Part shown: positions 1-64,000 of the stretch, piece after piece
How positions within the stretch are numbered: the stretch's first letter is position 1
Layout of the letters: each line of letters opens with the position of its first letter
IMG/VR virus record: IMGVR_UViG_3300043673_000021
Coordinates: 1-64,000 of that record
Source: a virus
Strand: one strand, 5' to 3'
DNA length: 64,000 nt
Notes under the pieces: model-generated
Database searches by the model: none
What the model was told of the DNA's origin: nothing
The model's input: the letters and a program-made list of their open reading frames with translations, nothing else
Program-made: the position numbers and the translations under genes

Positions 1-77
1 CAGAGGCTTCCGCTTGCCGGACCGGTCTGACCGTACATCATTGCGACGCTCAAGAGCGTCAGTATTAGTTTGTTCAT
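1..77 (-). CDS. Secreted protein, N-terminus only (cut by window edge)
   Basis: Only the first 25 codons are in the window. The start ATG is preceded by a GAGGAAAT ribosome site. The leader (MNKLILTLLSVAMMYGQTG) has a Lys, a hydrophobic core and a likely signal-peptidase site after YGQ. It closely resembles the leader of the 153-aa protein two genes upstream (MNKLLLLALLGVATLYGQS), so the two may be related or share a export leader. The mature part lies outside, and no function can be given. Confidence 0.6.
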   Translation of the reverse strand, partial: MNKLILTLLSVAMMYGQTGPASGSL

Positions 78-94
78 TCGATTTCCTCGTGGGG

Positions 95-1213
95 TTAGAA
101 GATCACCGCTGGGACACCGTTATTACTAGCGATTGCGGTCAGCGAAGACATTGCAGGCGGGCTGTTCTGGTTGGTGTAATTTTGGAGTATCCAGTCACCG
201 GACCTAGCGACACTGGATACTCGCGCTTCGTCGTTGACAGAATTAGCAAACTCTGAAAAACCGTCATCCATGACGAAGAAATTGAAACTGCCATCGATAA
301 AATACCCTCGCGCGGTTGGACCTGCTACCAGCGCCCCATTGACGTAAGTAAGTTGATTTGTTCCGTCATAGGTGAATGCCACGTGATACCAGGTACCCGT
401 GGATATCGTTATGCTGGGCACTACTCCCTGCCCTGCGCAGCCTACGAGAAATGACGTATTGTGAGTCCATATAGCGACACCCGAACAGGTCACGCTTATG
501 TTTCCCCAAGACATACTTCCTCTGAAATTGCTATCTAATACAGTTGGATTGATCCATATTTCTCCCGTCATTGGGTTGTTTGCACTTGGGAAAGTACTGC
601 CGTTTACCGCACGGGTTCGGCATGGGTTTGGAGAATTGAGGGTTATCGCTCCATCTACTTTACCGGCAGTAGAGATGCAAGGGTGGCCGGAAACATTGTC
701 ATCTGTCATGTTATGAGCGTTGGCACTGAAATCTTGAAGACCTAGAGTGGTTCCGTCTGGAAAATGGTAGGCCGCAACCGTATTCGAATCCCACTCTGAT
801 CCCTGCGCGCCGCCTTGGTATGTACTGACGGCGGAATTTCCTACGCAGACCGTCGGCACAATCGCCGCTCCAGTTGTCAGCGTCATCTTTGCCCAGCCTT
901 TGATTATTCCGGTGCTGGCTCCCTCGTAATACTCAATTCCCCAACTGAAACCCGTTATCGTCGTGCATGTTGAGTCGGAAGTGAGGGCGAAGTCGGCAGG
1001 GACAGTGACACCGACGTGCGTGACAGTATTCTGAATCGCGCCGCCGTTGCCCACTGTTTTAAGCAGCGCGTTCGTCGCAGTGAAGGCACCCGTCCAGTTG
1101 GTCAACGTGGTCGATCCAGAAGCTGCTGGGAAGGTTACGGCCCCCTTGTACGCCCATCCGCCAAATACGGGGCCAGCCAGAGCGAGGAGCAATAGCAGCT
1201 TCACTTCGCGCAT
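95..1213 (-). CDS. Secreted LamG/concanavalin-A-like lectin-fold protein
   Basis: 372 aa. A signal peptide (Leu-rich core, cut near VFGG) is followed by a region resembling DUF2341 (WAYKGAVTF, then a WGIEYYEG segment) and a C-terminal LamG/concanavalin-A-like jelly roll (residues about 140-350: YHVAFTYDGT, VDEARVSSVARSGDWI). Such domains bind carbohydrate in other proteins, so a role in glycan binding outside the cytoplasm is inferred. The gene overlaps its upstream neighbour by 13 bases. A GTG three codons in (position 1204) makes a GTGA overlap with that neighbour's stop and gives the leader MKLLLLLALAG, so it may be the true start. Its place at the distal end of a late phage operon suggests an accessory (moron) or virion-decorating protein. 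Confidence 0.75.
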   Translation of the reverse strand: MREVKLLLLLALAGPVFGGWAYKGAVTFPAASGSTTLTNWTGAFTATNALLKTVGNGGAIQNTVTHVGVTVPADFALTSDSTCTTITGFSWGIEYYEGASTGIIKGWAKMTLTTGAAIVPTVCVGNSAVSTYQGGAQGSEWDSNTVAAYHFPDGTTLGLQDFSANAHNMTDDNVSGHPCISTAGKVDGAITLNSPNPCRTRAVNGSTFPSANNPMTGEIWINPTVLDSNFRGSMSWGNISVTCSGVAIWTHNTSFLVGCAGQGVVPSITISTGTWYHVAFTYDGTNQLTYVNGALVAGPTARGYFIDGSFNFFVMDDGFSEFANSVNDEARVSSVARSGDWILQNYTNQNSPPAMSSLTAIASNNGVPAVIF

Positions 1214-1662
1214 CCTAGAGTGAATTCAACATGTCCAGCCGTTCCGCCATAAGCGAACAAGTTAACGCCGAACGTGTCATAGGCCGCGATTGCGGTGCCC
1301 GAAAGGTCGCTTAGCGTCGTGCTGTGAACTCTGGTTCCAGTGCTCAGACCGAACCCCGAAGTGCTGAGGGTTTGCGTAACAGTTGGGAGCACCGTCCCAC
1401 CATCCGCGATGCGCCAGAGTTTTACCGTCGCGGTCGAATCCGAAGAGATTACCCAGTCCGTAATCGCGCAGGCGTAAGGAACAGTTACGTACACGGTTGT
1501 CCCAGCAACAGCATTAGCCCCAACAAACATAACCGCGAAACCACCAGATCGCATACTGACACCGGATGATGGCGTGGATGTCTGCACGACGGTACTAGGT
1601 GCAGCACTCTGGCCGTACAGAGTCGCGACGCCCAAGAGCGCCAACAGCAAAAGTTTGTTCAT
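1201..1662 (-). CDS. Secreted small protein of unknown function
   Basis: 153 aa with a clear signal peptide (MNKLLLLALLGVATLYGQS). The mature part is rich in Thr, Val and Ser with short beta-like stretches (TTVYVTVPYACAITDW, HVEFTLGCAK) and two Cys that could form a disulfide outside the cytoplasm. An AAAGGAAAA ribosome site lies just before the ATG. It is translationally coupled to the LamG protein downstream. The overall style resembles the 138-aa secreted protein beside the portal gene, which also combines a leader, a CxxxD segment and a hydrophobic end. The family is not recognised. Confidence 0.65.
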   Translation of the reverse strand: MNKLLLLALLGVATLYGQSAAPSTVVQTSTPSSGVSMRSGGFAVMFVGANAVAGTTVYVTVPYACAITDWVISSDSTATVKLWRIADGGTVLPTVTQTLSTSGFGLSTGTRVHSTTLSDLSGTAIAAYDTFGVNLFAYGGTAGHVEFTLGCAK

Positions 1663-1671
1663 GGTTTTCCT

Positions 1672-2271
1672 TTACCCCTTGTGGCGGAGTGCGGCCATTG
1701 AGATCAATTCGTGAAGGAGAAAGGCAAACGCGCCGATTAGCGCACTGATGACGACGCCAACCTTCTGCATCACCGTCCATCCGCCCGACGCCTTATTCTT
1801 GAAAGCGTCGCGTTCTTGCTCAATGACTTGCACTGATTTCTCAACCGTATCCACGCGCTCGTCAAGGGAGTCAAAGCGGTTGTCGACATTCTCTGGGCTC
1901 AGTTCGTCGTTCCCGATCTTTTCCTTGTCCATCCGGTCTAGGTCGATCTTCTGTTGCGCCCTGTACTCGGCTAATTCGAGTCTGGAACTCGCCCTCCCAT
2001 CGGCTATCGAGACCGTCAACCGCGCCTCAATCGCTTGGATCTCCAGCCGTGAAGCCTTATCTCCCTCAACGCGATCGACCTTGCGCGAGAGGTCTTCCAT
2101 CTGGGTTCGCATGTGAACCATATCCTGACGCAACCCGATTACGGTTTCGTTTACGCCGTTGATGGCTTGCAGGATCTCTACCTTGTCGTCCATGGGCATG
2201 CGGTTTGATCTTGCTGGCATTTGAGTGAGCCCCCTTGGCTCTGGGAAATCTAAGGCAATCTCTGCTGCCAT
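1672..2271 (-). CDS. Coiled-coil protein with C-terminal membrane anchor
   Basis: 199 aa. Residues about 30-150 are charged and heptad-like (VNETVIGLRQDM, SLDERVDTVEKSVQVIEQE), which predicts a long coiled coil. A single membrane helix follows (VGVVISALIGAFAFLLHEL) with a short positively charged tail. The ATG at 2271 is spaced 5 bases from AGGAG; a GTG at 2277 abuts the AGGAG and is less likely. Phage proteins of this shape are often found beside endolysins and may act in lysis (holin or spanin-like), but this is inferred from topology and place only. Confidence 0.6.
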   Translation of the reverse strand: MAAEIALDFPEPRGLTQMPARSNRMPMDDKVEILQAINGVNETVIGLRQDMVHMRTQMEDLSRKVDRVEGDKASRLEIQAIEARLTVSIADGRASSRLELAEYRAQQKIDLDRMDKEKIGNDELSPENVDNRFDSLDERVDTVEKSVQVIEQERDAFKNKASGGWTVMQKVGVVISALIGAFAFLLHELISMAALRHKG

Positions 2272-2296
2272 AAACACTCCTGTTTTGGTTAGGCTG

Positions 2297-2884
2297 TCAG
2301 GAAACGATTGCGTTCGGCAATGCGCCGTCGCACAGGTTACTCGCCTCAGTTATGGCGTGTTGAATATTCTGCTGGTGGGCGATGGAAAGCAGTAGATCCG
2401 CGTACCCGCCACCTGTCGCATACCCGGCTTGCGCGATCCCGCGCAGTAGACCGTCCGCGTCTTTCGTTGCCTGATATTGCTTCCATGCTTGGCGATAGCG
2501 GGAGTTCCCTAGTATGAAAGCGATGTAGGCCGCCACTGATTCATCGAAGCTCGCATACTGGGCAAACCAGCAGGACATGTGATATCTAGTGATGCCATTG
2601 CCCAGCGGATCACAGCGGGTCACTGTGTTCCGCTCATCGTCGCGCATGGAATGAAAGCCAGCAGAGGCCATATCTTCCGTCGTCGGGCAGAGTTTCGCGG
2701 GCCCCTGCTCGGGGGCGCGCTTGATTCCCCAATAATTGAAGTCGCCAGTGACCTTCTGTCCCCACGAGGACTCAATGGCGAATTGGCTCAGGAGCACGAC
2801 CGGCGGATAGCCAGTTAGCTTCTCTGCCTTCACGGCCGCGATGGCCATTCCCCTTAAGTGTTCGTCTGTTTCGTAGGTATACAT
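2297..2884 (-). CDS. Endolysin, glucosaminidase (FlgJ/LytG-type) domain
   Basis: 195 aa. The single domain matches the glucosaminidase family that cuts the glycan strands of peptidoglycan. The catalytic Glu is E38 in LLSQFAIESSWGQK, followed by the usual NYWGIK motif. Later family landmarks include SFDESVAAYIAFIL and the C-terminal AGYATGGGYADLL. There is no signal peptide, so export to the wall would need a holin. It lies in a lysis-like cluster with a mini membrane protein (2896-3042) and a holin-like protein (4487-4810). A virion-associated role is less likely because the gene is far from the tail tip genes. Confidence 0.85.
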   Translation of the reverse strand: MYTYETDEHLRGMAIAAVKAEKLTGYPPVVLLSQFAIESSWGQKVTGDFNYWGIKRAPEQGPAKLCPTTEDMASAGFHSMRDDERNTVTRCDPLGNGITRYHMSCWFAQYASFDESVAAYIAFILGNSRYRQAWKQYQATKDADGLLRGIAQAGYATGGGYADLLLSIAHQQNIQHAITEASNLCDGALPNAIVS

Positions 2885-2895
2885 GGGCTCTCACC

Positions 2896-3042
2896 TCAGA
2901 TATTGCCCCTGAGAAGCATGATGATCAAGACAATCAGGAGGATGGTTCCGAGGCTTATCCCACCGGTTCCGTAGGATGTTCCCCACTGATGGAAACCTAC
3001 TCCGCCAAACAAAAGGATGAGAATGATGATTAGCAGTAACAT
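2896..3042 (-). CDS. DUF3309-like mini membrane protein
   Basis: 48 aa, almost all hydrophobic. Two membrane stretches (MLLLIIILILLFGGVG and GTILLIVLIIMLLRG) flank a turn HQWGTSYGTGG. The arrangement of a W and GxSYG turn before a glycine-rich second helix matches the small DUF3309 family found in bacteria and phages. An AAAGGGG ribosome site stands 4 bases before ATG. Its position directly upstream of the endolysin gene suggests a lysis or membrane role, which is inference. Confidence 0.6.
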   Translation of the reverse strand: MLLLIIILILLFGGVGFHQWGTSYGTGGISLGTILLIVLIIMLLRGNI

Positions 3043-3071
3043 GTTAACCCCTTTATTTTTTAATATCTACT

Positions 3072-3380
3072 TCAGAAGTCCCAGTCTGGAATCTCGACCG
3101 TGGTCCCCTTGAGCGAGTGCCAGCAGTCCTGAAGAAACTGAATCTTGCCATCGGTCACAAAGGAGTGGCAGCGGAATTCAGGGAAGCTGGCATTGCAGAG
3201 AATCGAAGGAGTGAACGTTGGCGCATCCATCGATCCGTTCCAGCCCCATACATGATCGCCGCCCTGCCCTGTGTTCGGTGCCGCGACGGAGATTCCATGC
3301 GAGCATTCACAGCCGGGGCAGAAAAAACAATACTGCGCGGGAAGCTTGTCACCGTTCATGCGGTGGAGCTTAATCCCCAT
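3072..3380 (-). CDS. DUF6527-like zinc-binding phage protein
   Basis: 102 aa. It has the landmarks of a widespread small phage family usually labelled DUF6527: a CFFCPGCECSH cysteine cluster, then WGWNGSMDAPTFTPSI, then CHSFVTDGKIQFLQDC and a final W-H-Lys-Gly-Thr segment. The conserved Cys/His pattern suggests a bound metal. No biochemical role is known to me. A GAGAGGG site lies upstream of the ATG. Confidence 0.7.
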   Translation of the reverse strand: MGIKLHRMNGDKLPAQYCFFCPGCECSHGISVAAPNTGQGGDHVWGWNGSMDAPTFTPSILCNASFPEFRCHSFVTDGKIQFLQDCWHSLKGTTVEIPDWDF

Positions 3381-3382
3381 AT

Positions 3383-3652
3383 TCAGCGGATACCCTCTCC
3401 AAGAACAGGCTCACCGTTCTTGATATGCACCACGCGACCGTGTTCGATGCGGAAGAAAAACGTCCATTCTTGGCATGCGCGACACTCCGTCCAATAGCCC
3501 GAATCCGGGAAGGAGTTAGCGTAAGCGTTGTTGAATACCTGCACCGTTGCGCACTTCTCGCAAAACGCCAACGTAACTGGAGCTCCATGGATAGTACTAG
3601 GGGAGACTGAAGTCAGTTTGGGACGCGCACCAGTTGGAATTTCAATAATCAT
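3383..3652 (-). CDS. Small zinc-ribbon-like protein
   Basis: 89 aa of unknown family. Two CxxC pairs (CEKC near residue 31 and CRAC near residue 58) predict a zinc ribbon. A strong AGGAAAGGG ribosome site precedes the ATG. It lies tandem with the DUF6527-like gene with only two bases between them, so the two are probably co-translated. Its function is unknown. Confidence 0.6.
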   Translation of the reverse strand: MIIEIPTGARPKLTSVSPSTIHGAPVTLAFCEKCATVQVFNNAYANSFPDSGYWTECRACQEWTFFFRIEHGRVVHIKNGEPVLGEGIR

Positions 3653-3733
3653 ACTTTCCCTTTCCTCCAGACGCGACCGCCGGCAACCCCTTTTTGAATT
3701 TGGTTTAGGGCGGTCGGGTCCGAAGTCCCGCTG

Positions 3734-4009
3734 TTAGGCAGAAGCTGTGCTGCGAATGTGAGTAAGCGCGTCGGTGAGCCGTTGGCCGATTCCGCTCTCG
3801 ACCTTTCCGCCGAACATCCCGTGCCCGTGGACGGTCAATTCGCCACCGGCGTAGGAGAAATCGGCGCTCCAGTTGATGGGATGCGTGCCCTTGATATTGC
3901 CGTTCGTGGGCCCGATGTTGGATAGGGCGATCCCTTCGCTCGGGTTGAGGGTTTGGAGTGCGGTTTCGATCTGCTGGAACTCTGCAGGCGTCATTGGTAC
4001 TTGGATCAT
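3734..4009 (-). CDS. Hypothetical protein
   Basis: 91 aa, not recognised. The N-terminus is helical (PAEFQQIETALQTL), followed by a beta-like, Gly-rich segment (GELTVHGHGMFGGKVESGIGQRL). Its ATG overlaps the stop of the preceding 64-aa gene as ATGA, which fixes the start and shows membership of the late operon. Confidence 0.5.
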   Translation of the reverse strand: MIQVPMTPAEFQQIETALQTLNPSEGIALSNIGPTNGNIKGTHPINWSADFSYAGGELTVHGHGMFGGKVESGIGQRLTDALTHIRSTASA

Positions 4010-4200
4010 GGGATTTTGCGTCTCACTTTCTTTGAATGGTGAAATGGTCTTGCTACTGTCCGCCCGGTCGCACGCAGGCCGCGGATGATCAGCTTTGGGT
4101 GATCCGCTATTCCAACGACCACCGCGACGACACCCGCGAGAGAGGGCGGAGGGACGGCGGATAGCGGGAGAGCTAAGAGGAGGGCGAGGGCAAGCTTCAT
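4006..4200 (-). CDS. Small secreted or membrane protein
   Basis: 64 aa. The N-terminus MKLALALLLALPLSAVPPP is a signal peptide or membrane anchor, and the C-terminus is strongly basic (RPFHHSKKVRRKIP). The start at 4200 is set by an ATGA overlap with the preceding gene; an in-frame TTG at 4212 is possible but less likely. With a holin-like gene two positions upstream it could be a spanin-like lysis factor. No family is recognised. Confidence 0.5.
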   Translation of the reverse strand: MKLALALLLALPLSAVPPPSLAGVVAVVVGIADHPKLIIRGLRATGRTVARPFHHSKKVRRKIP

Positions 4201-4490
4201 TCCGGCGGCCAAGCTTCCATCGTTGAGCCCAGACGCCTAGCCTCAGTTCGCCAGCGCTCCATCTCGACAGTCATATCTTCGCGTTGCTTTACGAGCCACT
4301 CAAGGGCTTGCTCTACACTGGCAGCGCCTTCACCTGCGGCTTGGCGTGCCACCTCCAGCAACTGCCGAGCCCAAGCCCGGGTTTCGATTTCAGCCGCGGC
4401 GCTAATTTCTCCGGTGTCCGGCGACACCGACACAAGGCCGGATTCACCATGACCGACCATTCGCGGAAAGTGAGAGATTTCATCTTTCAT
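4197..4490 (-). CDS. Hypothetical coiled-coil protein
   Basis: 97 aa. The C-terminal half is helical and charged (ARQLLEVARQAAGEGAAS, then EMERWRTEARRLGST), suggesting a short coiled coil. Start and stop both form ATGA overlaps with neighbours: the ATG overlaps the stop of the holin-like gene, and the stop overlaps the next start. The frame stays open upstream to 4793, but that part is antisense-like shadow of the holin-like gene. Function unknown. Confidence 0.55.
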   Translation of the reverse strand: MKDEISHFPRMVGHGESGLVSVSPDTGEISAAAEIETRAWARQLLEVARQAAGEGAASVEQALEWLVKQREDMTVEMERWRTEARRLGSTMEAWPPE

Positions 4491-4810
4491 GACTGCTTTT
4501 CCTCTGTTGTCTGAACGGTTTCCTTGACGAGTGCCGGCGGATTCTGCTGCAGGCTGGTGGTTTCCTTGGTGGTAACGGTGATGATCGCCGGGAGTGGGTG
4601 CTGTTTCAGGTAGGCGAAGAAAGGCGTCAATCCGCTGGCGACAAACGTGATTACCATCGCTATAAATAACGGGCGAGGATTGCTGAGGTTGAACTTCTCC
4701 GGATCGATCACAGAAACTGTAGCTCCAGTTGACAGCGCGGTGGACCCGCCGCCGATAAAGGCAGAGCCGAGCCCGTACAGCCATAGCCTCCACTCGTAGC
4801 GGGTCTTCAT
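4487..4810 (-). CDS. Holin-like two-helix membrane protein
   Basis: 107 aa. The N-terminal WRLWLYGLGSAFIGGGSTAL is a glycine-rich membrane helix. After a loop (VIDPEKFNL) comes a second helix (PLFIAMVITFVASGLTPFF) ending in AYLKQHPLP. This order of WRLWLYGL, AFIGGGS, DPEKFNL and YLKQxPLP is familiar from small phage holin-like proteins. The tail is hydrophilic. A holin would let the endolysin of this operon reach the wall. The assignment rests on pattern and context. Confidence 0.65.
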   Translation of the reverse strand: MKTRYEWRLWLYGLGSAFIGGGSTALSTGATVSVIDPEKFNLSNPRPLFIAMVITFVASGLTPFFAYLKQHPLPAIITVTTKETTSLQQNPPALVKETVQTTEEKQS

Positions 4811-4818
4811 GGTGTAGG

Positions 4819-5181
4819 TTATGCCTTAGGTGCGGCGACCACCGCTGCGTTCGCCGGGCTGACCGCAGCTTTAACCGCCGGGATGATCGTCTTGATATCC
4901 GCGATCAACGAGGCGTCGAGGGTGATACTGAGTCCTCCGGAGTTCGCGGCAGAACCCGCATCTTCGATGGCCTTGATGACGGCTCCCAGCACTGCTTCGC
5001 TGGCTCGTTCGATATTGGCCAACTGCGGGCTAACAAGGCCGCTAATGGCCTCAATGGTGGGCGCGCTGGCCTCCACTTTCTGGAGCGCCGGGAGGATCTT
5101 GCTTTCGAGAAACGATCCGGATTTTTTTAGGTCGCTGATGGCGGTCGCGTAAACGTGTTCGAGGGTGAGGAGTAGGCTCAT
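4819..5181 (-). CDS. Hypothetical Ala-rich phage protein
   Basis: 120 aa, not recognised. It is Ala/Ile rich and mostly helical (AISDLKKSGSFLESKILPALQK; ERASEAVLGAVIKAIEDAG), with no membrane segment strong enough to call. Its ATG overlaps the stop of the upstream 124-aa gene (ATGA). It lies between tail genes and the lysis cluster. Confidence 0.5.
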   Translation of the reverse strand: MSLLLTLEHVYATAISDLKKSGSFLESKILPALQKVEASAPTIEAISGLVSPQLANIERASEAVLGAVIKAIEDAGSAANSGGLSITLDASLIADIKTIIPAVKAAVSPANAAVVAAPKA

Positions 5182-5552
5182 TTGTTTTTTCCTTTGTTGT
5201 TAGAGGTTTTTGACGTCGTTTCCTTGGCCTGTAGTTGCTCGACAATCGGGTCTGCCCAAATGTGATCAACGGTAGTTAATTTAGGCCAAGAGTTGAGAAG
5301 TTCTTGCAGGGCGTTCGCGTCGGCGGATTCGAGTTCAACTGATCGCTCGCCGAAGTCGATAGTCGGGGCCATGTAGGTCCGCAATGTTTCGCTGACTTGC
5401 TGGACTTTAATCTGTGGGCTCTCCGCATCATCGAACCTCACGAGGTTTAGAACACGGAGAAAAGGTGCGGTGCGGCCGAGTGGACCCTCCTGCACAGATA
5501 GCAAATCGCTGAGTTTCAGGCGCTGGGTGAAGTTTAGTTCGATGGATATCAT
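5178..5552 (-). CDS. Hypothetical phage protein
   Basis: 124 aa, not recognised. It begins MISIELNFTQRLKL and contains a long mixed alpha/beta body with a hydrophilic, Lys/Asn-rich tail (TSKTSNNKGKNK). It is coupled to the next gene by ATGA. The gene order (tail fibre, 274-aa structural candidate, this gene, holin region) suggests a late protein. Confidence 0.5.
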   Translation of the reverse strand: MISIELNFTQRLKLSDLLSVQEGPLGRTAPFLRVLNLVRFDDAESPQIKVQQVSETLRTYMAPTIDFGERSVELESADANALQELLNSWPKLTTVDHIWADPIVEQLQAKETTSKTSNNKGKNK

Positions 5553-5558
5553 GGCGTT

Positions 5559-6383
5559 TTAGTGATCCCAATAAGTTCGGTAGTCGTTGCCGCTGGCGTC
5601 AACCTCTGGCAGCGTGGTGCATAAAATCTGCATCTCCACATTTGTGTTGATCGCCGCTCCACCCGTGACAGGGCCAGCATTCAGCAGTAACGCATTGGTA
5701 GGATTGCCAGTGCTAGATATAGAACTGCTGCTGTAAATTGGCACTGGTTTTAGGGATGGCGATGTAGGATTGTAAACAGAACTGCCGCTGTACCATGGCA
5801 GGTAATTTGGTGGTTCGTAGTCTATTGTTCCGGGAGATCCTAGCAGCCTGTACTGATCGAATACGTTGGGTATTCCGGTAGGGTTTCCCCTGATGAATCC
5901 AATGTTTGTCAGTGACACCGATCCGGTCACGGGCACGTGAGTGATCAGCAAGTACTTCGTGTAGACGCTGTATATAATCCGCACCGTGGCATTGATCGCG
6001 TGGTTATTGAACAGGATGGCGTTAAAATGCGTGCTGTCTGTTACCGTTGCCTTGACTACCTCTTGCAAGGCCGGATTCTCCGCATCGATAAGTAGGAAGG
6101 TCGCGCCAAATGTAATGAGGTTATTCAAAAACTGAGTAGTCGGAACAAGAACATCTTGCGGCGAGCTCCCGCCGGTCACTGTAGCCAAGATTGGCATCGC
6201 AATGCCCGCTCCTCCTGGGTCAAGCGTCAGGGCAGCAGGTTCAATCCTCTGCACCCTTACAGAGCCGAATGCGCAAGGTCCCATGTTAACGGTGTTTATA
6301 ATAAGCGGTGAAGATGTTTCTCCAGTAAACGATGAGCTTGCGAGACCCCCAACACAACTTCGTATTGATAAAGTTTCTGCCAT
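5559..6383 (-). CDS. Probable tail-fibre-associated structural protein
   Basis: 274 aa. It is rich in Ser, Thr, Gly, Asn and Pro with beta-like segments (ATVRIIYSVYTKYLLI; SLTNIGFIRGN) and an NP/SP-rich stretch (SSVYNPTSPSLKPVPIY), as in virion-surface proteins. It follows the giant fibre gene after 12 bases and has an AGGAAGG ribosome site. No family is recognised; a second fibre subunit or a decoration protein is inferred from composition and place. Confidence 0.5.
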   Translation of the reverse strand: MAETLSIRSCVGGLASSSFTGETSSPLIINTVNMGPCAFGSVRVQRIEPAALTLDPGGAGIAMPILATVTGGSSPQDVLVPTTQFLNNLITFGATFLLIDAENPALQEVVKATVTDSTHFNAILFNNHAINATVRIIYSVYTKYLLITHVPVTGSVSLTNIGFIRGNPTGIPNVFDQYRLLGSPGTIDYEPPNYLPWYSGSSVYNPTSPSLKPVPIYSSSSISSTGNPTNALLLNAGPVTGGAAINTNVEMQILCTTLPEVDASGNDYRTYWDH

Positions 6384-6395
6384 GTTTGTACCTTC

Positions 6396-9300
6396 CTAAG
6401 TTACTATTCCGCCAATCGCATTTAATGCTGTCGTGTTAGGCCCACCGAACGTAGTGGCTACAAAGAATGTCTGTGTTCTTCCAGGTGCTCCACCGTGGAT
6501 GTTATAGCCAGTTGCCTCAATGCCGGCAGTGAAAACCGCACCTGTTGATTGGATCTGCCCATTCACTTCAAGCGCTCGTGAAATAGGAACACCACCAATA
6601 CCAACAAGACCGCTTGCAGTTACGTATATTCTAGTAAGGTTGTTGGATCTAATTCCGAATGTATGCGCTGTGGCCGAGCCCATGAAGGCCATGTTATTGA
6701 AGTTATCGCATCCTGAATACGCGGTCATACTTCCAGCACTGTTTATTGCAACATAGTAAGCGTTGCCACCAGAGCCACTGGCAGAGTTACCGTGGATCTC
6801 AACCTTACTTCCAAGATCTAACAGTGGCGGAGCGGTGGGGTTAGCAATAAATACGCAGCCGCCAAACTCTCCACCACCATTAACCGCCACTGCATTGAAG
6901 GCGAAAGATGTAAGTTGTAGAGTATTGGCAAACACACCGCCGTTTGTGAAGATGGCGTTAAAGGCTGAAGATGAGGCATTGATCGACACAGCAGCGACGC
7001 CGCCAAACGGCAAACTAACTGCGTTGGATGCCAAGCTGTTAGATACAAATCCGTCGCCTGATTGTACAAACCCCTGTGCGCATGAGATGCTTGGCTGTCC
7101 AACGGAGCCGTTAACAGATATGAATCCCTGTTTCGTGAAGTAAATACCGCCAGGATTGTGAAAAGTATCGGCACTGAAGAACAGAGCACCTTCATTTGGG
7201 TTGCCAGATCCGATAGAAAATATTCTCGCAATGTGAGGATGGCCGGTCGATGACGTTGATGTGAAATCCAAGAACTGCGATCCACCGCCGACCACAGACG
7301 GTACAAGTCCTAATTTTATGCCGACTAGCGCAGAGAAGTCATCACAGTTTATTCCGTAGTCATAATAACCTGGATTACCTGATGTGGCGGCGATACGAAC
7401 ACCTGCGTTAGCATAACCCGGTGTTTCTGTGTACGGCGAGTTCGGCATGATCCATTTTGTCCCTGACCACCCTATGTTTCCAGGTTGCTGGAACGGCTGA
7501 CCAAATGCTGAATCTGTCAGCCATGCGATGTTGACATTGATACCCGCAAACGTTGTGAGGTGATGGGAGATATTAACGTCCATCTCAATACCGTTGCAAG
7601 TGCCAGCCACTCTGGTGGATGGGTTTTCGTTGATGTAATCACGAACAAGAAGGTTTGCGCCCCAGACTGCTGCGCCGGTAACCGCTGCAACAGCAAAGCC
7701 ACTTAGGGCCACTGAGCCAACGAAGCTACTACTTGCGGGTGCGTTATTAACCACCATCGCAACGAGCGCATCAGACTCCCAACTGGTAACACTAGATGGG
7801 GTTATCATGCCGAAGGTTCCGCCCGCTTCACGCACAGTAAAGGGGCCACCCGATGGATGGAAGAAATATTCCAGTGTCTGGGTGTTCGTGACCGTAGGCC
7901 CAACCAGTCCTACGACAGCAGACTGATCATGCACGCCGTCAAACGCACCGGCACAGAGCGACTGGAATGGCTGGAGCTTCGAAGAGCCACCGGTATAGGA
8001 GGATGAGCCAAGAGTCAGTTGCGGCGACACGCTTATGGGGCCAAGGTAATGCCCTGTGGAATCAATGATTACGCCGACTCCGTCAATCGAATAGGAGTGT
8101 CCGGTAAAGTTTCGCGAACTGTCGATGATGCCAGAACCGAGGATCGAATATGCCACGGAAGTCGTGGTCCCGTCGCCCGTTACGGCGAACAAGTCTGAGC
8201 CCGCGACGTTTAGCGTGAGTACGCGGGTTAGTGGGTTGGAATTTGCGACCTTTACCAGCAACCCATTCGCATTCGTGGCATTGTCAGTATTTTCCACGCC
8301 CCACATATAGCCAAGGGCGCTGTTCCGCCAGGTAATCCCCGAGCCGTGCGTTGTGCCAACCGGGGTCCCTTGGGCATCCAGGATGTTGGCTGCGCTATTG
8401 GTGAGCAGGTCCCATGACGTGCTGGGATTTCCCACGGTAACCGACCGACCGAATAGATTGGCCGAACTGTCGATCACGAGGGAGGGAGTGGCCCCGGAGA
8501 TAACAAGTGATGTTCCCGTAAATCCCCGGGCATTGCTGATAACCCCGTTGCTCCCGACCGAATAGGCTTGGGCGGTCGCAATCCCATCTGCGGTTACCGC
8601 GAATAGATCCGATCCGCCGGCATTTAGCGTCAGGAGCCTTGTCAGTGGATTTGTATTCGCTACTTTAACGATCAGGCCATTGGAGTTGGTGACGTTATTG
8701 GTGTTCTCGACTCCCCACATGTAGCCCGTCGCCGAGTTGCGCCACGTGACACCAAAGCCATGGGTAGTTCCGATCGGAGATCCTTGCGAGTCGATAACAT
8801 TTACCGCGCTGTTGCTGAGGAGATCCCACGGCGTGGATGTGGCAATACCGACCGCCCTAAAGATACCGTTACCCGCGTTGTCGATGATGAGATTCTGTGG
8901 AGCCCCTCCAGTGACCGCACCGTAGAGGGTGACCGAATTCCCGGTGAAGTTGCGGACGTTGTCGATCGCGCCGTTGCCAGAGATGGTGAGGGACGGAATC
9001 AGGGTTGTTCTATCGGTAAATTGCGCGACTAACGTACCCTGCTGCAACCCGCGATCGGTCCATGTGATACCGCCGTCCGTCGTTGTTCCTCCCGTGTGGT
9101 TGAACGTCGGCAGTGAGCCGCCCGAATTACCCGACGCCTCGGTGACGGTCTGAATGTGGCTCGCGCCGTCGAGAATCGACTGCCCAACCTGCCAAGCGAA
9201 GCTTCCCACCCAAGAGCCAAGTGGGACGTTTTTATATAAATTGGCGCTAGCGTCAGTGCCGCCCACTAGCGTGTGCTCAGTCTGGAGGACATGCTCGCAT

Positions 9301-11318
9301 ACGGTCGGAGCTTGCGGCGAGACGCTCGAGACCCGCACCGCGCCCGTGGTTGAACTGCTGGTGAGCGACTTGGCAAACTGGAAGACAAGTCCCGGAGGCG
9401 ACCCCGCAGCGGAAATGGGCGTGTTGTTGTAGACGAAGTTAACGTCAGTAGAGAGGAACGCCGAATACTGCGGGTCCTCGACCACCATCGGCGCGCCACT
9501 GCCGGGTGTCCAGAATCCCGTGTTTACACTAATGTCATTCCCGTAGCAACGCTGATAAGCCGATGCGTAAGAGAAAGCCATGGAACCGCTGGTTGGCCCG
9601 GTGTAAGGTGTCGCCAATGTTGCCGAAGTGGAAGTGTTGAATGTTACGAGATACGCGACGCCATTGAGAGTAATAACGGAGCCAGAAACCCACATCGGGA
9701 ACACCGTTCCGCCGACGTAGTTTACACTCACGCTGCCATTGACAACGGATGCAACCCCGTTAGCTTGAAACAGAGGTCCAAATATAATCGGGGGCAGCAC
9801 TGCATTCGCAGGGTGGTTAATTATATTGCCCTGAGCCTTGCAGTTTCTCCCGGCGTAAAGCCTGATTGCCCCCGCTCCGAAACCGTTGAACTGGTTCCCG
9901 GTAACCGTTACATTAGTCCCCGCGAGTGCGATGATATTCGTGTTCCCGAGATTGAAGCCGTAGGCGACATTAGAACCACCGCTGAACGGCCCGCAACTCG
10001 ATACCTGCGCATGCGGGTCGCTCGAACCCCATGCAGAGGTAGCAATGTTCCCGGCGACCGTAGTGGATGCCATGCCGTCAGCGTCGATCGCCTCACCATT
10101 CAGGCAGTCGAGATTATTGCCGCTGATGTCTCCGTTTATGCACAGGCCCGTGTGGTCAATGGCGACTGCGGGGACCGTACCCCACATCGGAGTACCTACA
10201 GCGCCGTCCGTCAGCGACAGGTATCCACCGCGCGAGAACTTATTGCCCTGAACCTTATAGCCGTTGACGACTCCCATTTCGACGCCGTCGAGCGCGAAGT
10301 CCTGCAAGAAGTTGCCAACGAAGCTGATATTGGAGTTAAGTAGCGAAACCCCGCCGCCATGACCCCAAAAGCAGTGGCCCGACATCCTCAGGAACCGGTT
10401 ATTGCCATCTATGGCAAGATCCGATACCGCGAACGAACTACCGTCACTCTCGTAATGGATGCCCGAAGTCCAGCCGCCGTAGATGAATGACCCGCTGACG
10501 CCGAATGTATGCGGGCGATTGTCGTGGAGATGGCACCCTTCGATGTGGTAGCCAGACATACTGCCAGCCGTGGCGTCCAAGAGAATGGAGTAGCCACCTG
10601 TGTGCTTGATCCTCAGACGTCCGATGTAGCCATTGCTTGATGCGAGGATGGACACCGTGCCGCCGCTTACCCAAGCGCCAGGGTTGCTAGCAAGAGGGAA
10701 GGTGATTGTGGTGCTGGTGATCGAGGCAACCTGCACCAGTGCGACGTTATAGCCTGACGGCGTGACGCCGCCGATCGTGACCGAGGAGCCTACCTGGACT
10801 ACGTGCGCGCCGATCGTTAGCGTAGCGAAACCGGTTGCCCATGAGCCCGCGGAGACCGTGTATGTTGCCCCGCCGCCGCCCTGAATGCGGATGCTGGTGC
10901 CATCGGCAAGACTCGCCTGAATCGGACTGGTAATGCTGGCGTAGTCGATGCCAACAGGTGAGGTGACCCCGCCGTCGATAGAGAAGTTTTCCAGACCCCA
11001 ATCCCTTGCGCCGGCGGCGACGTGGATTCGGCCAAGGCCCGTCGACGGAGTGCCGATATAAGTCACCCCGGATTTAGGTCCATCGCCGACAATAGTCACA
11101 CCCGATGGAACAAAGAGGTGATTGAACGCAAGATTTCGCCCATGCGGGATGTAGATGTACTTCGAGAGGCCGGCGACGGAGTTGAGCGCGTTCTGCGCTT
11201 TGGTCGTGTCGTCGGTAGTGCCATCGCACGCGCAGCCGAAATCGTTATAGAAGTCGACGCGCGTGCCCAGCTTTACCGGGACTGTTCCCGGTGTACCTGA
11301 TGGAAATGGAGATGGCAT
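6396..11318 (-). CDS. Large tail fibre/tailspike with pectate-lyase-fold domain
   Basis: 1640 aa. Residues about 15-450 match the Pectate_lyase_3/parallel beta-helix fold used in phage tailspikes: VDFYNDFGCACDGTTDDTTK, then YIYIPHGRNLAF, VPSGVTIVGDG and many short beta-helix turns (NNRFLRMSGHCFWGHGGGV, GNNLDCLNGEAIDADGM). Residues about 780-1100 hold a repeated module (see the repeat at 8040-8828). The C-terminal part is Gly/Asn/Ser rich with short repeats (VGIGGVPISRALEVNGQIQSTGA) typical of fibre tips. It would bind, and perhaps cut, a host surface polysaccharide; catalytic residues cannot be assigned by eye. It abuts the tail tip gene with no spacer. The length is consistent with one of the main host-range determinants. 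Confidence 0.85.
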   Translation of the reverse strand: MPSPFPSGTPGTVPVKLGTRVDFYNDFGCACDGTTDDTTKAQNALNSVAGLSKYIYIPHGRNLAFNHLFVPSGVTIVGDGPKSGVTYIGTPSTGLGRIHVAAGARDWGLENFSIDGGVTSPVGIDYASITSPIQASLADGTSIRIQGGGGATYTVSAGSWATGFATLTIGAHVVQVGSSVTIGGVTPSGYNVALVQVASITSTTITFPLASNPGAWVSGGTVSILASSNGYIGRLRIKHTGGYSILLDATAGSMSGYHIEGCHLHDNRPHTFGVSGSFIYGGWTSGIHYESDGSSFAVSDLAIDGNNRFLRMSGHCFWGHGGGVSLLNSNISFVGNFLQDFALDGVEMGVVNGYKVQGNKFSRGGYLSLTDGAVGTPMWGTVPAVAIDHTGLCINGDISGNNLDCLNGEAIDADGMASTTVAGNIATSAWGSSDPHAQVSSCGPFSGGSNVAYGFNLGNTNIIALAGTNVTVTGNQFNGFGAGAIRLYAGRNCKAQGNIINHPANAVLPPIIFGPLFQANGVASVVNGSVSVNYVGGTVFPMWVSGSVITLNGVAYLVTFNTSTSATLATPYTGPTSGSMAFSYASAYQRCYGNDISVNTGFWTPGSGAPMVVEDPQYSAFLSTDVNFVYNNTPISAAGSPPGLVFQFAKSLTSSSTTGAVRVSSVSPQAPTVCEHVLQTEHTLVGGTDASANLYKNVPLGSWVGSFAWQVGQSILDGASHIQTVTEASGNSGGSLPTFNHTGGTTTDGGITWTDRGLQQGTLVAQFTDRTTLIPSLTISGNGAIDNVRNFTGNSVTLYGAVTGGAPQNLIIDNAGNGIFRAVGIATSTPWDLLSNSAVNVIDSQGSPIGTTHGFGVTWRNSATGYMWGVENTNNVTNSNGLIVKVANTNPLTRLLTLNAGGSDLFAVTADGIATAQAYSVGSNGVISNARGFTGTSLVISGATPSLVIDSSANLFGRSVTVGNPSTSWDLLTNSAANILDAQGTPVGTTHGSGITWRNSALGYMWGVENTDNATNANGLLVKVANSNPLTRVLTLNVAGSDLFAVTGDGTTTSVAYSILGSGIIDSSRNFTGHSYSIDGVGVIIDSTGHYLGPISVSPQLTLGSSSYTGGSSKLQPFQSLCAGAFDGVHDQSAVVGLVGPTVTNTQTLEYFFHPSGGPFTVREAGGTFGMITPSSVTSWESDALVAMVVNNAPASSSFVGSVALSGFAVAAVTGAAVWGANLLVRDYINENPSTRVAGTCNGIEMDVNISHHLTTFAGINVNIAWLTDSAFGQPFQQPGNIGWSGTKWIMPNSPYTETPGYANAGVRIAATSGNPGYYDYGINCDDFSALVGIKLGLVPSVVGGGSQFLDFTSTSSTGHPHIARIFSIGSGNPNEGALFFSADTFHNPGGIYFTKQGFISVNGSVGQPSISCAQGFVQSGDGFVSNSLASNAVSLPFGGVAAVSINASSSAFNAIFTNGGVFANTLQLTSFAFNAVAVNGGGEFGGCVFIANPTAPPLLDLGSKVEIHGNSASGSGGNAYYVAINSAGSMTAYSGCDNFNNMAFMGSATAHTFGIRSNNLTRIYVTASGLVGIGGVPISRALEVNGQIQSTGAVFTAGIEATGYNIHGGAPGRTQTFFVATTFGGPNTTALNAIGGIVT
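8040..8828 (-). repeat. Two-copy internal repeat in the tail fibre (414-bp period)
   Basis: Two copies of a roughly 130-138-residue module lie in tandem. Shared landmarks are WDLLxNSAxNxxDxQG, GTTHGxGxTWRNSAxGYM, WGVENTxNxTNxNGL, NPLTRxLTLN and GSDLFAVT. The first tryptophans are at 8828 and 8414, giving a period of exactly 414 bases (138 codons). DNA identity has drifted, mainly at third positions, so the duplication is old or has been kept at protein level. Confidence 0.8.
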
Positions 11319-14300
11319 TTAGAATTCGGCTTGGTAGCTGCCGGAACCGCCGCCCGTACCGGGGTCACCAGCGAAATAAAACAGGCGGCATGGAGAGTAG
11401 TCAGGCAGGGAAGTATTGATTCCCGTGTCGTCAGACGAGAGAACTAAGACTGCGTAGAATCCCGGCAAATTTTGAATGCCGACCACGAAGTTGCTGACCG
11501 AACTGGAGCGATAAGCGGAAACATCCGCGGAATTCATCTCCTGCGGATTTCCAAATGATGGGTCTTCTACCCAGAAGTACTTCGGCGTGCCGCGGTTGAA
11601 TGGCGATTGAGTTGTAAAGGTGGTCGCGTCGTGCGTGACGATGAATGAGGTTTGATTTGTGCCATCGGCATAGAAGACGCGAAGCACGTGCCCGTCAAAT
11701 TCATCTGGCGTCATGCTTAGCAGGGAATCGCCGATCGTGCCTCCCGTGTAAACATCCGGCTGCAGGAGAACGACCACGACGTCGCCATTAAGGAACTGAG
11801 GCGAAGGCCCCGCCCAACTGCTAGGCGTCGTAGTCGGTAGTGTCACGGTGATGCTGTTCGTCGTGTTGTCTGTGATCGTGTAGTCTTGGACAGGAACTGG
11901 ATTGGCAACCCCCTGCTGAACCCATGAAAGAACTCGGTTCATAAGGGCGTGGGCAGTGAACGTCGGACCGACCACGGTCACGGTTACGGTGTGCCCGGCA
12001 GACGTCACGCCAGACACCGTCGCATTGAAGGAGCCGGGGAGATTTACAGCCTTCGTGACCCCAACCGCATGGTCAAATACCTTGTCCGGCATGCCATACG
12101 AAAGACCCGTCGGGGTGACTAGAGACTTGAGGGTGATCGTCAGAACGCCACCTGTTACCAACAGATCCGCCACTGTGCCGGTGCCGATTCCAGCCCGGTA
12201 GAGAGACCTCAGATTCTGCTGGGAATTCCCGAAGTAGATGACGAAGGAGTCCGACGCAGCGTCAAAGGATTCACACACAAGCGGTATGGAGTTCGTGTTC
12301 GTGGTGGCGGGTATGTCTACCTCGACGAGGTTCGAGAGGTCCGTAGAGTCGCTGTCCACGTCCCACGCCGCGATGGCAAAAAATAGAGTCTGCCCACCTG
12401 CTATCAAGCCGCCTGTTGTTGACGGCGTCACCGTGGGGTTGAGCACGACGCCGGCAATTAGTTCGCTGAAGCTCGAAGGAGGAAGGACGGGGTCAATCTC
12501 AATTCCAGGATTGACCGAACCGTCCGTGGCTGTAATACTGCTCGGCACAATGTTGACCACGGCCACAGACTGGATCGGGTCGGCGTAGGTCGGAACCACA
12601 TTGCCGCCATTGAGGCCAAACGGTGCCCGACTTGCGTTGCCGGTCACGTAGAACGGGTAGGCAGAGACGTCAGCGAGATCTTCTTCGAGCATGCCAGCCT
12701 TATTAAACGAGGTGAATTTAAACCAAAGGGTTGTGCCGATGTCGCCCGGTTGAAATGGAACCTGTGCCTCCGCGCCCGTGATCGCGGCGAACCGCGCAGC
12801 AGAGAGATGCGGGTTGATCGTTGTCCCATAAACGCCGCGCCGGATGTAGGTCGTCAGGTGATACTGGAAGCCGTTTCCACCACCTGCCAGCGTGGAGGTG
12901 CTGTACGCCATTAACTCCTGGTCAACCGCGATCAGGGAGACGAACAGGTCCGCGTCCGTTTGCGCGTAGTTCGGCAGTTCCGAGAGACTCTCGGTAACAT
13001 CAACAGAAAGCGTGCTAGTGTCAGGGTCTGGATGTGAGCCAAATGCAGCCGACAGGAAGCCGGTCGGCGATGCTCCCAGAACCTGCGTCGCGGGAGTGTA
13101 GGTGGTTCCTCCGTCACGGCTGATCCAGACGTTTGCCCCGCCCCAGTTCGCACCACCGGAGAGCGGGATTAGGATCGTGAACCCGGCGTCTTGGGTCAGT
13201 TCCTTGGGAGCTTCAATGAACAACGGCGGATTCACGCTGCCCGATGCCGAGAAGTATCCGGGCCCGTAGCCGCCGCGCGTCTGCTTGGGGTAGATCGTGG
13301 CCGTAGCTGTTCCCCACGGGAAGTTCTCCGCTGTGATCTCCAGTTCGTAGGTGTCGTCTTCCGCGATGTCCGTGATGCGCAGTGGAGCTTCGGCGAACCC
13401 TTGATACCCACTGGTCAGGGTGACCATGTCCATGGGCTCGAGCAGGATGTAGTACCAAGGCAGCTTGAATTTGTCGGTCTCGCGCTTCCAGAGGGAGTTC
13501 TTTAGCGCGATATTGGCCATCTGCGCAGCAACAGTTTGATCCGTGATGCCAGTAAGCGACTGGACGCCCGGTCGCCGGACACCGAATCGATTAATGGCCC
13601 ACTGCGCCTTTGCGGGCCACGTCTCTGCGTTGTAGGCGTTGAGTCGGTCTTCCCACTGAACCTCAATGAAGTTGTCCGCATCCATCTGCGGTTTGCGGCT
13701 CACTTGAATTGGATCGTCAGCGCCCGCATTACCGGGCTTGGAACTGGTCAGCACGTCGCTGTCGTCCAGGTCGTATACCGGTGATGTTTGCGGGGTAAAT
13801 GTTACGCCATTTCCAACCGCAGTCGTGTCTCCATATGGACGAAACTTTAGAACGGCGTCACTCCATACCGGAGCGCTGTTGGCCAGCGTAAAGAACTCCT
13901 TCAGCCAGTCAGCCGCCTTCTTCTGCGAGTCCATTACCGGGCTGATCAAGATGGAGTTGGCCAAGCACCAGTTGGATGCTTGAGTCTGATCGCCGATAAA
14001 CTGGATGCCAAAGTCAGAGCCTTGCTCGGGGTCAACCAGGACGCCATTGATTACGTTCACGGGGGTGGCCCCGATGATCGGATTGCCATTGACGGTGGTC
14101 TGCTGGCACAGCGGGAAAATCATCTCTACGCTGAGATTGCCGAGCGTGCCGGAGTTCCCCAGATCGAACTGAGTTGCGGCGACATAGGACGTTCCGCTGT
14201 ACCCGAGAGCGTTGGCCGCCGGCAACCCAGACCAAGGGTCCTGCCCGAACGCGCCGTTGTGAAACTCAAGACTTAACGACCCGATCGGCGAGCCAGATAC

Positions 14301-14948
14301 AGCCTGCCCTGGGGTGATGTAGTAGTTGTAAACAACTACTACCTGCTGTCCGATGAGGGATGCGCTTAACGCGATCGACCCGTCAGTATTGACCTTGAAT
14401 TGCCCGGCAGTGGGGCTGCCGCTGGTGATGCGCGCCAATGCGAACGGCTGACTCCCTGTGCGCGTCATGCTGCCGGGTGACCCGTAATCGTTGTGGGTGA
14501 CGCTGTATGGAGTTAGCAGACCAACGCCAAACACGTGCATCAATAAGGCCGCCTGCGTTGGCGTCACAACCCCGCCGCCCGCGCCATCGCTGATAACCGT
14601 GGGGATTTCAGCCGGCGTCGAAGTGGCATATTCTAGTGCGTTCATCCAGACACGGCCAATTCCTTGGCAGGTCTGGACGTTTCCGTTGATATCGACCGTG
14701 TAACCGCTGCAGAGCGCGACAATCAGGTCCGTCCGGTAGTCATAGCTGCTGGCCGATCCCGTCTTATTGGAGGTCTTCGCGCTCTTGCCGCCAGTAGCTC
14801 GTGAGGTGAAGTTCCCGCTCCACAGCAAACGTCCGGAAACCCGATTCATGCCGAAACCGAACGGGACCACCGTTCCATTCAGGGCAGATTGCACCCTGAT
14901 GGAAAGCAGCCGAAGATCATTCCCGGCGTTTGAATTGTTCGAAAGCAT
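11319..14948 (-). CDS. Tail tip/host-specificity protein (gpJ-like, Phage-tail_3 type)
   Basis: 1209 aa. The N-terminal half resembles the putative phage tail protein family Phage-tail_3 (the GTA orfg15 and lambda gpJ group): VPFGFGMNRVSGRLLW, then DLIVALCSGYTVD, ADNFIEVQWEDRLNAYN, and ETDKFKLPWYYILLEPMDMVTLT. The C-terminal half has fibronectin-like beta segments and a Gly-rich end (PGTGGGSGSYQAEF). It forms the tip complex that contacts the cell. Its ATG overlaps the stop of the NlpC/P60 gene (TGATG), and its stop directly precedes the fibre start. Length is in the usual range for the family. Confidence 0.85.
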   Translation of the reverse strand: MLSNNSNAGNDLRLLSIRVQSALNGTVVPFGFGMNRVSGRLLWSGNFTSRATGGKSAKTSNKTGSASSYDYRTDLIVALCSGYTVDINGNVQTCQGIGRVWMNALEYATSTPAEIPTVISDGAGGGVVTPTQAALLMHVFGVGLLTPYSVTHNDYGSPGSMTRTGSQPFALARITSGSPTAGQFKVNTDGSIALSASLIGQQVVVVYNYYITPGQAVSGSPIGSLSLEFHNGAFGQDPWSGLPAANALGYSGTSYVAATQFDLGNSGTLGNLSVEMIFPLCQQTTVNGNPIIGATPVNVINGVLVDPEQGSDFGIQFIGDQTQASNWCLANSILISPVMDSQKKAADWLKEFFTLANSAPVWSDAVLKFRPYGDTTAVGNGVTFTPQTSPVYDLDDSDVLTSSKPGNAGADDPIQVSRKPQMDADNFIEVQWEDRLNAYNAETWPAKAQWAINRFGVRRPGVQSLTGITDQTVAAQMANIALKNSLWKRETDKFKLPWYYILLEPMDMVTLTSGYQGFAEAPLRITDIAEDDTYELEITAENFPWGTATATIYPKQTRGGYGPGYFSASGSVNPPLFIEAPKELTQDAGFTILIPLSGGANWGGANVWISRDGGTTYTPATQVLGASPTGFLSAAFGSHPDPDTSTLSVDVTESLSELPNYAQTDADLFVSLIAVDQELMAYSTSTLAGGGNGFQYHLTTYIRRGVYGTTINPHLSAARFAAITGAEAQVPFQPGDIGTTLWFKFTSFNKAGMLEEDLADVSAYPFYVTGNASRAPFGLNGGNVVPTYADPIQSVAVVNIVPSSITATDGSVNPGIEIDPVLPPSSFSELIAGVVLNPTVTPSTTGGLIAGGQTLFFAIAAWDVDSDSTDLSNLVEVDIPATTNTNSIPLVCESFDAASDSFVIYFGNSQQNLRSLYRAGIGTGTVADLLVTGGVLTITLKSLVTPTGLSYGMPDKVFDHAVGVTKAVNLPGSFNATVSGVTSAGHTVTVTVVGPTFTAHALMNRVLSWVQQGVANPVPVQDYTITDNTTNSITVTLPTTTPSSWAGPSPQFLNGDVVVVLLQPDVYTGGTIGDSLLSMTPDEFDGHVLRVFYADGTNQTSFIVTHDATTFTTQSPFNRGTPKYFWVEDPSFGNPQEMNSADVSAYRSSSVSNFVVGIQNLPGFYAVLVLSSDDTGINTSLPDYSPCRLFYFAGDPGTGGGSGSYQAEF

Positions 14949-15391
14949 CAGGCCCGATACGGGTCGAAGAAGATCGGCGGAAAACTACGAGACTTGCTGA
15001 TCATGCCCTTACTGGCGTCGCCGTAACAGACGCCGTGGGCTTCCGTGCAGTGGATGATGCGCGTTGGCCATTCAACAACGATCGCTCCGTGCCAATACAC
15101 GCGGCCAACGTGAAAGAGTGCGATATCCCCGGGCGCGGGGGATTCAACCAGCGCACATCGCTTCTCGAGTTCCGCGCGGTAGATTTCCTCATTGCGATTC
15201 TTGAAGAACTGCCGGGGGAACGTGAACCGCTGCTTTGGCCATCCGCAGTTTCCGAACACACCCATCACGAAGTTCCCGCAGTCGCACCCGAGTCCCTTCT
15301 CTTGCTGCGAGAACCTGAAAGGCGTCCCGATCCAAGAGACCGCCTCGCGTATCACGTCGGCGCGTCGCGTGGCTTCTTCTGGAATCGACAT
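14948..15391 (-). CDS. NlpC/P60 tail peptidase
   Basis: 147 aa. This is a cysteine peptidase of the NlpC/P60 family, which cuts peptidoglycan peptides or acts in tail assembly. The nucleophile is C38 in GCDCGNF, and the His is H101 in YWHGAIVVEW. The domain fills the whole protein. It sits between the DUF2163-type hub protein and the gpJ-like tip protein, exactly where the gene transfer agent and many siphophages carry this peptidase. The ATG directly follows the upstream stop codon. Confidence 0.9.
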   Translation of the reverse strand: MSIPEEATRRADVIREAVSWIGTPFRFSQQEKGLGCDCGNFVMGVFGNCGWPKQRFTFPRQFFKNRNEEIYRAELEKRCALVESPAPGDIALFHVGRVYWHGAIVVEWPTRIIHCTEAHGVCYGDASKGMISKSRSFPPIFFDPYRA

Positions 15392-15673
15392 CTATTTGCC
15401 CTTGGGCTTGAGGGGTGGCGCGAGCGGCTTAGCTAGAACCGGCTGCTTCTGCTGAACAGGCGGCTCCGGTTGTGATGGGGAAATAAGCGCGGTGACTTCT
15501 GGGATCACGGGGGCGGGCGATGGCGGTGGCGCAACGACTTCCCGTTTGAAATAGGCATCTCCCCTTGGATCGGTAAAGTAGTGCTCCCAGCCATCACGTC
15601 CAAGCTCATCCAGTTGCGCTTGCCGATCAACGCGCCTTGCCTCAATCTCGGTAATTCTGTATTCGAATTTCAT
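15392..15673 (-). CDS. Small protein with DUF4177-like N-terminus and Pro-rich tail
   Basis: 93 aa from the ATG one base after the upstream stop; an in-frame TTG at 15685 would add four residues. The N-terminal FEYRITEI, LDELGRDGWEHYF and YFKREV resemble DUF4177, a small fold often found in bacterial and phage proteins. The second half is a low-complexity Pro/Val/Gln stretch ending in basic residues. The function is unknown. It is squeezed between two tail hub genes. Confidence 0.6.
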   Translation of the reverse strand: MKFEYRITEIEARRVDRQAQLDELGRDGWEHYFTDPRGDAYFKREVVAPPPSPAPVIPEVTALISPSQPEPPVQQKQPVLAKPLAPPLKPKGK

Positions 15674-15674
15674 T

Positions 15675-17168
15675 CTAAGTTCCAACGAAGGCTTTCTCTG
15701 GAGTTGGCACCCACGGGTAGCCGCCGAAGTGAATCAGGTTGCTGCCGCCAGCCGGAGGAGAACCGGAGGCGGGGCTTGCAAATTTGTTATCGCAAGTGGT
15801 AGTAGCTAGATCGCACCCGGGAACGGCATAGAAGGTGTCCCCAGTGCCGGGCACTACTGGCAGGGGGATCTCCATGGTGAGTGCGCTGCCAGTGTTCCCT
15901 GCAATCGGGAACCGACGTCCACTTAACGTGCCGCTCGTGAACTGGATATAGCCCATGGCGTAGAATCCGGGGGAATTGGTCACTGGGGCGAAAACGCCAG
16001 TCGTCATCCCGGTCTGCCCTTCGACAAAGGCCGTCCCAATGGGAATCGGGGATGTGTTCTGACGCATGAGCGCGCCAGTATCGACGGCCACGTACAGATT
16101 CCACCCGAGAGCGCCAGAAGCAGACGGCGGCGAGTTCACGGTGAGCACCCAGTTCGGATGGCCACTTGCGATCGCCTCAGCCTGTGGCCCAGACGGGGTT
16201 TCGCCGAGCGCGTACATGTACGTCTGCCTAATAAAGTAGGTCGCTTCCGGAATGTTCACGTTCACGCCAGAAGTGTTGAACGAGAAAGTTGGCGTGTTGG
16301 TTGGCGCAGCGATGACTGCTGGCGGTGTCAGGTTGGTATTGACCACGAAGGCCGTTGAGCCGGACTGAACCGCGCCCGTGTAGTGGTAATTCGCCTCAAT
16401 AAGTCCACACCCGGCGTCAAATAGGGTATGGCTACACGAGGGGCCGATGATCTTCTGGGGCACCACATTGTCCAGTTTTATCAGCCCACTCTTCACGGTC
16501 ACTTTGCAAGTGACCCGATTAATTGTCGTGTCGAACCAATAGCCAGCAAATATCGTTACGGTACCGATCGGGAAGATCGCATTGACTGTCGCGCCGGACC
16601 TCCCGCCGGGAGAGATAGTGCAGTGCGTTGAGTCGGCAAAGGCGGTGATGGTGACAAGGCGTCCATCAACAATGGCGGTCGACCCCACGATGGGATGAGT
16701 ACCCGAGGCGACGGGCCACTCTTCGACGGCGAACGGCGGCCCGCTGGCCAAGGTGACGCCGTTACCGTTCGAATTGAGGGTTACCGTGCACGGTGCCATC
16801 ATGAAGCGCTCGGCTAACACCCAAGCCTGATCCATGTCGCCACGGCGCACGGCGGCGAGAAAGGGCGAGCCGTTGAGCATCATTGACGGCGTTGCCGCGA
16901 GCATGAGTTCGAGGGTATCGACATCCAACCGGTTCGAGCAGCGCCAGTTCTGCCGCTGAGCGAACGGTGTGTTCTGCGTCGAGATGATTCCGCCCGCGCT
17001 GAAAAGTGCGCCACGCCAAGAAATGTTCTGGTCGAGCGAGGTAATTGTGATCGCGCTACCAAATACTGGCGTTAGCGTGAACAAGTCACACAGTACAGCG
17101 TTCGGCTGGTACGTTCCGGCGATGACGCCGTTCGTGTAACTAACAACGCTTGGAGCCGCGTTTCTCAT
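15675..17168 (-). CDS. Tail hub protein, DUF2163 plus phage_BR0599
   Basis: 497 aa. The N-terminal part has the DUF2163 pattern (CDLFTLTPVFG, ISWRGALFSAGG, LDVDTLELML). The C-terminal part has the BR0599 signature: a GC cluster (YAVPGCDLATTTCDNKFA) followed by NLIHFGGYPWVPTPE. Between them is an inserted beta-rich, Pro-rich segment (residues about 260-400) not usual in the short family members. Related proteins (orfg13 of the Rhodobacter gene transfer agent) bind an iron-sulfur cluster through Cys residues in the tail hub. An ATGA overlap couples it to the DUF2460 gene. Confidence 0.85.
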   Translation of the reverse strand: MRNAAPSVVSYTNGVIAGTYQPNAVLCDLFTLTPVFGSAITITSLDQNISWRGALFSAGGIISTQNTPFAQRQNWRCSNRLDVDTLELMLAATPSMMLNGSPFLAAVRRGDMDQAWVLAERFMMAPCTVTLNSNGNGVTLASGPPFAVEEWPVASGTHPIVGSTAIVDGRLVTITAFADSTHCTISPGGRSGATVNAIFPIGTVTIFAGYWFDTTINRVTCKVTVKSGLIKLDNVVPQKIIGPSCSHTLFDAGCGLIEANYHYTGAVQSGSTAFVVNTNLTPPAVIAAPTNTPTFSFNTSGVNVNIPEATYFIRQTYMYALGETPSGPQAEAIASGHPNWVLTVNSPPSASGALGWNLYVAVDTGALMRQNTSPIPIGTAFVEGQTGMTTGVFAPVTNSPGFYAMGYIQFTSGTLSGRRFPIAGNTGSALTMEIPLPVVPGTGDTFYAVPGCDLATTTCDNKFASPASGSPPAGGSNLIHFGGYPWVPTPEKAFVGT

Positions 17169-17827
17169 TGGAGGATTGAAACAATTACGAGCGGGCTATT
17201 GGTTGCCCACACCGTCGACCACTGCTCGACGAACTCCTGAACATCTGTGTCAAAACGAGTTTTCCAAAAAAAGCTGAACGTTGCCGTGATGGCAACGCCA
17301 AGGCCGGGGGCAGATGTGAACGTGAGTATTCCAGTGTCCGCGTTCATTGTCCACGCACCGCCTGACTGCAAAACTCCGTTCAGGAATACCTGCGGCTGGA
17401 CCCATCCGAAATTGGGGGTGACCAATCCCAGATTGTTGAGAATGTATACCGGTTCCGTAACCGTGCCGAGCGTCCGCACAAGCTGGAAAGTTGTCTTGCT
17501 GCCGTCACCATTGGCGATGAACTGCGCGGTAACCGTATAGTCAGGCGTGAAGAGGTCCGCAAACGCGAACGGTGCCCATGCGCCAGAAAGAGAACTTGCA
17601 AAACTCATCAGGTCCTGAAGCTCGAGGTTCCGCGGGCTACTTCCCTGGACATCATTGCGAAGCGCTTCAAATTCCAAGGGCCACGCATATCTCGGGTATA
17701 GCCAGTTGGCCACGCGCGCCTCGTTGCCGTTGACCATCGCCTGAATGACGGTGCTGGACATGCGGCGGCGAACCGTTGCGATTTTCAGACCCGGGAAGGA
17801 AGAGCCGGGGAAGATTGGTAGGGACAT
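17165..17827 (-). CDS. Distal tail protein, DUF2460
   Basis: 220 aa. The family hallmarks are an N-terminal FPGLKIATVRRR, WPLEFEALRND, a central GDGSKTTFQLVRTLG, FLNGVLQSGGAWTMNADTG and a C-terminal FDTDVQEFVEQW. DUF2460 proteins form the distal tail ring beneath the tape measure (orfg12 in the gene transfer agent). The ATG directly follows the stop of a homing-type endonuclease gene that separates it from the tape measure. Confidence 0.9.
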   Translation of the reverse strand: MSLPIFPGSSFPGLKIATVRRRMSSTVIQAMVNGNEARVANWLYPRYAWPLEFEALRNDVQGSSPRNLELQDLMSFASSLSGAWAPFAFADLFTPDYTVTAQFIANGDGSKTTFQLVRTLGTVTEPVYILNNLGLVTPNFGWVQPQVFLNGVLQSGGAWTMNADTGILTFTSAPGLGVAITATFSFFWKTRFDTDVQEFVEQWSTVWATNSPLVIVSILQ

Positions 17828-18463
17828 CTATTGTGCGGCTCTCGCCTTGTACAGACCAGCGAATAGCATCTCCTCTGGCACACCAACCTGAAGTCGGGTA
17901 AATACCGTCCTTGACTTAAGCCCGTGCTCTTCGCAAAGTTCGCGCAATAGACGCCTCTCGCCGTGATAGTTAATCCACGTGCAGGTTCGCATATTTCTGT
18001 TCTGTTGTTTTCTTTCGGCCCAACGAACGTTACCGGGTTCGTAGTTGCCGTCGTTGTTCGGATAACGGTCGAGTGAGTGGCTGGGCGATGGTCGCCTTCC
18101 GACATACGACAGAAATTCCGAGAAGTCAGATCGCCACGCCGGGAAGACTTCAATACCTCTACCGCCGTAATTTTTCCATTCCTTGCGACTGGGCTTGGAA
18201 CATCGATCGAGCATATTTCGCCATGCTTGGTATTCTGCGGTGCGCCGTGATTCACCATGGGACGTCATTCTCTTTCTGACGTTTTCCAGAGATAGACAAC
18301 CGCAAGATTTTGTTTTCCCTTTTCGCAGTGAGTTAAGGTTTACGTCGGTTATCTTCCCGCAATCACACTTGCAATTAAATCTTCGATGTGTCCCGGAAGT
18401 TGGGGGAACCTCACGTATAATCGATAGTCTTCCGTATCGATCGTCGGGTTGTATAATTAGCAT
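17828..18463 (-). CDS. Free-standing HNH/AP2-type homing endonuclease
   Basis: 211 aa. It matches a mobile phage endonuclease family: an N-terminal Cys cluster (CKCDCG at 31-36, SCGCL at 53-57), then HGESRRTAEYQAWRNML, RKEWKNYGGRGIEV, HSLDRYPNNDGNYEPGNVRW and a C-terminal HTH-like segment (LLRELCEEHGLKSRTVFTRL). Such genes spread by cutting cognate DNA that lacks them. It interrupts an otherwise tight block of tail genes (tape measure, then DUF2460), fits exactly between them, and looks more A+T rich than its neighbours by eye, all of which fits recent insertion. Activity is not shown. Confidence 0.8.
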   Translation of the reverse strand: MLIIQPDDRYGRLSIIREVPPTSGTHRRFNCKCDCGKITDVNLNSLRKGKTKSCGCLSLENVRKRMTSHGESRRTAEYQAWRNMLDRCSKPSRKEWKNYGGRGIEVFPAWRSDFSEFLSYVGRRPSPSHSLDRYPNNDGNYEPGNVRWAERKQQNRNMRTCTWINYHGERRLLRELCEEHGLKSRTVFTRLQVGVPEEMLFAGLYKARAAQ

Positions 18464-18468
18464 CTAAC

Positions 18469-21400
18469 CTAAAACCTTGTGTGTTGATCCCGGGCGAATC
18501 GCCGCAGGCTGGCGTAGGACTCGCGGCCAATATCGCTCGCCGAAGCGCCGCTCTTCACGTTGTTGGTGACTCCGCCGTAGTTGTGGGTAACATTACTGGG
18601 GCGGTGCTGCCCTGGATTTGCGCCACCGCTGGCGATCATTTGTTGAATTCCAAGACTGATCGGGCGCGGAAGTATCATTTCTTCCGGATGAGCAAGCACC
18701 AACGAATTCGCGTTTGGCAGGATAGCGCCACGCTCTGCCGATAGAGCCGCGAACCCCATGCCCTCCGCGTAATAAACAGCGGCCATCGCTGGAGCAACGG
18801 GAGGGTCGATTGCGCTGTAGAAAGCAAATGCTCCGGCGGCAGCCAGCCCGGCATCTGAAGTTGCCATCACGACATTCGCGGCAGTGTGGACCGCTGTTGC
18901 CGCGGTCGTCGCAGCCGTGGTATCGGTGACTTGCTGAGTATGGAAGATCTTAGACACAAGCCCCATCAGAATGTGCTCTTCTACCCACTTCTCGCCCATG
19001 CCAATGACGTAGTTAATTGCCTGCTGCGCAAGGTTCTGGTACATCTGGACCATGCCAGCCCCGAAGGACTTACCATGGAGCAACATGTCGCCGAAGCTCT
19101 TTTCAAAACCTTGGCTGATGGTGGAAAACGCCTGCTGCCAAGGTTGAACGATGGCCTTGCTGAGGGCGTTCTGGTCAGTCTTCAACTTGAGGTCGTTCGC
19201 CTGAATGACGGCGGTCAGTTTGTTCGACTCCGCCATCGCCTTCTCGTAATCCTGAGCGTCGCCGGTCAGTGAAGCCTTGTCGGCAGCGGTATTGAACTTC
19301 TCAGTCTGCTCCTGCTGCTGGACCTTTCCCTTTTGCTGGTCGAAGCCTATTTGCTGGCGAGCATCCCCGACGCGCTCTTGCGGGGTGGTCGGGAATAGCC
19401 GAGTTTCCTGCTGCCCCTTGGCCCCGAGTTCCTGTAAGTTGATCGCGTGAATGGATGCGGCGGCATCGGCTGCTGACTTCAGGTTGGCGAGTTCGACATT
19501 GACCTTGCGCAGTTGATCGGCGAGATCCTTGCCCGCCTTCTCCCATTCCTTGAACGCATAAGCTTCGGCCTTAGAGCCAGAGTCCGCACTCAGCGCCGCT
19601 TGCGCCCAGAATTCCTTCTGCTCCGCGAGCGAGATCTTGCCGTTATCGTTAATCGCCTCAAACTGGCGTTGGAGAGCCGTTTTGGTGGCTTCTTCAGCCT
19701 CTGCCCACGCCTCACGAGTGACGGCTGGAATCTTCTTCATCACCTCTTCGTAGGCGATACCGGCGGCGAGAGATCCACCGACCACGTCATTCGCTAGCTT
19801 GTCGGCCTGCCCCGTGAGGAAAGACAGTTCACCGCGCTTTCCGCCCGAAGTTTGCGCATCCTCGCTTCCGGCGTTGATGGCCTCCATGATGCGCTTGGCA
19901 CCATCGCGCGCCTCTTTTTCGCGGAGGCTGTATTCCTGGCGGTCGAGAGCCTGATATTCGTGACCAAGGGTGCGCTTGATCTCGCGGACTCGATCGGCGT
20001 AATCCGCCTCGACCTTGAGCCTACCCTCCCAGAAAGATATCTCTTCCTGAATCGTTAGTTGATGGTTGGCCTGTAGGTCGGCGAATGCTTCCTGGTCGGC
20101 CTTACGGAGGACGTCTTCGGCCTTCTTGTTCGCGTTCGGATCTCCAACTTTCGGGAATGGCTTGTCTCCACCTTCTGGTTTCGCTTGCGGCTTTGGTTTC
20201 CAGAGAGCATCGAGAAACTTTTGGTTATCGGCTACATCGGACGCGACCGTTTTCTTGTATTCTGCCCATTCGATCTTCGCGAATGCCATCCCGGCCTTGA
20301 TGTCAGCCGCGGCTTTTCCCCACTTATTGTTAGCCGCATCCTGCATCGCATTTCCGAGACTCTCTACAACGTCTCCCGCTGCCAGCCAGCCCGCGATCAT
20401 GGAATCGGTGACGACCTTGATATCCAGCGCGAATCCGCTCATAACGGATGCGGCGACTTTGAATGCGCCGGTGACATAGGGCAGCACATCCACACCGACT
20501 GTGGTAAATGCCGCCCCAAGCTCGTGCTCGACGCGCGTCAACTCTCGCGCAGGGTCGATGCCAGCCGCTTGGGCAGCGGCGAGATCCGTACTGTCGACCA
20601 TCGCCTTCCGAAGGGCGTCCGATCCCTCAGAAAGCGGACCCTCTATGTTTTTGATCCCCATCCCGACCAATCGGGACGCAGTCTCAAGGGCCTCGAACTT
20701 GTCGCTTGTGTTGTGGATGACGTCCGAGATTCTCAGCAGTGCTTCGATCGGATCGGTCATGCCCCCGATTCCGAAACGTCGGATCTCGTCTGCGGCTACT
20801 TTGCTCCCACGCTGCGCCTGCTCCATAGCCCTGCCGAGGCGCAATAAGATCTGGGGAACCTGATCCCCGTTGCCGCCGAGCAGGTTCATCGCATCTTCGA
20901 GTTGCGCTATCTTCTCGGCGGCGATACCGGACGCGTCGGCGAATGCGCCCAGGTCTACCTCTGCTTGCCGGAACTTGTCGAGTTCGTCAAGCCCGCGTCG
21001 CACCAGCGCCAGTAGGGCGTAGATTCGGAATATCGGGATGGAGGCACTCGCGGACGCTGCGCCGAGTTGCTGGATCGGAGGCACCGCGGCGTTAGCGGCA
21101 GCACCCGCGGCGGCGGCCCCGGCCATGATTCCACCCATGGCGGTGGGTACCGTAGCGGCAGCGGCAGCCATTGCCGCGCCCATCTGGGTAGCGGACATTG
21201 CAGCCTGCGCGGTCGATGCCGCCATGTTGCTGGCGTAAGAAGCGCCGATAGCCTGAGCCTGCCCGAGTTGGCCCGTTGCGGCGGCGGCTTGTTTGACCGA
21301 AATGCCGTATGCGGCCAACTGAATTTCAAGCGCCTCGATGGTGGCACGCAGGGATTGCGCCTGCCCGTCCGTCGCGGCATAGACCGAGGAAATCTGCCCG

Positions 21401-21609
21401 AGGTTCGACTGCGCCGCTGCCCGTGTGTCGTCGCCGGCCTTGTCCAAATCCTTATGGGCTTGCTTCAGGCGAGCGAGCGAGGCCGCCGACTCCACGGAGG
21501 TCGAGTTGTAGTTGGAACGCGCCTCCGCGAGTGCGGAAATGAGCGCATCGAGCCCCCCGGGAATCTGGGAGGCATCGATTATCGCGCCGATTCTTATTTC
21601 GTTGGCCAT
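18469..21609 (-). CDS. Tail tape measure protein
   Basis: 1046 aa. Long helical regions rich in Ala, Gln, Lys and Glu flank a hydrophobic stretch (residues about 110-210, Ala/Gly/Met rich). Later parts include repeated coiled-coil segments (ALDRQEYSLREKEARDGAKRI). Near the C-terminus are LQQAFSTISQGFEKSFGDML-like and MYQNLAQQAINYVIG elements common in lambda-type tape measures. Tape measure length sets tail length, so a tail well over 100 nm is inferred. The ATG overlaps the stop of the frameshift extension of the chaperone gene (TAATG), the classic arrangement. Confidence 0.9.
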   Translation of the reverse strand: MANEIRIGAIIDASQIPGGLDALISALAEARSNYNSTSVESAASLARLKQAHKDLDKAGDDTRAAAQSNLGQISSVYAATDGQAQSLRATIEALEIQLAAYGISVKQAAAATGQLGQAQAIGASYASNMAASTAQAAMSATQMGAAMAAAAATVPTAMGGIMAGAAAAGAAANAAVPPIQQLGAASASASIPIFRIYALLALVRRGLDELDKFRQAEVDLGAFADASGIAAEKIAQLEDAMNLLGGNGDQVPQILLRLGRAMEQAQRGSKVAADEIRRFGIGGMTDPIEALLRISDVIHNTSDKFEALETASRLVGMGIKNIEGPLSEGSDALRKAMVDSTDLAAAQAAGIDPARELTRVEHELGAAFTTVGVDVLPYVTGAFKVAASVMSGFALDIKVVTDSMIAGWLAAGDVVESLGNAMQDAANNKWGKAAADIKAGMAFAKIEWAEYKKTVASDVADNQKFLDALWKPKPQAKPEGGDKPFPKVGDPNANKKAEDVLRKADQEAFADLQANHQLTIQEEISFWEGRLKVEADYADRVREIKRTLGHEYQALDRQEYSLREKEARDGAKRIMEAINAGSEDAQTSGGKRGELSFLTGQADKLANDVVGGSLAAGIAYEEVMKKIPAVTREAWAEAEEATKTALQRQFEAINDNGKISLAEQKEFWAQAALSADSGSKAEAYAFKEWEKAGKDLADQLRKVNVELANLKSAADAAASIHAINLQELGAKGQQETRLFPTTPQERVGDARQQIGFDQQKGKVQQQEQTEKFNTAADKASLTGDAQDYEKAMAESNKLTAVIQANDLKLKTDQNALSKAIVQPWQQAFSTISQGFEKSFGDMLLHGKSFGAGMVQMYQNLAQQAINYVIGMGEKWVEEHILMGLVSKIFHTQQVTDTTAATTAATAVHTAANVVMATSDAGLAAAGAFAFYSAIDPPVAPAMAAVYYAEGMGFAALSAERGAILPNANSLVLAHPEEMILPRPISLGIQQMIASGGANPGQHRPSNVTHNYGGVTNNVKSGASASDIGRESYASLRRFARDQHTRF

Positions 21610-22030
21610 TAGTTCGCTTTACCGTTGGCGATCTGGGATTCTGCGCGGAGTTTTTCCGCCTTTAGGAACATCACGTAGGCGGGCGGTAGTCTGGAGGGGT
21701 CCATCATCGGGATGGGAATCCCGGACTTCATGGATTCATTGGCGATTTGGTTGTCGATCGACTCGCGATTACGACTCCGACGGCGAGGTCTTGGGGTGTC
21801 GTCATATTCGTAGTCGCTATCTTCTCGGGCCTTGAGTATCCCGAGCCCGCATGCAATCGCCCATGCGCCTTCGGCTGCGCTCGTAGATTCAGTGGACCAA
21901 TAAGCGAGAAGCCTCTGGGAGGTTCCAAAGGCGAGGAGATCGACCGAGTGAAGATCGGACGCCCCGCCGCTGACTAAGCGGAAGCGGAGTTGGTTCCAAT
22001 TGATGGGCTCTCCGGTTCCGCTTTCGCTTC
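21609..22030 (-). CDS. GT-type tail chaperone extension, reached by -1 frameshift
   Basis: This frame has no usable early start codon. It opens after a TGA at about 22066 and stays open for about 140 codons to a TAA that overlaps the tape measure start. It overlaps the end of the preceding chaperone gene in the -1 frame. The encoded chain contains SVDLLAFGTSQRLLAYW, WAIACGLGILKARED, an Arg-rich stretch and LPPAYVMFLKAEKLRAESQ. In lambda-like phages the chaperone G is extended to GT by -1 slippage at this exact place. A run of five G (minus strand 22034-22030, codons CCG GGG GAA) is the best slip candidate, though not a perfect X XXY YYZ heptamer. The start given is approximate. Confidence 0.75.
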
Positions 22031-22387
22031 CCCCGGCGGAGCCTGGAACAAATCATTCAACTTGAGAACGGCGGTGTGTATCTCGGAAAATCGCTGAGCA
22101 CCGTTTTTGAACGTGAATGAGGCGTCAAGATCCGCCTCATTGTAGGGCTCCGTATCGCTGCCGAGTTGGTTTTCCTTAGTGGGCCAATTGACCGCGTTGT
22201 TAATGCTCCACAGGATGGTCTTCAGCGCAACCTTGCCCAGCTTCTCTTTCAGTTCGATACTGGGAGGTTTCTCGGGGTGTGCTTGGACGGCACCTACCGT
22301 ATCCTCGATGATCTGCCGGGCCTGGACGCGGTTCAATTCGCCAAGGGTCCACTCCTTAGCGCCCGCGTTGAATTTTACGGTATCCAT
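21974..22387 (-). CDS. Tail assembly chaperone (G-like)
   Basis: 137 aa. It begins MDTVKFNAGAKEWTLGELN, followed by helical segments (RQIIEDTVGAVQAH, LKTILWSINNAVNW) and a C-terminal Pro/Glu/Ser tail, a layout typical of tail chaperones placed between the tail tube and tape measure. These proteins coat the tape measure while the tail is built. Its reading frame ends in TAG, but the -1 frame continues to the tape measure gene (see the extension entry). The family identity is inferred from gene order and the frameshift arrangement. Confidence 0.75.
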   Translation of the reverse strand: MDTVKFNAGAKEWTLGELNRVQARQIIEDTVGAVQAHPEKPPSIELKEKLGKVALKTILWSINNAVNWPTKENQLGSDTEPYNEADLDASFTFKNGAQRFSEIHTAVLKLNDLFQAPPGEAKAEPESPSIGTNSASA

Positions 22388-22392
22388 GCTGG

Positions 22393-23157
22393 TTAGTTCG
22401 TGAGAACGGCCTGGAATTTCTGGGCGACGATACCAGTGGTCGGATCGGCATAGAAGGCGAAATCGAGTTCCGGCTTCAAGTAGTCATCGCGCTTCATCGC
22501 GTTCTTGATACCAGTGAATCGGCAGGCTGGCAGATAAATTCCGCTGGCAACACCACTAGCCACCTGATAGGACTCGGAGATGTACAGCGATACGACAGGG
22601 CCGTATCCCATGATCTGGTTATGAATGGTAAGCGTCTGGCCAATCACAGTGCCGGGGGTGTACTGGTAATACAGGTTGACGTTGCCAGCCAGCGTGACGT
22701 CTGCCGCATTAAAGGTGTAGACTCCAGTCGATGCTACTACGCTATATTGACCCTGCGCCGGGCTGGCAGAAACTCTCGTAAGGTTGATGCCGCCGAATAC
22801 AACGCCAAGATCAACAAAACCCGTCGTGTGCGCTGCGGTTACCGTCGCCGAGATAGCCTGCGTGTCGCCTCCCGCGAGATTCGGAACGGCCTGAATTCCC
22901 GCGATGAGAGAATCAGCCCAAATCATGTTGTTTTCGGAAAGCAGCTTGGTTGAACCGATCGTGAACTTTCCGGAGCACTTGAGGTTTCCCGGTGCGGTGT
23001 CGACCGGTGCCCGATACTGCCCGTAAAGTTCTTTGACTTCACCGGACATGTCAACGCTGGCATCCTGGATGATCGGAATGATGGTCGGCGTTGGGTTGGT
23101 CGGAAGATTTCCACCAACGGGAACGACAAAACAGTTGCCTATGGCAAATTGTATCAC
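22393..23157 (-). CDS. Major tail tube protein
   Basis: 254 aa. Beta-rich with few charges: VDMSGEVKELYGQYRAPV, GKFTIGSTKLLSENN, and a C-terminal CRFTGIKNAMKRDDYLKPELDFAFYADPT. Residues about 95-175 look like an inserted Ig-like domain (TAAHTTGFVDLG, STGVYTFNAADVTLAG). Position between head-tail joining proteins and the tail chaperones supports the call. The start is a GTG with GGAG 9 bases upstream. There is a 129-base untranslated stretch before it, unusual in this operon. Confidence 0.8.
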   Translation of the reverse strand: MIQFAIGNCFVVPVGGNLPTNPTPTIIPIIQDASVDMSGEVKELYGQYRAPVDTAPGNLKCSGKFTIGSTKLLSENNMIWADSLIAGIQAVPNLAGGDTQAISATVTAAHTTGFVDLGVVFGGINLTRVSASPAQGQYSVVASTGVYTFNAADVTLAGNVNLYYQYTPGTVIGQTLTIHNQIMGYGPVVSLYISESYQVASGVASGIYLPACRFTGIKNAMKRDDYLKPELDFAFYADPTTGIVAQKFQAVLTN

Positions 23158-23286
23158 AAATGTATACTCCTTTGAATTTGAGGTGGGCAGTCAAGCGGAT
23201 TTATACCGCTAACTGTTTGAAACTATTAGATCTTAATAACTTTTGGTGTTATATTGAAAGAGATAAAGTGCTTGGAAGCATGTCGC
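23158..23286 (-). promoter_or_regulatory. A+T-rich leader before the tail tube gene, possible promoter and hairpin
   Basis: This is one of the few real gaps in the late operon. Read on the minus strand it has TTCCAA, 18 bases, then TATAAC, a possible weak promoter. Nearer the gene is a hairpin in which GCGG and CCGC flank TATAAAT with further pairing outside (CAGTTA with a bulged TTGACTG). A local promoter or RNA structure could raise output of the abundant tail tube protein. No experimental support. Confidence 0.35.
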
Positions 23287-23778
23287 CTAGCGCCCGGTGC
23301 GAACGAATATTGGAACGTGGAAGACTACCGATTGGTCGATGATGGCCGCGTTAATTGGGCTCTCGCCGTCGACCCAAACGTCAGTGCATGTGCCGTTCGG
23401 ATAACCCGTGTAAATCAGCGTCTGTGGCCAACCTGGATCTTTTGCGACGCCCAGCGGGGTGAGTTTATAGATGGCGTTGTCAATCCCGTCGAGCACGTCA
23501 TCGATCAGATGCTGGACCGGATTAGCCTCGTCGTACGTGGGCTGGTCACGCATGTATACCGAGAGCTTGTACTTGCGAGTCCGGATCGGAAGATTCGCGT
23601 TCTGCTGCGAACGCGTGTGGCTCTCAGCTGGAATCCACAATACCGCCGCTGGCATGTCAAACCGCTGCGTATCCTGAAAGACTCGCGCGCTGTTGAATGT
23701 GGACTTCCACGCGTAGGCCTGCTTCATCAGCGCGTACAGCGCGTCAAACTCCGCACTACGGGGAATCCCAAGGGCCAT
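23287..23778 (-). CDS. Probable tail terminator / minor tail protein
   Basis: 163 aa from the ATG at 23778; the frame is open to 23826 but that would overlap the upstream gene. It lies directly before the tail tube gene, where tail terminators (lambda gpU-like) are found. Visible features include MALGIPRSAEFDALYALM, LWIPAESHTRSQQNANLP, RKYKLSVYMR and IDDVLDGIDNAIYKL. Composition fits the small alpha/beta tail-completion fold. The call rests mainly on synteny. Confidence 0.6.
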   Translation of the reverse strand: MALGIPRSAEFDALYALMKQAYAWKSTFNSARVFQDTQRFDMPAAVLWIPAESHTRSQQNANLPIRTRKYKLSVYMRDQPTYDEANPVQHLIDDVLDGIDNAIYKLTPLGVAKDPGWPQTLIYTGYPNGTCTDVWVDGESPINAAIIDQSVVFHVPIFVRTGR

Positions 23779-23785
23779 TATGTTT

Positions 23786-24379
23786 TTAAGCCGCCATCGC
23801 GTCGGAAACGACCAGATCAACCACATTCTGCACAGCAGCAGGCAGATCGCCTATCCACGCCTGCCACGCTTCGCTCATGAACGGCCGCTCGCTGAAACCC
23901 GGGTGGTCCACGTGTGCGAAGAAAGCTTCCTGCCCGTACGCTCCGGGCCCAAGCTCCTGTGCAGTCGCATGCGAGACGCCGCCTGATGAATGAATCGCCA
24001 CATGCGAGGCCCAGTTGAAATGCAGGGCGCTTGCGTTTCGCGCGACAATCTCGTGTGGCGCAGTGCCGCCGGTTCCGCCAATGCTCGGATCTTCGAAAAA
24101 CCAAGCGTACGGAGCCGCGCTATCGTCGCCGCCTGCTCGAACGTAGCCTTCGATGTAATTGCCAACGACCGTCGCAAGCTCGGTCTGAACGCTGCTCGCC
24201 AGTTGATGAGTCCGCGACCAAAGGACCTCGCCCTCGAGGTTGGCCAGCACCATCTCCTGAAGAATGGCAAGTTGCCGATTCATCTCCTCTGTCAGAGCGC
24301 TAAGGAATTGCGGGAACATACCCGCAATCTTGGCGTTGGCTGAATCAAAGTCTTCTTCAAGGAAACGGAGGTAGAACAT
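23786..24379 (-). CDS. HK97 gp10-like head-tail joining protein
   Basis: 197 aa. It starts with helices (NAKIAGMFPQFLSALTEEM, LAILQEMVLANLEG) and has the HPGFSERPFMSEAW motif that marks the gp10-like family of neck proteins, followed by a C-terminal helix. These proteins sit between connector and tail terminator. It abuts the gp6-like gene with its ATG immediately after that stop. Confidence 0.7.
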   Translation of the reverse strand: MFYLRFLEEDFDSANAKIAGMFPQFLSALTEEMNRQLAILQEMVLANLEGEVLWSRTHQLASSVQTELATVVGNYIEGYVRAGGDDSAAPYAWFFEDPSIGGTGGTAPHEIVARNASALHFNWASHVAIHSSGGVSHATAQELGPGAYGQEAFFAHVDHPGFSERPFMSEAWQAWIGDLPAAVQNVVDLVVSDAMAA

Positions 24380-25039
24380 TTAGACTGAAGCGCTGCTGTA
24401 GTTGTAGACAGTCCGCGCGCATTCTGGCGGCAGCTCCCAATCGCGAAACTTGATAGTCGCCGCGCCGCCAAGGGACTTCGAAGCTTGGTCGAGATAGAGA
24501 GTATGCCGACGCCAGTTCTGTGTGACAACAACCGTGGCGCACCATTCAATATCAGGAGGCGTGCCAGTATAGCCGGCGGTGTACTGAACGTTAACATTCA
24601 TCCTCCCGCGCGGGAAGCCGTATGTTCCCATGAATCCAGGGGATCTTCCGAACTGCCCACAACCCGCACTGCGGATGACGATAGATTTCTGGTCCTGGTC
24701 GATAACCCAACCGACCGCAGAAACTCCAGTTGACTGAGGGATCGTCGCAGTTCCAGCGGTGATGATCGATACCGAGACAATAGGCCGATGTTTTAGAAAC
24801 AATTGGTCATTGCCGTTGCCGTTGTACCACTCGTTATAGGTAACTGGCTCGACGAACGGGGACTGTGCTGGCGCTTCACTTCCCAACTGGCCAGTCATTC
24901 GAAGGAATTCCAAACTAAATCCAGTGATGGCTAGCTGGATATTGGCATCGTCGGAAGTGTTGCTGGATGCCAAGCCATTCGCGGATGCGAGCGCCTTGAC
25001 ACTGGCAACCGTGGTTAAATCGAGAGGACTTGCGGGCAT
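24380..25039 (-). CDS. gp6-like head-tail connector protein
   Basis: 219 aa. N-terminal helical region (PLDLTTVASVKALASANGL, DDANIQLAITGFSLEFLRM) is followed by a beta-rich middle (FLKHRPIVSVSIITAG) and NVNVQYTAGYTGTPPDIEWC, then a C-terminal helix. The early helices plus the Y-x-x-G-Y-x-x-x-P segment before a helix fit gp6/gp15-type connectors that dock onto the portal. The assignment is by pattern and gene order. Confidence 0.7.
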   Translation of the reverse strand: MPASPLDLTTVASVKALASANGLASSNTSDDANIQLAITGFSLEFLRMTGQLGSEAPAQSPFVEPVTYNEWYNGNGNDQLFLKHRPIVSVSIITAGTATIPQSTGVSAVGWVIDQDQKSIVIRSAGCGQFGRSPGFMGTYGFPRGRMNVNVQYTAGYTGTPPDIEWCATVVVTQNWRRHTLYLDQASKSLGGAATIKFRDWELPPECARTVYNYSSASV

Positions 25040-25054
25040 TTTCTGATTGAAGTT

Positions 25055-25083
25055 GCGGGCCTGCCCCTTCTTGGCAGACCCGC
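25055..25083 (-). promoter_or_regulatory. Strong RNA hairpin between capsid and connector genes
   Basis: On the minus strand an 11-base arm GCGGGTCTGCC pairs with GGCAGGCCCGC around a 7-base loop. One pair is U-G, so the stem is complete only in the transcribed sense. No U-run follows, so it is not a clear terminator. It may slow transcription or protect mRNA, lowering expression downstream of the capsid gene. Confidence 0.5.
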
Positions 25084-25136
25084 GCTTTGGGTAAGTCCGG
25101 AGGTCCGAACAGGCTCAAAGATTGTTAACGAATTGT

Positions 25137-25376
25137 TTACTTGGTCGGGAACTGCGAGCCGCACTGGCCACAGCGAGTGATTGTCGGATCGCCTAGTCTG
25201 GTCACTGAAAAACTATTGCAGATAGGGCAGCTCGGTGCGGGCTCACCGCCCTCAAGGCGCGCCTTGATTTTGTCAGACGAAACGCCGTGCGGGTTATCGG
25301 TTACCTCTACCGTGACGTCGTGCGTCCCAGGAAAAGCAACCTTAAACGTCGTCTGTGTTCCGCGCCAAAATGAGCG
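25137..25376 (-). other. In-frame zinc-ribbon frame after the capsid amber stop
   Basis: Directly behind the TAG of the capsid gene the same frame stays open for 79 codons to TAA. No ATG, GTG, TTG, CTG or ATT occurs in its first 35 codons. The chain looks like a real protein: FKVAFPGTHDVTVEVTDNPH, then DKIKARLEGG and a four-Cys ribbon (CPIC ... CGQC). It could be a readthrough extension of some capsid subunits (TAG followed by C is a leaky context), a gene using an unusual start, or a gene whose start was lost. TAG is an ordinary stop elsewhere here. Confidence 0.55.
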
Positions 25377-27242
25377 CTAGTTTCCGACGAAAGGACCGAT
25401 ACCAGTAATGACAGCCGAGAGCCACGGGAAATAATGAGCCAGGGTCTCTTGAACGTAGGTTCCCCAAGGGAACGCTCTCTGCGTCATCGGCCATTCGATG
25501 CCGTAGTACTCGCGCTGGATGTCGAGTCCACGACTGAAAGGCGCGCGGGAGGTCGGATAGGGAATTTCCTCGAAATCGGCGTAGATAGTGCCGAGCGGCA
25601 TCATGGGATGAATGCTGATCGGTATCACGGTTCCTCCAGTCGGATTGGCGACAGCGTAGCGGCTCTGATAGTTGGCGACAATAAAGCCGCCGAGCATGTT
25701 TCCCTGTTGGTCGCGATTGACCATAAACTGGAACCCACTGAATGCCCCGCCAGTGCCAGCGCCGCTCCATCGGATCGCCTGATCAAGAGCGTTTGCGGCG
25801 TCTGCTGAGCACCACAGTCTTGTAGGCGACGTCTGGAAGTTCTGGAAGAAATAGAGAAGCATGTTCTCGATTTCGAGAACGCGCCCGTTTTTCTCAGACG
25901 TCAGGGAACCACCGTAGAGGTCAACGTAATAGCCGCTCTTGGCAGCGTAAGTCAGAAGTCCGTCGAAATCCGTGGTGTTGTACGAATTGTCGGTACTCAG
26001 ACCGGCGGAGTTTCCGGCATAGGCCCCTGTTGAGGTTCCGCTAACGTAGCAAAACGGAACGGTCGTAATGCCGGCCAGTGTCGCGGCTGCAAGGCTTCCA
26101 GTATTGCTGGATTCGACATCGACAAACCACGCGTAGCCGTAGCAGTTCTTGATCGGAAGGCTTCCAGCGGGAACTTGAAACTTGATCGTCAGATTTCCGG
26201 AAGTCGCCTGTACGGGCGTGCTGATCGGGCTGATTTTTCCTACGCCGCCATTGACGGTAATGGTCTGCGCGGTGCCAGGCGCATTATATGTGTACGATGG
26301 CACCAATCCGCCGCCGATGGTCGGGGGGATTCCGGTATAGCCGTATTGCGGGTTCGCGGGATTTCCCATCGCAGTCAGGGGGACCACTGCAACCGAAACA
26401 AAGTTGCTCGTCGTCAACGCGGTCGTGTACGGAAGGTCGGCGAAACCGACCGTAGAGAGGTTTCCCGCCACTCCGACAGTGTGCGTCGCAGCGACCGCGC
26501 CCGTGGGTGTCGGGGTGGCGGTTGCTCCGCCAGATCCATTGAACTGAGTACCGAGTTTGCCGGTTCCAATGCCGCCGTTTCCGGTCAGGATCATCGCCTC
26601 TTCGCCGAGAAACACAACATTCAGGCCACGGATATGCTCGTCGCCTAAGTTGTCAGTGAATCCTTCACCAGCCCACTGCGCCGTAAAACTTACGAGGCGC
26701 TCATGGCCGAGTTCGGCATACTTCGCAAAGTAGTCGTTCTCGTCCGGAGTACCGATTTGCGCGCGCTGCCCCTCAATCGCTCCGACATAGGAATAGCCGG
26801 GATTCTTGGTCGTTTTCCACTGTGCCATGACGCCAACGCCAAGATTCACCTTGCCGTTGCGTGACATGCTATTGCGAAGCGGAGTGTTCACCGGATAGGC
26901 GAGCACCGCGGGTCCGCGCAGATCAATGTAGTTGTAGCCCAGCGAACTGGTTACGCCGGCCTTTGCAACAGGGATTTTGGTGTCCTGTTTGAATGGCTCC
27001 GCTGCCAGTTCTCCGGCCATCTTCTTTGCCATCTGGTTTCGCCAGCCGACGCGGTCGAAGAACTTGCTGATTGCGGCTTCGCTCGGGTCAATTGGCGGGC
27101 GGAAATATCCCTTGTTGGCTTCAAGGGCCGTGGCCTCGTTGTTTTCGAGGGATTTCTTGAATGAATTTTTTGTCCAATCCGCCGTCTGTGTCCGGAGGGC
27201 CAGATAGGACGGGTTGGGGAGAAATTTACTTGGGCTGATCAT
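25377..27242 (-). CDS. Major capsid protein
   Basis: 621 aa, long for an HK97-fold shell protein. The N-terminal part (FFDRVGWRNQMAKKMAGEL, LGYNYIDLRGPAVLAYP) and C-terminal part (WCSADAANALDQAI, FEEIPYPTSRAPFSRGLDIQ, YGIEWPMTQRAFPWGTYVQE) frame a Gly/Thr/Pro-rich insert (residues about 230-400) resembling Ig-like decoration domains. The residues after the insert include a LEIENMLLYFFQNFQ helix. Gene order (protease, scaffold candidate, this gene, connector) supports the call. An AAAAGGAG site lies upstream. An open frame continues in phase beyond its amber stop (25137-25376). Confidence 0.85.
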   Translation of the reverse strand: MISPSKFLPNPSYLALRTQTADWTKNSFKKSLENNEATALEANKGYFRPPIDPSEAAISKFFDRVGWRNQMAKKMAGELAAEPFKQDTKIPVAKAGVTSSLGYNYIDLRGPAVLAYPVNTPLRNSMSRNGKVNLGVGVMAQWKTTKNPGYSYVGAIEGQRAQIGTPDENDYFAKYAELGHERLVSFTAQWAGEGFTDNLGDEHIRGLNVVFLGEEAMILTGNGGIGTGKLGTQFNGSGGATATPTPTGAVAATHTVGVAGNLSTVGFADLPYTTALTTSNFVSVAVVPLTAMGNPANPQYGYTGIPPTIGGGLVPSYTYNAPGTAQTITVNGGVGKISPISTPVQATSGNLTIKFQVPAGSLPIKNCYGYAWFVDVESSNTGSLAAATLAGITTVPFCYVSGTSTGAYAGNSAGLSTDNSYNTTDFDGLLTYAAKSGYYVDLYGGSLTSEKNGRVLEIENMLLYFFQNFQTSPTRLWCSADAANALDQAIRWSGAGTGGAFSGFQFMVNRDQQGNMLGGFIVANYQSRYAVANPTGGTVIPISIHPMMPLGTIYADFEEIPYPTSRAPFSRGLDIQREYYGIEWPMTQRAFPWGTYVQETLAHYFPWLSAVITGIGPFVGN

Positions 27243-27351
27243 AAGTGGGCCTTACTCCTTTTCTTTGTTGTTTTTTGCGCTACGGGGAAATTGTGGTACT
27301 GGGTAACCAAGAGAAGGGGCAAGGTTAGCCGCTACGTTAAAACTTGGGTGT

Positions 27352-28095
27352 TTAGAGTCCGAGGTCGTCGCTTGAGCTTGCAGCGACGGGCGTGTTGCCG
27401 TTGCGGTCAATCAGATGGACCGGGACAGCCGTGACTGCTGTCGTTTTAAGCCCGACGCCAAGCAGAGCCTGGAATTCCTCTGCCACAAGCGCATCGTACT
27501 GCTTCTTTGCCGAAGTCTTGGCCGCGGCCTTTAGTGCCTCCGGAATATTACCTTCGGGCGGTTCGGTAGCAGTCGGCGGTGCCACAGTCTTCGTGGCTGG
27601 CTCAGTCGGGGCTGGATCGGACTTCGGAGCCGGGTCGGCTGCCTGCGCCGCCTTGGCCGGATCTGCGGCGGGAGCCGGATCTATTGGCGTGGCCAGGGGA
27701 ACCGCCGTGGTCTTTACTGGATCAGTGGCAACCGGTGTCGGTACAGTAGCAGCCTTCTCCTCTTCGACCGCTGTCGCGTGGTGCTCGGCCATCTTCGTGC
27801 AGTGCTCGCACATCGCGGCATGAGCCTTCGCGGCCTTCTCGTGTTCGGCAGCATGTCCCTTATGGGTCTTAGCCCCCGCCTTAAAGAATGAATGCGCCGC
27901 CTTGTGGACACTATGCGGGTCCTCAGTCACACCCTTGTGCGCCTCCGCCATCTGCTCGTGCTCATCCGCTTGGTCTGCGTGATGCTCGGCCTTCGCGGTG
28001 TGATGCGCGGCCATCTTCTCGTGATGGTCGGCTTGTTTCTTGAAATGGCTCGCCTGTGTGGCTCGGCCAGCCTTAATGACGTCAAATGCTTTCAT
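27352..28095 (-). CDS. His-rich helical protein, scaffold candidate
   Basis: 247 aa. Residues about 15-115 are a repeating His-rich helix (HHEKMAAHHTAKAEHHADQA, HEQMAEAHKG, HKGHAAEHEKAAKAHAAM). Residues 115-185 are a Pro/Ala/Thr linker, and the C-terminus is a small helical segment (KKQYDALVAEEFQALLGVGL). Lying between the prohead protease and the capsid gene, it occupies the usual place of a scaffold. The spaced His could bind metal or respond to pH. The fold is a coiled-coil type by pattern; the function is inferred. Confidence 0.6.
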   Translation of the reverse strand: MKAFDVIKAGRATQASHFKKQADHHEKMAAHHTAKAEHHADQADEHEQMAEAHKGVTEDPHSVHKAAHSFFKAGAKTHKGHAAEHEKAAKAHAAMCEHCTKMAEHHATAVEEEKAATVPTPVATDPVKTTAVPLATPIDPAPAADPAKAAQAADPAPKSDPAPTEPATKTVAPPTATEPPEGNIPEALKAAAKTSAKKQYDALVAEEFQALLGVGLKTTAVTAVPVHLIDRNGNTPVAASSSDDLGL

Positions 28096-28126
28096 GTCTG
28101 GTTTCCTTTCCGTTTATATTTGCCGA

Positions 28127-29845
28127 TTATGCGGCGACGAATTCATGTAACTCGGAAGTCTCTTCCTCTGCCATGGCGAGAAAGGTCTCGATCAGGTCTG
28201 CGAGGTTCTGGCGGAGATCTTCGGGCAGGGATGACTCATCGCCCTCGAATTCCGTCTCGTAGCGCGCGTTCCAAAGCAGGCTCGCAACATCTCCGATGAT
28301 GTTCGCAAACCATCCCACTTCGAACATCCCCTTGCGGGCACGCACAGCGGCGGCCTTGGCCGGAGCCATCTTAGCCTGTATCATTTTCGAAATGAGGGCG
28401 AGAGGAACGGACGATCGGGTTGCGGATTTAGCGGGGCTGTTGATTTCGATACCGTGGGCCTTGCAGAGGCGCAGGAGTTTCTTCCGCGCGGTCGTCTTTT
28501 GGTCTTGGCTTATTCCATCGACGCGGTCAAGCCCCAAGAGCGCAACCTGAAGATGGCGCGTGGTTTTTGCCTCGGAAGCGAATTTACACGGCAGCGCCCA
28601 TGTTGTGGGCTGGTCTTTGTCGCCGACCAGTAGAAAACAATTTGCAGTCAATTCTTCGCCGGCTTTGCGTACAGTTTTGGCAGCGGTCTTTGTGGCTTCC
28701 TGATTTTTCATAGTTTGCGCCGCCTTAGACGCTGGTTCTCGCAGTTGGACATGCGTTGCTTCTCCTTCTTTTGATCGGATGGAAATCACCTTTACGGTGT
28801 AGGTCTTGCCGACCATTAATTCGCTCCCGACGTATTTGGTAGCCGAGCCTGCGGCGACATAGGCGAGAGTGCAATGTGGCGTGTAGTTGAAATCTGAATC
28901 CTTCCACTCGCCGTGGTCTTTAATCTCACTATTGATCCGAACAAGTTCATCCGAGTGGGCTCGGACAATCAGGGGCGAGGCTCCGTCACTATGCACGGTG
29001 GGTTCGAACGACTCTACCTTGCCGAATGTGATTGTGAACTGGGCTTGGCCAGCCAAGTACTCCGCAATCGCCTTTGTGTCGTCGACCGTTATTCCATACC
29101 GAACCGTGACATGCGAGTGTTCCCCCCGACCGCCGGCAGCATGATTAAGGTCGGCATAATCCACTGAGTCACGCAGCAACTTGATAGCGGTGCCGATCTC
29201 CCCTTCGGGCTCAATTTCAATCTGCGCTGTTCCGTACGAGTGCTTCTCGGCGGATGGTTCTAGGGAAGTATTTTTGAACTTCCGCATCTCCAAGGAACCA
29301 TTGGCTTTGACATACAGGAAATGCGCAGCCGGGAGGCAGGGCATATCCACGTAGCTGTTCTCGACCAGATTGATTGCGTAGAACGGGGCTACCGTCTTTT
29401 GGCAAGCGGGGCAAATATTCCCTTTGGACTTGGGGATGTCAGCGTCGCATTGTGGGCACCAACGCTTGGCGTAAGACCCTGCCTGTGATGTCCCGGTTAC
29501 AAACCCGTCCCGGATGAGGTCCCACTTTTCGGGAATCGGCTGCGTCCGTATTCGAATCTCTTTTTTATCGTCATTGAACTCCAGTCCGACGACCTTACCG
29601 GCAATCTCAAGACTGTGCTGCCAACGCATATTACCGAGACTCTCGGACTGGCCGGCGGCGCGCGTCGATTCCAGTGCTTCATTCGACCAAGCGACATAGA
29701 GCGGTTTCTGTGTTTCGTAGTGACAGACCTCGCCGTCGCGATCTTCGCGCTGGCATGTAGCGATGGAAAGGGTTTCGTGCTTCCCTTCGTCGAGGCTGGC
29801 GAAGGTCGCACTCTTATGAATAAGCTCAGACATGTGCAGCACCAT
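28127..29845 (-). CDS. Prohead protease fused to a 2H phosphoesterase domain
   Basis: 572 aa. Residues about 10-190 look like a XkdF/S78-type prohead protease: N-x-R-x-QHS with H77, AGKVVGLEFNDDKKEIRI, WDLIRDGFVTGTSQAGSY with S120, and LVENSYVDMPCLPAAHFLYVK; a zinc knuckle (C130, C133, C145, C148) is inserted after S120. Residues about 205-370 carry two HxT motifs, HVTV (H245) and HCTL (H324), diagnostic of 2H phosphoesterases (2',5' RNA ligase/CPDase/Acb1 superfamily). The C-terminus has a DUF6582-like WALPCKF and RLCKAHGIEI region. The protease would mature the head. The start at 29845 is backed by GGAAGGG; an ATG at 29833 is possible. It overlaps the portal gene end. Confidence 0.75.
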   Translation of the reverse strand: MVLHMSELIHKSATFASLDEGKHETLSIATCQREDRDGEVCHYETQKPLYVAWSNEALESTRAAGQSESLGNMRWQHSLEIAGKVVGLEFNDDKKEIRIRTQPIPEKWDLIRDGFVTGTSQAGSYAKRWCPQCDADIPKSKGNICPACQKTVAPFYAINLVENSYVDMPCLPAAHFLYVKANGSLEMRKFKNTSLEPSAEKHSYGTAQIEIEPEGEIGTAIKLLRDSVDYADLNHAAGGRGEHSHVTVRYGITVDDTKAIAEYLAGQAQFTITFGKVESFEPTVHSDGASPLIVRAHSDELVRINSEIKDHGEWKDSDFNYTPHCTLAYVAAGSATKYVGSELMVGKTYTVKVISIRSKEGEATHVQLREPASKAAQTMKNQEATKTAAKTVRKAGEELTANCFLLVGDKDQPTTWALPCKFASEAKTTRHLQVALLGLDRVDGISQDQKTTARKKLLRLCKAHGIEINSPAKSATRSSVPLALISKMIQAKMAPAKAAAVRARKGMFEVGWFANIIGDVASLLWNARYETEFEGDESSLPEDLRQNLADLIETFLAMAEEETSELHEFVAA

Positions 29846-32207
29846 TAACCCTTCCGCTCAACGGCGTCACGCTGCCATGCATCAGAACCTTGAACGCAAG
29901 CGAGTCAGCCAACTTTGCGAGGAAGATGGCGATCTTCTGCTTTATTGAATGCTCTTCCGGAGACGCTGCCGATAACGGATTTACGGTAGCCGACTTTCTG
30001 GCCTTGGACGTTACCAATACGGGCGACAGGAGGCACATTTCTCCGATGTGGGACGGGTAGTCAGGAAGATCTTCGAAACTGTACGGAGAATCCCGCGCGA
30101 TTTGTGGGCAGTCGCATGGAACTTCCTCGGGACGCTCTGGGTTTAATTCCCACTTGACCGCGCTCACCAAGCCGCTTTCTTGCCATGCCTTAATCGCGGA
30201 ATTTGAGCGCACGGTCAGGGTTTCATGCTGCGCGATGCGCTCCGCGCGCGCCATCGAAAACCATGGTGATTGGCGGATTTCATCCGCTAATTCATTGGAG
30301 TCAATCCCCCGATCTTCAGCATCTGCGAGAATGCGCCCGATCGCTGTCGCAGTAGATTCACTGATGGCCTGCTTTGGAGTGGTCAACGGAAAGTAATCAT
30401 CGCCAACCCTGCGTAAGCCAACTAACTCGCCGGCCCGCTGGGCCGCCCACGTCCTGGCAACCTCAAGCGCCGCTTCTACGGTGCGATCATCGGTCATGCC
30501 AAGTCCCGTCATGGCTTGGCGTACGGCGTCAACCGCGACTGATTCGAACTCAGGCTGTAGCGTCGAAGCAATTTCAGTCCAGTCGATGAGCAGAAGCACC
30601 TTGAGAAGGTCATCCTTCTTATGTCTCTTGGTTGTGACCACGATGCGATCCCGGCTCTCATCGAGCATCTGGTGGCACGCCGCTCGCACAATTCGCACAA
30701 CGTTTCGCGTGATGTCTTCGGGGCCGTCACCGGTCTTGTCGACTCGGTAGGACTTGTCGGTTGGGATGTTGGTCCGAGCATTGGCCCCGATCTCGTTAAA
30801 TGAAGGCCCATGAAGCGTGATCGGCATAAAGCCATTCGCCGCAAACTGTCCGGGGATTTTCATCTCCGGTAGGTCGATCGGGTCCCATCCGTGATCGTCG
30901 CGGATTTCTTCACGCGGGCGAATGCCGGCGTTCACGTACGCGACGTCAATTCCCTGCTGCTTTACCGGATCTGTTTCCCGGAGTGAGTTAAAGCGAAACT
31001 CGTAGTCCGTGTAGCCCATATTGACCTGCAGAATCCAGTTTGCATAGCCTTCAAGCCACTGCTGGTGAGGAAGAAGGCCTTCCTCTTCAGCGGATTCCTG
31101 CCCAGTTTCCGCACTCGCGCGGTTCATCTGCTTCTGCAGGCGGTGGGCGGAGGCACCATAGGCGAATGCAATCTTGCGGATGTGCATGTCGTCGAATGGG
31201 TCGGACAAAAGCGGCTCTTTGGGGAAGAGAACCTGATCGGGTTTGCCGTCCTTATTGAAGCCCTGCATCATGCGCCACTGTCGACGGGCCTCGAGGTTTC
31301 CGGCAAGTTCTGACGTCATCCAGTCCATCGCCTCCCGGATCTTGTCGGACGGGGTATCAAAAGGAACGATCTGAAGAACACCAGGGATGCTTCCTTTGTC
31401 GTAGTAGGCCTTCACGAACAATTGACGCGCGATGCCGATCTCGATTTCAATCGCCGTGCCCTCAGTAGGCGAACACCCATAGAGGTAACTGGCAATCGAG
31501 TCGGGCCTGATTACGATATTTCGAGGTCTGTAGACGAGCTCATCCGTGGTCATATTCACACGGGGCATGCCGTTCCACAGTTGGCAGTAAGCCGGCGACG
31601 GCGGGGCCGGTGTCCACCCGTTGTCGTCGATATAGCGAGTGATATCGTCGCCGGGGAGATAACGTAGTTCCTGAACCGCTCCACCTTTTCGCCTACGCCT
31701 CAGAAGCGTTGCCGGAGCGTCGATGCAGAGCATGTCGTCAAGCAGGCGAGCCGACCAATCGGACCAAAACTCCTCCCCGTTGGGTTTTTCGAAGAACCGC
31801 GAGAGTTTGGTAATATTCTCGTCGTCCTTCTCCCGCTTTCGAAGCGCAGCATTCAACTCTCCCGGAACTGGCTTGAGGTGAATCGCCCAATTCATCGTTT
31901 GACTGATCTGCCCTTTAATGCTGTCGATGCAGGAACGGGACAGCGTGTAAGAGGAGAGCTTTCTAAGTGCCGCCGCGGTGTAGAACGCATCCGCACGGGG
32001 GGTGATGGTCTGGTTCCACCCGTGAAAGTATGGAACGCCGAGAGGAGAGGAATTTTCATTCCCCATCGGCCGCATCGGCTGCGCGGCTGATGGAAAATTG
32101 CGGCTCGGGTCGACGCCTGCGATCGTGTCCGGTGGACGATCATACAGGCGTGCTCCCGCCTGAGTGAGCATCGCCGCAATACCGCTTAAACTTCTGACGC
32201 CTGCCAT
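29826..32207 (-). CDS. Portal protein with C-terminal MuF-type minor head domain
   Basis: 793 aa. The first about 500 residues match the portal: LSRSCIDSIKGQISQTMNWA, MLCIDAPATLLRRRRKGG, LRYLPGDDITRYIDDNGWTP, GCSPTEGTAIEIEIGIARQ and DDMHIRKIAFAYGASAHRLQ. The C-terminal about 200 residues match the MuF/gp7 minor head family: RAERIAQHETLTVRSNSAIK, then VKWELNP, CDCP and a final H...C segment. In many phages these are separate genes; here they are one chain, so each portal subunit would carry a minor head domain. The start at 32207 lies two bases after the upstream stop; the longer frame to 32285 would overlap that gene. Confidence 0.85.
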   Translation of the reverse strand: MAGVRSLSGIAAMLTQAGARLYDRPPDTIAGVDPSRNFPSAAQPMRPMGNENSSPLGVPYFHGWNQTITPRADAFYTAAALRKLSSYTLSRSCIDSIKGQISQTMNWAIHLKPVPGELNAALRKREKDDENITKLSRFFEKPNGEEFWSDWSARLLDDMLCIDAPATLLRRRRKGGAVQELRYLPGDDITRYIDDNGWTPAPPSPAYCQLWNGMPRVNMTTDELVYRPRNIVIRPDSIASYLYGCSPTEGTAIEIEIGIARQLFVKAYYDKGSIPGVLQIVPFDTPSDKIREAMDWMTSELAGNLEARRQWRMMQGFNKDGKPDQVLFPKEPLLSDPFDDMHIRKIAFAYGASAHRLQKQMNRASAETGQESAEEEGLLPHQQWLEGYANWILQVNMGYTDYEFRFNSLRETDPVKQQGIDVAYVNAGIRPREEIRDDHGWDPIDLPEMKIPGQFAANGFMPITLHGPSFNEIGANARTNIPTDKSYRVDKTGDGPEDITRNVVRIVRAACHQMLDESRDRIVVTTKRHKKDDLLKVLLLIDWTEIASTLQPEFESVAVDAVRQAMTGLGMTDDRTVEAALEVARTWAAQRAGELVGLRRVGDDYFPLTTPKQAISESTATAIGRILADAEDRGIDSNELADEIRQSPWFSMARAERIAQHETLTVRSNSAIKAWQESGLVSAVKWELNPERPEEVPCDCPQIARDSPYSFEDLPDYPSHIGEMCLLSPVLVTSKARKSATVNPLSAASPEEHSIKQKIAIFLAKLADSLAFKVLMHGSVTPLSGRVNGAAHV

Positions 32208-32209
32208 TT

Positions 32210-32626
32210 TCAGTTGAACTTGACGATGAGGTATCCGGTCACGCCCGAAGCACTTGCTGACCAGGTAATTCCATTTGGCATCCACCGACAGGTGGAGTCA
32301 CTTGCGGCATTGAATATCTGTGTCGCAGAAGCTGCGCTTGTCCCGATTGCGGCGACACTCAACCATGTAACTGGCGTCGCCTGTCGATCTTGGATAGTGA
32401 CCGTCTGCCCGGTTCCCGAGAGGTCCAAGTAGCAAACGTACAGATCCCCTTTTACGGTGGTTCCGTTGGGATATAGGACACTGACACCTGTCGGACTCGT
32501 CGGGACGGCTATCGGAAGAGTTTGGTAAACGTACGTGAAGTTTGTCGGCCTTCGGAACGTTGCCGTCTGCGAGAAAGACGTCAATGAGGCGAAGAGGCAC
32601 AGGGCTAGAAGGATTACTCTTGACAC
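32210..32626 (-). CDS. Secreted small protein next to the portal gene
   Basis: 138 aa. A signal peptide (MSRVILLALCLFASLTSFSQ) is followed by a beta-rich mature part with two Cys (LYVCYLDLSGTGQTVTI; STCRWMPNG). The start is GTG with a near-perfect GAGGAGG site. A secreted protein within the head gene cluster is odd. It resembles the secreted 153-aa protein at the other end of the late operon in size and layout, so the two may share ancestry. Function unknown. Confidence 0.65.
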   Translation of the reverse strand: MSRVILLALCLFASLTSFSQTATFRRPTNFTYVYQTLPIAVPTSPTGVSVLYPNGTTVKGDLYVCYLDLSGTGQTVTIQDRQATPVTWLSVAAIGTSAASATQIFNAASDSTCRWMPNGITWSASASGVTGYLIVKFN

Positions 32627-32832
32627 GCTAAGACCTCCTCGGTCGCTGCGTTCTTCTCGGTGGCGCAGGCAAGGCAGAGCATTTTATTGGTCGCGATTCG
32701 GCGTCCGCATTCACGACCTTTGATACCCGGGCACTCCCACTGACCCATAGCGCGGATAGCTTTGCGGATCTGCTTATTACGCATATCTTCACGCTTACGG
32801 TCGATCGCTGGATCGTGGACAAGGATGTTCAT
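32614..32832 (-). CDS. Small Cys-rich protein
   Basis: 72 aa. Basic N-terminal half (RKREDMRNKQIRKAIRAMGQ), then WECPGIKGRECGRR and MLCLACATE, a four-Cys pattern that likely holds zinc. The start at 32832 follows the upstream stop by five bases. It overlaps the secreted protein gene by 13 bases. Function unknown. Confidence 0.55.
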   Translation of the reverse strand: MNILVHDPAIDRKREDMRNKQIRKAIRAMGQWECPGIKGRECGRRIATNKMLCLACATEKNAATEEVLACQE

Positions 32833-32837
32833 GGTTT

Positions 32838-33089
32838 CTACTTGGCAGGCCACTTTGGGGCCGAAATAACCTCAACGAACCATTGAAACCGGCAGGTATC
32901 ACAGGAGAGCTTGATCATCGCTGCGGATTTCCCTTCGATCTGCGTACGTTCAAATTCTGCCGCGCGCGCAACGATCGGACGGTGCCCACATACCGGGCAT
33001 CGCGACCGCAAGTTGACCTCGAGAACCGGGGCTGGCAGGAAGAGCCGCGCGATGCTTCGCCCTGCAATGAAAATCCACCGCCAAATCAT
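32838..33089 (-). CDS. Zinc-ribbon protein after the large terminase
   Basis: 83 aa. A hydrophobic/basic N-terminus (MIWRWIFIAGRSIARLFLPA) is followed by CPVCGHRP and CDTCRFQW, two CxxC pairs of a zinc ribbon. The ATG overlaps the terminase stop (ATGA). Small zinc ribbons near the terminase are common in phages; the role is not known. Confidence 0.6.
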   Translation of the reverse strand: MIWRWIFIAGRSIARLFLPAPVLEVNLRSRCPVCGHRPIVARAAEFERTQIEGKSAAMIKLSCDTCRFQWFVEVISAPKWPAK

Positions 33090-34570
33090 TCTTTTGCGAA
33101 GTGCTCAACGCGGTTCTTGCCCTTGTATAAGGTGTCTGCTGCGCCAAACTGCGCGCCGCACGATCCGCAACGCTTGCCGACATGCGCGCCCATGTTCTGG
33201 ATGCATGTGCCGCCACACTGCGGGCAGCGCTCGGTCTGATCACCAATTGCTGGTTTCGCGACTGCTGGGGTAACGATACCTTGCTTATTCAATGTGACAT
33301 CCCCTGAATCCATCCGCGCTTGAGTTTGTTTCAGCCATTCGATTAAACCGAGACTCCCACCTCGATTCTTGGCGAGGTAGTACCATGCGATCGCGAGCGG
33401 GATGACTGTGTCATCGTGGCCGCTGCCGGCGGCGGCATATCGAACCAATCCACCGGGAAGCTGATGAGACTCGAATGACTGGAGCTCGCCAATCAGTACC
33501 GGATTGTCTGGAATCTTGATCTGACGGCGCTCGAAGGCTAGTGCCAGAGACTCGACGGCTGCCTGCTTCGAGGCGTTACTGGTCACAAAGGCATCCACCG
33601 CGACGCCATCTGATCGAAGTTGATCAATGAGCGGCTGGCCCATGTTGTTCGACTCGGCGAGAGTTTTGATTGGGTTGTGTCGGCCAATAAAGGTCTTGAG
33701 TTTCCCCATCTGGTGGGGGTAGGTCAAACCGCGGAACCTCTCCATCTCGACAAGTTCCCCGCCGGTATCGACGGCAGAAAAAACGGTAAAGTCTCCCCTT
33801 CCAGAGGTGCCGGCCCAATCGACCGCTATAACCTTGTCACCAGTGCTCTGAACGATGTTATTGTTGACCGCGTCGCCCACATTGACGAAAACTGCGCCTT
33901 CATAGCTGAGGAAGTCCCCGCCGTATTCTTGGTTGAACGCGAGTTCAGAAAGCCCATCGCGAATCTCTTCGATTTCTTCGGCGGCTAGATAGGGATTCGT
34001 CCAGGAAGGCATCTTCCACGACTTCCAGTTTCCTTTTTCGGGGTCCTGCCCCCACTGGTAGAGCGTATAGAAGTCGTTACCGATACCGCGCGGAGTTGAA
34101 AAAAACCAAACGTCGCCCCGATAGAACGCGATCAGCGCGCGAAGGGAACGCTCCCACGTTTCCTTGAGATTCTTAATGAGGGCGGCCTCGTCCACAACCA
34201 GCCGCTTATATTTGCGACCACGGGGCCCGTCTGGATCTTCGAGCGACCAGAATTCAATCTTTCCGCCACCAGGGAAGCATAACTGCTTCTGTTGCTCATC
34301 CTTCGATCCACCCTTCCGATTCCAAAGCGGCTCAGTGGTGGACTTGACTTCCTCGAAACTCTCATCGAGGCTCTTGTAGCTAGGCGACATCCACGCAGTT
34401 GGATACCCAGCCAGCGCTGGGCGTATGACCAACTCTTTTCCCATGGTCGTCTTGCCCCACTGACGGCCACAATCGACAACCGAGAAGCGAACCGCCTCGG
34501 ATAGAACCTGGATCTGAGCGGCATGCAACCGCGGCAGGTCAATCCGAACGGTAGCCTTGCCGTCAACCAT
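33086..34570 (-). CDS. terL: Terminase large subunit
   Basis: 494 aa. The packaging motor has an N-terminal ATPase with Walker A CGRQWGKT (34-41), Walker B RLVVDEAA (D127, E128) and coupling motif FFSTPRG (157-162). The C-terminal RNase H-like nuclease has acidic residues D251 (VIAVDWAGT), E306 (LAESNN) and D386/D387 (GHDDT). The last 50 residues add an unusual zinc ribbon (C449, C452, C456, C468, C471). It overlaps the small subunit by eight bases and the next gene by ATGA. The motor translocates DNA through the portal and cuts it. Confidence 0.95.
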   Translation of the reverse strand: MVDGKATVRIDLPRLHAAQIQVLSEAVRFSVVDCGRQWGKTTMGKELVIRPALAGYPTAWMSPSYKSLDESFEEVKSTTEPLWNRKGGSKDEQQKQLCFPGGGKIEFWSLEDPDGPRGRKYKRLVVDEAALIKNLKETWERSLRALIAFYRGDVWFFSTPRGIGNDFYTLYQWGQDPEKGNWKSWKMPSWTNPYLAAEEIEEIRDGLSELAFNQEYGGDFLSYEGAVFVNVGDAVNNNIVQSTGDKVIAVDWAGTSGRGDFTVFSAVDTGGELVEMERFRGLTYPHQMGKLKTFIGRHNPIKTLAESNNMGQPLIDQLRSDGVAVDAFVTSNASKQAAVESLALAFERRQIKIPDNPVLIGELQSFESHQLPGGLVRYAAAGSGHDDTVIPLAIAWYYLAKNRGGSLGLIEWLKQTQARMDSGDVTLNKQGIVTPAVAKPAIGDQTERCPQCGGTCIQNMGAHVGKRCGSCGAQFGAADTLYKGKNRVEHFAKE

Positions 34571-35243
34571 TGTCTTCTGGTTCTTCGAGCGCCGGCGGGA
34601 CGTCGACCGTTACAGGTTGGGGCTCGTTTACGGATGGTGGCCTGACGTCGATATAGTTCACTTCGACTTTAATCGTGCCGACCTGCTCTTTGTTCTTGTC
34701 CCGGTCGCCAACCTCTACCGCAACCGATTCGCGCAGGGCTGCCTTCGTCTCCACCAGATCGCGATTGAAAACGAACTCGGCCTCGCCCTTCGCCTTGAGC
34801 CGCTTGGCAAGCAAGCCCGTGGTAGCGCCGACGACCGGTCGGCCATCGACATGGAAGAGTGGATTATTGGGATCTCTCGCGGCCTTGACGAGTTCGGACT
34901 CAAGTTTCTCGATGCGGTCGTGGTCGCGTTGCGCCTTTTCGGCACGAACCGTCTTATTTGCCAGCGGAAGGTACATGATCGCCGCCTGCATATCCCGGCG
35001 CGCTTCGGCAACCTTACGCCCGAAAACCGGTTTCTTCAGCCACCCGTTCACAGTTGACTGCGTGACGCCGTGCTTCTTGCAGATCTGCTTAATGGTGAGG
35101 CGACCATCTCCTATCGCAACCGCAACGGCCTGAATCGTCGCCTGTGGATGCTTATCCCCGAGTGCCTTCTGCTCTCTGATAAGCTTCCGGTTCATTTCGT
35201 AAGCCCAGTGACGGCCACGGGTCGATATGTCAACATCGCTCAT
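34563..35243 (-). CDS. terS: Terminase small subunit
   Basis: 226 aa from the ATG fixed by an ATGA overlap at 35243. An N-terminal helix-turn-helix (LTIKQICKKHGVTQSTVNGW) should recognise packaging sites. A central helical region (EKAQRDHDRIEKLESELVKA) likely forms the oligomer core, and a Pro-rich C-terminal tail could touch the large subunit. It lies directly upstream of terL. Size and order are usual for the family. Confidence 0.8.
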   Translation of the reverse strand: MSDVDISTRGRHWAYEMNRKLIREQKALGDKHPQATIQAVAVAIGDGRLTIKQICKKHGVTQSTVNGWLKKPVFGRKVAEARRDMQAAIMYLPLANKTVRAEKAQRDHDRIEKLESELVKAARDPNNPLFHVDGRPVVGATTGLLAKRLKAKGEAEFVFNRDLVETKAALRESVAVEVGDRDKNKEQVGTIKVEVNYIDVRPPSVNEPQPVTVDVPPALEEPEDNG

Positions 35244-35575
35244 GCTGCTTCTTCTCTGACCATCAAAATATCGGGACCCTGCTTCACGGGGCGGCACGGG
35301 CACATCAGAACGCTACGGGCGCAATTGGGGCAGACCCCGCGAATCGTTATCGATCGGTTGAAGAGAGGGTTTTTCAGTTCTTCTTCGTGCCGGGCGGCCT
35401 CGTAGAACTTACCCTGCCGAACGCCGCCGTGCCGGTTGATCGCAATGCCAGGCCCAAGGTAGCGAGGGTCGTTAGCACGCGGTCGGTTGTCGATTCGCGG
35501 ACGAAGGCTTTTCGGCTTGGTGGTAAGACGGCCGGTTAGGTCGTCTTCGAGTGAGCCATATTTGCGAACGCTCAT
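35240..35575 (-). CDS. Hypothetical Cys-containing protein
   Basis: 111 aa, not recognised. Basic throughout. The C-terminal half has CPNCARSVLMCPCRP, a compact four-Cys cluster likely to bind metal. It is coupled to the small terminase by ATGA, and so is probably made with the packaging proteins. Confidence 0.55.
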   Translation of the reverse strand: MSVRKYGSLEDDLTGRLTTKPKSLRPRIDNRPRANDPRYLGPGIAINRHGGVRQGKFYEAARHEEELKNPLFNRSITIRGVCPNCARSVLMCPCRPVKQGPDILMVREEAA

Positions 35576-35599
35576 GTCAGTACGAGAACAGCAACGCGA

Positions 35600-35824
35600 C
35601 TATTTTGGCAACAAAGCAAAAAGTTCCTTCTTGGTCACGATTCCCTCGCGTAACGCGAGCGCTACCCAGAGTGCCCGAGAACTGATCCCAGATTTACCTC
35701 GAATGTGGCTCATGTAGCCCCGTACCGTATTGAAGGAAATACCAAGCTTGAAAGCAATTTCTTTGTCCTCGGCACCGAGCGCCACCTCCCGCACTATCTG
35801 TCTTTCGCGCGGGGTGAGGTGCAT
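35600..35824 (-). CDS. Stand-alone LuxR-type HTH regulator
   Basis: 74 aa consisting only of a LuxR/GerE DNA-binding domain: LTPRERQIVREVALGAEDKE, then IAFKLGISFNTVRGYMSHI and a C-terminal helix (RALWVALALREGI). There is no receiver or ligand domain. Such domains bind DNA as dimers and contact RNA polymerase. Placed at the head of the packaging and head operon, it is a plausible activator of late genes. That role is inferred. Confidence 0.8.
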   Translation of the reverse strand: MHLTPRERQIVREVALGAEDKEIAFKLGISFNTVRGYMSHIRGKSGISSRALWVALALREGIVTKKELFALLPK

Positions 35825-35832
35825 CGTAGGAA

Positions 35833-36108
35833 CTAGAGAACCGAGCGGAGTTCCTCAACAATCGCAATGAACTCTTGCGGGGTCTTCGCGACGATCAGTT
35901 TCTTGTCGAGCAGGTGCTTGGCTGCGGCGAAGGCCTTCTCGGTCGGACTCGACACAGTTGGCGGCCAGTAGGTGTAGCCGTTGACTTGGTAGCCGCCGGA
36001 AAAGGGAATGATGTAATTGCCAATATTGCCGCCCGTTATAGTCTCGGAATATGGAGACAACGTAACGCCGTCACTGGTGGTAAATGATTGATCCAATGGC
36101 CCGTTCAT
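35833..36108 (-). CDS. Hypothetical protein
   Basis: 91 aa, not recognised. It has a Gly/Tyr/Ser-rich first half (GGNIGNYIIPFSGGYQVNGY) and a helical second half (TEKAFAAAKHLLDKKLI, PQEFIAIVEELRSVL). The start is set by ATGA with the upstream gene and a GGAGA site. Confidence 0.5.
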   Translation of the reverse strand: MNGPLDQSFTTSDGVTLSPYSETITGGNIGNYIIPFSGGYQVNGYTYWPPTVSSPTEKAFAAAKHLLDKKLIVAKTPQEFIAIVEELRSVL

Positions 36109-36305
36109 AGATTTCTCCTACTCTCGTAATCGGCGAACGTCCGGATGCCGCGATGCAACGCCGAATCGCCGAGAACCTGCCGGATCGCCTCGAACTCCGC
36201 CACCTCACGAGGCTTGCCAGCGTCCATCTCCAGAATTGCGGCACGCTCGCGGAGAAGATAGCATTCCTCAGTTAACTCGGCGGCAGTTGCTGACGAAGTA
36301 GCCAT
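36105..36305 (-). CDS. Hypothetical small helical protein
   Basis: 66 aa, not recognised. It is acidic and helical (AELTEECYLLRERAAILEM, AEFEAIRQVLGDSALHRGIR). An in-frame ATG at 36317 would add four residues; neither start has a strong ribosome site. It overlaps the upstream gene by 33 bases, and its stop overlaps the next start (ATGA). Confidence 0.45.
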   Translation of the reverse strand: MATSSATAAELTEECYLLRERAAILEMDAGKPREVAEFEAIRQVLGDSALHRGIRTFADYESRRNL

Positions 36306-36463
36306 AGTTCTTTGCATTCGTCGTCGGTCAGGTGGTCAGCAAAGGAGAAGACCAGCGCGGAAGGTTGATGCTCTGGTAAGCGCTCCGGCTCAGCTTCATC
36401 AAAGTCTTCCCGCCATGCCATCCACTTCGCGGACTCCGCAAGATGCCGGGCACCGGCGCTCAC
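36272..36463 (-). CDS. Hypothetical small protein
   Basis: 63 aa, starting with GTG in a GTGA overlap with the HTH gene stop. Its C-terminal half (FADHLTDDECKELWLLRQQL) looks helical and acidic. Not recognised. The long overlap with the next gene is unusual for this genome and leaves some doubt about one of the two. Confidence 0.4.
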   Translation of the reverse strand: MSAGARHLAESAKWMAWREDFDEAEPERLPEHQPSALVFSFADHLTDDECKELWLLRQQLPPS

Positions 36464-36846
36464 GTTTCCACTGGCCTTTTGGGGCCTCGCCTGCGCCGTT
36501 TGAACCCAAGGCGTTTCGCAATGCGACCGATGTGATCGTTATGGTATGTGACCTCGAAATTGCGCGTGATCCATTCGCCGACTTCCCTGTAGTTCCAGTG
36601 CGGGTTCGCGGAAATGATTCGCTCCACTTCGGCTAGCTTGTCGGCGGAGAGTCGCGGTGGACGGCCCGTCGCGATGCGTCGGCGGAGACCCTTCTCGCCG
36701 CAGGTCTTTAGCGCCCGACACCAGCGGCTGGCAGTTGTGCGGGACACGCCGTACATGCGGGCAATATCAAACTGCCGCACACCAGTCCTGATCTGGTAAG
36801 CGGCGGCCAATCGGCGCGATTCGAGTTCCGCGCGAGTTAACGGCAC
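36460..36846 (-). CDS. IS630-type transposase HTH domain protein (no catalytic part)
   Basis: 128 aa from GTG 36846 (a TTG at 36873 would add nine residues). It is the N-terminal DNA-binding half of IS630-family transposases: LTRAELESRRLAAAY, QFDIARMYGVSRTTASRWC, GRPPRLSADKLAEVERI, HWNYREVGEWITRNF and HIGRIAKRLGFKRRR. The DDE catalytic part is absent and the next gene overlaps the stop by GTGA, so it is not a recently broken insertion sequence. It may have been adopted as a phage DNA-binding regulator. Confidence 0.7.
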   Translation of the reverse strand: MPLTRAELESRRLAAAYQIRTGVRQFDIARMYGVSRTTASRWCRALKTCGEKGLRRRIATGRPPRLSADKLAEVERIISANPHWNYREVGEWITRNFEVTYHNDHIGRIAKRLGFKRRRRGPKRPVET

Positions 36847-36912
36847 AAATGAACACCGTCCCGGGAGAGCCAAGCCATTACGCAGGCGAGGATAAAAAAC
36901 CAGCGCATTGCC

Positions 36913-37233
36913 TTACGAGAAAACGACAGGCGGCCCGTAGTTCGAGCGGAGCCAGTCAATGCTTGGCTGCATAACCGCGCCGTCGTGATCGCCAGACTGG
37001 CGAAGCCGAAGGCCGCGGGCATAAACTCGGCGGGCGAGACTCAACTGGCGAGGGCGAAGATACTTCAGTTTCTGCTTGGGACCGCCGACGACGCCTTCGT
37101 AATCGCCTCGCTGCGCAAGGCAGATTGCCTCTACCGGGTGGATGGCGCGCTCATCGCCGGGATATTCCCTGACACGAACGTGGTCTCCGAATCGGGCAAG
37201 CACAGAAATGAGTTCTTCGCCTGAAATTGTCAC
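36913..37233 (-). CDS. Hypothetical protein at start of the late-side operon
   Basis: 106 aa from a GTG; the open frame extends to 37341, but that part has no clear start signal. It begins MTISGEELISVLARFGDHV and contains VREYPGDERAIHPVEAICLA and KYLRPRQLSLARRVYARGLR, mixed alpha/beta and basic toward the end. Not recognised. It is the first minus-strand gene below an intergenic control stretch with operator-like sites. Confidence 0.5.
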   Translation of the reverse strand: MTISGEELISVLARFGDHVRVREYPGDERAIHPVEAICLAQRGDYEGVVGGPKQKLKYLRPRQLSLARRVYARGLRLRQSGDHDGAVMQPSIDWLRSNYGPPVVFS

Positions 37234-37405
37234 AGTATGTTTTAAGGAGGGCACCGCGGAGGGAGTTGTAGGTGATGACGGAAACCCCGCTAAGGCTTTC
37301 GGCGCACATGCTAAGCATGCCAGCGCAGGTATCGACAGCAACTACACCACTACTAACAGTTATCAATATCACGTTAGCCCCAATCGGTGGGCTTGTCAAC
37401 TGGAA

Positions 37406-37423
37406 TGTGGTTAAAATACCGCA
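37406..37423. promoter_or_regulatory. Operator-like site 1
   Basis: TGTGGTTAAAATACCGCA, the weakest of six copies of the family TGTGGYNAAATNRCCACA; one arm base differs (CCGCA for CCACA). Confidence 0.55.
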
Positions 37424-37500
37424 GTGTAGTCAAGTTGACCCATTTCGGCGCTAGAAATGCAACGTTTACGGCAATTCCGACGCTGTATAGCATTTACAAG

Positions 37501-37518
37501 TGTGGCTAAATTGACACA
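37501..37518. promoter_or_regulatory. Operator-like site 2
   Basis: TGTGGCTAAATTGACACA, a copy of the 18-bp family. It contains TTGACA on the plus strand, a consensus -35 box, and lies 30 bases before the 51-aa gene, so a bound repressor could block that promoter. Confidence 0.6.
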
Positions 37519-37547
37519 GTTGGCCACTAAACTGCCCAGTGAACGGC

Positions 37548-37703
37548 ATGATACACCTAATCTTGCTCGTCTTTGCGGTTGTGTTGGCCGTCGTCGCTGG
37601 TTTCGTCAACCCCGCTGAGCCTTGGCGCGGAAGACTTTTGTGTTTTGCTGTGGCTTGCCTCGCGGCGGCTCAACTGGTTTTGGCGGGGCCACTCGGACGG
37701 TGA
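37548..37703 (+). CDS. Small two-helix membrane protein
   Basis: 51 aa. Two hydrophobic segments (ILLVFAVVLAVVAGFV and CFAVACLAAAQLVLAG) flank a short polar loop NPAEPWRGRL. Short proteins with this layout are common in phages. It runs against the late-side genes and its 3' end overlaps the convergent gene by 34 bases. The upstream operator-like site suggests control with the recombinase region. The ribosome site is weak. Function unknown. Confidence 0.5.
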   Translation: MIHLILLVFAVVLAVVAGFVNPAEPWRGRLLCFAVACLAAAQLVLAGPLGR

Positions 37704-37972
37704 ACTGTACGACCGTCTTTTACTATCAGGGCGTCCCGATCGTACAGACAGTTCTTTCCGATGTCTTCCACTACGAACAATAGTGCATCGGCGAGTTGCC
37801 GGGCTTCACTGCTCGAAATGTTGTAGGTACGATGCGATCCGTCACTTTCCGTGACTGCCAGATCAACGAATCCGTCCAGCGTCCCGGCAATCTTGAATTG
37901 GAAACCTGACGCCAGAATCTCTTTCAGTGCCGCGCGGTAGGTTGACCTGAATTCCAATACTTTTCCCTGCAT
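37670..37972 (-). CDS. Hypothetical protein
   Basis: 100 aa from the ATG at 37972, which has a GAGG site; the frame continues upstream to 38071. Visible parts are KVLEFRSTYRAALKEILAS, AGTLDGFVDLAVTESDG and ARQLADALLFVVEDIGKNC, a small alpha/beta protein. The 3' end overlaps the convergent membrane-protein gene. Not recognised. Confidence 0.5.
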   Translation of the reverse strand: MQGKVLEFRSTYRAALKEILASGFQFKIAGTLDGFVDLAVTESDGSHRTYNISSSEARQLADALLFVVEDIGKNCLYDRDALIVKDGRTVHRPSGPAKTS

Positions 37973-38123
37973 TATGACCTCGACAACCAGAAGTTGGTGA
38001 ACTGCGAACCCGCCGCGACCAGCACGCTGAAGTACGGTCGCCAGGGGCACGTCGACATTGTGCACGGGCAAGAACAGAGATCGGCGACGGCGTACTCGGG
38101 GGCTCGGAAGTTGCGGCGTAACA

Positions 38124-38492
38124 TCATTTTGAGACGACCGCCAAGATCCCCACCGGCTCCGGGGATGAAGGATCTCCGTACAGGAGTCTGTTGATTATTT
38201 CTTCTTCCAGCACCAGCTGCTGAGTCTCAGAAAGTTCAGGAGCGGGGGTTAGTTCGGTTACTTGATTAGTGACTTCGTCGACGCGGTATTCCTTGAGGAA
38301 ATCAACCTCGGTCCAAGACTGCGGGTCGAGGCGCGACATCTTGTGCCAGACTGCGGTCCCGCACGCCGGGCAGAGTTCGCGGAAGAACCCCGGGCGCTCC
38401 GGCATTGCGATTGCGAGCGGCGCGTTACAGCAGGGGTAGTCGCCGAAGATCATATTGGTTGGGAGTTTAGCGAAGTCGACGCAGATTGGCAA
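38124..38492 (-). CDS. Zinc-finger-like hypothetical protein
   Basis: 122 aa from a TTG, or 109 aa from the ATG at 38453; the start is unclear. Cys pairs YPCCNAP and CPACGTAVWH suggest a zinc site in the N-terminal half. The C-terminal half is acidic and helical (LVLEEEIINRLLYG). It follows the 156-aa gene closely in the same direction. Not recognised. Confidence 0.5.
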   Translation of the reverse strand: MPICVDFAKLPTNMIFGDYPCCNAPLAIAMPERPGFFRELCPACGTAVWHKMSRLDPQSWTEVDFLKEYRVDEVTNQVTELTPAPELSETQQLVLEEEIINRLLYGDPSSPEPVGILAVVSK

Positions 38493-38498
38493 TAACAG

Positions 38499-38969
38499 TC
38501 ATGCGGGTACCTGTCGAATGATCTCGGCGATTCGCCTCACGATGTCCGGCACGTCGAACTTCCCATCAGTTCTCAACTTGGCGGAAGCGGCGGCATGAAC
38601 GATGACCTTCGACAGCGACGGGTCACCTGCGTTGTTTCGGAGATGTGCGGATAGCGCCTTCGGGTTTTGCCCGACAAGCTGGGTTAGCGTCAGGAGCCGA
38701 TAGGACAGGCTTGTCCATTCGCGCGGCTCCGGCTGTAGTTCCGACAGTACGGCGCTAACACCCATATTCAGCGGGCTATCTGTGAACTCGTAAGTCTGCC
38801 CGTCCATTTCAAAAGATCCAAGCTTTTCTTTCTTCACGCCAACCATGCGCCCACTCGCGCCAGCCATGAACACCGCCACCGCGTATGAGAACCGGTCTGG
38901 ATCGACCGGCTTGATTGCCCGCAACATCGGCGACAACTTTCGGATTGCGTTACGATTTCTCTTAGCCAC
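38499..38969 (-). CDS. Hypothetical helical protein, regulator candidate
   Basis: 156 aa from a GTG with an AAGGAG site 6 bases upstream. Basic N-terminus (MAKRNRNAIRKLSPMLRAIK), then YAVAVFMAGASGRMVGVKK, LTLTQLVGQNPKALSAHLRN and a C-terminal helix (VPDIVRRIAEIIRQV). It is the first gene leftward from the divergent operator region, where temperate phages often keep their repressor. No classical HTH can be pointed to with confidence, so a regulatory role is only positional. Confidence 0.5.
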   Translation of the reverse strand: MAKRNRNAIRKLSPMLRAIKPVDPDRFSYAVAVFMAGASGRMVGVKKEKLGSFEMDGQTYEFTDSPLNMGVSAVLSELQPEPREWTSLSYRLLTLTQLVGQNPKALSAHLRNNAGDPSLSKVIVHAAASAKLRTDGKFDVPDIVRRIAEIIRQVPA

Positions 38970-39026
38970 TCGGTCTCCTTCAAAGATCGACTTGGGACGG
39001 CGCGGTGCTGATACACCACGTCGTCC

Positions 39027-39044
39027 TGTGGCCAAAGTACCACA
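39027..39044. promoter_or_regulatory. Operator-like site 3
   Basis: TGTGGCCAAAGTACCACA, a strong copy of the 18-bp family. It lies within the predicted leader of the leftward transcript, about 58 bases before the 156-aa gene. Confidence 0.65.
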
Positions 39045-39112
39045 CTTTACATCACAAAGCCAATTGGCACGACAACTGCTTAAGCGAGTATGTCAATAGG
39101 CACATACCACAA

Positions 39113-39142
39113 AATATAGATGACTCGGACTTCGATATACAA
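39113..39142 (-). promoter_or_regulatory. Candidate leftward promoter
   Basis: Minus-strand TTGTAT, 18 bases, TATATT. Transcription would start near 39106 and run into the operator at 39027-39044 before the 156-aa gene. Both boxes are imperfect, so this is tentative. Confidence 0.35.
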
Positions 39143-39280
39143 TATATTGCGGTATAAGTAACGCGACTTCCGTTAGGTATCGACCACCGAAAACTATTTT
39201 GCCTTTACGTTAACGCTACAATAGATTTTACGGTTTATAATATCAGTGTCATCGCGGTCTCTTCTTTTTCCGCAGGCCGA

Positions 39281-39298
39281 CGTGGTAAATTAACCACA
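39281..39298. promoter_or_regulatory. Operator-like site 4
   Basis: CGTGGTAAATTAACCACA. The 16-bp core GTGGTAAATTAACCAC is a near-perfect palindrome. It lies 24 bases before the small zinc-finger gene on the plus strand. Confidence 0.65.
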
Positions 39299-39322
39299 CG
39301 AAATCCGGGAGATCTGAAGTTT

Positions 39323-39505
39323 GTGATTCTCGATCAACCATACTGCTCGATTTGCCTTCGGACGATAACCCTCACGCCAGTGAAACAGTCCGGCGACCTC
39401 TGCAAGGATTGCCAGCGAGAGCGGCGCAGGTACCTCGCATCTGAGCGCGCCAAGAACGCCAGTCTCCAGACGAACGGCGCTCGCGTTTACCATCGGAACT
39501 CCTGA
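39323..39505 (+). CDS. Small zinc-finger protein
   Basis: 60 aa from a GTG. The pattern CSIC-x15-CKDC (residues 8-30) followed by a basic stretch (RERRRYLASERAKNAS) is typical of small zinc fingers that touch nucleic acids. It lies between two operator-like sites and upstream of the recombinase, so it is probably part of the switch; the ribosome site (GGGAGA/GAAG) is modest. The opposite strand also has an open frame, which is considered a shadow. Confidence 0.55.
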   Translation: MILDQPYCSICLRTITLTPVKQSGDLCKDCQRERRRYLASERAKNASLQTNGARVYHRNS

Positions 39506-39514
39506 TCCTCAGCC

Positions 39515-39532
39515 TGTGGCCAAATCGCCACA
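39515..39532. promoter_or_regulatory. Operator-like site 5
   Basis: TGTGGCCAAATCGCCACA, with fully complementary arms TGTGGC and GCCACA; the cleanest copy of the family. It lies between the zinc-finger gene and the recombinase. A palindrome TGCCAACTGGCA follows at 39560-39571. Confidence 0.7.
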
Positions 39533-39665
39533 CATTCCGCCACGGATTCGTTATACATTTGCCAACTGGCACTTTTCGGGTTGAATGATAATTTCTCGTG
39601 AGAGCGCAGGCGCAGGTTTCCCGGTGAGACTTTCGGTTGAATCGAGGGTGGGGGCGTCTTGTTAC

Positions 39666-39696
39666 CGTTAAGCCCATGTAAATCAGTGGTTTAACG
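39666..39696. other. Dyad upstream of the recombinase, weak attachment-site candidate
   Basis: CGTTAA and TTAACG flank a 19-base centre, 38 bases before the recombinase start. Serine integrases usually have their attP next to the gene and with partial dyad symmetry, so this is a candidate. No matching second half site is seen in the window. Confidence 0.25.
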
Positions 39697-39734
39697 TTGT
39701 GTTGTAGTACCTCGGTCGTGGTACCGTTCGAAGT

Positions 39735-40478
39735 ATGAGACGACTACCGATCAAGACACAGACATCAGGCGCTCTGCACGTTGGCTATGCACGCGTCTCC
39801 ACTCACCAGCAGGCCAGCGAGGGTCTATCCTTGGATGCCCAGCGCTCACGGCTTGAGTCCGCAGCTACCCTGCGAGGTGTAACGCTTGAAATCTTTTCAG
39901 ATGAGGAATCGGGCAAGGACACGAACAGACCTCATTTCCTCTCTCTCCTCACCAAGGTGAAAGCTGGACAGATAGCCTCCGTGACGGTCTGTAAGCTCGA
40001 CAGGTTGACGCGTAGCGTACGTGATCTTCTGGACCTCATGACGCTATTCGAAGCGCACGGTGTGGCATTTATCAGCCTTGCGGAAACCATTGACACCACT
40101 ACCGCTATGGGCCGATTCTTTACCGTCGTACTGGGTGCGATTGCTGAGCTTGAGCGCGGCCTGATCAGTGATCGGACTACCGCAGTGTTGCGCCACAAGC
40201 GGGCATCAGGACTGGCTTGGAATCATGCACCGTACGGCTTCGACAAGTCTGACGGCCGTCTGATGCTGAACGAGTCCGAACTCGCCGTGGCTCACCGCAT
40301 CCTGCAGGCTCGAGTTGATGGTCAATCGTTCGGCGCGATCGCTAAGCAGTTGAATGCAGAGAGTGTGCCGGCGAAAATGGGCGGCCCCTGGTACCCGTCG
40401 ACCGTGTCCTTTGTGTGCGGCAATCGTGATCTGTATGTTAGTGTGTCAAATTTACCACAGCCTAGTGTGGCTGTTTGA
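39735..40478 (+). CDS. Serine recombinase
   Basis: 247 aa. The resolvase-type catalytic domain (residues 15-150) has the nucleophile S22 in VGYARVSTHQQ, then LDAQRSRLESAA, VCKLDRLTRSVRDLLDLM and ALGRF-like MGRFFTVVLGAIAELERGLI. A short recombinase domain follows (APYGFD, NESELAVAHRIL, GQSFGAIAKQLNAE, GPWYPSTV). It lacks the long zinc/coiled-coil C-terminus of large serine integrases (usually above 400 aa), so it may be a resolvase or invertase or a small integrase. Operator-like sites stand on both sides (39515, 40442). Confidence 0.85.
   Translation: MRRLPIKTQTSGALHVGYARVSTHQQASEGLSLDAQRSRLESAATLRGVTLEIFSDEESGKDTNRPHFLSLLTKVKAGQIASVTVCKLDRLTRSVRDLLDLMTLFEAHGVAFISLAETIDTTTAMGRFFTVVLGAIAELERGLISDRTTAVLRHKRASGLAWNHAPYGFDKSDGRLMLNESELAVAHRILQARVDGQSFGAIAKQLNAESVPAKMGGPWYPSTVSFVCGNRDLYVSVSNLPQPSVAV
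40442..40459. promoter_or_regulatory. Operator-like site 6
   Basis: TGTGTCAAATTTACCACA, lying inside the last codons of the recombinase gene. A half site TGTGGC follows at 40466. The reverse strand contains TTGACA. Confidence 0.55.
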
Positions 40479-40490
40479 CAACGGTCCTAA

Positions 40491-40530
40491 GCTGTAGCCA
40501 TGTGCTTGAGGCTGTAGCCATGTGCTTGAG
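40491..40530 (+). repeat. Perfect 20-bp tandem direct repeat
   Basis: GCTGTAGCCATGTGCTTGAG occurs twice with no spacer, just after the recombinase gene and before the early promoter. It could be a protein-binding or recombination site, or a slippage duplication. Confidence 0.85.
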
Positions 40531-40576
40531 CGTAAAAATAGAGAAGTCTACTGATTCTATAGGATTAATGGGTTAA

Positions 40577-40605
40577 TTGACAACATCACCATGCTGTCGT
40601 AGGTT
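40577..40605 (+). promoter_or_regulatory. Candidate early promoter P1
   Basis: Consensus TTGACA, a 17-base spacer, then TAGGTT. The expected start point falls on or next to the ATG at 40612, so the transcript may be leaderless. The spacer shares CACCATGxTGT with promoter P2. Confidence 0.6.
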
Positions 40606-40611
40606 GGAACC

Positions 40612-40806
40612 ATGAAGAAAACAATTGACCTGAGCGCAGTTCCCGATGAAGATCTGAAGCGAGAATGGGCGCGCCGAAATAGCTTCAAGCGCAAGACTAA
40701 GGCCGGCGGTCGTCCTGTCATCAAGGAGCGCTGCCCCTGCGGAATCATGACCTTAAGGCGCGCTGAATCCCGTAAGCATGTGTGCGAGAAAATAAATGCA
40801 AAATAA
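40612..40806 (+). CDS. Small early protein with Cys/His motif
   Basis: 64 aa. It begins MKKTIDLSAVPDEDLKREW and is basic (NSFKRKTKAGGRP). The C-terminal half has CPCGIMTLRRAESRKHVC, a C-x-C ... H-x-C pattern that could hold zinc. No ribosome site is visible and the promoter leaves almost no leader, so leaderless translation is likely. Not recognised beyond that. Confidence 0.6.
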   Translation: MKKTIDLSAVPDEDLKREWARRNSFKRKTKAGGRPVIKERCPCGIMTLRRAESRKHVCEKINAK

Positions 40807-40809
40807 CTG

Positions 40810-40838
40810 TTGACATAAACACCATGTTGTTTTAGACT
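40810..40838 (+). promoter_or_regulatory. Candidate early promoter P2
   Basis: Consensus TTGACA, 17 bases, TAGACT. The start point would be near 40845, leaving a short leader that includes AAGGAG before the next gene. The spacer resembles that of P1 (ACACCATGTTGT here, TCACCATGCTGT there). Confidence 0.65.
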
Positions 40839-40861
40839 TATGAATGTAAGGAGCAAGCGAG

Positions 40862-41083
40862 ATGAGCACAGCAAAGAGTTTCGAAGTTAGAGACATCAAG
40901 TTTTCCGCAGTGGATCGCGCGGTAACATTGGCGATTTACGACACCCTGCGATTCATCAGCCGTATCGCGCGCCGATATGCTGACAGGCTTTCACGCACGG
41001 TCGATATCGATGCATTGCGCGGCGTGACTGACTTATCCGATGCGGATGACTTCAGCACCTCCGTTGATTACTTGGTCAGCTAA
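40862..41083 (+). CDS. Hypothetical early protein
   Basis: 73 aa with an AAGGAG site. The N-terminal half is mixed (FEVRDIKFSAVDRAVTLAIY) and the middle basic and helical (TLRFISRIARRYADRLSR); the end is acidic. Not recognised. It is the first gene after promoter P2 and is followed by about 100 bases with a small hairpin (CTCGG/CCGAG) before the DUF932 gene. Confidence 0.55.
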   Translation: MSTAKSFEVRDIKFSAVDRAVTLAIYDTLRFISRIARRYADRLSRTVDIDALRGVTDLSDADDFSTSVDYLVS

Positions 41084-41181
41084 GCCAAGTTATCGTAGCT
41101 CGGACGTTTCCCGAGTAGCCCAGCTTAGCAAGTGGCATCGACCACAAGCGAGCACGGACAAAAAAGAGAGAGAAAATCGAC

Positions 41182-42225
41182 ATGCATAACATCAATACTT
41201 ACATCGGACGCCAAGCAGCATGGCATAAACTCGGAACGGTAACAGGTTCCTTTCAGACATGGGAACAGATTCAGGCCCACGGTGGACTGAATTTCGTGCC
41301 CTTCAAGGAACAGCTTTTCAGCCAAGATGGAAAGCTCGTAGATGCGTGGGGCGTTTTTCGTCCTGATACCGGAGACTTCCTCGGAGCGGTCGGTAAGGAC
41401 TACACGGTGATCGACCATGCCCAAGGTTTCACGATGATTGATGCTTTGCTCGAAGCGCAAAACGGAGCGCATTACGAAACCGCTGGCGTCTTAGGACTTG
41501 GCGAGGTCGTATGGGGGTTGGCAAATCTGAACACGAGTATCAACGTGGGAACCTCGGGAGACAAGATCGAAATGTTTCTCTTGTTTTCCACTGCACATAA
41601 CGGCAGCTTCAGCCACTCTTACCGCATGACCGGAACGCGCGTGGTGTGTCAGAACACGTTGAATGTTGCCCTGAAATCTAAGACGTCAGCGCAATTTCGC
41701 GTCCGGCATACTATCAACGCTCAAAAGCGCTTGGACAATGCGCACGAAGCACTAGCTTTGATCGGAGAAGAGACTAAAAGCGTTGAGGAAAAACTGAACC
41801 TGTTAGCCAAGCGCCGTATGACGAAGGACACCATGACGACGGTCCTTGATCGGCTGTTCCCTGGCCAGAAGGACGAAGCCAAAATGTCAACGCGTCGCGA
41901 GAATATCCTGTCGGATGTCCTTCGCTGCTACGAGTCAAACGACCGTAACCAATTTCCCGAGCAGCGCGGTACCGCATACAACCTCTTGAACGCCATCACG
42001 GAGTACACGGACCACAAGCGCTCAACGCGGAAGGATGACAAAGGCGAGTCCGCTATGTTCGGTTCTGGCGATCGGCTCAAGTCGCAGGCAATGGAAGTTC
42101 TGTTAGAGACGGCGGCCGGATTGCCAGTTGTGGAGACTCGGACGGTTTACGTTCCGAAGTACACGGCACCCGCCGCGGTTTGCACTGTTTCTCTTTTGGA
42201 TGCGATTCTCTCGGAGGCGAACTAG
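41182..42225 (+). CDS. DUF932 phage/plasmid-like protein
   Basis: 347 aa. It matches the DUF932/TIGR03299 family seen in phages and plasmids: AWHKLGT near the start, GVFRPDTGDFLGAVGKDYTV, ALLEAQNGAHYETAGVLGLG, LFSTAHNGSFSHSYRMTGTR, RVVCQNTLNVAL and a C-terminal YNLLNAITEYTDH and FGSGDRLKSQAME. The family's molecular role is not settled; it is often found near DNA metabolism and anti-restriction genes. A GAGAGAAAA site precedes the ATG. It is the main gene of the plus-strand early operon. Confidence 0.9.
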   Translation: MHNINTYIGRQAAWHKLGTVTGSFQTWEQIQAHGGLNFVPFKEQLFSQDGKLVDAWGVFRPDTGDFLGAVGKDYTVIDHAQGFTMIDALLEAQNGAHYETAGVLGLGEVVWGLANLNTSINVGTSGDKIEMFLLFSTAHNGSFSHSYRMTGTRVVCQNTLNVALKSKTSAQFRVRHTINAQKRLDNAHEALALIGEETKSVEEKLNLLAKRRMTKDTMTTVLDRLFPGQKDEAKMSTRRENILSDVLRCYESNDRNQFPEQRGTAYNLLNAITEYTDHKRSTRKDDKGESAMFGSGDRLKSQAMEVLLETAAGLPVVETRTVYVPKYTAPAAVCTVSLLDAILSEAN

Positions 42226-42227
42226 CT

Positions 42228-42326
42228 ATGAGGACTAACCCGCGTTGGTACGCGCCCGTGGGCTACATCCTTATCGGGCTTTTGATCGGGCTTAACGTCG
42301 CAGCGATCATATCAACACTCACCTGA
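42228..42326 (+). CDS. Single-helix membrane miniprotein
   Basis: 32 aa. One membrane helix (VGYILIGLLIGLNVAAIIS) after a short polar start MRTNPRWYAP. A GGAGG site is spaced 10 bases upstream, inside the end of the DUF932 gene, so it is likely co-translated. Function unknown. Confidence 0.5.
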   Translation: MRTNPRWYAPVGYILIGLLIGLNVAAIISTLT

Positions 42327-42405
42327 CCGCTGAGCCGCAAGCGCTGAAGGTTTCGCGGGCGAGTACCGCGATTCCTTGAGCATTTGAGGTTTAGAGGAGA
42401 TTACA

Positions 42406-42696
42406 ATGCTGCGAATTGAACGACTCACCCACAAAGTGACAGGCGAACCACTGGCGGGTTTCTTTGTCCGTAACGCGATCGGTAAAGCGGTAGCGGTTGG
42501 CGCTTTCTCATCCGATGGCGGGTTTGTGACGCCAACACTCAAGCGCTACTGCCGTGATGTTGATCTCTGCCGGAAGATTGGCGAGTTAACCGGCATCCCA
42601 ATCAAATGGAATCTAACGTTCTGGTGTCGTCACTTCACCAGCCACAACCGGCAGGATTTAATGCGCAGAGTTAGGCGGGAAAGGAAATGCAAATGA
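42406..42696 (+). CDS. Hypothetical protein
   Basis: 96 aa with an AGAGGAGA site. It begins MLRIERLTHKVTGEPLAGFF, contains LCRKIGELTGIPIKWNL and ends in a basic tail (LMRRVRRERKCK). Not recognised; an early-operon nucleic-acid-binding protein is possible from its charge. Confidence 0.5.
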   Translation: MLRIERLTHKVTGEPLAGFFVRNAIGKAVAVGAFSSDGGFVTPTLKRYCRDVDLCRKIGELTGIPIKWNLTFWCRHFTSHNRQDLMRRVRRERKCK

Positions 42697-43097
42697 ATAT
42701 CAGCGAACGTTTACTAGCGGCTGGCTACACCCACAAGCGCACACCGAACGCGATGAACACTGGAAAGCACTTTGTCACCTGCGTCGCGACGGGCGAAGTA
42801 ATCGGCGAATGGACCGCGTTTCAATCGCTCGATTTCCTTAACCGCATCACGGTAGAGAACTTCTTTGGTAAGCAGGTGCGCGTTAGCTACCTGACTATCA
42901 ACCAAGGAAATGGTGACCCGGACGAACAAGAGGACGGCGAGCTAGAGGGCGTTTTCAGTGGCGAATCAGACATCTACGGGAGAACGATTCGGTACCACTT
43001 AAAAACCTCTGAAGGCGATCCCTATTTCATTTTTGCAGATGAAATCACAGAGATTGAGGAATTGGCAGGCGTAAGGCTTAGAAAAGGAAACCAATGA
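42693..43097 (+). CDS. Hypothetical protein
   Basis: 134 aa. The start is fixed by an ATGA overlap and an AAAGGAA site; an ATG two codons earlier is also in frame. Visible parts: ISERLLAAGYTHKRTPNAM, GEVIGEWTAFQSLDFL, an acidic loop (DPDEQEDGELEGVF) and YFIFADEITEIEEL. Not recognised. Confidence 0.5.
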   Translation: MNISERLLAAGYTHKRTPNAMNTGKHFVTCVATGEVIGEWTAFQSLDFLNRITVENFFGKQVRVSYLTINQGNGDPDEQEDGELEGVFSGESDIYGRTIRYHLKTSEGDPYFIFADEITEIEELAGVRLRKGNQ

Positions 43098-43348
43098 ACA
43101 CTACAATCACCATTATCGGCAAATCCGAGATGAAGGGACGCAACGGTTACTCGTCACTAGGGCAGGCGCAGTACGTAATGCTGCCTAACGTGGGAGATCA
43201 GCCAGAACTGCATTACATCGATTTTTTCTCGAAACGCGGAAGCGACGAACCGCCGGCCCGTCTCGTCCTGTCGCGCGAAGATGCGATAGCGTTTAAAGAA
43301 TGGGTCGCGCAGTTGCCAATCGGAGAGCAAACCACATGCCTGCCGTAG
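43094..43348 (+). CDS. Hypothetical protein
   Basis: 84 aa. Start by ATGA overlap. The layout MNTTITIIGKSEMKGRNGYS, then YVMLPNVGDQPELHYIDFF and LSREDAIAFKEWV suggests a compact beta-alpha fold. Not recognised. Confidence 0.5.
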   Translation: MNTTITIIGKSEMKGRNGYSSLGQAQYVMLPNVGDQPELHYIDFFSKRGSDEPPARLVLSREDAIAFKEWVAQLPIGEQTTCLP

Positions 43349-43548
43349 CCCACCAATACGAAGCTACAATCCGCCGCGCGGCAATCGAAGCCGCTCAAGC
43401 GTCCATGGATGCGCACGGTTATCTGGTATCGCCCGAGATGGCGTACGACTTCATCCGCGAGCAGGTGTACGCTGAAACCGAACCATGGACGGCGGACATG
43501 CTGCCCGAGGGGATGCCGGACCTGTTCCGCGAGGTCTACACATCATGA
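43336..43548 (+). CDS. Hypothetical small protein
   Basis: 70 aa from the ATG inside the end of the previous gene. Helical first half (ATIRRAAIEAAQASMDAHG) and an acidic second half (FIREQVYAETEPWTADML). Its stop overlaps the next start (ATGA). Not recognised. Confidence 0.45.
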   Translation: MPAVAHQYEATIRRAAIEAAQASMDAHGYLVSPEMAYDFIREQVYAETEPWTADMLPEGMPDLFREVYTS

Positions 43549-43742
43549 GAGCGCCCGTACTCACGATGCCACTGGCCCGCGCAGCAGCGTCCGATGCCGG
43601 TAACCGCTCCATGCGCGTGGGTGGCCGTACGGCATGGAGCGAGGACGACTACAGCGCAGCCTGCGAGGAATTCAACCGGCTGTGGCCAGAAACGCCCCAC
43701 GGGGACGAAATTCCAATTCCTGGCAAACCTGATATTGCCTGA
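43545..43742 (+). CDS. Hypothetical small protein
   Basis: 65 aa. Start by ATGA overlap. Contains GNRSMRVGGRTAWSEDDYSA and FNRLWPETPHGDEIPIPG. Not recognised. It is the last gene before a structured 149-base gap. Confidence 0.45.
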   Translation: MRAPVLTMPLARAAASDAGNRSMRVGGRTAWSEDDYSAACEEFNRLWPETPHGDEIPIPGKPDIA

Positions 43743-43771
43743 ATCCACTTTTGCCTGAAGGGCGAGGTATC

Positions 43772-43840
43772 TGGCTCACTTTTACAGCCCGTCGATGGCC
43801 TCTCGGGTGAGCCAACCCGCGGTAGCAACACTTGCCGCGG
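43772..43840 (+). promoter_or_regulatory. Structured leader with two stem-loops
   Basis: Within the 149-base gap, TGGCTCAC (43772-43779) pairs with GTGAGCCA (43807-43814), and CCGCGG (43817-43822) pairs with CCGCGG (43835-43840). Neither is followed by a U-run. The next gene has its own AAGGAAGG site. A cis-acting RNA element or processing site is possible; it matches no riboswitch class I know. Confidence 0.45.
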
Positions 43841-43891
43841 TAACGGCGGGCGGGAAGTATTCCGTCCGTCGAATATTTCAAGGAAGGTATT

Positions 43892-44260
43892 ATGAACAAA
43901 GCCCCCATCTGGACTCTGGAACGAGACGGCGAAACACCCCAACAGCGGGAGGGTGAAACCAAAATCGTCTCGACGAAAACCGGCTACGCGGTAGAAATCA
44001 GCTTCGGCCCGGCCAAGATCCGAGTTCAGTTCGCGACCAAGCAAGAAGCTCTCGCGCTCTTCGGGATGGCGGACACCCCGGCAGTCATGGTGCTGTCGCA
44101 GGTTGAATCAGATACCGTATCCGCGCTGCGCAACCTCGGCACCGATGGCGACCAGGCTACCGCTGCCGTGCGCGATTGCTACAAGGCTGGCGCTGGCACT
44201 TTCGATGTGCTGTTTCGCGCAGCATTGGCCAAAGTGCATGACGGTCGGAGGGTCCAGTAA
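43892..44260 (+). CDS. Hypothetical protein
   Basis: 122 aa with a good AAGGAAGG site. Beta-like first half (PIWTLERDGETPQQREGETK, YAVEISFGPAKIRVQFATK), helical second half (TAAVRDCYKAGAGTFDVLFR). Not recognised. It lies behind a structured leader, which suggests separate control of its level. Confidence 0.55.
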   Translation: MNKAPIWTLERDGETPQQREGETKIVSTKTGYAVEISFGPAKIRVQFATKQEALALFGMADTPAVMVLSQVESDTVSALRNLGTDGDQATAAVRDCYKAGAGTFDVLFRAALAKVHDGRRVQ

Positions 44261-44323
44261 GGCCCAAATCAAGCAAAGGCTACCGAAGTGCTGATAATAT
44301 TGATGTTAGGAGGGGACCCAACG

Positions 44324-44521
44324 ATGCGCACCGAAATAAACGACGAACGCCGCAAGGTGATGGGCCAGCGCTACACTCCCTGGGCTGGCGGTTTCACCTG
44401 CCGCATTTGCGATGCTCCGCTGCTCGATTGCGATAGCTTCTGCGCGTGCCCTAAGCACTGGGATCGCGTCGTGGAGATCGTGCGACCGGTTGGGCGGGAA
44501 CTGGAACTGGCGACGGCTTAA
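44324..44521 (+). CDS. Small Cys-rich protein
   Basis: 65 aa with a strong AGGAGGGG site. CRICDAPLLDCDSFCACPKH has five Cys and a His within 20 residues, a likely zinc site. It is the last gene of the plus-strand operon and its stop overlaps the convergent minus-strand gene end by four bases. No terminator is visible between the operons. Confidence 0.6.
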   Translation: MRTEINDERRKVMGQRYTPWAGGFTCRICDAPLLDCDSFCACPKHWDRVVEIVRPVGRELELATA

Positions 44522-44850
44522 AGCTCAACTTCGCCGCCGTCCGGCCTCTCCCCCGGCGGCTTCCAATAGTCCTTTCCGCGAACCGCATCCAGAAGCACGT
44601 CGCGAATCAAATTGGCGATATTGAAGAACGATTCGCCTTCCGAGTGCAGGCCCTCCATATTCGGCAGGCCTTTGAGCTTTGCAGCCTCGACGTTAGCCGC
44701 AAGCCCCCACTCTCGGACAAGTTCGCAGCATCTCTCGGTGACGCGTTCCTCGGTCTCCGTCTGAACCGCGAGCAATTCATCCGCGATTGAATCTATCACC
44801 CCAGCGGCTTTGTGTGCCCGGCTCAGCGCATCTTCTCGCGTCAGTCTCAT
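44518..44850 (-). CDS. Hypothetical helical protein
   Basis: 110 aa, last gene of the right-hand minus operon. It has a long helical body (EDALSRAHKAAGVIDSIADE, LLAVQTETEERVTERCCELV) and a second helix (FFNIANLIRDVLLDAVRG). Site AAGGATGAG precedes ATG. Not recognised. Confidence 0.55.
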   Translation of the reverse strand: MRLTREDALSRAHKAAGVIDSIADELLAVQTETEERVTERCCELVREWGLAANVEAAKLKGLPNMEGLHSEGESFFNIANLIRDVLLDAVRGKDYWKPPGERPDGGEVEL

Positions 44851-44865
44851 ATCTCATCCTTAACT

Positions 44866-45024
44866 TTAACTTTCGAACTCCCCGTTGAAAGCGCGCCCGA
44901 TGATGTCCATGACTTCCTCGCAGGTCAGAAGCACAACCGTGTCAGCTTTAGCGATCATCTCAAACGCGTGGCGAATTCGCGAATCAACCCGTGGCTGCTT
45001 CGTTGGATACGGCTCCAGCCCCAT
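44866..45024 (-). CDS. Hypothetical small protein
   Basis: 52 aa. MGLEPYPTKQ, then a helical DSRIRHAFEMIAKADTVVLL and CEEVMDIIGRAF. It overlaps the previous gene by 41 bases, longer than most overlaps here, so a shorter form from MIAKADT is possible. Not recognised. Confidence 0.4.
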   Translation of the reverse strand: MGLEPYPTKQPRVDSRIRHAFEMIAKADTVVLLTCEEVMDIIGRAFNGEFES

Positions 45025-45103
45025 TGCGCTTACGGTATTCGTTGATGTGCTCGAACGTTGGCACCGCGTAGGCGAAAGGGTCATCCCGCGGCTTGGTCGT
45101 CAT
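44984..45103 (-). CDS. Hypothetical miniprotein
   Basis: 39 aa (MTTKPRDDPFAYAVPTFEHI, then NEYRKRNGAG). The ATG follows the upstream stop by four bases within an AAGG-like context. Not recognised; retained because it fits the overlapping operon pattern. Confidence 0.4.
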   Translation of the reverse strand: MTTKPRDDPFAYAVPTFEHINEYRKRNGAGAVSNEAATG

Positions 45104-45107
45104 GCCT

Positions 45108-45293
45108 TCATCCCTTCCGCTCCATCCGCTTGCCGCTGGGCATGGCAGCCTCGCCATCGCTTCGGAGGGCACCCGGACGATGTGCGAGAAGAATTCGCCA
45201 ATCTGACGGCACCTGGGCCGCGCGGAAGCCCGCGAAGGGGGGCGCTGCAAGTTGGGCGAGTTCGCCGGCGGTTAGGTCGCTGAAGCGGATCAC
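45108..45293 (-). CDS. Hypothetical small protein
   Basis: 61 aa starting with GTG in a GTGA overlap with the nucleotidyltransferase stop. Begins MIRFSDLTAGELAQLAAPP and is basic at the end (PSGKRMERKG). Not recognised. Confidence 0.4.
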   Translation of the reverse strand: MIRFSDLTAGELAQLAAPPFAGFRAAQVPSDWRILLAHRPGALRSDGEAAMPSGKRMERKG

Positions 45294-46267
45294 GCGGTGA
45301 CCTTCCCTGATAACCCGCTGCGGATAATGCTCACCAGCACGCGCTCTGCTCCTTCTCGGTTCGGGCCGTCCGGCAACGTCGACGCATCACGCGCCGCGCG
45401 CGCCTGAGCCCAAAGGTCATCCGCCAGAAGCTTCACGTCCTCCAGTTTCCACTTGCCGGTTTTGATCTCCAGTAGTTCAGCGGCATCCTGCCGGTAAACG
45501 TGCATTTCTCCGGTCTTCATGAACTCTACGCACATCCGGAGTAAACGAATCAAATGGGCAGCGTTCTTCGTGTCATACGAGTGGCGGAGTACAAGTTGTT
45601 TGCGCTTCTCGCCCATGTAGCCGATGTTCTCGCCCTTCTTTTGGAAGTTGCGGAGCCGGGCGAGTAGTTTATCCGGTGCCCAATTGACAGCATCACGAAG
45701 TTCGCCGGTATCGCGATCGGGCGCCGGGAAAACCTCGCCTTTATGGTTCGGGTGGATGCCGCGAAACTTCATTTCGGCAGTGACAGCCAAATACTCGCGC
45801 AACTCCTCCGGGTCGCGGCTCTCCATCTTTTCCATTTGCTGGTGTGCGTAACCGGCGAAGGCGTTATAGACGTGCTTGCCGACGAAAAACTGGCGATTAG
45901 CAAAAAGAAGATCCGCGATCGGCTCGACAATCAGGCGGTGCCGGGGCTCAAGCCAGAGCATCGACATGATATTGGGGTTGCCTTGCAGGAGAAGCGAAAC
46001 CGCTTTCCGCGCTTCGTACAACACCACGTCGTACTGGCCAGCCTTGAACTCTTTCGTGCCGCGGCTGCCCCATTCGCCGAGCCCGAAGTAGTCCGTCTCG
46101 GAGCCCACGCAGAAACCCATCAGGTCGATATCGTCAATGCTATCGATGTTTTCCGGCGGAACATACATGCCGTGGGCAATTGACCCGCGATATCCAAGGT
46201 AAAAGCACTCTGGCGGCACCGTGAAAGTCACGCCCGTCTTGTCGGTCATTATCAGCTTTTCCGTCAT
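45290..46267 (-). CDS. RlaP-type nucleotidyltransferase
   Basis: 325 aa. This belongs to the polymerase-beta-type nucleotidyltransferases annotated as RNA repair RlaP: the GS motif at residues 28-29 (YRGSIAHGMY), the metal-binding DDID (46-48), then QYDVVLYEARKAVSLLLQGN and PNIMSMLWLEP. Further family features are AYNAFAGYAHQQ-like FAGYAHQQMEKMES and the C-terminal KNAAHLIRLLRMCVEFMKTG. It would transfer a nucleotide to a nucleic acid or other acceptor. The start is fixed by an ATGA overlap. In a phage it may repair tRNA cut by host defences, or modify a host target; the substrate is unknown. Confidence 0.8.
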   Translation of the reverse strand: MTEKLIMTDKTGVTFTVPPECFYLGYRGSIAHGMYVPPENIDSIDDIDLMGFCVGSETDYFGLGEWGSRGTKEFKAGQYDVVLYEARKAVSLLLQGNPNIMSMLWLEPRHRLIVEPIADLLFANRQFFVGKHVYNAFAGYAHQQMEKMESRDPEELREYLAVTAEMKFRGIHPNHKGEVFPAPDRDTGELRDAVNWAPDKLLARLRNFQKKGENIGYMGEKRKQLVLRHSYDTKNAAHLIRLLRMCVEFMKTGEMHVYRQDAAELLEIKTGKWKLEDVKLLADDLWAQARAARDASTLPDGPNREGAERVLVSIIRSGLSGKVTA

Positions 46268-46494
46268 ATCCTCACCTTGCTGCCTGCCTGTTCCCGCAAC
46301 TTGGTCGCTTCCCGCCACTCGTCCAGCGTATCCAGCATTGGGTTGAGGTAGGTGCCGAAGAAATAGCCCCAATACGCCACATGCCCGGCTTCGACCTTCA
46401 TCACATGGCGCGTCCACTTTTTCGGCTTGATGTGCGGTGCCATGTCAACGCAGTCGCCGGGTTGCGGGTCGATTCTTGGGTCGCGGTCGGTCAC
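46264..46494 (-). CDS. Hypothetical protein
   Basis: 76 aa from a GTG in a GTGA overlap. It has an Asp/Pro-rich start (TDRDPRIDPQPGDCVDM) like phage proteins that begin with a short DxRxxPxxGD turn, then a W/Y-rich body (HVAYWGYFFGTYLNPML). Function unknown. Confidence 0.5.
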   Translation of the reverse strand: MTDRDPRIDPQPGDCVDMAPHIKPKKWTRHVMKVEAGHVAYWGYFFGTYLNPMLDTLDEWREATKLREQAGSKVRI

Positions 46495-46910
46495 GCTTCC
46501 ACCATCCTGCATACCCGCGCCGTTGCTGCTTTCAGCGCATCGCCTTCCGTCCGCTCAAGTTGCGGGTATAACTTACCTGCCATCTGCCGAGCGTCCGCAA
46601 GCATTGACTGGTCTGGCATCTCACCGGTGTCCAACTGCTGAACCGCCCGATTCACCAGCGCGTGGATCTTCACAATGGCAACCCAGCAGTCGTCAAGATC
46701 GGCCTTGACACTCTGTTCTCCGCGCTCGAAGGCGTCCGATAGTTCGTCGGCAATCCGCTGGGCATCCTCGGAATCGCCGTAACTCTGCCCCATAACCGCC
46801 GTGCTGTCTGAGGCACGGAGCACATCCCAAGTCCTGTCGTGGCCACATTTGGGACAACCGTTGTCAGCCACTTCAATGAAATATTCCGCCTGCTTTTCTT
46901 CTGTTTTCAT
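46491..46910 (-). CDS. Hypothetical protein with CxxC motif
   Basis: 139 aa. NGCPKCGHDRTW near the start suggests half a zinc site. The remainder is helical (AQRIADELSDAFERGEQSV, VAIVKIHALVNRAVQQLDTG). ATGA overlaps at the start, GTGA at the stop. Not recognised. Confidence 0.5.
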   Translation of the reverse strand: MKTEEKQAEYFIEVADNGCPKCGHDRTWDVLRASDSTAVMGQSYGDSEDAQRIADELSDAFERGEQSVKADLDDCWVAIVKIHALVNRAVQQLDTGEMPDQSMLADARQMAGKLYPQLERTEGDALKAATARVCRMVEA

Positions 46911-47086
46911 ATCTTCACCTCCCTCAATCTCTTAACAATCGGCTCCCATCCCGCGATCCAAGCCCGCAGATTACCAAACGGTTGGCCGACAAACCGCTTG
47001 ACGATTGGGGCCGCTTGCACAATCACGCCGCGCTCGTCCAGTTCAACCTCGCAGGTGGACTTCGTACAGGAGACCCAAACCCTCAT
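46907..47086 (-). CDS. Hypothetical small protein
   Basis: 59 aa (MRVWVSCTKSTCEVELDERG, APIVKRFVGQPFGNLRAWIA). Both ends are ATGA overlaps with neighbours, which strongly supports it despite its size. Not recognised. Confidence 0.55.
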   Translation of the reverse strand: MRVWVSCTKSTCEVELDERGVIVQAAPIVKRFVGQPFGNLRAWIAGWEPIVKRLREVKI

Positions 47087-47313
47087 GGTCCTTCCGGATC
47101 ATCGACATGGGGAGTTTCAGTAAGTAAGTCTTCCGCGTTACTTGTCATCCCTGATACGACACATTGCTCGACTAACTTTTCGCATTCAGTGAGAGCGTTT
47201 AATAGCCTATCGGCAATGCGAACCCGCTCACGAATGGAGTTCGCTTTTTCTAGACTGCCACCGAACGCCTCAATCACCTGAATCTGCTCGGTTAACTTGC
47301 GCTGAACGCTCAC
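47083..47313 (-). CDS. Hypothetical helical protein
   Basis: 76 aa from GTG in a GTGA overlap. Mostly one long helix (RKLTEQIQVIEAFGGSLEKA, RIADRLLNALTECEKLVEQC). Not recognised. Confidence 0.5.
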   Translation of the reverse strand: MSVQRKLTEQIQVIEAFGGSLEKANSIRERVRIADRLLNALTECEKLVEQCVVSGMTSNAEDLLTETPHVDDPEGP

Positions 47314-47576
47314 GCGCCCACCTCTGGCTTCCGCCACCGCGAAAACACCAGCCCGCGTTCGCGCTCCAGCACGTGCTCAATCACCGCGATCCCCTGCTCT
47401 TTGGCGCTGGGCCAAGATCCGTCATGGATCGCGCTGTAGTAGTTGTTGTCCTCTTCAGCGGAACACAGGTCGTTGCGAAGTTCGGCGATCAGCGCCTTGA
47501 GTTCGTCGACGTTACCGCGCTCGACAATGGCATTGTGCCCGCGGTTCTTCTTGCACCAGTCGCATTGGCAGGTCAC
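47310..47576 (-). CDS. Small Cys-rich N-terminus protein
   Basis: 88 aa. MTCQCDWCKKNRG at the start is a C-x-C-x2-C cluster; the rest is helical (DELKALIAELRNDLCSAEED) and ends in WRKPEVGA. Start GTG in a GTGA overlap. Not recognised. Confidence 0.5.
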   Translation of the reverse strand: MTCQCDWCKKNRGHNAIVERGNVDELKALIAELRNDLCSAEEDNNYYSAIHDGSWPSAKEQGIAVIEHVLERERGLVFSRWRKPEVGA

Positions 47577-47812
47577 GCGCTCACCTCGCTTTCCATGTAC
47601 GCTCTACCCGCCGCCACGCACTCCGCGCAAAGATCGATCGTCGAGCAACGATAAAGGCTGTCTGTTATCAACCCCTTCCGTTTTGTGCAGTGTCGGCACA
47701 GAGGCTTGTCGCAGGTGCGCTTTGGTTCCCCCACAACGGACAGGATTCCATCACAGAGGCAAATAGCCGCTTGAGCCTTGCAGGCACCGCAGACTCCGTA
47801 AACTTCGATCAC
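47573..47812 (-). CDS. Zinc-finger protein with several CxxC pairs
   Basis: 79 aa from GTG in a GTGA overlap. Cys groups: CGACK, CLCDG, CDKPLCRHC and CAECV, enough for two zinc sites. Not recognised; one of many small Cys-rich proteins in this operon. Confidence 0.55.
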   Translation of the reverse strand: MIEVYGVCGACKAQAAICLCDGILSVVGEPKRTCDKPLCRHCTKRKGLITDSLYRCSTIDLCAECVAAGRAYMESEVSA

Positions 47813-48027
47813 GCCCCCACCTGCACTTTCGCCGCGCGCTCGGCACGGAGGGCACGCCGCCTTTGATCGCCCAGCCGCGCCTTCTCCCGCTCCTGCGCTT
47901 CCCAGTGAGCAACGCAAACCGTGTGCAGCGGGTGGCTTTTCTCGAACGGCCGCCCGCAGGGTACGCCGGCGACGAGCCATTCACAGTGACCGGTGCCATA
48001 GGTTTTCCAGTTAAACTTGCTCGGCAT
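47809..48027 (-). CDS. Small Cys/His protein
   Basis: 72 aa. GHCEWLVAGVPCGRPFEKSH and TVCVAHWEAQ give a C-C-H-C-H pattern; the C-terminal half is a basic helix (REKARLGDQRRRALRAERAA). It starts from an AGGAGGG ATGCCGA initiation cassette also used by the gene at 48433. Confidence 0.55.
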   Translation of the reverse strand: MPSKFNWKTYGTGHCEWLVAGVPCGRPFEKSHPLHTVCVAHWEAQEREKARLGDQRRRALRAERAAKVQVGA

Positions 48028-48433
48028 TTGTCCCTCCTGGCGGGTCTAGTTCATCCGCGCGCTGCCGAAGGAACCGCGCCTCCTCTTTGCGCCTCAGAGC
48101 CTCATGCGGGTCGAGTTCGCGCGAGTATTCCGTAAGATCGGTAAATCCCATCCCGACCAACAGGGCGATCACTTGATCCTGGCTCGGGTTGGTTTCCCCA
48201 AGCGCGGCCAATGGCTCCATTCCGAGGCCAAAGAAAACGCGCCAAGAGTCTTGGAAAACTTCTATCCGTGCAGTAGGCTCCTTGCCTACAACTTCCCAGC
48301 GAATTGCGAACTCTCCATCCGTTCCACCGTCTGGATAGTAGAGCCCGATCATGATCTGCGTCTGCGTATCCGGGCGCTTGTACCACGCCCGGTTGCTAAC
48401 GTTGAAGCCTTTAGTTGGCGCGTTGTTCGGCAT
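48011..48433 (-). CDS. Hypothetical protein
   Basis: 140 aa. Beta-like first half (QIMIGLYYPDGGTDGEFAIR, ARIEVFQDSWRVFFGLG) and a helical end (LDPHEALRRKEEARFLRQRA). It starts with the repeated AGGAGGGACAA-ATG cassette. Its last residues (GGTNAEQV) are dictated by the same cassette of the next gene, which overlaps it by 17 bases. Confidence 0.5.
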   Translation of the reverse strand: MPNNAPTKGFNVSNRAWYKRPDTQTQIMIGLYYPDGGTDGEFAIRWEVVGKEPTARIEVFQDSWRVFFGLGMEPLAALGETNPSQDQVIALLVGMGFTDLTEYSRELDPHEALRRKEEARFLRQRADELDPPGGTNAEQV

Positions 48434-49097
48434 TTGTCCCTCCTGAAAGTTCACGCTGCCCGGCCTTCTGACGGCTCACTTCTATCGCTGCGTCGATATC
48501 CGCCTGCGTGATTCGTTGGCCGGGCGGCAACACTGGGATATCGCGAACCTTGTGAATGCCGACCGCGTTCAGACTCTTGGCGCGCGCCAAGTCGAGAACG
48601 GTATCCTCGAGCGAATCAGCCACAGATACCTCTCGCCCGGGTGGCAGGGCTTTCATCTCGGGTGCCGCCAGAAGCTTCTCAGATGGAATACCATCGGGGA
48701 AATCCTCGGTGCTGCCGATCAGTTCGAACCCGTCCAACGGGCGGTACTTCGAGCAGTAAACCGCTCGCATGTCGCGCACACTGGGCCACTTCGAGTACAA
48801 CCGTGCCATCCGCTGCGCAAGCCAGAGAGCCTGCTCGGAATCGTGGCACATGGAGCGGATTTCCTCCGCAATCAAAAGTCGAGCGCCGCCTTCTTTCGGG
48901 AAGAATGGCAATGATGCGAGCATTTCTACCGCAACCGCTGCCGCTTCGTTGCTGATCCTCGGCTGTTCCGAGTGGCCATCGATCCTCGCTTGATCAATCC
49001 CCGTCAATCGCTTTCCGGAATTGCAAGTGCAGCGCCGGAGACCATCTGACGTTTGCATCCACAAGCCCGCGAAGGGCAAGCACTTTTCACAGCCCAT
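48411..49097 (-). CDS. Zinc-finger protein next to the replication initiator
   Basis: 228 aa. N-terminal CEKC ... CTC cysteines suggest a zinc finger. A helical middle (AAAVAVEMLASLPFFPKEGG, QALWLAQRMARLYSKWPSVR) and YCSKYRPLDGFELIGSTEDF follow, then a linker and a helical end. Gene order (directly after the initiator) makes a helicase loader or replication accessory factor plausible, but no Walker motif is present. It overlaps the initiator by 11 bases. Confidence 0.5.
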   Translation of the reverse strand: MGCEKCLPFAGLWMQTSDGLRRCTCNSGKRLTGIDQARIDGHSEQPRISNEAAAVAVEMLASLPFFPKEGGARLLIAEEIRSMCHDSEQALWLAQRMARLYSKWPSVRDMRAVYCSKYRPLDGFELIGSTEDFPDGIPSEKLLAAPEMKALPPGREVSVADSLEDTVLDLARAKSLNAVGIHKVRDIPVLPPGQRITQADIDAAIEVSRQKAGQRELSGGTNAEQRAN

Positions 49098-50025
49098 CAG
49101 TTGTCCTACCTTTCATCCTGTCGATAATTTGAAGTCCCGCGAGTAGTTCTGCCCGACGTCTTTCCTCTGGTGGTTCGCGGCATTGCCCTGGTAAAAGCAG
49201 TTGCGGGATTTCTTCCTCATCAGCAAATCGCTCCTTGTTCAGCCAAGTGCTCATGTATGGGCGTTTGTCTTTGTCGCGGAGAAGCATTGAGTGCTTCTGT
49301 TTCCGAACGGCCACCATGATCGCGGTTAGTTTGGCAACACTCGCCGCTTTTTTCCGAAAAGCCTTGACCGCCGCAGCGCGGTCGTCGGACCTCCAGCGCT
49401 CTTCCCAGAAATCAGAGAATCCAGGAGGGTCGGCATCTCGGACTGGCTTTGACCGCTTGGTTGCTTGCGGCTCCTGTGGGGCGAGTTCGAGTTTCGGCTC
49501 CGGTTCGGTGCTGGGAGGAATTACCTCAGAAGTTGGCTGAGGTAGCTCGGATGGGGATATGTTTTTAAACCTCTCCAATACAACTTCTTCTCCTATACTA
49601 TGAAGAAATCCTTTGAAAATACTTACTAAGTCCTTCGCAAATTCTTTGTTTCCAGTTCTATAGGCCACTTTCCAGGCCATGACGTCCTCATCTTTTGGGG
49701 CTGGACTTTCTTGGTCTTTGCGGGTCTTAAAGGTGGGCAAGCGGCTAGATGAGGTATCCCAAGCACCCCATAATTGCCGCCCCACTGGCCACACGTACAG
49801 TAAGTTGGCACCGATGTATTCGGCGATCCAGGAGAACACCTGCTCGCGCGCTGGGCAAGGATGAAAGTTACTGAAACACTTCGCGGCGATCCGCAAGTAA
49901 TTGATCTCGAACCGAGCATAGCCGTTGGCGGCCATGTAGATCCACGGCCACGCCAATTTTGCCTCAGTCGAGCAGCAGGCTAGCCGGTCGCCGTTGTACA
50001 TGCCATCTGGGTCAATCAGCGGCAT
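49087..50025 (-). CDS. Phage replication initiation protein (replisome organiser type)
   Basis: 312 aa from ATG 50025, which has an AGGGG site. The first about 110 residues resemble the winged-helix N-terminus of phage initiators (LIDPDGMYNGDRLACCSTEA, WPWIYMAANGYARFEIN, GANLLYVWPVGRQLWGAWDT). A Pro/Glu linker separates them from a C-terminal module common in phage replication proteins (FSDFWEERWRSDDRAAAVKA, then RPYMSTWLNKERFADE). It would recognise the phage origin and recruit a helicase. No iterated origin repeats were found inside the gene by eye. Confidence 0.65.
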   Translation of the reverse strand: MPLIDPDGMYNGDRLACCSTEAKLAWPWIYMAANGYARFEINYLRIAAKCFSNFHPCPAREQVFSWIAEYIGANLLYVWPVGRQLWGAWDTSSSRLPTFKTRKDQESPAPKDEDVMAWKVAYRTGNKEFAKDLVSIFKGFLHSIGEEVVLERFKNISPSELPQPTSEVIPPSTEPEPKLELAPQEPQATKRSKPVRDADPPGFSDFWEERWRSDDRAAAVKAFRKKAASVAKLTAIMVAVRKQKHSMLLRDKDKRPYMSTWLNKERFADEEEIPQLLLPGQCREPPEERRRAELLAGLQIIDRMKGRTTDGL

Positions 50026-50494
50026 AGGAAACCCCTGGCTCGGCCCCAAATGAAGCTTGCATTTGTTCGAAAACCTCACTGGCTAACTGGCCATAATCAA
50101 AGGCGCGTGGCGTTGTGGCGAATCCGTTGGCTAATTCTCCCTCTGAGAATATCGGCATCTTGCGAAAACGCGGCAGCATCCAGCGAGGTAGTTCGTCAGG
50201 TGTTGTATCGCCATCGCTGTGCTGCTCGTCAAATTCACGCTCAAGATTATCTTGGTAGTCCTGGCTATAGAATTCCGAGAGATGAACTGATCGGGCCGAC
50301 TTCCCGCGATTGCAATCAAAGCACGCGGTGATTAGGTTGTTGGGGTCAAGCTCAGCGCCGCCATTCGCAATCGAATGAACGTGGTCAATTTCCAGCCGGA
50401 CTTCCTCTGACCCGCTACCGCAGTAACGGCACCGAAACCCATCGCGGCGCAAGATCTCGAACCGGAGGCGCTTTGAGATACCGGCGCGTTTCAT
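50012..50494 (-). CDS. HNH endonuclease
   Basis: 160 aa. The HNH motif is complete: C22-x2-C25 (FRCRYCGSG), LEIDHVHSIANGG (D37, H38), DPNNLITACFDCNRGK with N53 and C58-x2-C61. The C-terminal half is not recognised. It overlaps the initiator gene by 14 bases and may act in recombination, packaging or homing; location in the replication block does not settle which. Confidence 0.85.
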   Translation of the reverse strand: MKRAGISKRLRFEILRRDGFRCRYCGSGSEEVRLEIDHVHSIANGGAELDPNNLITACFDCNRGKSARSVHLSEFYSQDYQDNLEREFDEQHSDGDTTPDELPRWMLPRFRKMPIFSEGELANGFATTPRAFDYGQLASEVFEQMQASFGAEPGVSYAAD

Positions 50495-50949
50495 CAGCCC
50501 TGGTCCTCCGACTTACGGACGACTACTTTTGCCAATTCCTCGCGGACTTTGGCCCTACGGCGCGCTGCGGCTTCTTCGGTCAGAAGATCCTTGCATCCCT
50601 CAGTCCATGTACCCATCTCTCGATGAATAAGGCAGTGATCTATTGGGTTGACTCCCGGTTCCGGGATGTCAAATATCACTCCGACTATAAAGGAATGGGG
50701 GTCGCACATCGGGGCATCGCACGTAAAATCCTCTAGTGCTTCGAAGTCGCGGACCAACGCCTTGGGCCTTTCTACTCCCACAGCGCCGACCATTACGGGT
50801 CCAGGAGCATCCTGGAGGATCGCGCGAAGCCCTATCCGGTAATCGCACAGCCACCGACCGGGAACCCCGCATATGGCGCAAGGTTCTGAGAAGGGTAGAA
50901 TCGGTTGCTCCGTATCTGGCGAAGATGAAGTAAAATGTGGTTTAGGCAT
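50494..50949 (-). CDS. Hypothetical Cys-rich protein
   Basis: 151 aa. Cys groups CAICGVPGRWLC, CDAPMCDPH and C in the middle suggest a zinc fold. Ends in a charged helix (EEAAARRRAKVREELAKVVV). It is coupled by TGATG to the HNH gene. Not recognised. Confidence 0.5.
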   Translation of the reverse strand: MPKPHFTSSSPDTEQPILPFSEPCAICGVPGRWLCDYRIGLRAILQDAPGPVMVGAVGVERPKALVRDFEALEDFTCDAPMCDPHSFIVGVIFDIPEPGVNPIDHCLIHREMGTWTEGCKDLLTEEAAARRRAKVREELAKVVVRKSEDQG

Positions 50950-51130
50950 CCTGAACCCTCCATAGGTTCTTGCTGCTAGGGTCTCGTTGAAGTACCACCT
51001 TCCACGGGACCCGCTTATCTCTATTCTCCCACCCGCCCACTAACTCCGCAACAATTCCGACTAACTTTGTCGCGCGCATTTTAAGCACCGTGATGTTACC
51101 TGACTTACTTGGCATTAGGCTCGCTGTCAT
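50942..51130 (-). CDS. Hypothetical small protein
   Basis: 62 aa from the ATG in a TGATG overlap. MTASLMPSKSGNITVLKMRA then GIVAELVGGWENRDKRVPWK; a small basic beta protein. Not recognised. Confidence 0.45.
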   Translation of the reverse strand: MTASLMPSKSGNITVLKMRATKLVGIVAELVGGWENRDKRVPWKVVLQRDPSSKNLWRVQDA

Positions 51131-51384
51131 CAGAAGCATCCGCTCGTATTGTATTTGCGCTCATCGCGTCCCGCCTTCCTCGCCTTGTCGCGCCGCACCT
51201 TAACGCACTCCGCCATGTCTGCCGCACTCGCGCCGGTCGCTTGGCAGGTAGTGCAGGCGTTGAATTCTCGGTTGCATACGAAGGACGGTTTGCCGAAGTC
51301 GTCTAAGCCCACGCACTTATCGCTGTGCATGTGGCTTAGAGTCAAGAACGGAAACGCGCTTGGGTAGTCATGAATCTGCGCCAT
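51130..51384 (-). CDS. Hypothetical Cys-containing protein
   Basis: 84 aa with an AAAGGGAGG site. CNREFNACTTCQ suggests a metal site; the second half is charged (CVKVRRDKARKAGRDERKYN). Not recognised. Confidence 0.5.
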   Translation of the reverse strand: MAQIHDYPSAFPFLTLSHMHSDKCVGLDDFGKPSFVCNREFNACTTCQATGASAADMAECVKVRRDKARKAGRDERKYNTSGCF

Positions 51385-51403
51385 CTTAGCCTCCCTTTTC
51401 CTT

Positions 51404-51637
51404 CTAAATACCCTGCTTCACATCTGGGATCCTCAGCCTCATCCTCTTTCGAAACTTCTTGAACCTAGGGAGTGACGCGCAGGATTCGCAGAGGTGCCAT
51501 ACTTCACGGCTTCCAACACACAGAACAGCCTCGGACGAACAGCCCGTATAATCCCGGTATCCACCCAGCGCGTTACGGTCAGGAATGCCTTGCGCTGGAC
51601 GATCCCTAGTGGGGTCCCAAAAACACAACTCAGTCAT
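51404..51637 (-). CDS. Hypothetical Cys-containing protein
   Basis: 77 aa. TELCFWDPTRDRP, then CSSEAVLCVGS and WHLCESCASLPRFKKFRKRM, a four-to-five Cys pattern with a basic end. It overlaps the DUF4326 gene stop by eight bases. Not recognised. Confidence 0.5.
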   Translation of the reverse strand: MTELCFWDPTRDRPAQGIPDRNALGGYRDYTGCSSEAVLCVGSREVWHLCESCASLPRFKKFRKRMRLRIPDVKQGI

Positions 51638-52031
51638 GGTTAACGCCCCTCAATATCTCCAGCAGAACATCCGCATGGCAGGCCTCCGATAGCGAACAGA
51701 AGCACGCGAGATTGTGGCCCCCGAGTTCGCCATGGATGAGTTCGAGCGGGTGCGCGCCAAGTCGCTTACGAAAGTTATGGTGCGCATCGTAGGCTGTTAG
51801 CCTAAGCGACAGTCCTTGCACGCAGTCTCCATTCCAGATACCCTCCACGCTATTGCGGAACAACCTCAGCGCCAGTTCGCGCCCGAAGATTGCCACGCTG
51901 TACGGGTTGCCCCAGCGCCCGGGTCGCGCGACGCTGATGCACGGTAGCCCGTTGACGGCCATGCTCGCAGCCTGCATGTTGAATCCGGCGGTTCGCTTTC
52001 GCTGGATGCGCACGGGGGTAGGTTGGCTCAT
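51630..52031 (-). CDS. DUF4326 protein
   Basis: 133 aa, start at the ATGA overlap. It matches DUF4326: PVRIQRKRTAGFNM, ISVARPGRWGNPYSVAIFGR, then LGGHNLACFCSLSEACHADVLLEIL with the conserved C-x-C ... CHAD motif. Small DUF4326 proteins are common in phages; the Cys/His motif suggests metal binding, and no reaction is established. Confidence 0.85.
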   Translation of the reverse strand: MSQPTPVRIQRKRTAGFNMQAASMAVNGLPCISVARPGRWGNPYSVAIFGRELALRLFRNSVEGIWNGDCVQGLSLRLTAYDAHHNFRKRLGAHPLELIHGELGGHNLACFCSLSEACHADVLLEILRGVNHD

Positions 52032-52693
52032 TGCCATACTCCACTATCCGAGCGTGCGTGTCTGTCGGTCGAAGTCCATGTGTCAGGCTTCATGTCCCGA
52101 TGCTCGGCCACCCACTTAGTCATGTAGGCGCATAACTCGGAGTGCCAGAGTTTCAGATCTTGCGAGTAATCAGCGGCCTTCCAATGTCCGGCTTTGGTGT
52201 CGGCATTCTTGGCCATATTCAGGTACTCGCGAATCTCGCCAGTCGCACAGACGGCGGGCAAGTAAAGCCATCGTGGCGTCAGAGGAAACGAAAGCTTATC
52301 CGCAACGCACAGTCGAGAGAATGGCAGGCCTAGAGCCTTGGCGTAATAGCGGGAATGAAGTAAAGAGAACTGTCCCCACTTGCCGTACGCCTCACCATCA
52401 ACCCAAACGTAATCCTTAGTATTTTTACGGAGTGGACCATCCTGCCAGATGATAGTGGGTTCCTCGTCAAATAGCGTGGTCATTATTTGGCCGCCTAACT
52501 TCGGATGTTCCTCGCCTTCCGGCCCGTCCATGTTGGTTTTACCGAAATATCCAAGATCGTGAACGAAGAACGAGACCCAAAGAATAGGGCTCCAAGGAAA
52601 GCCGAATAACTTCCACCATGCAAGGGCAACAAACCACGGATGCAGAAAGAAACAATGCGCTCCATATAAAACACTCTTAGTTCCGACTCTCAC
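52028..52693 (-). CDS. HD-domain-like phage protein
   Basis: 221 aa. The pair H45-D46 in SFFVHDLGYFGKTNMDGPEG, followed by EEHPKLGGQIM and LLHSRYYAKALGLPFSRLCV ADK, gives the spacing of HD-type metal-dependent phosphohydrolases. An N-terminal aromatic stretch (PWFVALAWWKLFGFPW) could sit at a membrane. The C-terminal GEIREYLNMAKN is also common in this phage family. It may hydrolyse nucleotides; no substrate is visible. Confidence 0.65.
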   Translation of the reverse strand: MRVGTKSVLYGAHCFFLHPWFVALAWWKLFGFPWSPILWVSFFVHDLGYFGKTNMDGPEGEEHPKLGGQIMTTLFDEEPTIIWQDGPLRKNTKDYVWVDGEAYGKWGQFSLLHSRYYAKALGLPFSRLCVADKLSFPLTPRWLYLPAVCATGEIREYLNMAKNADTKAGHWKAADYSQDLKLWHSELCAYMTKWVAEHRDMKPDTWTSTDRHARSDSGVWQ

Positions 52694-53103
52694 GCTATCT
52701 CCTCAACTTTCCAATGCTCCATGCAATAGTCCACATCCTCGCCAACGCTCCGATGGTGCGCATCGCAGCAAGGCTGGTCGCAGGTTCCCTTGACCGCCAG
52801 CCGCGCATTGCCCTCCACGCCGATTCGTAGCGGCTGGGCCTCGATGCCGTTCCAGATCCAGGTCACCACCACCCACTCGTCCCGGCGCTCGACCGATATC
52901 AGCGTCCGCGCCTCCCTGCCGCTGGAGAACGGGAAGATACGGTCGTCGGCCTTCAGGCTCTTGGCCGGCACCTGCTTCTGACGTTCGACGGGCCAGTCGC
53001 AGAGCTTGGTCGAGCGCGCGGTGCAGAAGGCACATTGCTTGGGCGCGGGGGTTCCGCAGATGATCGCGGTAGCGCCTAGCATGTTGAGAACTCGGCAGGG
53101 CAT
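52690..53103 (-). CDS. Cys-rich hypothetical protein
   Basis: 137 aa from ATG in a TAATG overlap. Cys groups CRVLN, CAFCTARSTKLCDWP, CDQPCCDAHH and CMEHW suggest two zinc sites around a beta core (DEWVVVTWIWNGIEAQPLRI). The opposite phase is also open for 216 codons, but its Arg-rich, low-information sequence marks it as a shadow. Function unknown. Confidence 0.5.
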   Translation of the reverse strand: MPCRVLNMLGATAIICGTPAPKQCAFCTARSTKLCDWPVERQKQVPAKSLKADDRIFPFSSGREARTLISVERRDEWVVVTWIWNGIEAQPLRIGVEGNARLAVKGTCDQPCCDAHHRSVGEDVDYCMEHWKVEEIA

Positions 53104-53540
53104 TAGGTGGTCTCCATAAACGCCGTCTCGGCGCAATCAACACCGAACATTTGGAGCGCCGTATCAAGGCACCCGCCAACACTCGCCAGAATGAACTCGT
53201 CCCCGCGAATGATCGCAGCCGCCAGCCTGTGATTACCATCCTGCACAATCCAATCGACATGGCATCGGAGTGAGGGGATTCCAATGTCCACTTCAATGGC
53301 GTCATTCCATCCATGGACCACAAAGTAAGCGATACGTCGCAAGTGCGCCTCATATGATCTCAGCGGACGGAAAATCGGAATTCCGGCTTCATCGGCGCGT
53401 ACAGCAGGAGTGTCTCTAAATTGTCTGGCAACTACGGCCAGTCGAACAGTTTCAGGATCGATGCGCCCGCATCCCCATGGGTCGCCAAGAAATGGGTTGC
53501 AATACTGGCGAAGGATGGCGACTGGCAATTGTACGGGCAT
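53103..53540 (-). CDS. ParB/Srx-like nuclease-fold protein
   Basis: 145 aa. HVDWIVQDGNHRLAAAIIRG (DGNHR at 101-105) is the signature of ParB N-terminal-like domains, which bind or hydrolyse nucleotides and sometimes act as nucleases. N-terminal VQLPVAILRQYCNPFLGD includes the usual I-x-P-like start. There is no DNA-binding HTH, so a plasmid partition role is unlikely; phages often use this fold near methylases and recombination genes. Confidence 0.75.
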   Translation of the reverse strand: MPVQLPVAILRQYCNPFLGDPWGCGRIDPETVRLAVVARQFRDTPAVRADEAGIPIFRPLRSYEAHLRRIAYFVVHGWNDAIEVDIGIPSLRCHVDWIVQDGNHRLAAAIIRGDEFILASVGGCLDTALQMFGVDCAETAFMETT

Positions 53541-54211
53541 TAGTTATCACCTTCCGTCGCCGGGTCATCCGGATCAGCAACCCCCAGCGATCCTTGCTCA
53601 ACGGCCTCGTTCATCATGGAGTCGAGAAAGCGCGTCAGTGGCGTGCTGCCGTCTTCGCCCTCATCGTTCATCGCGCGGCAGACATCCTTGGCGAACTCAA
53701 GCGGATCGGCGATTGTAGCCTCTCGCTTGAAATCGTTAGCCGCTTCATCGAACGGGTTGTTGCCTTCGCCGTGCTCGAACGCAAAGGCTAGCGTCTCTAC
53801 GCCGATGGAGATCACCAGCCGACCGTCTTCTACTTCCGCGCGCAGCGGCATACCGTCGCGACCGTCATTTGGTTTCTCTTCGACGTCGGGGTCGCAGGAT
53901 TTCGCTACACATCCTCTACAGAGTCCCGGATCAGAGAGATGATCAGCGCCAGCGATCACGCCGATGACGCCGCCACATGCAGTGCAGGACCGGTACCTGT
54001 CGTCCGTCCGCACAATCGTCCAAACCTGCCACGCCTTGTCCCACGTAAAACCCATGCCTTCCAACTGCTCCCGCATCGCCGTCATCGGCATGTTGGCAAA
54101 CTGTATAGCCATAACTCGCGGCTCCTTCGGGTGATTCAGCCATGAGTACCAGCGCACCAAATACTGGTTGCTGAGGCTGAGCACGATTGACTGGAACTGG
54201 TCTAGGGTCAT
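53540..54211 (-). CDS. Zinc-containing hypothetical protein
   Basis: 223 aa, start at the ATGA overlap. N-terminal helical part (DQFQSIVLSLSNQYLVRWY, AMREQLEGMGFTWDKAWQVW), then CTACGGVIGVI and CRGCVAKSC as a zinc site, then a highly acidic C-terminal half (EGNNPFDEAANDFKREATI, NDEGEDGSTPL). The stop overlaps the next start. Not recognised. Confidence 0.5.
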   Translation of the reverse strand: MTLDQFQSIVLSLSNQYLVRWYSWLNHPKEPRVMAIQFANMPMTAMREQLEGMGFTWDKAWQVWTIVRTDDRYRSCTACGGVIGVIAGADHLSDPGLCRGCVAKSCDPDVEEKPNDGRDGMPLRAEVEDGRLVISIGVETLAFAFEHGEGNNPFDEAANDFKREATIADPLEFAKDVCRAMNDEGEDGSTPLTRFLDSMMNEAVEQGSLGVADPDDPATEGDN

Positions 54212-55293
54212 GCGCATACCTCCGACCAATCGAACTCCGTAACATACGGATTGCGCGCAGTCCCGCGCAAACTCGATTGCGGCAAAGTAAGCACGGCCTC
54301 ATTCAGCCAGCCGATGTACTCGCGCACTGGTCGCCCATCCCACGTGCCAGTCCATCCATGGCGGTCAACCACCCCAACTACAGCGTCAGTTGCAGTAGCC
54401 GACTTGACGCGCACGAAGTCACCGCTGGCGGTGTATGCGTAGTCGCCGGGCGGGTAGCAGCCGGGGTAAATCTGCCGGCGCGCCAGCCATTCGAGGACGG
54501 CGGGATCATTGGCCATCGGCGGCAGCGGTGGACGGTCATGCCATCTCGGGAAGCTATCGCGCTCATTGCGGATCGCGTGAAGACTCACCGGCCAAGTCGG
54601 CTCGACGAAGGCCCACGTATCGGTTTGCTCGCAGGCTTCGCAGAGCCCCGCCTTCCAGCGCAAGCCAATCTGCATTCTGTAGAGGTCCCACGAGTAACGG
54701 CAGTTAATTGATCCGCATATCCAGCAGCCGGGAAGCTCGCCGAGGTGCAGGCTGTATTCGGTGGAACTTCCGAAGCGTGGCTCCGGCACGGGGATGATCG
54801 CTTCAACCTGATTGATCAGGCGGATGAACTCTAGTCGCTCAAGCGGTGCGCCGGGTTGCTCGGGCTCCCAGTCGGTACCGCCCGGCTGGACTGCTTCGAA
54901 ATCCTCCGGGGTGAAGACGCCAAGATCCCAGCGCGGCCGGGGAGTATGGAAGCGATACTGTCCCGCGATAGTCGATTCGACGAACCGCAGAATGACCTTA
55001 CCAGTGGCTCCGCATCGGCGGCAGTCCTGATAGTCAACGTGGTCTTCGTCGTTCCAATCTACCCATTTGTATTCGCCAGTTCCCTTGCAGGCCTTACACG
55101 AACGCTCGACACCGATAATGCGCTGAGTCGCCATGCCCAGTTTCATCGCTGCGCCAATGGCCATCTTTTTCCATGCGTATATCCGACTCGGCATCTCGTG
55201 CATGTCGAGTTGGTCCTTATACTCGAGACGCGCCCACGCATTGAGTCTTGCCAGCGGCGGCATGATCGACAGGAGTTTCTCTTGGTCTGTCAT
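54208..55293 (-). CDS. Large zinc-finger protein with DnaJ-type cysteine repeats
   Basis: 361 aa. Two DnaJ-like zinc repeats, CKACKGTG (66-73) and CRRCGATG (91-98), lie near the N-terminus, followed by CWICGSINC and CEACEQTDTW later. A C-terminal region (YAYTASGDFVRVKSATAT) looks beta-rich. No J-domain is present. The start is fixed by TAATG. A nucleic-acid or protein scaffold role is possible; the family is not recognised. Confidence 0.55.
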   Translation of the reverse strand: MTDQEKLLSIMPPLARLNAWARLEYKDQLDMHEMPSRIYAWKKMAIGAAMKLGMATQRIIGVERSCKACKGTGEYKWVDWNDEDHVDYQDCRRCGATGKVILRFVESTIAGQYRFHTPRPRWDLGVFTPEDFEAVQPGGTDWEPEQPGAPLERLEFIRLINQVEAIIPVPEPRFGSSTEYSLHLGELPGCWICGSINCRYSWDLYRMQIGLRWKAGLCEACEQTDTWAFVEPTWPVSLHAIRNERDSFPRWHDRPPLPPMANDPAVLEWLARRQIYPGCYPPGDYAYTASGDFVRVKSATATDAVVGVVDRHGWTGTWDGRPVREYIGWLNEAVLTLPQSSLRGTARNPYVTEFDWSEVCA

Positions 55294-55991
55294 TAGCATT
55301 CCACCGCCATCGATTGTTCGTCGCTAAGGCTTGGATCAAACACGCGGGTGCGCCCCTTGCGCGGGTTCTTGGGAGGATCTCCCTTTCGCACGGGGTACCA
55401 GCCGTAGTCGCCCTCGTACATCTCAAGATGCGGCGCATGGACGTCGATCGCCGATTGGACGAACTCCAGAGTGTGGTTAGTTGCGAAGGCTGTACCTTGA
55501 TAAGCACGGCCCTTGCGCTTCTGCCGGTGATACCAGTTAGGGTTACAGACGGTCACTCGAGACGGCCCTTCGAGTGTCGAGGTGCTAACGATTGGCCCGA
55601 TCTGGGCAGATACCGCGGAAGCCCCGCTACTCCACGGTCCTGTTAATGTAAGCACCCGACCATTGAGGACGCAACAGACGTCCCGGTTAGTTCTGGAGCC
55701 GAAGTCGCGCTCATGGCGTGCGCAGTCTTTCCATTGCGATGCGTCCCAATCGTCGGCCATGTGGAGTTCGAACTTGGCGAATCCGAAGCCATTGTGGTCG
55801 TTTCGGTTGTGGTATAGATATCGGACCTCGCCATCCTTTACGGCATAGAATAGGTTGCCGTTTTGGTTCCACCTAAACTCTGATGAAGGAGTAAGCACGC
55901 GGTCACGCTTGAGGACGAATTGCAGTTGTGGATTGTTGCCGAACTGCTCCATCCATTCCACTTCAACTCGGCAGATGTCTTGTGTCTTCAT
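55293..55991 (-). CDS. Hypothetical protein
   Basis: 232 aa. Mostly beta-like with many aromatic residues (LFYAVKDGEVRYLYHNRND, FGFAKFELHMADDWDASQWK, LTGPWSSGASAVSAQIG). No Cys cluster. Ends in a Pro/Lys-rich segment (KGDPPKNPRKGRTRVFD). Not recognised. Confidence 0.5.
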   Translation of the reverse strand: MKTQDICRVEVEWMEQFGNNPQLQFVLKRDRVLTPSSEFRWNQNGNLFYAVKDGEVRYLYHNRNDHNGFGFAKFELHMADDWDASQWKDCARHERDFGSRTNRDVCCVLNGRVLTLTGPWSSGASAVSAQIGPIVSTSTLEGPSRVTVCNPNWYHRQKRKGRAYQGTAFATNHTLEFVQSAIDVHAPHLEMYEGDYGWYPVRKGDPPKNPRKGRTRVFDPSLSDEQSMAVEC

Positions 55992-56251
55992 TTGTTCCTT
56001 GCCTCCGCCTGTGCCTTCCGTAACTTCGCCGGGTGACTGAACCTGCTTCGCTCTTCCGGTTGCGCCAGTATCTCCGCGATACGTTCGCGGCTCAGGAGTG
56101 CTCTCGGCGTGTCAACCGCTCGCTTGCACAATTCATTGAGTTCTTGCCAGTCCGAGATGTCATACCCCACCGCGCGGGACTGCGGAACCTCTGCCGCCTG
56201 AATGTACGCGCTCGTGCCACCGGGGGTGGTTTGTTTGTTGCGGGTGATCAT
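55988..56251 (-). CDS. Hypothetical small protein
   Basis: 87 aa, start by ATGA overlap. Includes DISDWQELNELCKRAVDTPR and RERIAEILAQPEERSRF; helical and basic at the end (LRKAQAEARNK). Not recognised. Confidence 0.45.
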   Translation of the reverse strand: MITRNKQTTPGGTSAYIQAAEVPQSRAVGYDISDWQELNELCKRAVDTPRALLSRERIAEILAQPEERSRFSHPAKLRKAQAEARNK

Positions 56252-56454
56252 GCCTTCCGTCCTTCCTGCCGCTCTTGCGCCTCGGATATCGCGCGCCGGA
56301 TCTTCCCAAGGTTCTCCGTGTAAGGAGCGCGGTCCTTGTCCAGTCGAACCTTCGACCATTCGCCCGTCACGAATCCTTGGATCACATCCCAATCGCCGGA
56401 CTCCAGCGTTACCGTCACCGGCGTCGCCATTCGATCAAGCGTTGGCTTGCTCAC
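56248..56454 (-). CDS. Hypothetical small protein
   Basis: 68 aa. TPVTVTLESGDWDVIQGFVT followed by a charged helix (LGKIRRAISEAQERQEG). The pattern (V-x-L-x-x-x-D/E-W-x-x-V/I) is common among small phage proteins. Its ATG overlaps the preceding stop (ATGA), and its own stop overlaps the next start. Function unknown. Confidence 0.5.
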   Translation of the reverse strand: MSKPTLDRMATPVTVTLESGDWDVIQGFVTGEWSKVRLDKDRAPYTENLGKIRRAISEAQERQEGRKA

Positions 56455-56708
56455 TTGGCCTCCATCATTCGTTCGAGCGCGGCAATCTCCGCATCAGTGA
56501 CGATCTGCCATTGCTCGGGGTATTTGTCCAGAAGTCTCAGCGCCGTATCCCAGTAGACGAACTTAGATTGGTCGTATTCGTTACCCGTGATGAACGGGAT
56601 GTCGATAATCTCGAACTTCCGACCGCCAGGGAGCCCGACGTGGGTTCCGGGGGCTGTCAGCGCCTCATCTCTCGTTCCGGCGATACAGACTAGCCAGGAT
56701 TTGCTCAT
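56451..56708 (-). CDS. Hypothetical protein
   Basis: 85 aa. WLVCIAGTRDEALTAPGTHV, FEIIDIPFITGNEYDQSKFV and a helical end (TDAEIAALERMMEAK). The start lies seven bases after the upstream stop. Not recognised. Confidence 0.45.
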   Translation of the reverse strand: MSKSWLVCIAGTRDEALTAPGTHVGLPGGRKFEIIDIPFITGNEYDQSKFVYWDTALRLLDKYPEQWQIVTDAEIAALERMMEAK

Positions 56709-56715
56709 ATGTCGT

Positions 56716-57189
56716 TCACCGCTTGTATTCCTGGATGTATGTCCCGCAAACGCCGCACGACACATACCAAGGATTACCTTGCGTTCGGAATGTGTTACCT
56801 TGCGTTCGGAATGTGTAGGTTACGCCCTCGCCACATTTGGGACAGGGCAATAGGCCCGAACTTACATCCGATGACTTACGCGCGCCAAAGGAAAGCCAGT
56901 CCAGCAAACAAGGGTCTTCTTTGTCCTTGCCAAAATGAAACCCAGCCAGAGCGAAGTGTGTCCTGATGCCACGCTCTGGCTTACCTCCTCTGTCATACCA
57001 GTAGGCTATGTCCGCGCACGTTTCCGCAGTTTGACGTACCACGGTTTTTGTCCACTGTTCCACGTCGGCAGAATCACTGACCTTTAGCCGATCGATCTCC
57101 TCGATCAGTTCAAGTACGGCTTTACCGAATCCCTCGGCAATACAGTCCTGCCCTAATAGCTTGAGTTGCGCTATGCGTTCTTTTGTCAT
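56716..57189 (-). CDS. Hypothetical protein with C-terminal zinc ribbon
   Basis: 157 aa. Helical N-terminal part (IAQLKLLGQDCIAEGFGKAV, LELIEEIDRLKV, TCADIAYWYD). The C-terminus has a ribbon CPKCGEGVTYTF ... CGVCGTYI; between the two Cys pairs the peptide TFRTQGN occurs twice owing to a 21-bp duplication. Not recognised. Confidence 0.5.
   Translation of the reverse strand: MTKERIAQLKLLGQDCIAEGFGKAVLELIEEIDRLKVSDSADVEQWTKTVVRQTAETCADIAYWYDRGGKPERGIRTHFALAGFHFGKDKEDPCLLDWLSFGARKSSDVSSGLLPCPKCGEGVTYTFRTQGNTFRTQGNPWYVSCGVCGTYIQEYKR
56774..56815 (-). repeat. 21-bp perfect tandem duplication inside a gene
   Basis: Two identical 21-base units (56774-56794 and 56795-56815) repeat seven codons within the zinc-ribbon loop of the 157-aa protein. 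The frame is kept. Confidence 0.9.
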
Positions 57190-57434
57190 TGCGGACCCCT
57201 TCGCATCCTATTGATCGCGGCGACGGCCTTCATGTTCACGCCCTTATCGCTGGGCACGCATTCGGAAAGCTCGACCTTTGCAACCGCGAATCTTCTATTC
57301 GGCTTGCCAAGCGCCATCGCCTGAATAAGGTATGCGGCCTTGTTCGCGCCCTCCGCACTATCGTGGGAGCCGTCGATCAGCGTCGGGTTATCGTACTGAT
57401 CAAGTTCAGCGAGCCAGTATTGAGGCGTTCTCAT
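57186..57434 (-). CDS. Hypothetical protein
   Basis: 82 aa. TPQYWLAELDQYDNPTLIDG, SAEGANKAAYLIQAMALG and FAVAKVELSECVPSDKG; a small alpha/beta protein. The stop overlaps the next start by ATGA-type coupling. Not recognised. Confidence 0.5.
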   Translation of the reverse strand: MRTPQYWLAELDQYDNPTLIDGSHDSAEGANKAAYLIQAMALGKPNRRFAVAKVELSECVPSDKGVNMKAVAAINRMRRGPQ

Positions 57435-57658
57435 GAGAAATGCGCCCCCTCTCCTTCATCGAAAGCGAATACGCAGTGACCACCGCGATAGATCGACGGG
57501 TTTTGCTTGGTGATGATACGGATCGCCCTCTCTCTTGTTTGGCAACTGCCATCGGTTGTGCCAATCTCGGCGAGTAGTTGTTCGCGTGCAGCGGCGACGG
57601 ACTCAGCGTGTGCCGCCGCAAGGAAGGTGTGATGATCGCCCCATGTATAGAGGTTCAT
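57431..57658 (-). CDS. Hypothetical protein
   Basis: 75 aa, start by ATGA overlap. MNLYTWGDHHTFLAAAHAES, AREQLLAEIG and ITKQNPSIYRGGHCVFAFDE. Resembles small phage proteins that begin with a short YxWGxHxTF-like motif. Function unknown. Confidence 0.5.
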   Translation of the reverse strand: MNLYTWGDHHTFLAAAHAESVAAAREQLLAEIGTTDGSCQTRERAIRIITKQNPSIYRGGHCVFAFDEGEGAHFS

Positions 57659-57972
57659 TTCTCCTCCAAGTTCCGCGCGGCAAATAGCCACTCCGGAGCA
57701 CCACTGAATTGATGCATACCTTCGCGTAACCACCATTCGACGGAGCGAGCGAGGATCGCGCGGAGTTTGGCTATCTCGGCATCACGCTCGGCCAATGCGC
57801 GTTTACCTTCGTGCAGGCAATCCTCATAGTTAGCCAACCGCCATTGAAGGACGTTTAGGTTATCGGATGTCCCGCACTGTTCGCCAGTTAACGCGATGAG
57901 TCTAACCTGAATATCAGACAAGTTATTCTGCGCTTCATTCCAGTGATGTCGCGCCAATTCTAAAGGCGTCAT
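57655..57972 (-). CDS. Hypothetical coiled-coil protein
   Basis: 105 aa, largely one helix (TPLELARHHWNEAQNNLSDI, LHEGKRALAERDAEIAKLRA). Coupled to both neighbours by ATGA overlaps. Not recognised. Confidence 0.5.
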   Translation of the reverse strand: MTPLELARHHWNEAQNNLSDIQVRLIALTGEQCGTSDNLNVLQWRLANYEDCLHEGKRALAERDAEIAKLRAILARSVEWWLREGMHQFSGAPEWLFAARNLEEK

Positions 57973-58187
57973 AGATAACTGTCCTCATTTTTGCCGTCCT
58001 TATTGCACACCCGACACGGCGTTGGCGGGTCTCCGTGAATGCACTCATCTTGACCGTGACAAAGATCATCGATACATGTGACCATCCAGCCTCTGCCGCC
58101 GCAATTCCAGCAACCGCGACTCTCGAAATCCTCCCACTCTTCGCGGGTCGGCTGCTCATCGTCTAGGGGGTTTAATTCAAAGCCCAT
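57969..58187 (-). CDS. Small zinc-finger protein
   Basis: 72 aa. CWNCGGRGWMVTC, DLCHGQDECIHG and CRVCNKDG give a DnaJ-like double zinc site (CxxCxGxG type). Small free-standing versions are common in phages. Function unknown. Confidence 0.55.
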   Translation of the reverse strand: MGFELNPLDDEQPTREEWEDFESRGCWNCGGRGWMVTCIDDLCHGQDECIHGDPPTPCRVCNKDGKNEDSYL

Positions 58188-58479
58188 TCGTGCCCTCCTT
58201 CGGAATCACCATCGAAATCGACTCCCGCATCCTCAACTTCACAACCTCCGCCGTCAGCCGTTGAAGTTGGAGACTGCGCACCTGCTCAAAGCTGCCCAGC
58301 ATGCTGAGGATGTCGTGCTGGAGGGTTGCGTTCGCCGCGCGTAGGTCGGTGACATCGCCCTCAAGAACATCAGCCGCGTATTCGAGGGAGCGCTGATAGA
58401 GCATGTGGGCGAGTGCGTAGAGTGTGGCGTCGTTCATGGCGATGCGGGCTAGGCCTTCGTTTTGATCTTTGATATTCAT
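58177..58479 (-). CDS. Hypothetical helical protein
   Basis: 100 aa, start by ATGA. Almost all helix (GLARIAMNDATLYALAHMLY, VTDLRAANATLQHDILSMLG, LQLQRLTAEVVKLRMRESI). Coiled-coil likely. Not recognised. Confidence 0.5.
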   Translation of the reverse strand: MNIKDQNEGLARIAMNDATLYALAHMLYQRSLEYAADVLEGDVTDLRAANATLQHDILSMLGSFEQVRSLQLQRLTAEVVKLRMRESISMVIPKEGTNGL

Positions 58480-58778
58480 GGCTTGAGCACCTCTACCTTC
58501 ACCCACTCACCCGGCGCGAAGCATTGTGACAGTCTCGATTCATCGCCAGTGAAGAAGTAGAGCTTTGATCTGTCGCTGAAACAAAGCGCTCCCGCTCGTG
58601 TGATCTGATAGTTTTCCAGCGCTTTCGCGCGAGCCTTACTGCCATCTTTGAGGGTTACTTCGTATATCTGGAATTTCTCATTCACCCGCGAATGCCATGA
58701 AGAAAACATTCCGCAGAGGCAGAACAAAACAAGCCCGGCAGTCGGCATCACGACCATTAACCAAACCTCGCGGCTCAT
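58476..58778 (-). CDS. Small membrane protein
   Basis: 100 aa, start at the ATGA overlap. An N-terminal membrane helix (WLMVVMPTAGLVLFCLCGMF) is followed by a soluble beta-like part (FQIYEVTLKDGSKARAKALE, SKLYFFTGDESRLSQCFAPG). One of the few membrane proteins of the early operon; perhaps a superinfection or host-takeover factor. Unproven. Confidence 0.5.
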   Translation of the reverse strand: MSREVWLMVVMPTAGLVLFCLCGMFSSWHSRVNEKFQIYEVTLKDGSKARAKALENYQITRAGALCFSDRSKLYFFTGDESRLSQCFAPGEWVKVEVLKP

Positions 58779-59017
58779 CGTTTCCACCTCGAACTCAGCT
58801 TCGGGTCGAACCTCGGCTTCACCTCGGGCAGGTCGGTCTTACCGGGCTCAACCCTTAGCCAGCACTGGCCATAGTCTGCTGTCCTGCCGTTAGCCCATCT
58901 AACGAACGCGGTATGTGCACAGACAGAAAGAACCGTGCCAATCTGCTTTTGGTTAAAGATGTCTACTCCTTTGTCAATCGCGTCTTCATTTAGGCGCACC
59001 TGTGATCCGCGCGTCAT
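58775..59017 (-). CDS. Hypothetical protein
   Basis: 80 aa. MTRGSQVRLNEDAIDKGVDI, then IGTVLSVCAHTAFVRWANGR and a basic end; SH3-like beta barrel is possible from the short beta pattern. ATGA overlaps on both sides. Not recognised. Confidence 0.5.
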   Translation of the reverse strand: MTRGSQVRLNEDAIDKGVDIFNQKQIGTVLSVCAHTAFVRWANGRTADYGQCWLRVEPGKTDLPEVKPRFDPKLSSRWKR

Positions 59018-59586
59018 GCGACTGTTTCCTCCCTCTCAAACATTGACCCCTCCCGAATACTCGCTACCTTTTCCGGCCATGTAACCGGCATGCCTGTGGC
59101 GGTCTGGTTAATTGCTTCCCATCGGCGCTTGTCTTGTTTGTAAATCGCCTGTTCTCTACGAAGCAAATCATCCTGCTTGCCCCAATTGGCGGCATTGTGG
59201 CCCTTGACCGTTGCCGCGAGTGCCCACCCCGCTCCTCGTAAACTTGCGCCGGACTCTTCAGTGAGCGTGTAAGTTAGAATCTTCCGGCCGCCCATCTCGA
59301 ACCAGATACGACGGCAAGCTCCATAGAGAAGGGAATTGCAATTCCGTGGCGCTTCGGGTAGAACACAGGCGCGGAGAACTTCAGCCGTAAAGCCATCCAT
59401 TAACGTCGCTGAAAGAGGATTGCCGACGATGGCAACACCTACTATCTGCGGACCGAGCGCAACAGCGATTGCAAACTTTCCACCGTCTCGCGACGTGCGC
59501 AGGTTATGACGATGGAAGATCTCCACGAAGTCATTTGCCTTGCGCAACGTGCACGGAACGACGCGAAGTTTGTCCGCTGGAACCAT
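59014..59586 (-). CDS. XF1762-family protein
   Basis: 190 aa from ATG in a TGATG overlap. It matches the XF1762 phage family: LRVVPCTLRKANDFVEIFHR, GPQIVGVAIVGNPLSATLMD, TAEVLRACVLPEAPRNCNSL, LYGACRRIWFEMGGRKILTY and GASLRGAGWALAA. The fold is thought to be acyltransferase-like (GNAT). Its target is unknown. It lies between a small gene and the helicase-methyltransferase. Confidence 0.8.
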   Translation of the reverse strand: MVPADKLRVVPCTLRKANDFVEIFHRHNLRTSRDGGKFAIAVALGPQIVGVAIVGNPLSATLMDGFTAEVLRACVLPEAPRNCNSLLYGACRRIWFEMGGRKILTYTLTEESGASLRGAGWALAATVKGHNAANWGKQDDLLRREQAIYKQDKRRWEAINQTATGMPVTWPEKVASIREGSMFEREETVA

Positions 59587-59825
59587 CAGCGGGTCGCCTC
59601 CCCAAACAAACTCGCCTGCCCAACCGGCGCTACCTCGCCGCCCAACTCGCGCCGCCATTCGTCCAGTGACACCGTCGTGTGGCCGAAGTCCGTACCGTTG
59701 ATCGAGGTGCGATAGCGGACGGACTGCGCATCGACGGCAACCACGGTTCGCTGGTAGACTCCGGGCTTCGGGCGCAGTTCGAGGATGTCGCCGGGGGATG
59801 GATTGCTGGCTATGGAACGGGTCAT
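59586..59825 (-). CDS. Hypothetical protein
   Basis: 79 aa, start by ATGA with the methyltransferase gene. Beta-like (PGDILELRPKPGVYQRTVVA, VRYRTSINGTDFGHTTVSLD) and ends EVAPVGQASLFGEATR. Not recognised. The GHTTVSLDEW element resembles small phage proteins near methylases. Confidence 0.5.
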   Translation of the reverse strand: MTRSIASNPSPGDILELRPKPGVYQRTVVAVDAQSVRYRTSINGTDFGHTTVSLDEWRRELGGEVAPVGQASLFGEATR

Positions 59826-62374
59826 GCTGCTGGCTCCTCTTCGGTAGCAATCAGGTCAAATAGCGTCGGCATACTCACCTTCTGTTCGGCGGCTTTGCAG
59901 TAAGCCACGCCATCTTTCCAGTACTGCGGGCTAAGTTCGATTCCGTAACCGCGGCGGCCTTTGAGAATCGCTCGGTAGGGAACGGAGCCAATGCCCGCGA
60001 AGGGGTCCAACACTAAGTCTCCAGGGTTGGAGTATCGGCCAATCAGCCGGTCGATGATATCTAGCTGCAGAGGGCAGACATGGAACTCCTGCCGCTTTCT
60101 AGACTGCTCCATATTGAGCGTCCGTGCCCGCATCACGTCATCCCACATCCATGGCGATTTGACGACAGGCGGCAGAAGCATGAAACTCGCAGGCAAGAGG
60201 CCCTTGTCCTCGAGGGATTGAGCGACGCCGACATGCTGCTCGTAGTCGTATACGTGCGATGCAGAGTACGATTTCCAGAGCTTAGCCAGCGACTCAGAAG
60301 TCATCTCCTGGATTTCTTCCGGAGAGAGGAACCGGTCACCACGGCTACGCCAGAAGCTTGAGGCATCGAACTGCCAGCGTGACCTAGTGTAGTCGTCCTT
60401 CGACTTCACTACTGGAATATCGGCGTAGGCGTTCTTTGTGTCGGTCGGCAGCTTGCGGAATAGCAGAACGTATTCCGGAGAGCCGACGCCCATCTTGGTT
60501 CCGTCCTTGGAGTTCTCGGTCCATCCAAGGCGATAGGTTTGCCCGTTTTCGCGCACCACATCGGTGTCGATCGATATGCGCCCGCAATAACGGAAGCCGT
60601 GCTTCTTGAAGGCGGCGACGCACTTATCGCTGAATTCGTTGACGGTATACATACCGTCGCCACTGACCGACCCGTAAACCAAGCGGTCTTTCGCGTGAAC
60701 GCAACACATCCGGCCCGGCTGCAGGATCCGGAGAAGTTCAGGCGTCAGGAATTCCATCTGCGTGAAGAACCCCTCATCGCCGTCGTTATGGCCGAAGTCG
60801 TTGTACAGTTCCGTGTATTCGTAATGGTCGGAAAACGGCACCGAAGTTACGATTAGATCAACCGAGTTATCAGGCAAATCAAAGCATTCGAAAACGTTGT
60901 CGCGATTGACCGCAGTGAAGAGGTCGCCAGTCTCCGCGCGCCGCTCAAGACTAATCTGTCGGCACATCTCCTCTACCGCGCCGCCGGGGTTTAGCCCGAA
61001 CTCAGCTAGGACGCCTGCCATCTTGGCGCGGAGAACAATGTCTTGTTCCCACTTCCGCATTAGGTCATCGTGGATACTGTCTTCAGACTCCGTGTAGATG
61101 AGGTGGATCTCAACTTCGTGAGTCTGGAGGAAGCGTTGTATTCTCGCGATGGCTTGATAGAAATCGTTGAACTTCCAGCCGATTCCTAAGAAGATTGCCG
61201 AATAGCAATGCCTTTGTAGGTTGCACCCACTTCCAGACAATCGGGGTTTCGTGCCGAAGATCCGAATCCTGCCTTCAGAGAAATCCTTCACTCGTTTCTC
61301 GCGGATTTCAAGATCTTGCGATCCCCAGATGCTTACGATTTCCGGTATGGCCTTGTCTAGCGCCTCGCGCTCGGCTTCGAGGTCATGCCATACCAGCCAA
61401 TTACGATCTGGCCCGCCGTCTTCGATGATCTTCCGCGCGACGGCAACACGATCCTGCAGGCTGTCTCTTTTCTCCCTGCACGCATCCGGCAGACTCAACG
61501 CCGCATCGCGGATCAGCTTCCCTTGTCCCCATGAATCGTAACCCGCCGTCGAATGGTCGACAGGTATACGGTGTCGAATGATCTTGAGCGGCTGGAGATC
61601 ATATCCCGCGTCGCTATGGCCAAGCTCCGATGGCTTGTTAAGGAATACGGCCCAAGTGTTCAGCCATAGGTAGAACTCGCGCGCCTTGTGCGGATGAAGC
61701 TGTAGGTTCCCGGCTTCCTCAGAGTCGCGTTTGAAAAACCTCGTGAGCGCTTGGCCGCTATCCATTACTCCCAGAAAAGCCGCGTAGTGAATCAGTTCCT
61801 TGAAACGATTAGGCGACGGCGTTGCAGTGGCAACGAACTTGAACTGTACCTTGTCAAATAGAGTTAGGAATGTCTGATAGGTTTTGGAGCCGAACGATCT
61901 GAGGATCGAAGCTTCGTCCAAGGAAACGACCGTGAATAGGTTGGGGTCAAGCTGCCCGTCACGGACCCGCTCGTAATTCGTCAGGAAATAGCGATGGCCT
62001 TGCGCGTAGAATTCGGCCCATTCCTGATCGGTGCGAACGTAGACGTAATCGATGCCGAAGAACTCCCGCGCGTCACGGACGAATTCAGCTTTGACCCCGA
62101 GAGGGCAAACGATCAGTCCGGAGCCACCAGGGTTAGCCCCCAGAATGACATGCTGAATCTGGATCTGGATCAGACTCTTGCCGAGTCCGAAAGCCGCGAA
62201 GATCGCCCGGTTACCGCCCCGGATCGCCCACGCTGCGATATCGCGCTGGTGGGGGAATAGCCGTGGGTTCAGTTCGAAGTCACCCACTAATCCTCGGTCG
62301 ACGGCCGTCACGGCCTTAGATCGGAGGAACTTCAGGTACAGCGCTAGGCGTTCGTTTGTTGCTTCTGTCGTCAC
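59822..62374 (-). CDS. SNF2-like helicase fused to a DNA methyltransferase
   Basis: 850 aa from GTG in a TAGTG overlap. The N-terminal half is a superfamily 2 helicase/translocase: AAFGLGKSLIQ (Walker A, K66), VVSLDEASIL (Walker B box, 153-156), VATATPSP (motif III) and QAIARIQR (motif VI, 407-414). The C-terminal half is an amino-methyltransferase: the catalytic motif reads SVPF (511-514) in place of the usual (D/N/S)PP(Y/F), and DPFAGIGSVP (790-799) is the AdoMet-binding FxGxG motif, giving the beta-class order. It may methylate phage DNA as anti-restriction, with the helicase tracking along DNA. The altered motif may reduce or change activity. Confidence 0.85.
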   Translation of the reverse strand: MTTEATNERLALYLKFLRSKAVTAVDRGLVGDFELNPRLFPHQRDIAAWAIRGGNRAIFAAFGLGKSLIQIQIQHVILGANPGGSGLIVCPLGVKAEFVRDAREFFGIDYVYVRTDQEWAEFYAQGHRYFLTNYERVRDGQLDPNLFTVVSLDEASILRSFGSKTYQTFLTLFDKVQFKFVATATPSPNRFKELIHYAAFLGVMDSGQALTRFFKRDSEEAGNLQLHPHKAREFYLWLNTWAVFLNKPSELGHSDAGYDLQPLKIIRHRIPVDHSTAGYDSWGQGKLIRDAALSLPDACREKRDSLQDRVAVARKIIEDGGPDRNWLVWHDLEAEREALDKAIPEIVSIWGSQDLEIREKRVKDFSEGRIRIFGTKPRLSGSGCNLQRHCYSAIFLGIGWKFNDFYQAIARIQRFLQTHEVEIHLIYTESEDSIHDDLMRKWEQDIVLRAKMAGVLAEFGLNPGGAVEEMCRQISLERRAETGDLFTAVNRDNVFECFDLPDNSVDLIVTSVPFSDHYEYTELYNDFGHNDGDEGFFTQMEFLTPELLRILQPGRMCCVHAKDRLVYGSVSGDGMYTVNEFSDKCVAAFKKHGFRYCGRISIDTDVVRENGQTYRLGWTENSKDGTKMGVGSPEYVLLFRKLPTDTKNAYADIPVVKSKDDYTRSRWQFDASSFWRSRGDRFLSPEEIQEMTSESLAKLWKSYSASHVYDYEQHVGVAQSLEDKGLLPASFMLLPPVVKSPWMWDDVMRARTLNMEQSRKRQEFHVCPLQLDIIDRLIGRYSNPGDLVLDPFAGIGSVPYRAILKGRRGYGIELSPQYWKDGVAYCKAAEQKVSMPTLFDLIATEEEPAA

Positions 62375-62601
62375 TACTTAATCCCCCTGATCGCGCGGTA
62401 CCGCTCAAACCAAACATCGGCCTTGGCGTGGTTACTCGACTCGGCCTCCGCCAACTGGAGGCAGACCTTGCCGACCCACATGATGAGAAACTCCCAGCCC
62501 CACTCGGCGATCACCTTGCGGATTGCGGCTGCTGCGAAGTCGCCCGCGCATGCGCTTTGGTACTTACCGTTCTCGCCGCGGACCTTGATTTGGACGGTCA
62601 T
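62374..62601 (-). CDS. Hypothetical small protein
   Basis: 75 aa, start at the ATGA overlap. MTVQIKVRGENGKYQSACAG, DFAAAAIRKVIAEWGWEFLI and KVCLQLAEAES. Compact alpha/beta. Not recognised. Its initiation region (GGAGGAGAGACAAATG) resembles the cassette at 48 kb. Confidence 0.5.
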   Translation of the reverse strand: MTVQIKVRGENGKYQSACAGDFAAAAIRKVIAEWGWEFLIMWVGKVCLQLAEAESSNHAKADVWFERYRAIRGIK

Positions 62602-62894
62602 TTGTCTCTCCTCCATGCCTTAACGAACGATGGGACGTCCTGCACGTTCTCAATCAAACTCCATTGCCCGCGCCACATCTTCTGAAACTTCATTTCGTCC
62701 GGCGTAAGCTTTCGCTTGCATGGATCTTGATTAGGGTTCTTGACCTCAACGAGATAGTTGCTGAGGTCGCAACCGATCAAAAGATCCGGACATCCTTTGC
62801 CCATTGCGGCCAGTGATAGCACTGTGCATCCCAACGCCTCGAAGGCCGTCACGATATCTGGATGGTTGTCGTCTACTCGCGCTGCTCGTCGCAT
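62598..62894 (-). CDS. VRR-NUC / resolvase-type nuclease
   Basis: 98 aa. The PD-(D/E)xK core is clear: GKGCPDLLIG (D37) and YLVEVKN (E50, K52), followed by LTPDEMKFQKMWRGQWSLI. An N-terminal helix DIVTAFEALGCTVLSLA matches VRR-NUC and phage Holliday-junction nucleases. It would cut branched DNA in replication or recombination. It precedes the helicase-methyltransferase by one small gene. Confidence 0.85.
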   Translation of the reverse strand: MRRAARVDDNHPDIVTAFEALGCTVLSLAAMGKGCPDLLIGCDLSNYLVEVKNPNQDPCKRKLTPDEMKFQKMWRGQWSLIENVQDVPSFVKAWRRDK

Positions 62895-62971
62895 TCAAGA
62901 TCCTCAGGTTTACAGCTCCAAAACTATTAAACAAGAGCCGAGTTGTCCCGGCCCTGTCCTTGCCTTCCGTC

Positions 62972-63883
62972 TTAGATGGACCCCAAGAGAACATCCAGCC
63001 CGAGATTCTCGCCGATGGCCGATGCCGCCAACTTGAACGCATCCGAGAGCAATTCTGCGGGACGATACAGCTTGTAGATGAAGCGCAACTTTCCGCCATT
63101 CACGCGAAACCGAAGGCGAGCCTCAATTGACACCGGCTTCTCGCCGAAGAACACCGGAATGAGGATCGTGAACGCATCCGGTATCTCCATGTCGCCAGCT
63201 TGCCCAACGCCAGCCGTGACGACCTCCTGGTAAGCGAACTTAACAGCGCCACTCTTCGGCGTTACCTTGGAGGCAAAGTTCATTTCAACGGTTGCGGTCA
63301 GGTCACGCGCAACCTCCAGCATTGTGGCTGGCGAGGGGGTAGAAATGTCCCTGAAATTATCCTCGATAAATTCGGCAAACTCTGCTTGCTGAATCTCCTT
63401 CTCGTTCTTTGCCATCCAGAGGTTCCACTGTTCTGATGTGCGCAAGATAAGCGTAGCCTGATGGTCAAGAAACTCTGCGCCCGCTACCGTGTAGGTCGCC
63501 TCAGAGGTGACCCAAGTAGCCCCTGCGGTTTCCGGTTCTGCAGCGGGGAGTGCCTTCGGCGCGTCGTTTGCGCAGTGGTAGTCCAGCACGGCGCGAAAAC
63601 TCATTGCCTTCGGATCGGCGAAGACTCGGGTCCGGCTGTCCTGGTACAACTTGATGTACTTGCAGAAGCTGTCCGCATCCGTCAGCCCCACTGCCGCTTT
63701 GATGTGCTCCGGCTTGCGCTTCGGGAGCCCGTAGGGATACTTCTCATTCAGCAACGAAACCATCCTGGAATCGTTGGGCACAATCGCGAACGGGATCTCC
63801 GTAGCGTCAGTGATGGGCTTTCCCAGCTTTTGGCCGAGGGATACCGCCTCAGTCAAAAAAGCCGCGTTCTTATCGTCTGCCAT
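62972..63883 (-). CDS. DUF2303 protein (YfdQ-like)
   Basis: 303 aa. The DUF2303 pattern is present: PFAIVPNDSRMVSLLNEKYP, ADSFCKYIKLYQDSRTRVFA, FRAVLDYHCA, AEFLDHQATLILRTSEQWNLW, QQAEFAEFIEDNFRDI, and the C-terminal IPVFFGEKPVSIEARLRFRV. The family is common beside phage single-strand annealing and recombination genes; its role is not established. The start overlaps the upstream gene by 14 bases. A 78-base gap before the nuclease gene shows no obvious promoter. Confidence 0.85.
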   Translation of the reverse strand: MADDKNAAFLTEAVSLGQKLGKPITDATEIPFAIVPNDSRMVSLLNEKYPYGLPKRKPEHIKAAVGLTDADSFCKYIKLYQDSRTRVFADPKAMSFRAVLDYHCANDAPKALPAAEPETAGATWVTSEATYTVAGAEFLDHQATLILRTSEQWNLWMAKNEKEIQQAEFAEFIEDNFRDISTPSPATMLEVARDLTATVEMNFASKVTPKSGAVKFAYQEVVTAGVGQAGDMEIPDAFTILIPVFFGEKPVSIEARLRFRVNGGKLRFIYKLYRPAELLSDAFKLAASAIGENLGLDVLLGSI

Positions 63884-64000
63884 TAGTTTCTTTCTCCTTC
63901 TCGAAATCGAGTTGCTCTTGATTGGGGTCGTCGCGCGTCAGATGGTTGTCTTCCGACACGAAGAAAATGCTGGAACCCTGCGACGGTTGCGGCTCCTTGA
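63870..64000 (-). CDS. Hypothetical protein, C-terminus only (cut by window edge)
   Basis: The last 42 codons of a gene entering from the right edge: it includes EPQPSQGSSIFFVSEDNHLT and QEQLDFEKEKETNG before TAA, and overlaps the DUF2303 start by 14 bases. Hydrophilic and acidic. The identity cannot be given. Confidence 0.5.
   Translation of the reverse strand, partial: KEPQPSQGSSIFFVSEDNHLTRDDPNQEQLDFEKEKETNGRR

Follow-up and report, generated by a model that had tools for sequence, protein, structure and literature searches.

On the minus strand of the window (the whole 64,000-nucleotide stretch of viral DNA analyzed here), a 137-codon gene lies between a putative tail tube gene and a tape measure gene, and a long −1 reading frame overlaps its end. 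The locus thus raises the question of whether the two frames are joined in translation, giving a short tail assembly chaperone (G) and a frameshift-lengthened form (GT), or whether the −1 frame (T) is expressed, or has arisen, in some other way. The features concerned are as follows.

22393..23157, minus strand: putative tail tube gene of 254 aa, immediately preceding G
22387..21974, minus strand: G, putative tail assembly chaperone ORF, 137 aa, stop codon TAG at 21976–21974
21977..22052, minus strand: stretch that can be read in both frames, from the stop map of the three frames
22034 down to 22028, minus strand: candidate slip site G_GGG_GAA, within the G/T overlap and in phase
21612..22031, minus strand: predicted T extension after the slip, −1 frame, 140 aa
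18469..21609, minus strand: tape measure gene, 1046 aa, named from position and size and from phmmer matches

The −1 frame of G is closed by a TGA at 22055–22053 and then stays open from 22052 to 21612, a run of 147 codons. Its earliest ATG, GTG or TTG is the ATG at 21731, only 40 codons before the stop codon, TAA at 21611–21609, which overlaps the tape measure ATG (21609–21607) as TAATG. The initial annotation had described a 137-aa chaperone gene overlapped by a long open −1 frame that lacks a start codon until late and meets the tape measure gene at TAATG, and we found each of these features in the sequence. The gene order is tube (23157–22393), G (22387–21974), T (to 21609) and tape measure (21609–18469), so that an overlapping frame without its own start sits between the tail tube and tape measure genes and ends at the latter, an order that was matched in relatives. 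Because the −1-frame TGA lies on one side and the G stop on the other, any slip between the frames would be confined to 21977..22052. Just downstream of the tape measure gene, a minus-strand ORF at 17828–18463 (211 aa) resembles, by eye, an HNH-type endonuclease, and its product has a cysteine-containing N-terminal part (also by eye).

We consider it highly probable that this locus encodes a G/GT pair of tail assembly chaperones, a short G and a predicted frameshift-lengthened GT. Observed directly are the gene layout, the −1 frame, homologs of G and T in relatives, a conserved slip site and a fold match of the G model; from them we infer a slip by some fraction of ribosomes, with tRNA re-pairing, and a role of the products in tail assembly. 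Most ribosomes would translate G (137 aa) and end at the TAG at 21976–21974. A minority would pause with tRNA-Gly on GGG (22033–22031) and tRNA-Glu on GAA (22030–22028), slip one base backward at G_GGG_GAA and continue to the TAA at 21611–21609, yielding a GT fusion of 119 + 140 = 259 aa that shares the start of G. In such a slip the P-site tRNA-Gly would re-pair perfectly on GGG and the A-site tRNA-Glu could shift to GGA by way of a G-U pair at the middle position, a re-pairing that has been offered as the explanation for GGGGGAA (PMC10885494). In lambda, the tape measure protein is bound by the G part and the tail tube subunit by the T part (reviewed in PMC5009743). By analogy, G would here form a coat on the tape measure protein, and tail tube subunits would be recruited through the T part present in a few GT copies.

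Within the stretch open in both frames, no in-phase candidate other than G_GGG_GAA (22034–22028) has a perfect P-site repeat; the G-frame codons GGG and GAA would become GGG and GGA after a −1 slip. The 64-kb window holds eight copies of GGGGGAA or GGGGGAG on its two strands; one copy lies within the overlap and is in slip phase, against a chance expectation of about 0.0015. The site departs from the classical X_XXY_YYZ form, in that the P-site repeat is perfect and the A-site change from GAA to GGA depends on a G-U pair in the middle position, and it corresponds to the “fivetwo” motif of PRFect, being a GGGGGAA in slip phase within the overlap. The GGGGG run at 22034–22030 had been proposed at the outset as the best slip candidate, a choice borne out by its conservation in relatives (85/98 loci). 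It had also been called non-classical, which is correct as to form, yet the site is well defined, GGGGGAA having already been described as a slip sequence (PMC10885494, PMC5506516).

The open −1 frame is weak evidence by itself, because a given frame would stay open by chance with a probability of about 0.01–0.02 (0.024 for the same length and dinucleotide content, 0.014 with late-gene composition). Codon usage favors the T frame: scored against the phage's own other late genes, the extension reached +9.3 nats in the T frame vs. −17.6 in the G frame and −27.9 in the +1 frame. When profiles built from relatives with the window left out were used to rank the 1365 stop-to-stop ORFs of the window, G was recovered at an E-value of 2.3e-6 (next ORF, 0.57) and the −1 frame, by the T profile, at 1.8e-5 with a score of 21 bits (next ORF, 1.7). 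T is thus homologous to the T of other phages, a homology seen within this tube family. Direct searches of PHROGs, Pfam, NCBIfam, phage records and viral contigs with the window's G and T gave no match, and since the collections searched contain nothing close to either protein, the window's link to the family is a remote one.

The T core as aligned to relatives is SAGGSESGTGEPINWNQLRFRLVSGGASDLHSVDLLAFGTSQRLLAYW, and conservation is concentrated in the first half of the extension (EPINWNQLRFRLVSGGASDLHSVDLLAFGTSQRLLAYW). The initial annotation had pointed instead to LPPAYVMFLKAEKLRAES near the end of the extension as a sign that it is protein-like; this sequence is present in the translation but lies outside the conserved core. 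A structure model of T (pTM 0.38) was confident in the first helices only. Among 46 close pairs of relatives, differences in the T frame numbered 839 at third positions vs. 242 at first and 196 at second positions, and because the differences fall mostly at third positions of this frame we conclude that T is under selection at the protein level.

The −1 frameshift reading was settled by relatives found through the tail tube, in which both the frame and the slip site proved to be fixed or conserved. Used as a single-protein query against viral and genome contigs, the tail tube found no match. A five-member tube alignment matched 351 viral contig stretches, from which we retained 80 loci, and a T alignment added 45 further loci. 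Relatives of the window's tube include Brevundimonas phages Strzyga and Polewnik, Pseudomonas phage KT1 and Acinetobacter phages, and the six named-phage relatives examined carry an in-phase CGGGGGAA or CGGGGGAG where the next gene overlaps the −1 frame. A first pass yielded 61 distinct loci with the layout, the window among them. In a profile-based second pass over 132 sequences, both G and T were recognized in 126, and T lay in the −1 frame of G in all 126, in the order tube, G, T, tape measure, a count that is fully independent only for the later-added loci, because −1 extensions from the first set had served to train the profiles. The proposal that the window has the conserved G/GT layout of long-tailed phages is supported by this recurrence. 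Two tube relatives differ in content, carrying directly after the tube an ORF that looks lysozyme-like by eye (MPGNRQAFLDMLAWSEGTST; L042:5042-5506 and L044:2523-2987), and no T was recognized in the stretch examined in either.

The recurrence of the −1 arrangement bears on the idea that G and T form a pseudogene, or are one ordinary gene that an indel from sequencing or assembly has split. A single base would indeed join the two frames, but several cultured phages share the same −1 layout, and across many assemblies it is present in 98 distinct loci. Its recurrence in so many genomes rules out an indel error for the family, and we assign this explanation a negligible probability for the window.

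T might also be a separate small gene, unfused to G and started either by re-initiation or from a rare start codon, such as the ATC at 22004, which has a GGAG upstream. Records of Brevundimonas and Acinetobacter phages do annotate T as a separate hypothetical protein from a downstream ATG. However, no ATG, GTG or TTG occurs between the slip site and the conserved T core in 58 of the 61 first-set loci, the annotated starts remove conserved T sequence, and a separate gene would need neither the fixed −1 frame (126/126) nor a conserved in-phase slip site. We regard a separate T gene as very unlikely. The GenBank entries concerned start at an internal ATG (L002:5776-5970, L003:7286-7480, L005:7011-7244 and L007:7026-7253) and lose the conserved start of T (e.g., IDWEELYTHLVLT in the Acinetobacter phages), and none of these four records has a joined GT feature annotated. 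Published records of this kind, including those of the Brevundimonas and Acinetobacter phages, thus shorten the T part.

Counting distinct T sequences with an overlap (kinship uncorrected), GGGGGAA or GGGGGAG was found in slip phase in 85 of 98 loci. Each of the remaining 13 carries, close to the T core within the overlap, a classical-form heptamer (AAAAAAA, GGGAAAG, GGGAAAA, CCCAAAC, GGGGGGA, GGGCCCT or CCCTTTG), although it is doubtful that two of these, GGGCCCT (L122) and CCCTTTG (L131), truly act as slip sites despite their form. The alignment of relatives for a conserved slip site, suggested at the outset as a check, thus came out in favor of a site near the 3′ end of G. In the first set, GGGGGAA/G was in phase in 54 of 61 loci, where the background rate of those loci would predict 0.31. 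The overlaps of this set contain 58 copies, every one of them in slip phase.

Phase also weighs on transcriptional slippage, in which the polymerase would slip on the G run and produce a mixed mRNA population with no slip by the ribosome. A homopolymer run is present in the window, and some relatives have AAAAAAA in its place. Five Gs are, however, a short run for polymerase slippage, and some relatives have GGGAAAG or CCCAAAC, without any long run. Transcriptional slippage, moreover, needs no codon phase, yet GGGGGAA/G was counted 92 times in slip phase and twice in another phase. It appears extremely unlikely as an explanation, and a ribosomal −1 slip at G_GGG_GAA remains our preferred reading.

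The last position of in-phase GGGGGAN is restricted to purines. In-phase GGGGGA was followed by A or G in 92 of 92 cases, against a background in which GGGGGA was followed by C or T in 40 of 76 (kinship uncorrected), and neither GGGGGAC nor GGGGGAT was seen in slip phase among the relatives' loci. In an alignment of 41 G proteins with a mean column identity of 19%, only four columns are nearly invariant and two of them are the slip residues Gly119-Glu120, and the classical-form replacement sites mostly do not keep Gly-Glu in G. A two-tRNA slip fits these data because the last position is always a purine and the replacements mostly do not preserve Gly-Glu. We put at slightly below even the chance that G_GGG_GAR acts in this way, with tRNA-Glu re-pairing to GGA so that the junction would read Glu (PPG-E-SES) rather than Gly (PPG-G-SES). 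The junction residue would distinguish the two modes, Glu indicating two-tRNA slippage and Gly slippage in the P site only.

Signals around the slip site were less uniform. Downstream RNA structure as a common stimulator gave a weak signal in relatives (mean z −0.5 to −0.9 vs. −0.4 for a control stretch) and is not claimed here, and none was singled out at the window's slip site. Upstream pairing of Shine-Dalgarno type was −5.0 kcal/mol in relatives vs. −3.8 kcal/mol in synonymous-codon controls, being stronger in 62 of 83 loci (kinship uncorrected). Several relatives have an AGGAGG-like sequence that precedes the slip site by about 8–14 bases (e.g., L002:5640-5660) and is possibly a Shine-Dalgarno stimulator. 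No such stretch is evident upstream of the window's slip site, and with the statistic for relatives uncorrected for kinship we do not claim a stimulator of this kind for the window.

The structure model of G (pLDDT 86, pTM 0.73) had as its top structural matches 5ir0 (Z 7.0), a Vibrio PICI protein whose function is not known, YqbN (3klu, Z 6.6) and the HK97 chaperone (2ob9, Z 5.7). The last two ranked second and third among 448 chains, and the next unrelated chain had a Z of 3.9. The likeness to YqbN and HK97 covers residues 1–114 of the predicted fold, with 2–8% sequence identity and modest Z-scores. Foldseek with the same model returned no E-value below 0.5, and because its E-values were not significant the fold match is counted as supporting evidence only. 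A tail assembly chaperone fold for G, at a modest Z of 5.7–7.0, is therefore a prediction that is supportive rather than proof. Searches of the G and tube sequences against solved structures gave no match.

For the flanking genes, the tube gene product matched phrog_8234 (E 1e-35), and its naming as a putative tail tube follows from gene position. The tape measure product showed a phmmer relation to the long ORFs downstream of T at 15 loci (best E 3.5e-18) and a weak match to phrog_13338. Among relatives, 13 G proteins fall in PHROG 7947 and 13 T proteins in PHROG 8018; the window's own G and T did not match these two families, being too remote. PHROGs 8234, 7947 and 8018 are all listed with unknown function, and they likely represent the tail tube, G and T, respectively, so that three unnamed phage protein families gain a likely function.

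The G/GT tail chaperone pair is textbook knowledge, and GGGGGAA as a phage slip motif is also already known. Xu, Hendrix and Duda are said to have described in 2004 a conserved tail-chaperone frameshift, and the slip sequence of phage lambda gpG/gpGT is GGGAAAG. As in the window, the lambda gene lies between the major tail protein and tape measure genes, its product is a short chaperone plus a −1-extended form, and the extension ends at the tape measure gene. The window differs from lambda in having no detectable direct sequence match to it and in its non-classical G_GGG_GAA, and its GT form is a predicted one. As the “fivetwo” motif, GGGGGAA has been described in joined genes of SEA-PHAGES genomes (PRFect, PMC10885494), and it has been proposed as the slip site for the tail genes of corynephage phi16, for which an internal Shine-Dalgarno sequence and a pseudoknot were also predicted (PMC5506516). 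The heptamer proposed for the −1 slip is thus the same in these phages and in the window, and in phi16 it also concerns tail genes. The hosts of the SEA-PHAGES and phi16 are Actinobacteria, whereas the window's relatives include phages of Brevundimonas, Acinetobacter and Pseudomonas, and neither the internal Shine-Dalgarno sequence nor the pseudoknot predicted for phi16 is evident in the window. Beyond the family assignments, what is likely added here is the purine rule of the slip site. The natural series of GGGGGAA, GGGGGAG and classical heptamers at one place offers a set for testing non-classical slippage and which tRNA decides the junction.

The region between T and the tape measure gene varies among relatives. 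Two Acinetobacter phages have an extra GDSL-type esterase gene there (L005:7309-8019 and L006:7348-8019), and in L007 another, different ORF occupies this position; because the extra genes differ between these phages, the T/tape measure junction appears to accept insertions.

Follow-up and report, generated by a model that had tools for sequence, protein, structure and literature searches.

Can an enzyme of the 2H phosphoesterase superfamily be built into a phage head maturation protease, and if so, what would it do there? The question is raised by a gene in the window, by which we mean the whole 64,000 nt analyzed here (positions 1 to 64,000 of the IMG/VR virus record IMGVR_UViG_3300043673_000021). 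A sequence-only reading had described its product as a capsid maturation protease with an inserted zinc knuckle, followed in the same chain by a 2H domain that could be released by self-cleavage and act on RNA or on cyclic-nucleotide immune signals. The fusion ORF is placed between the genes for portal-MuF and the major capsid protein (Table 1).

Table 1. Coordinates in the window of the fusion gene, its parts, and neighboring head genes
Feature	Position	Strand	Size or basis
Fusion gene: head maturation protease, 2H phosphodiesterase, conserved C-terminal (scaffold-side) region	28127..29845	-	572 aa
XkdF-like head maturation protease domain, residues 1-190	29276..29845	-	61-sequence alignment; PHROG 9427 / PF14550 in homologues; AF2; Strzyga synteny
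Zinc knuckle CPQC-x11-CPAC, residues 130-148, within the protease domain	29402..29458	-	four Cys invariant in nine-sequence clade
2H phosphodiesterase domain, residues 195-375, between protease and C-terminal region	28721..29263	-	PF13563; AF2; Foldseek PDB; 70-sequence alignment
First 2H catalytic motif HVTV, residues 245-248	29102..29113	-	
Second 2H catalytic motif HCTL, residues 324-327	28865..28876	-	
Conserved small domain, residues ~385-472; directly after the protease in relatives	28430..28693	-	phmmer matches: L110, L113-L118, L046, others
Conserved helical C-terminus of the protease-scaffold protein, residues ~487-572	28130..28387	-	BLASTP 35% to Strzyga C-terminus; phrog_21715 6e-4
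Separate His-rich scaffold-like gene	27352..28095	-	phmmer matches inside relatives' protease ORFs
Portal-MuF fusion without 2H domain; 20-base overlap with the protease gene	29826..32285	-	819 aa
Major capsid protein	25377..27242	-	position; homology to Strzyga gene at the same place
Terminase large subunit	33086..34570	-	

The residues H77 and S120, assigned to the protease, are at their places; in an alignment of 61 protease sequences, both are invariant, like several D/E positions. PHROG 9427 ("head maturation protease") was matched by 50 of the 61 homologous domains and PF14550 (XkdF) by 45; the window domain itself gave no direct match to either. Over the first 190 residues, the window protein shares 34% identity with a protein of Brevundimonas phage vB_BpoS-Strzyga, in which terminase, portal-MuF, protease gene, and capsid follow each other as in the window. 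AF2 modeled the protease domain with a pLDDT of 90. A Foldseek search of this model against the PDB yielded no significant match, the HCMV protease appearing only at an E value of 0.3 to 0.8 and a TM score below 0.3. Since the window domain has neither a library match nor a significant PDB neighbor, its assignment as a protease rests on homologues and synteny. More than 100 further protease relatives were gathered from IMG/VR and bacterial genomes, and Streptomyces phage genes annotated "capsid maturation protease" matched the protease domain of the relative L260. We conclude that the N-terminal part, as judged from its relatives, is a head maturation protease. In the Strzyga genome (ON529867; L002), the protease gene at 5917-7536 was missed in the deposited annotation, where STRZYGA_00010 is called over it on the opposite strand.

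The zinc knuckle was likewise found in place (CPQC130 and CPAC145), and it is inserted in comparison with Strzyga and L046, both of which lack it. The four Cys residues are shared with the eight other members of their clade, all of them proteases without 2H. Given this distribution, the knuckle predates the 2H insertion and is separate from it.

Both HxT motifs (HVTV245 and HCTL324) lie in one uninterrupted ORF, as claimed. Two HhTh motifs spaced 50 to 110 residues apart occurred in 0.66% of shuffles of the window protein. Much stronger evidence against a chance pair of motifs comes from Pfam PF13563 (2_5_RNA_ligase2), which matched residues 243-339 (6e-10; 39.8 bits versus a cut-off of 27). 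Loss of HxT among homologues, which the sequence-only reading had named as a possible outcome, was not observed: all 70 aligned homologues have both motifs, with one T-to-S replacement. The search patterns for homologues demanded one of the two motifs, and thus the other provides an unbiased test of conservation. H245, G251, P323, H324, T326, A328, and Y329 are invariant, and T247 and F280 are present in 69 of the 70 sequences. The structure prediction that had been suggested as a check (pLDDT 94.1; pTM 0.87), for which three phage-collection rows were left out of the alignment, gave a bilobed 2H fold matching 2H enzymes. In the PDB, Foldseek matched the model to Usb1, Arabidopsis CPDase, LigT, Acb1 (7t26), AKAP18, and the penguinpox cGAMP PDE, all with a probability of 1.00. 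Human Usb1 was the best match, and the TM scores were about 0.5 to 0.6 for Usb1, the plant CPDase, LigT, Acb1, and the penguinpox enzyme. From the fold matches and the alignment on the Acb1 motifs (see below), the two His residues probably face one active site. Conservation and model together indicate that the inserted domain is an intact 2H enzyme.

In relatives, the protease is followed by a short linker, the conserved small domain, a helical C-terminus, and often a His-rich scaffold tail. The window has a counterpart of each of these parts, with 180 residues of 2H placed in the linker. Since the relatives' protease joins the C-terminal part through a short linker without 2H, the 2H domain represents a clean insertion. 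The His-rich tail, which ends the protease chain in many relatives, is a downstream gene of its own in the window. An assembly chimera was ruled out by protease-type matches at both ends of the chain, the continuous frame, and the similarity of the three parts in base composition. Queries with single sequences revealed no relatives in IMG/VR or genome contigs, and alignment-based searches were needed. In addition, phmmer with the whole fusion protein against the PDB gave no match, and neither did PADLOC.

Other genes of the window encode a protein of 850 aa, which has an N6/N4 DNA methylase domain (59822-62374, minus strand), and a serine recombinase (39735-40478, plus strand). Outside the window, the record contains at 71192-74046 (L194 9192-12046) a C-terminal piece of a C-5 cytosine methylase (PF00145, 1.8e-6), overlapped by an HNH-endonuclease ORF. 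This arrangement is possibly a homing insertion.

Where the same 2H occurs in other phages was surveyed in 80 IMG/VR loci, to which later loci were added. The domain was found inside portal-2H-MuF chains (L008, L290, L291, and L292), at the portal C-terminus (L010, L046, L049, L065, L083, L122, and L136), and before MuF (L019, L023, L025, L066, L111, L282, and L284). Other members are parts of large multidomain "polyvalent" proteins with ART, GNAT, RelA/SpoT, or topoisomerase IB; for example, 2H is fused to topoisomerase IB in L035 (2701-4500) and follows a RelA/SpoT-like domain in L011 (1122-3134). In huge phages (records of up to 595 kb), a stand-alone 2H gene lies between terminase and portal (L003 6001-6573, L057 7830-8423, and L067 3278-3847). 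The portal/MuF-2H proteins of L282 (3-2870) and L290 (2-4156) have intein-splicing-like regions (PF14890, below cut-off).

Portal, protease, and capsid genes occurred together in 157 loci; of these, 10 have the 2H domain in a portal/MuF ORF (one phage being counted twice, as L046 and L190), none has it in the protease, and 147 lack it. An origin as an ancestral part of the protease was ruled out: this 2H is carried by 0 of 203 distinct protease ORFs, drawn from a set given as 306 loci, and the domain of L260 is of the Acb1 type and on the other side of the protease. A maximum-likelihood tree places the window 2H together with six copies from portal/MuF genes of this head lineage (support 85/97). 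With this moderate clade support, the tree is consistent with a move of the 2H from portal/MuF to the next gene; the domain could also have an outside origin. From its distribution, we conclude that the 2H is a mobile cargo of head genes, usually located in portal or MuF, and that the protease location is the unusual part. Of the sequence-only interpretation, the head maturation protease and the intact 2H enzyme, related to Acb1 by profile, are supported; the portal/MuF cargo context is what it had been missing.

The protease family was joined to a 2H-class enzyme in a second lineage. In L260 (Rhodocyclaceae MAG, 4816-7971) and L327 (IMG/VR, 4821-7922), a single ORF encodes NUDIX, Acb1, protease, and scaffold in this order. 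The L260 domains were identified by Pfam (Acb1, 6.5e-35; NUDIX, 2.5e-18; XkdF, 3.5e-5), and those of L327 were assigned by phmmer against the L260 domains. L327 retains both HxT motifs (HVTIAY and YKPHITLTY); in L260, the second His is replaced by Asn. NUDIX-protease chains without Acb1 are present in L312 and L313. Furthermore, an Acb1-like domain forms the portal C-terminus in the cultured phages phiPSA1, RHph_TM3_3_3, Synechococcus phages, and HMSP1-Susan. In L307-L311 (Pseudomonas, Synechococcus, Rhizobium, and Sinorhizobium phages), this portal C-terminal domain has intact HxT motifs, the second being HVS in L311. Two genes of about 140 aa on Rhizobium rhizogenes plasmids (L328 4001-4438 and L329 4028-4444), named "phage prohead protease/protein", match the Acb1-like domain and not the protease; their names were probably carried over from fusion proteins.

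Acb1 (T4 57B, FBB1) is a 2H anti-CBASS enzyme proven by experiment (PMC9117128), and LigT-like PDEs are a general viral class of anti-immune proteins (PMC11410667). The link to Acb1 suggested by the sequence-only reading held at the level of profiles. The best PDB sequence match of the 70-sequence 2H profile was Acb1 (9q2g; E value, 3e-7), and T4 Acb1 was matched at 1e-6 with both HxT motifs in register. At the level of families it did not hold: the window 2H scored 19.6 bits against PF23474 (Acb1), below the cut-off of 27, and is thus not filed as Acb1, 2_5_RNA_ligase2 being the better match. The homologue in L011 clears this cut-off with 31.2 bits. Acb1 has aromatic base-stacking residues and a C-terminal lid with E141 and W147 (PMC9117128). 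The lid could not be aligned to the window 2H; F280 is near the place of Acb1 W74, and F319 is near that of F107.

We propose that the 2H in the protease linker is a head-gene cargo enzyme which is delivered with the DNA and acts early on phosphodiester nucleotides, and we give this reading an even chance. The occurrence of 2H on neighboring head proteins of related phages makes it probable that the window 2H is taken up by the head as it forms, and from there it may be delivered together with the DNA; that the same domain is normally portal/MuF cargo makes delivery in the virion plausible. The protease part would bring the 2H into the procapsid core, and maturation processing would leave some of it inside the head. 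It would then enter the cell together with the DNA and act early on 2'-5' or 3'-5' cyclic or 2',3'-cyclic phosphodiester nucleotides, with defense signals of the CBASS kind as the most likely targets. Carriage by the protease rather than by the portal ring would raise the copy number. In favor of this reading, we count, besides the domain and insertion evidence given above, the grouping with portal/MuF copies, Acb1 as the nearest PDB match of the profile, the second lineage, in which the same protease family is fused to a true Acb1 (L327 and L260), the Acb1-like domains on the portals of cultured phages, and the members in polyvalent proteins, a class for which packaging and injection have been proposed (PMC5512222). 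Against it, we count the missed Pfam cut-off for Acb1, the unaligned lid, the moderate clade support, the frequent loss of maturation proteases from the heads of other phages, and the RlaP nucleotidyltransferase of the record, which would fit an RNA substrate.

This RlaP (PF10127, 8e-17; 45290-46417, minus strand) makes RNA repair a serious rival, although we regard it as unlikely. The 2H would open the 2',3'-cyclic phosphate ends left on tRNA by host ribotoxins, together with the phage RlaP and a host ligase. RlaP has been described to act with RNA ligases, and 2H to clean cyclic ends (PMC7824862); in addition, 2',3'-cyclic phosphodiesterases and LigT are among the fold matches. However, searches of the 97.6-kb record, which is possibly incomplete, for an RNA ligase (PF09414), RtcB, and an AAA_33 kinase were negative, and no tRNA was found in the 64-kb window. 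RlaP is 15 kb away from the fusion gene, such 2H domains never associate with RNA ligases according to Iyer et al. (PMC5512222), and repair would leave the carriage of 2H by a head protein unexplained.

Delivery could also serve a different activity, with the 2H cutting host RNA like Usb1-type enzymes, comparable to the MuF-fused RNase domains of other phages. Usb1 as the top structural match points in this direction, and Iyer et al. favor an RNase, since the 2H-MuF/portal fusions parallel PBECR RNase fusions (PMC5512222). We nevertheless consider this quite unlikely: three-dimensional similarity among 2H enzymes does not predict the substrate, and in sequence profile, Acb1 and YjcG come closer to the 2H than Usb1 does. 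In other phages, head maturation proteases are often broken down on maturation and do not remain in the head, so the 2H may never get out of the cell that produces it. In that case, the fusion to the protease would be accidental and bring no delivery, and the enzyme would act in the producer cell only, for example by late degradation of defense signals. A single protease with this 2H was observed, and the stand-alone Acb1 of T4 works inside the infected cell, both of which agree with such a role. To this explanation, too, we assign a low probability, since portal, MuF, and protease have repeatedly been fused to the same or related domains, a pattern that is hard to account for unless location in the head brings a benefit.

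Should the enzyme arrive in the next host along with the DNA, as in our preferred reading of a delivered cargo, the counter-defense would work from time zero, which is important given the early triggering of nucleotide-signal defenses. Compared with the portal ring, a protease carrier would supply a built-in release step and more copies. A wider generalization, which we hold to be doubtful, is that head maturation proteases are a general, previously unrecognized carrier of anti-defense enzymes. Their cargo would enter the procapsid at the copy number of the protease, be released by the carrier protease, be retained in the head, and be injected, disarming nucleotide-signal immunity before phage gene expression. 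The window 2H and the NUDIX-Acb1 of L260 and L327 would then be two independent inventions. Protease genes, whose annotation tends to end at "protease", could be screened systematically for fusions of this kind.

Carriage of 2H by portal or MuF was already published in 2017, so carriage by the protease is the new variant. Iyer et al. reported fusions of 2H to MuF or portal, put forward the packaging and injection of polyvalent proteins, and suggested for 2H an RNase activity or the degradation of nucleotide signals (PMC5512222). In their text, "prohead protease" appears once, in a reference title (PMC5512222). No publication joining "capsid maturation protease" and "2H phosphoesterase" was found, which, at partial coverage of the literature, is weak evidence of novelty. 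Microbacterium phages are known to have fusions of structural genes, MuF-protease among them (PMC7302621). As in polyvalent proteins, a single chain of the window protein combines an effector enzyme and a protein of virion assembly or structure.

In comparison with known systems, the window protein shares with the 2H-MuF and 2H-portal fusions the 2H on a head protein, for which injection and an attack on RNA or nucleotide signals were proposed there too (PMC5512222); it differs in its carrier, which is a head maturation protease instead of portal or MuF. With the XkdF/S78-like head maturation protease of Strzyga, it has homologous protease and C-terminal regions and the gene order in common, whereas zinc knuckle and 2H are present in the window protein only. 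The NUDIX-Acb1-protease chains (L327 and L260) likewise combine a 2H-class enzyme and the same protease family in one chain between portal and capsid genes. In contrast to the window protein, with its 2H after the protease, they have a NUDIX domain and Acb1 proper before it. Finally, T4 Acb1 resembles the window 2H in fold, in both HxT motifs, and in sequence profile, but it stands alone, while the window 2H is fused to a protease, stays under the Pfam Acb1 cut-off, and has no alignable lid.
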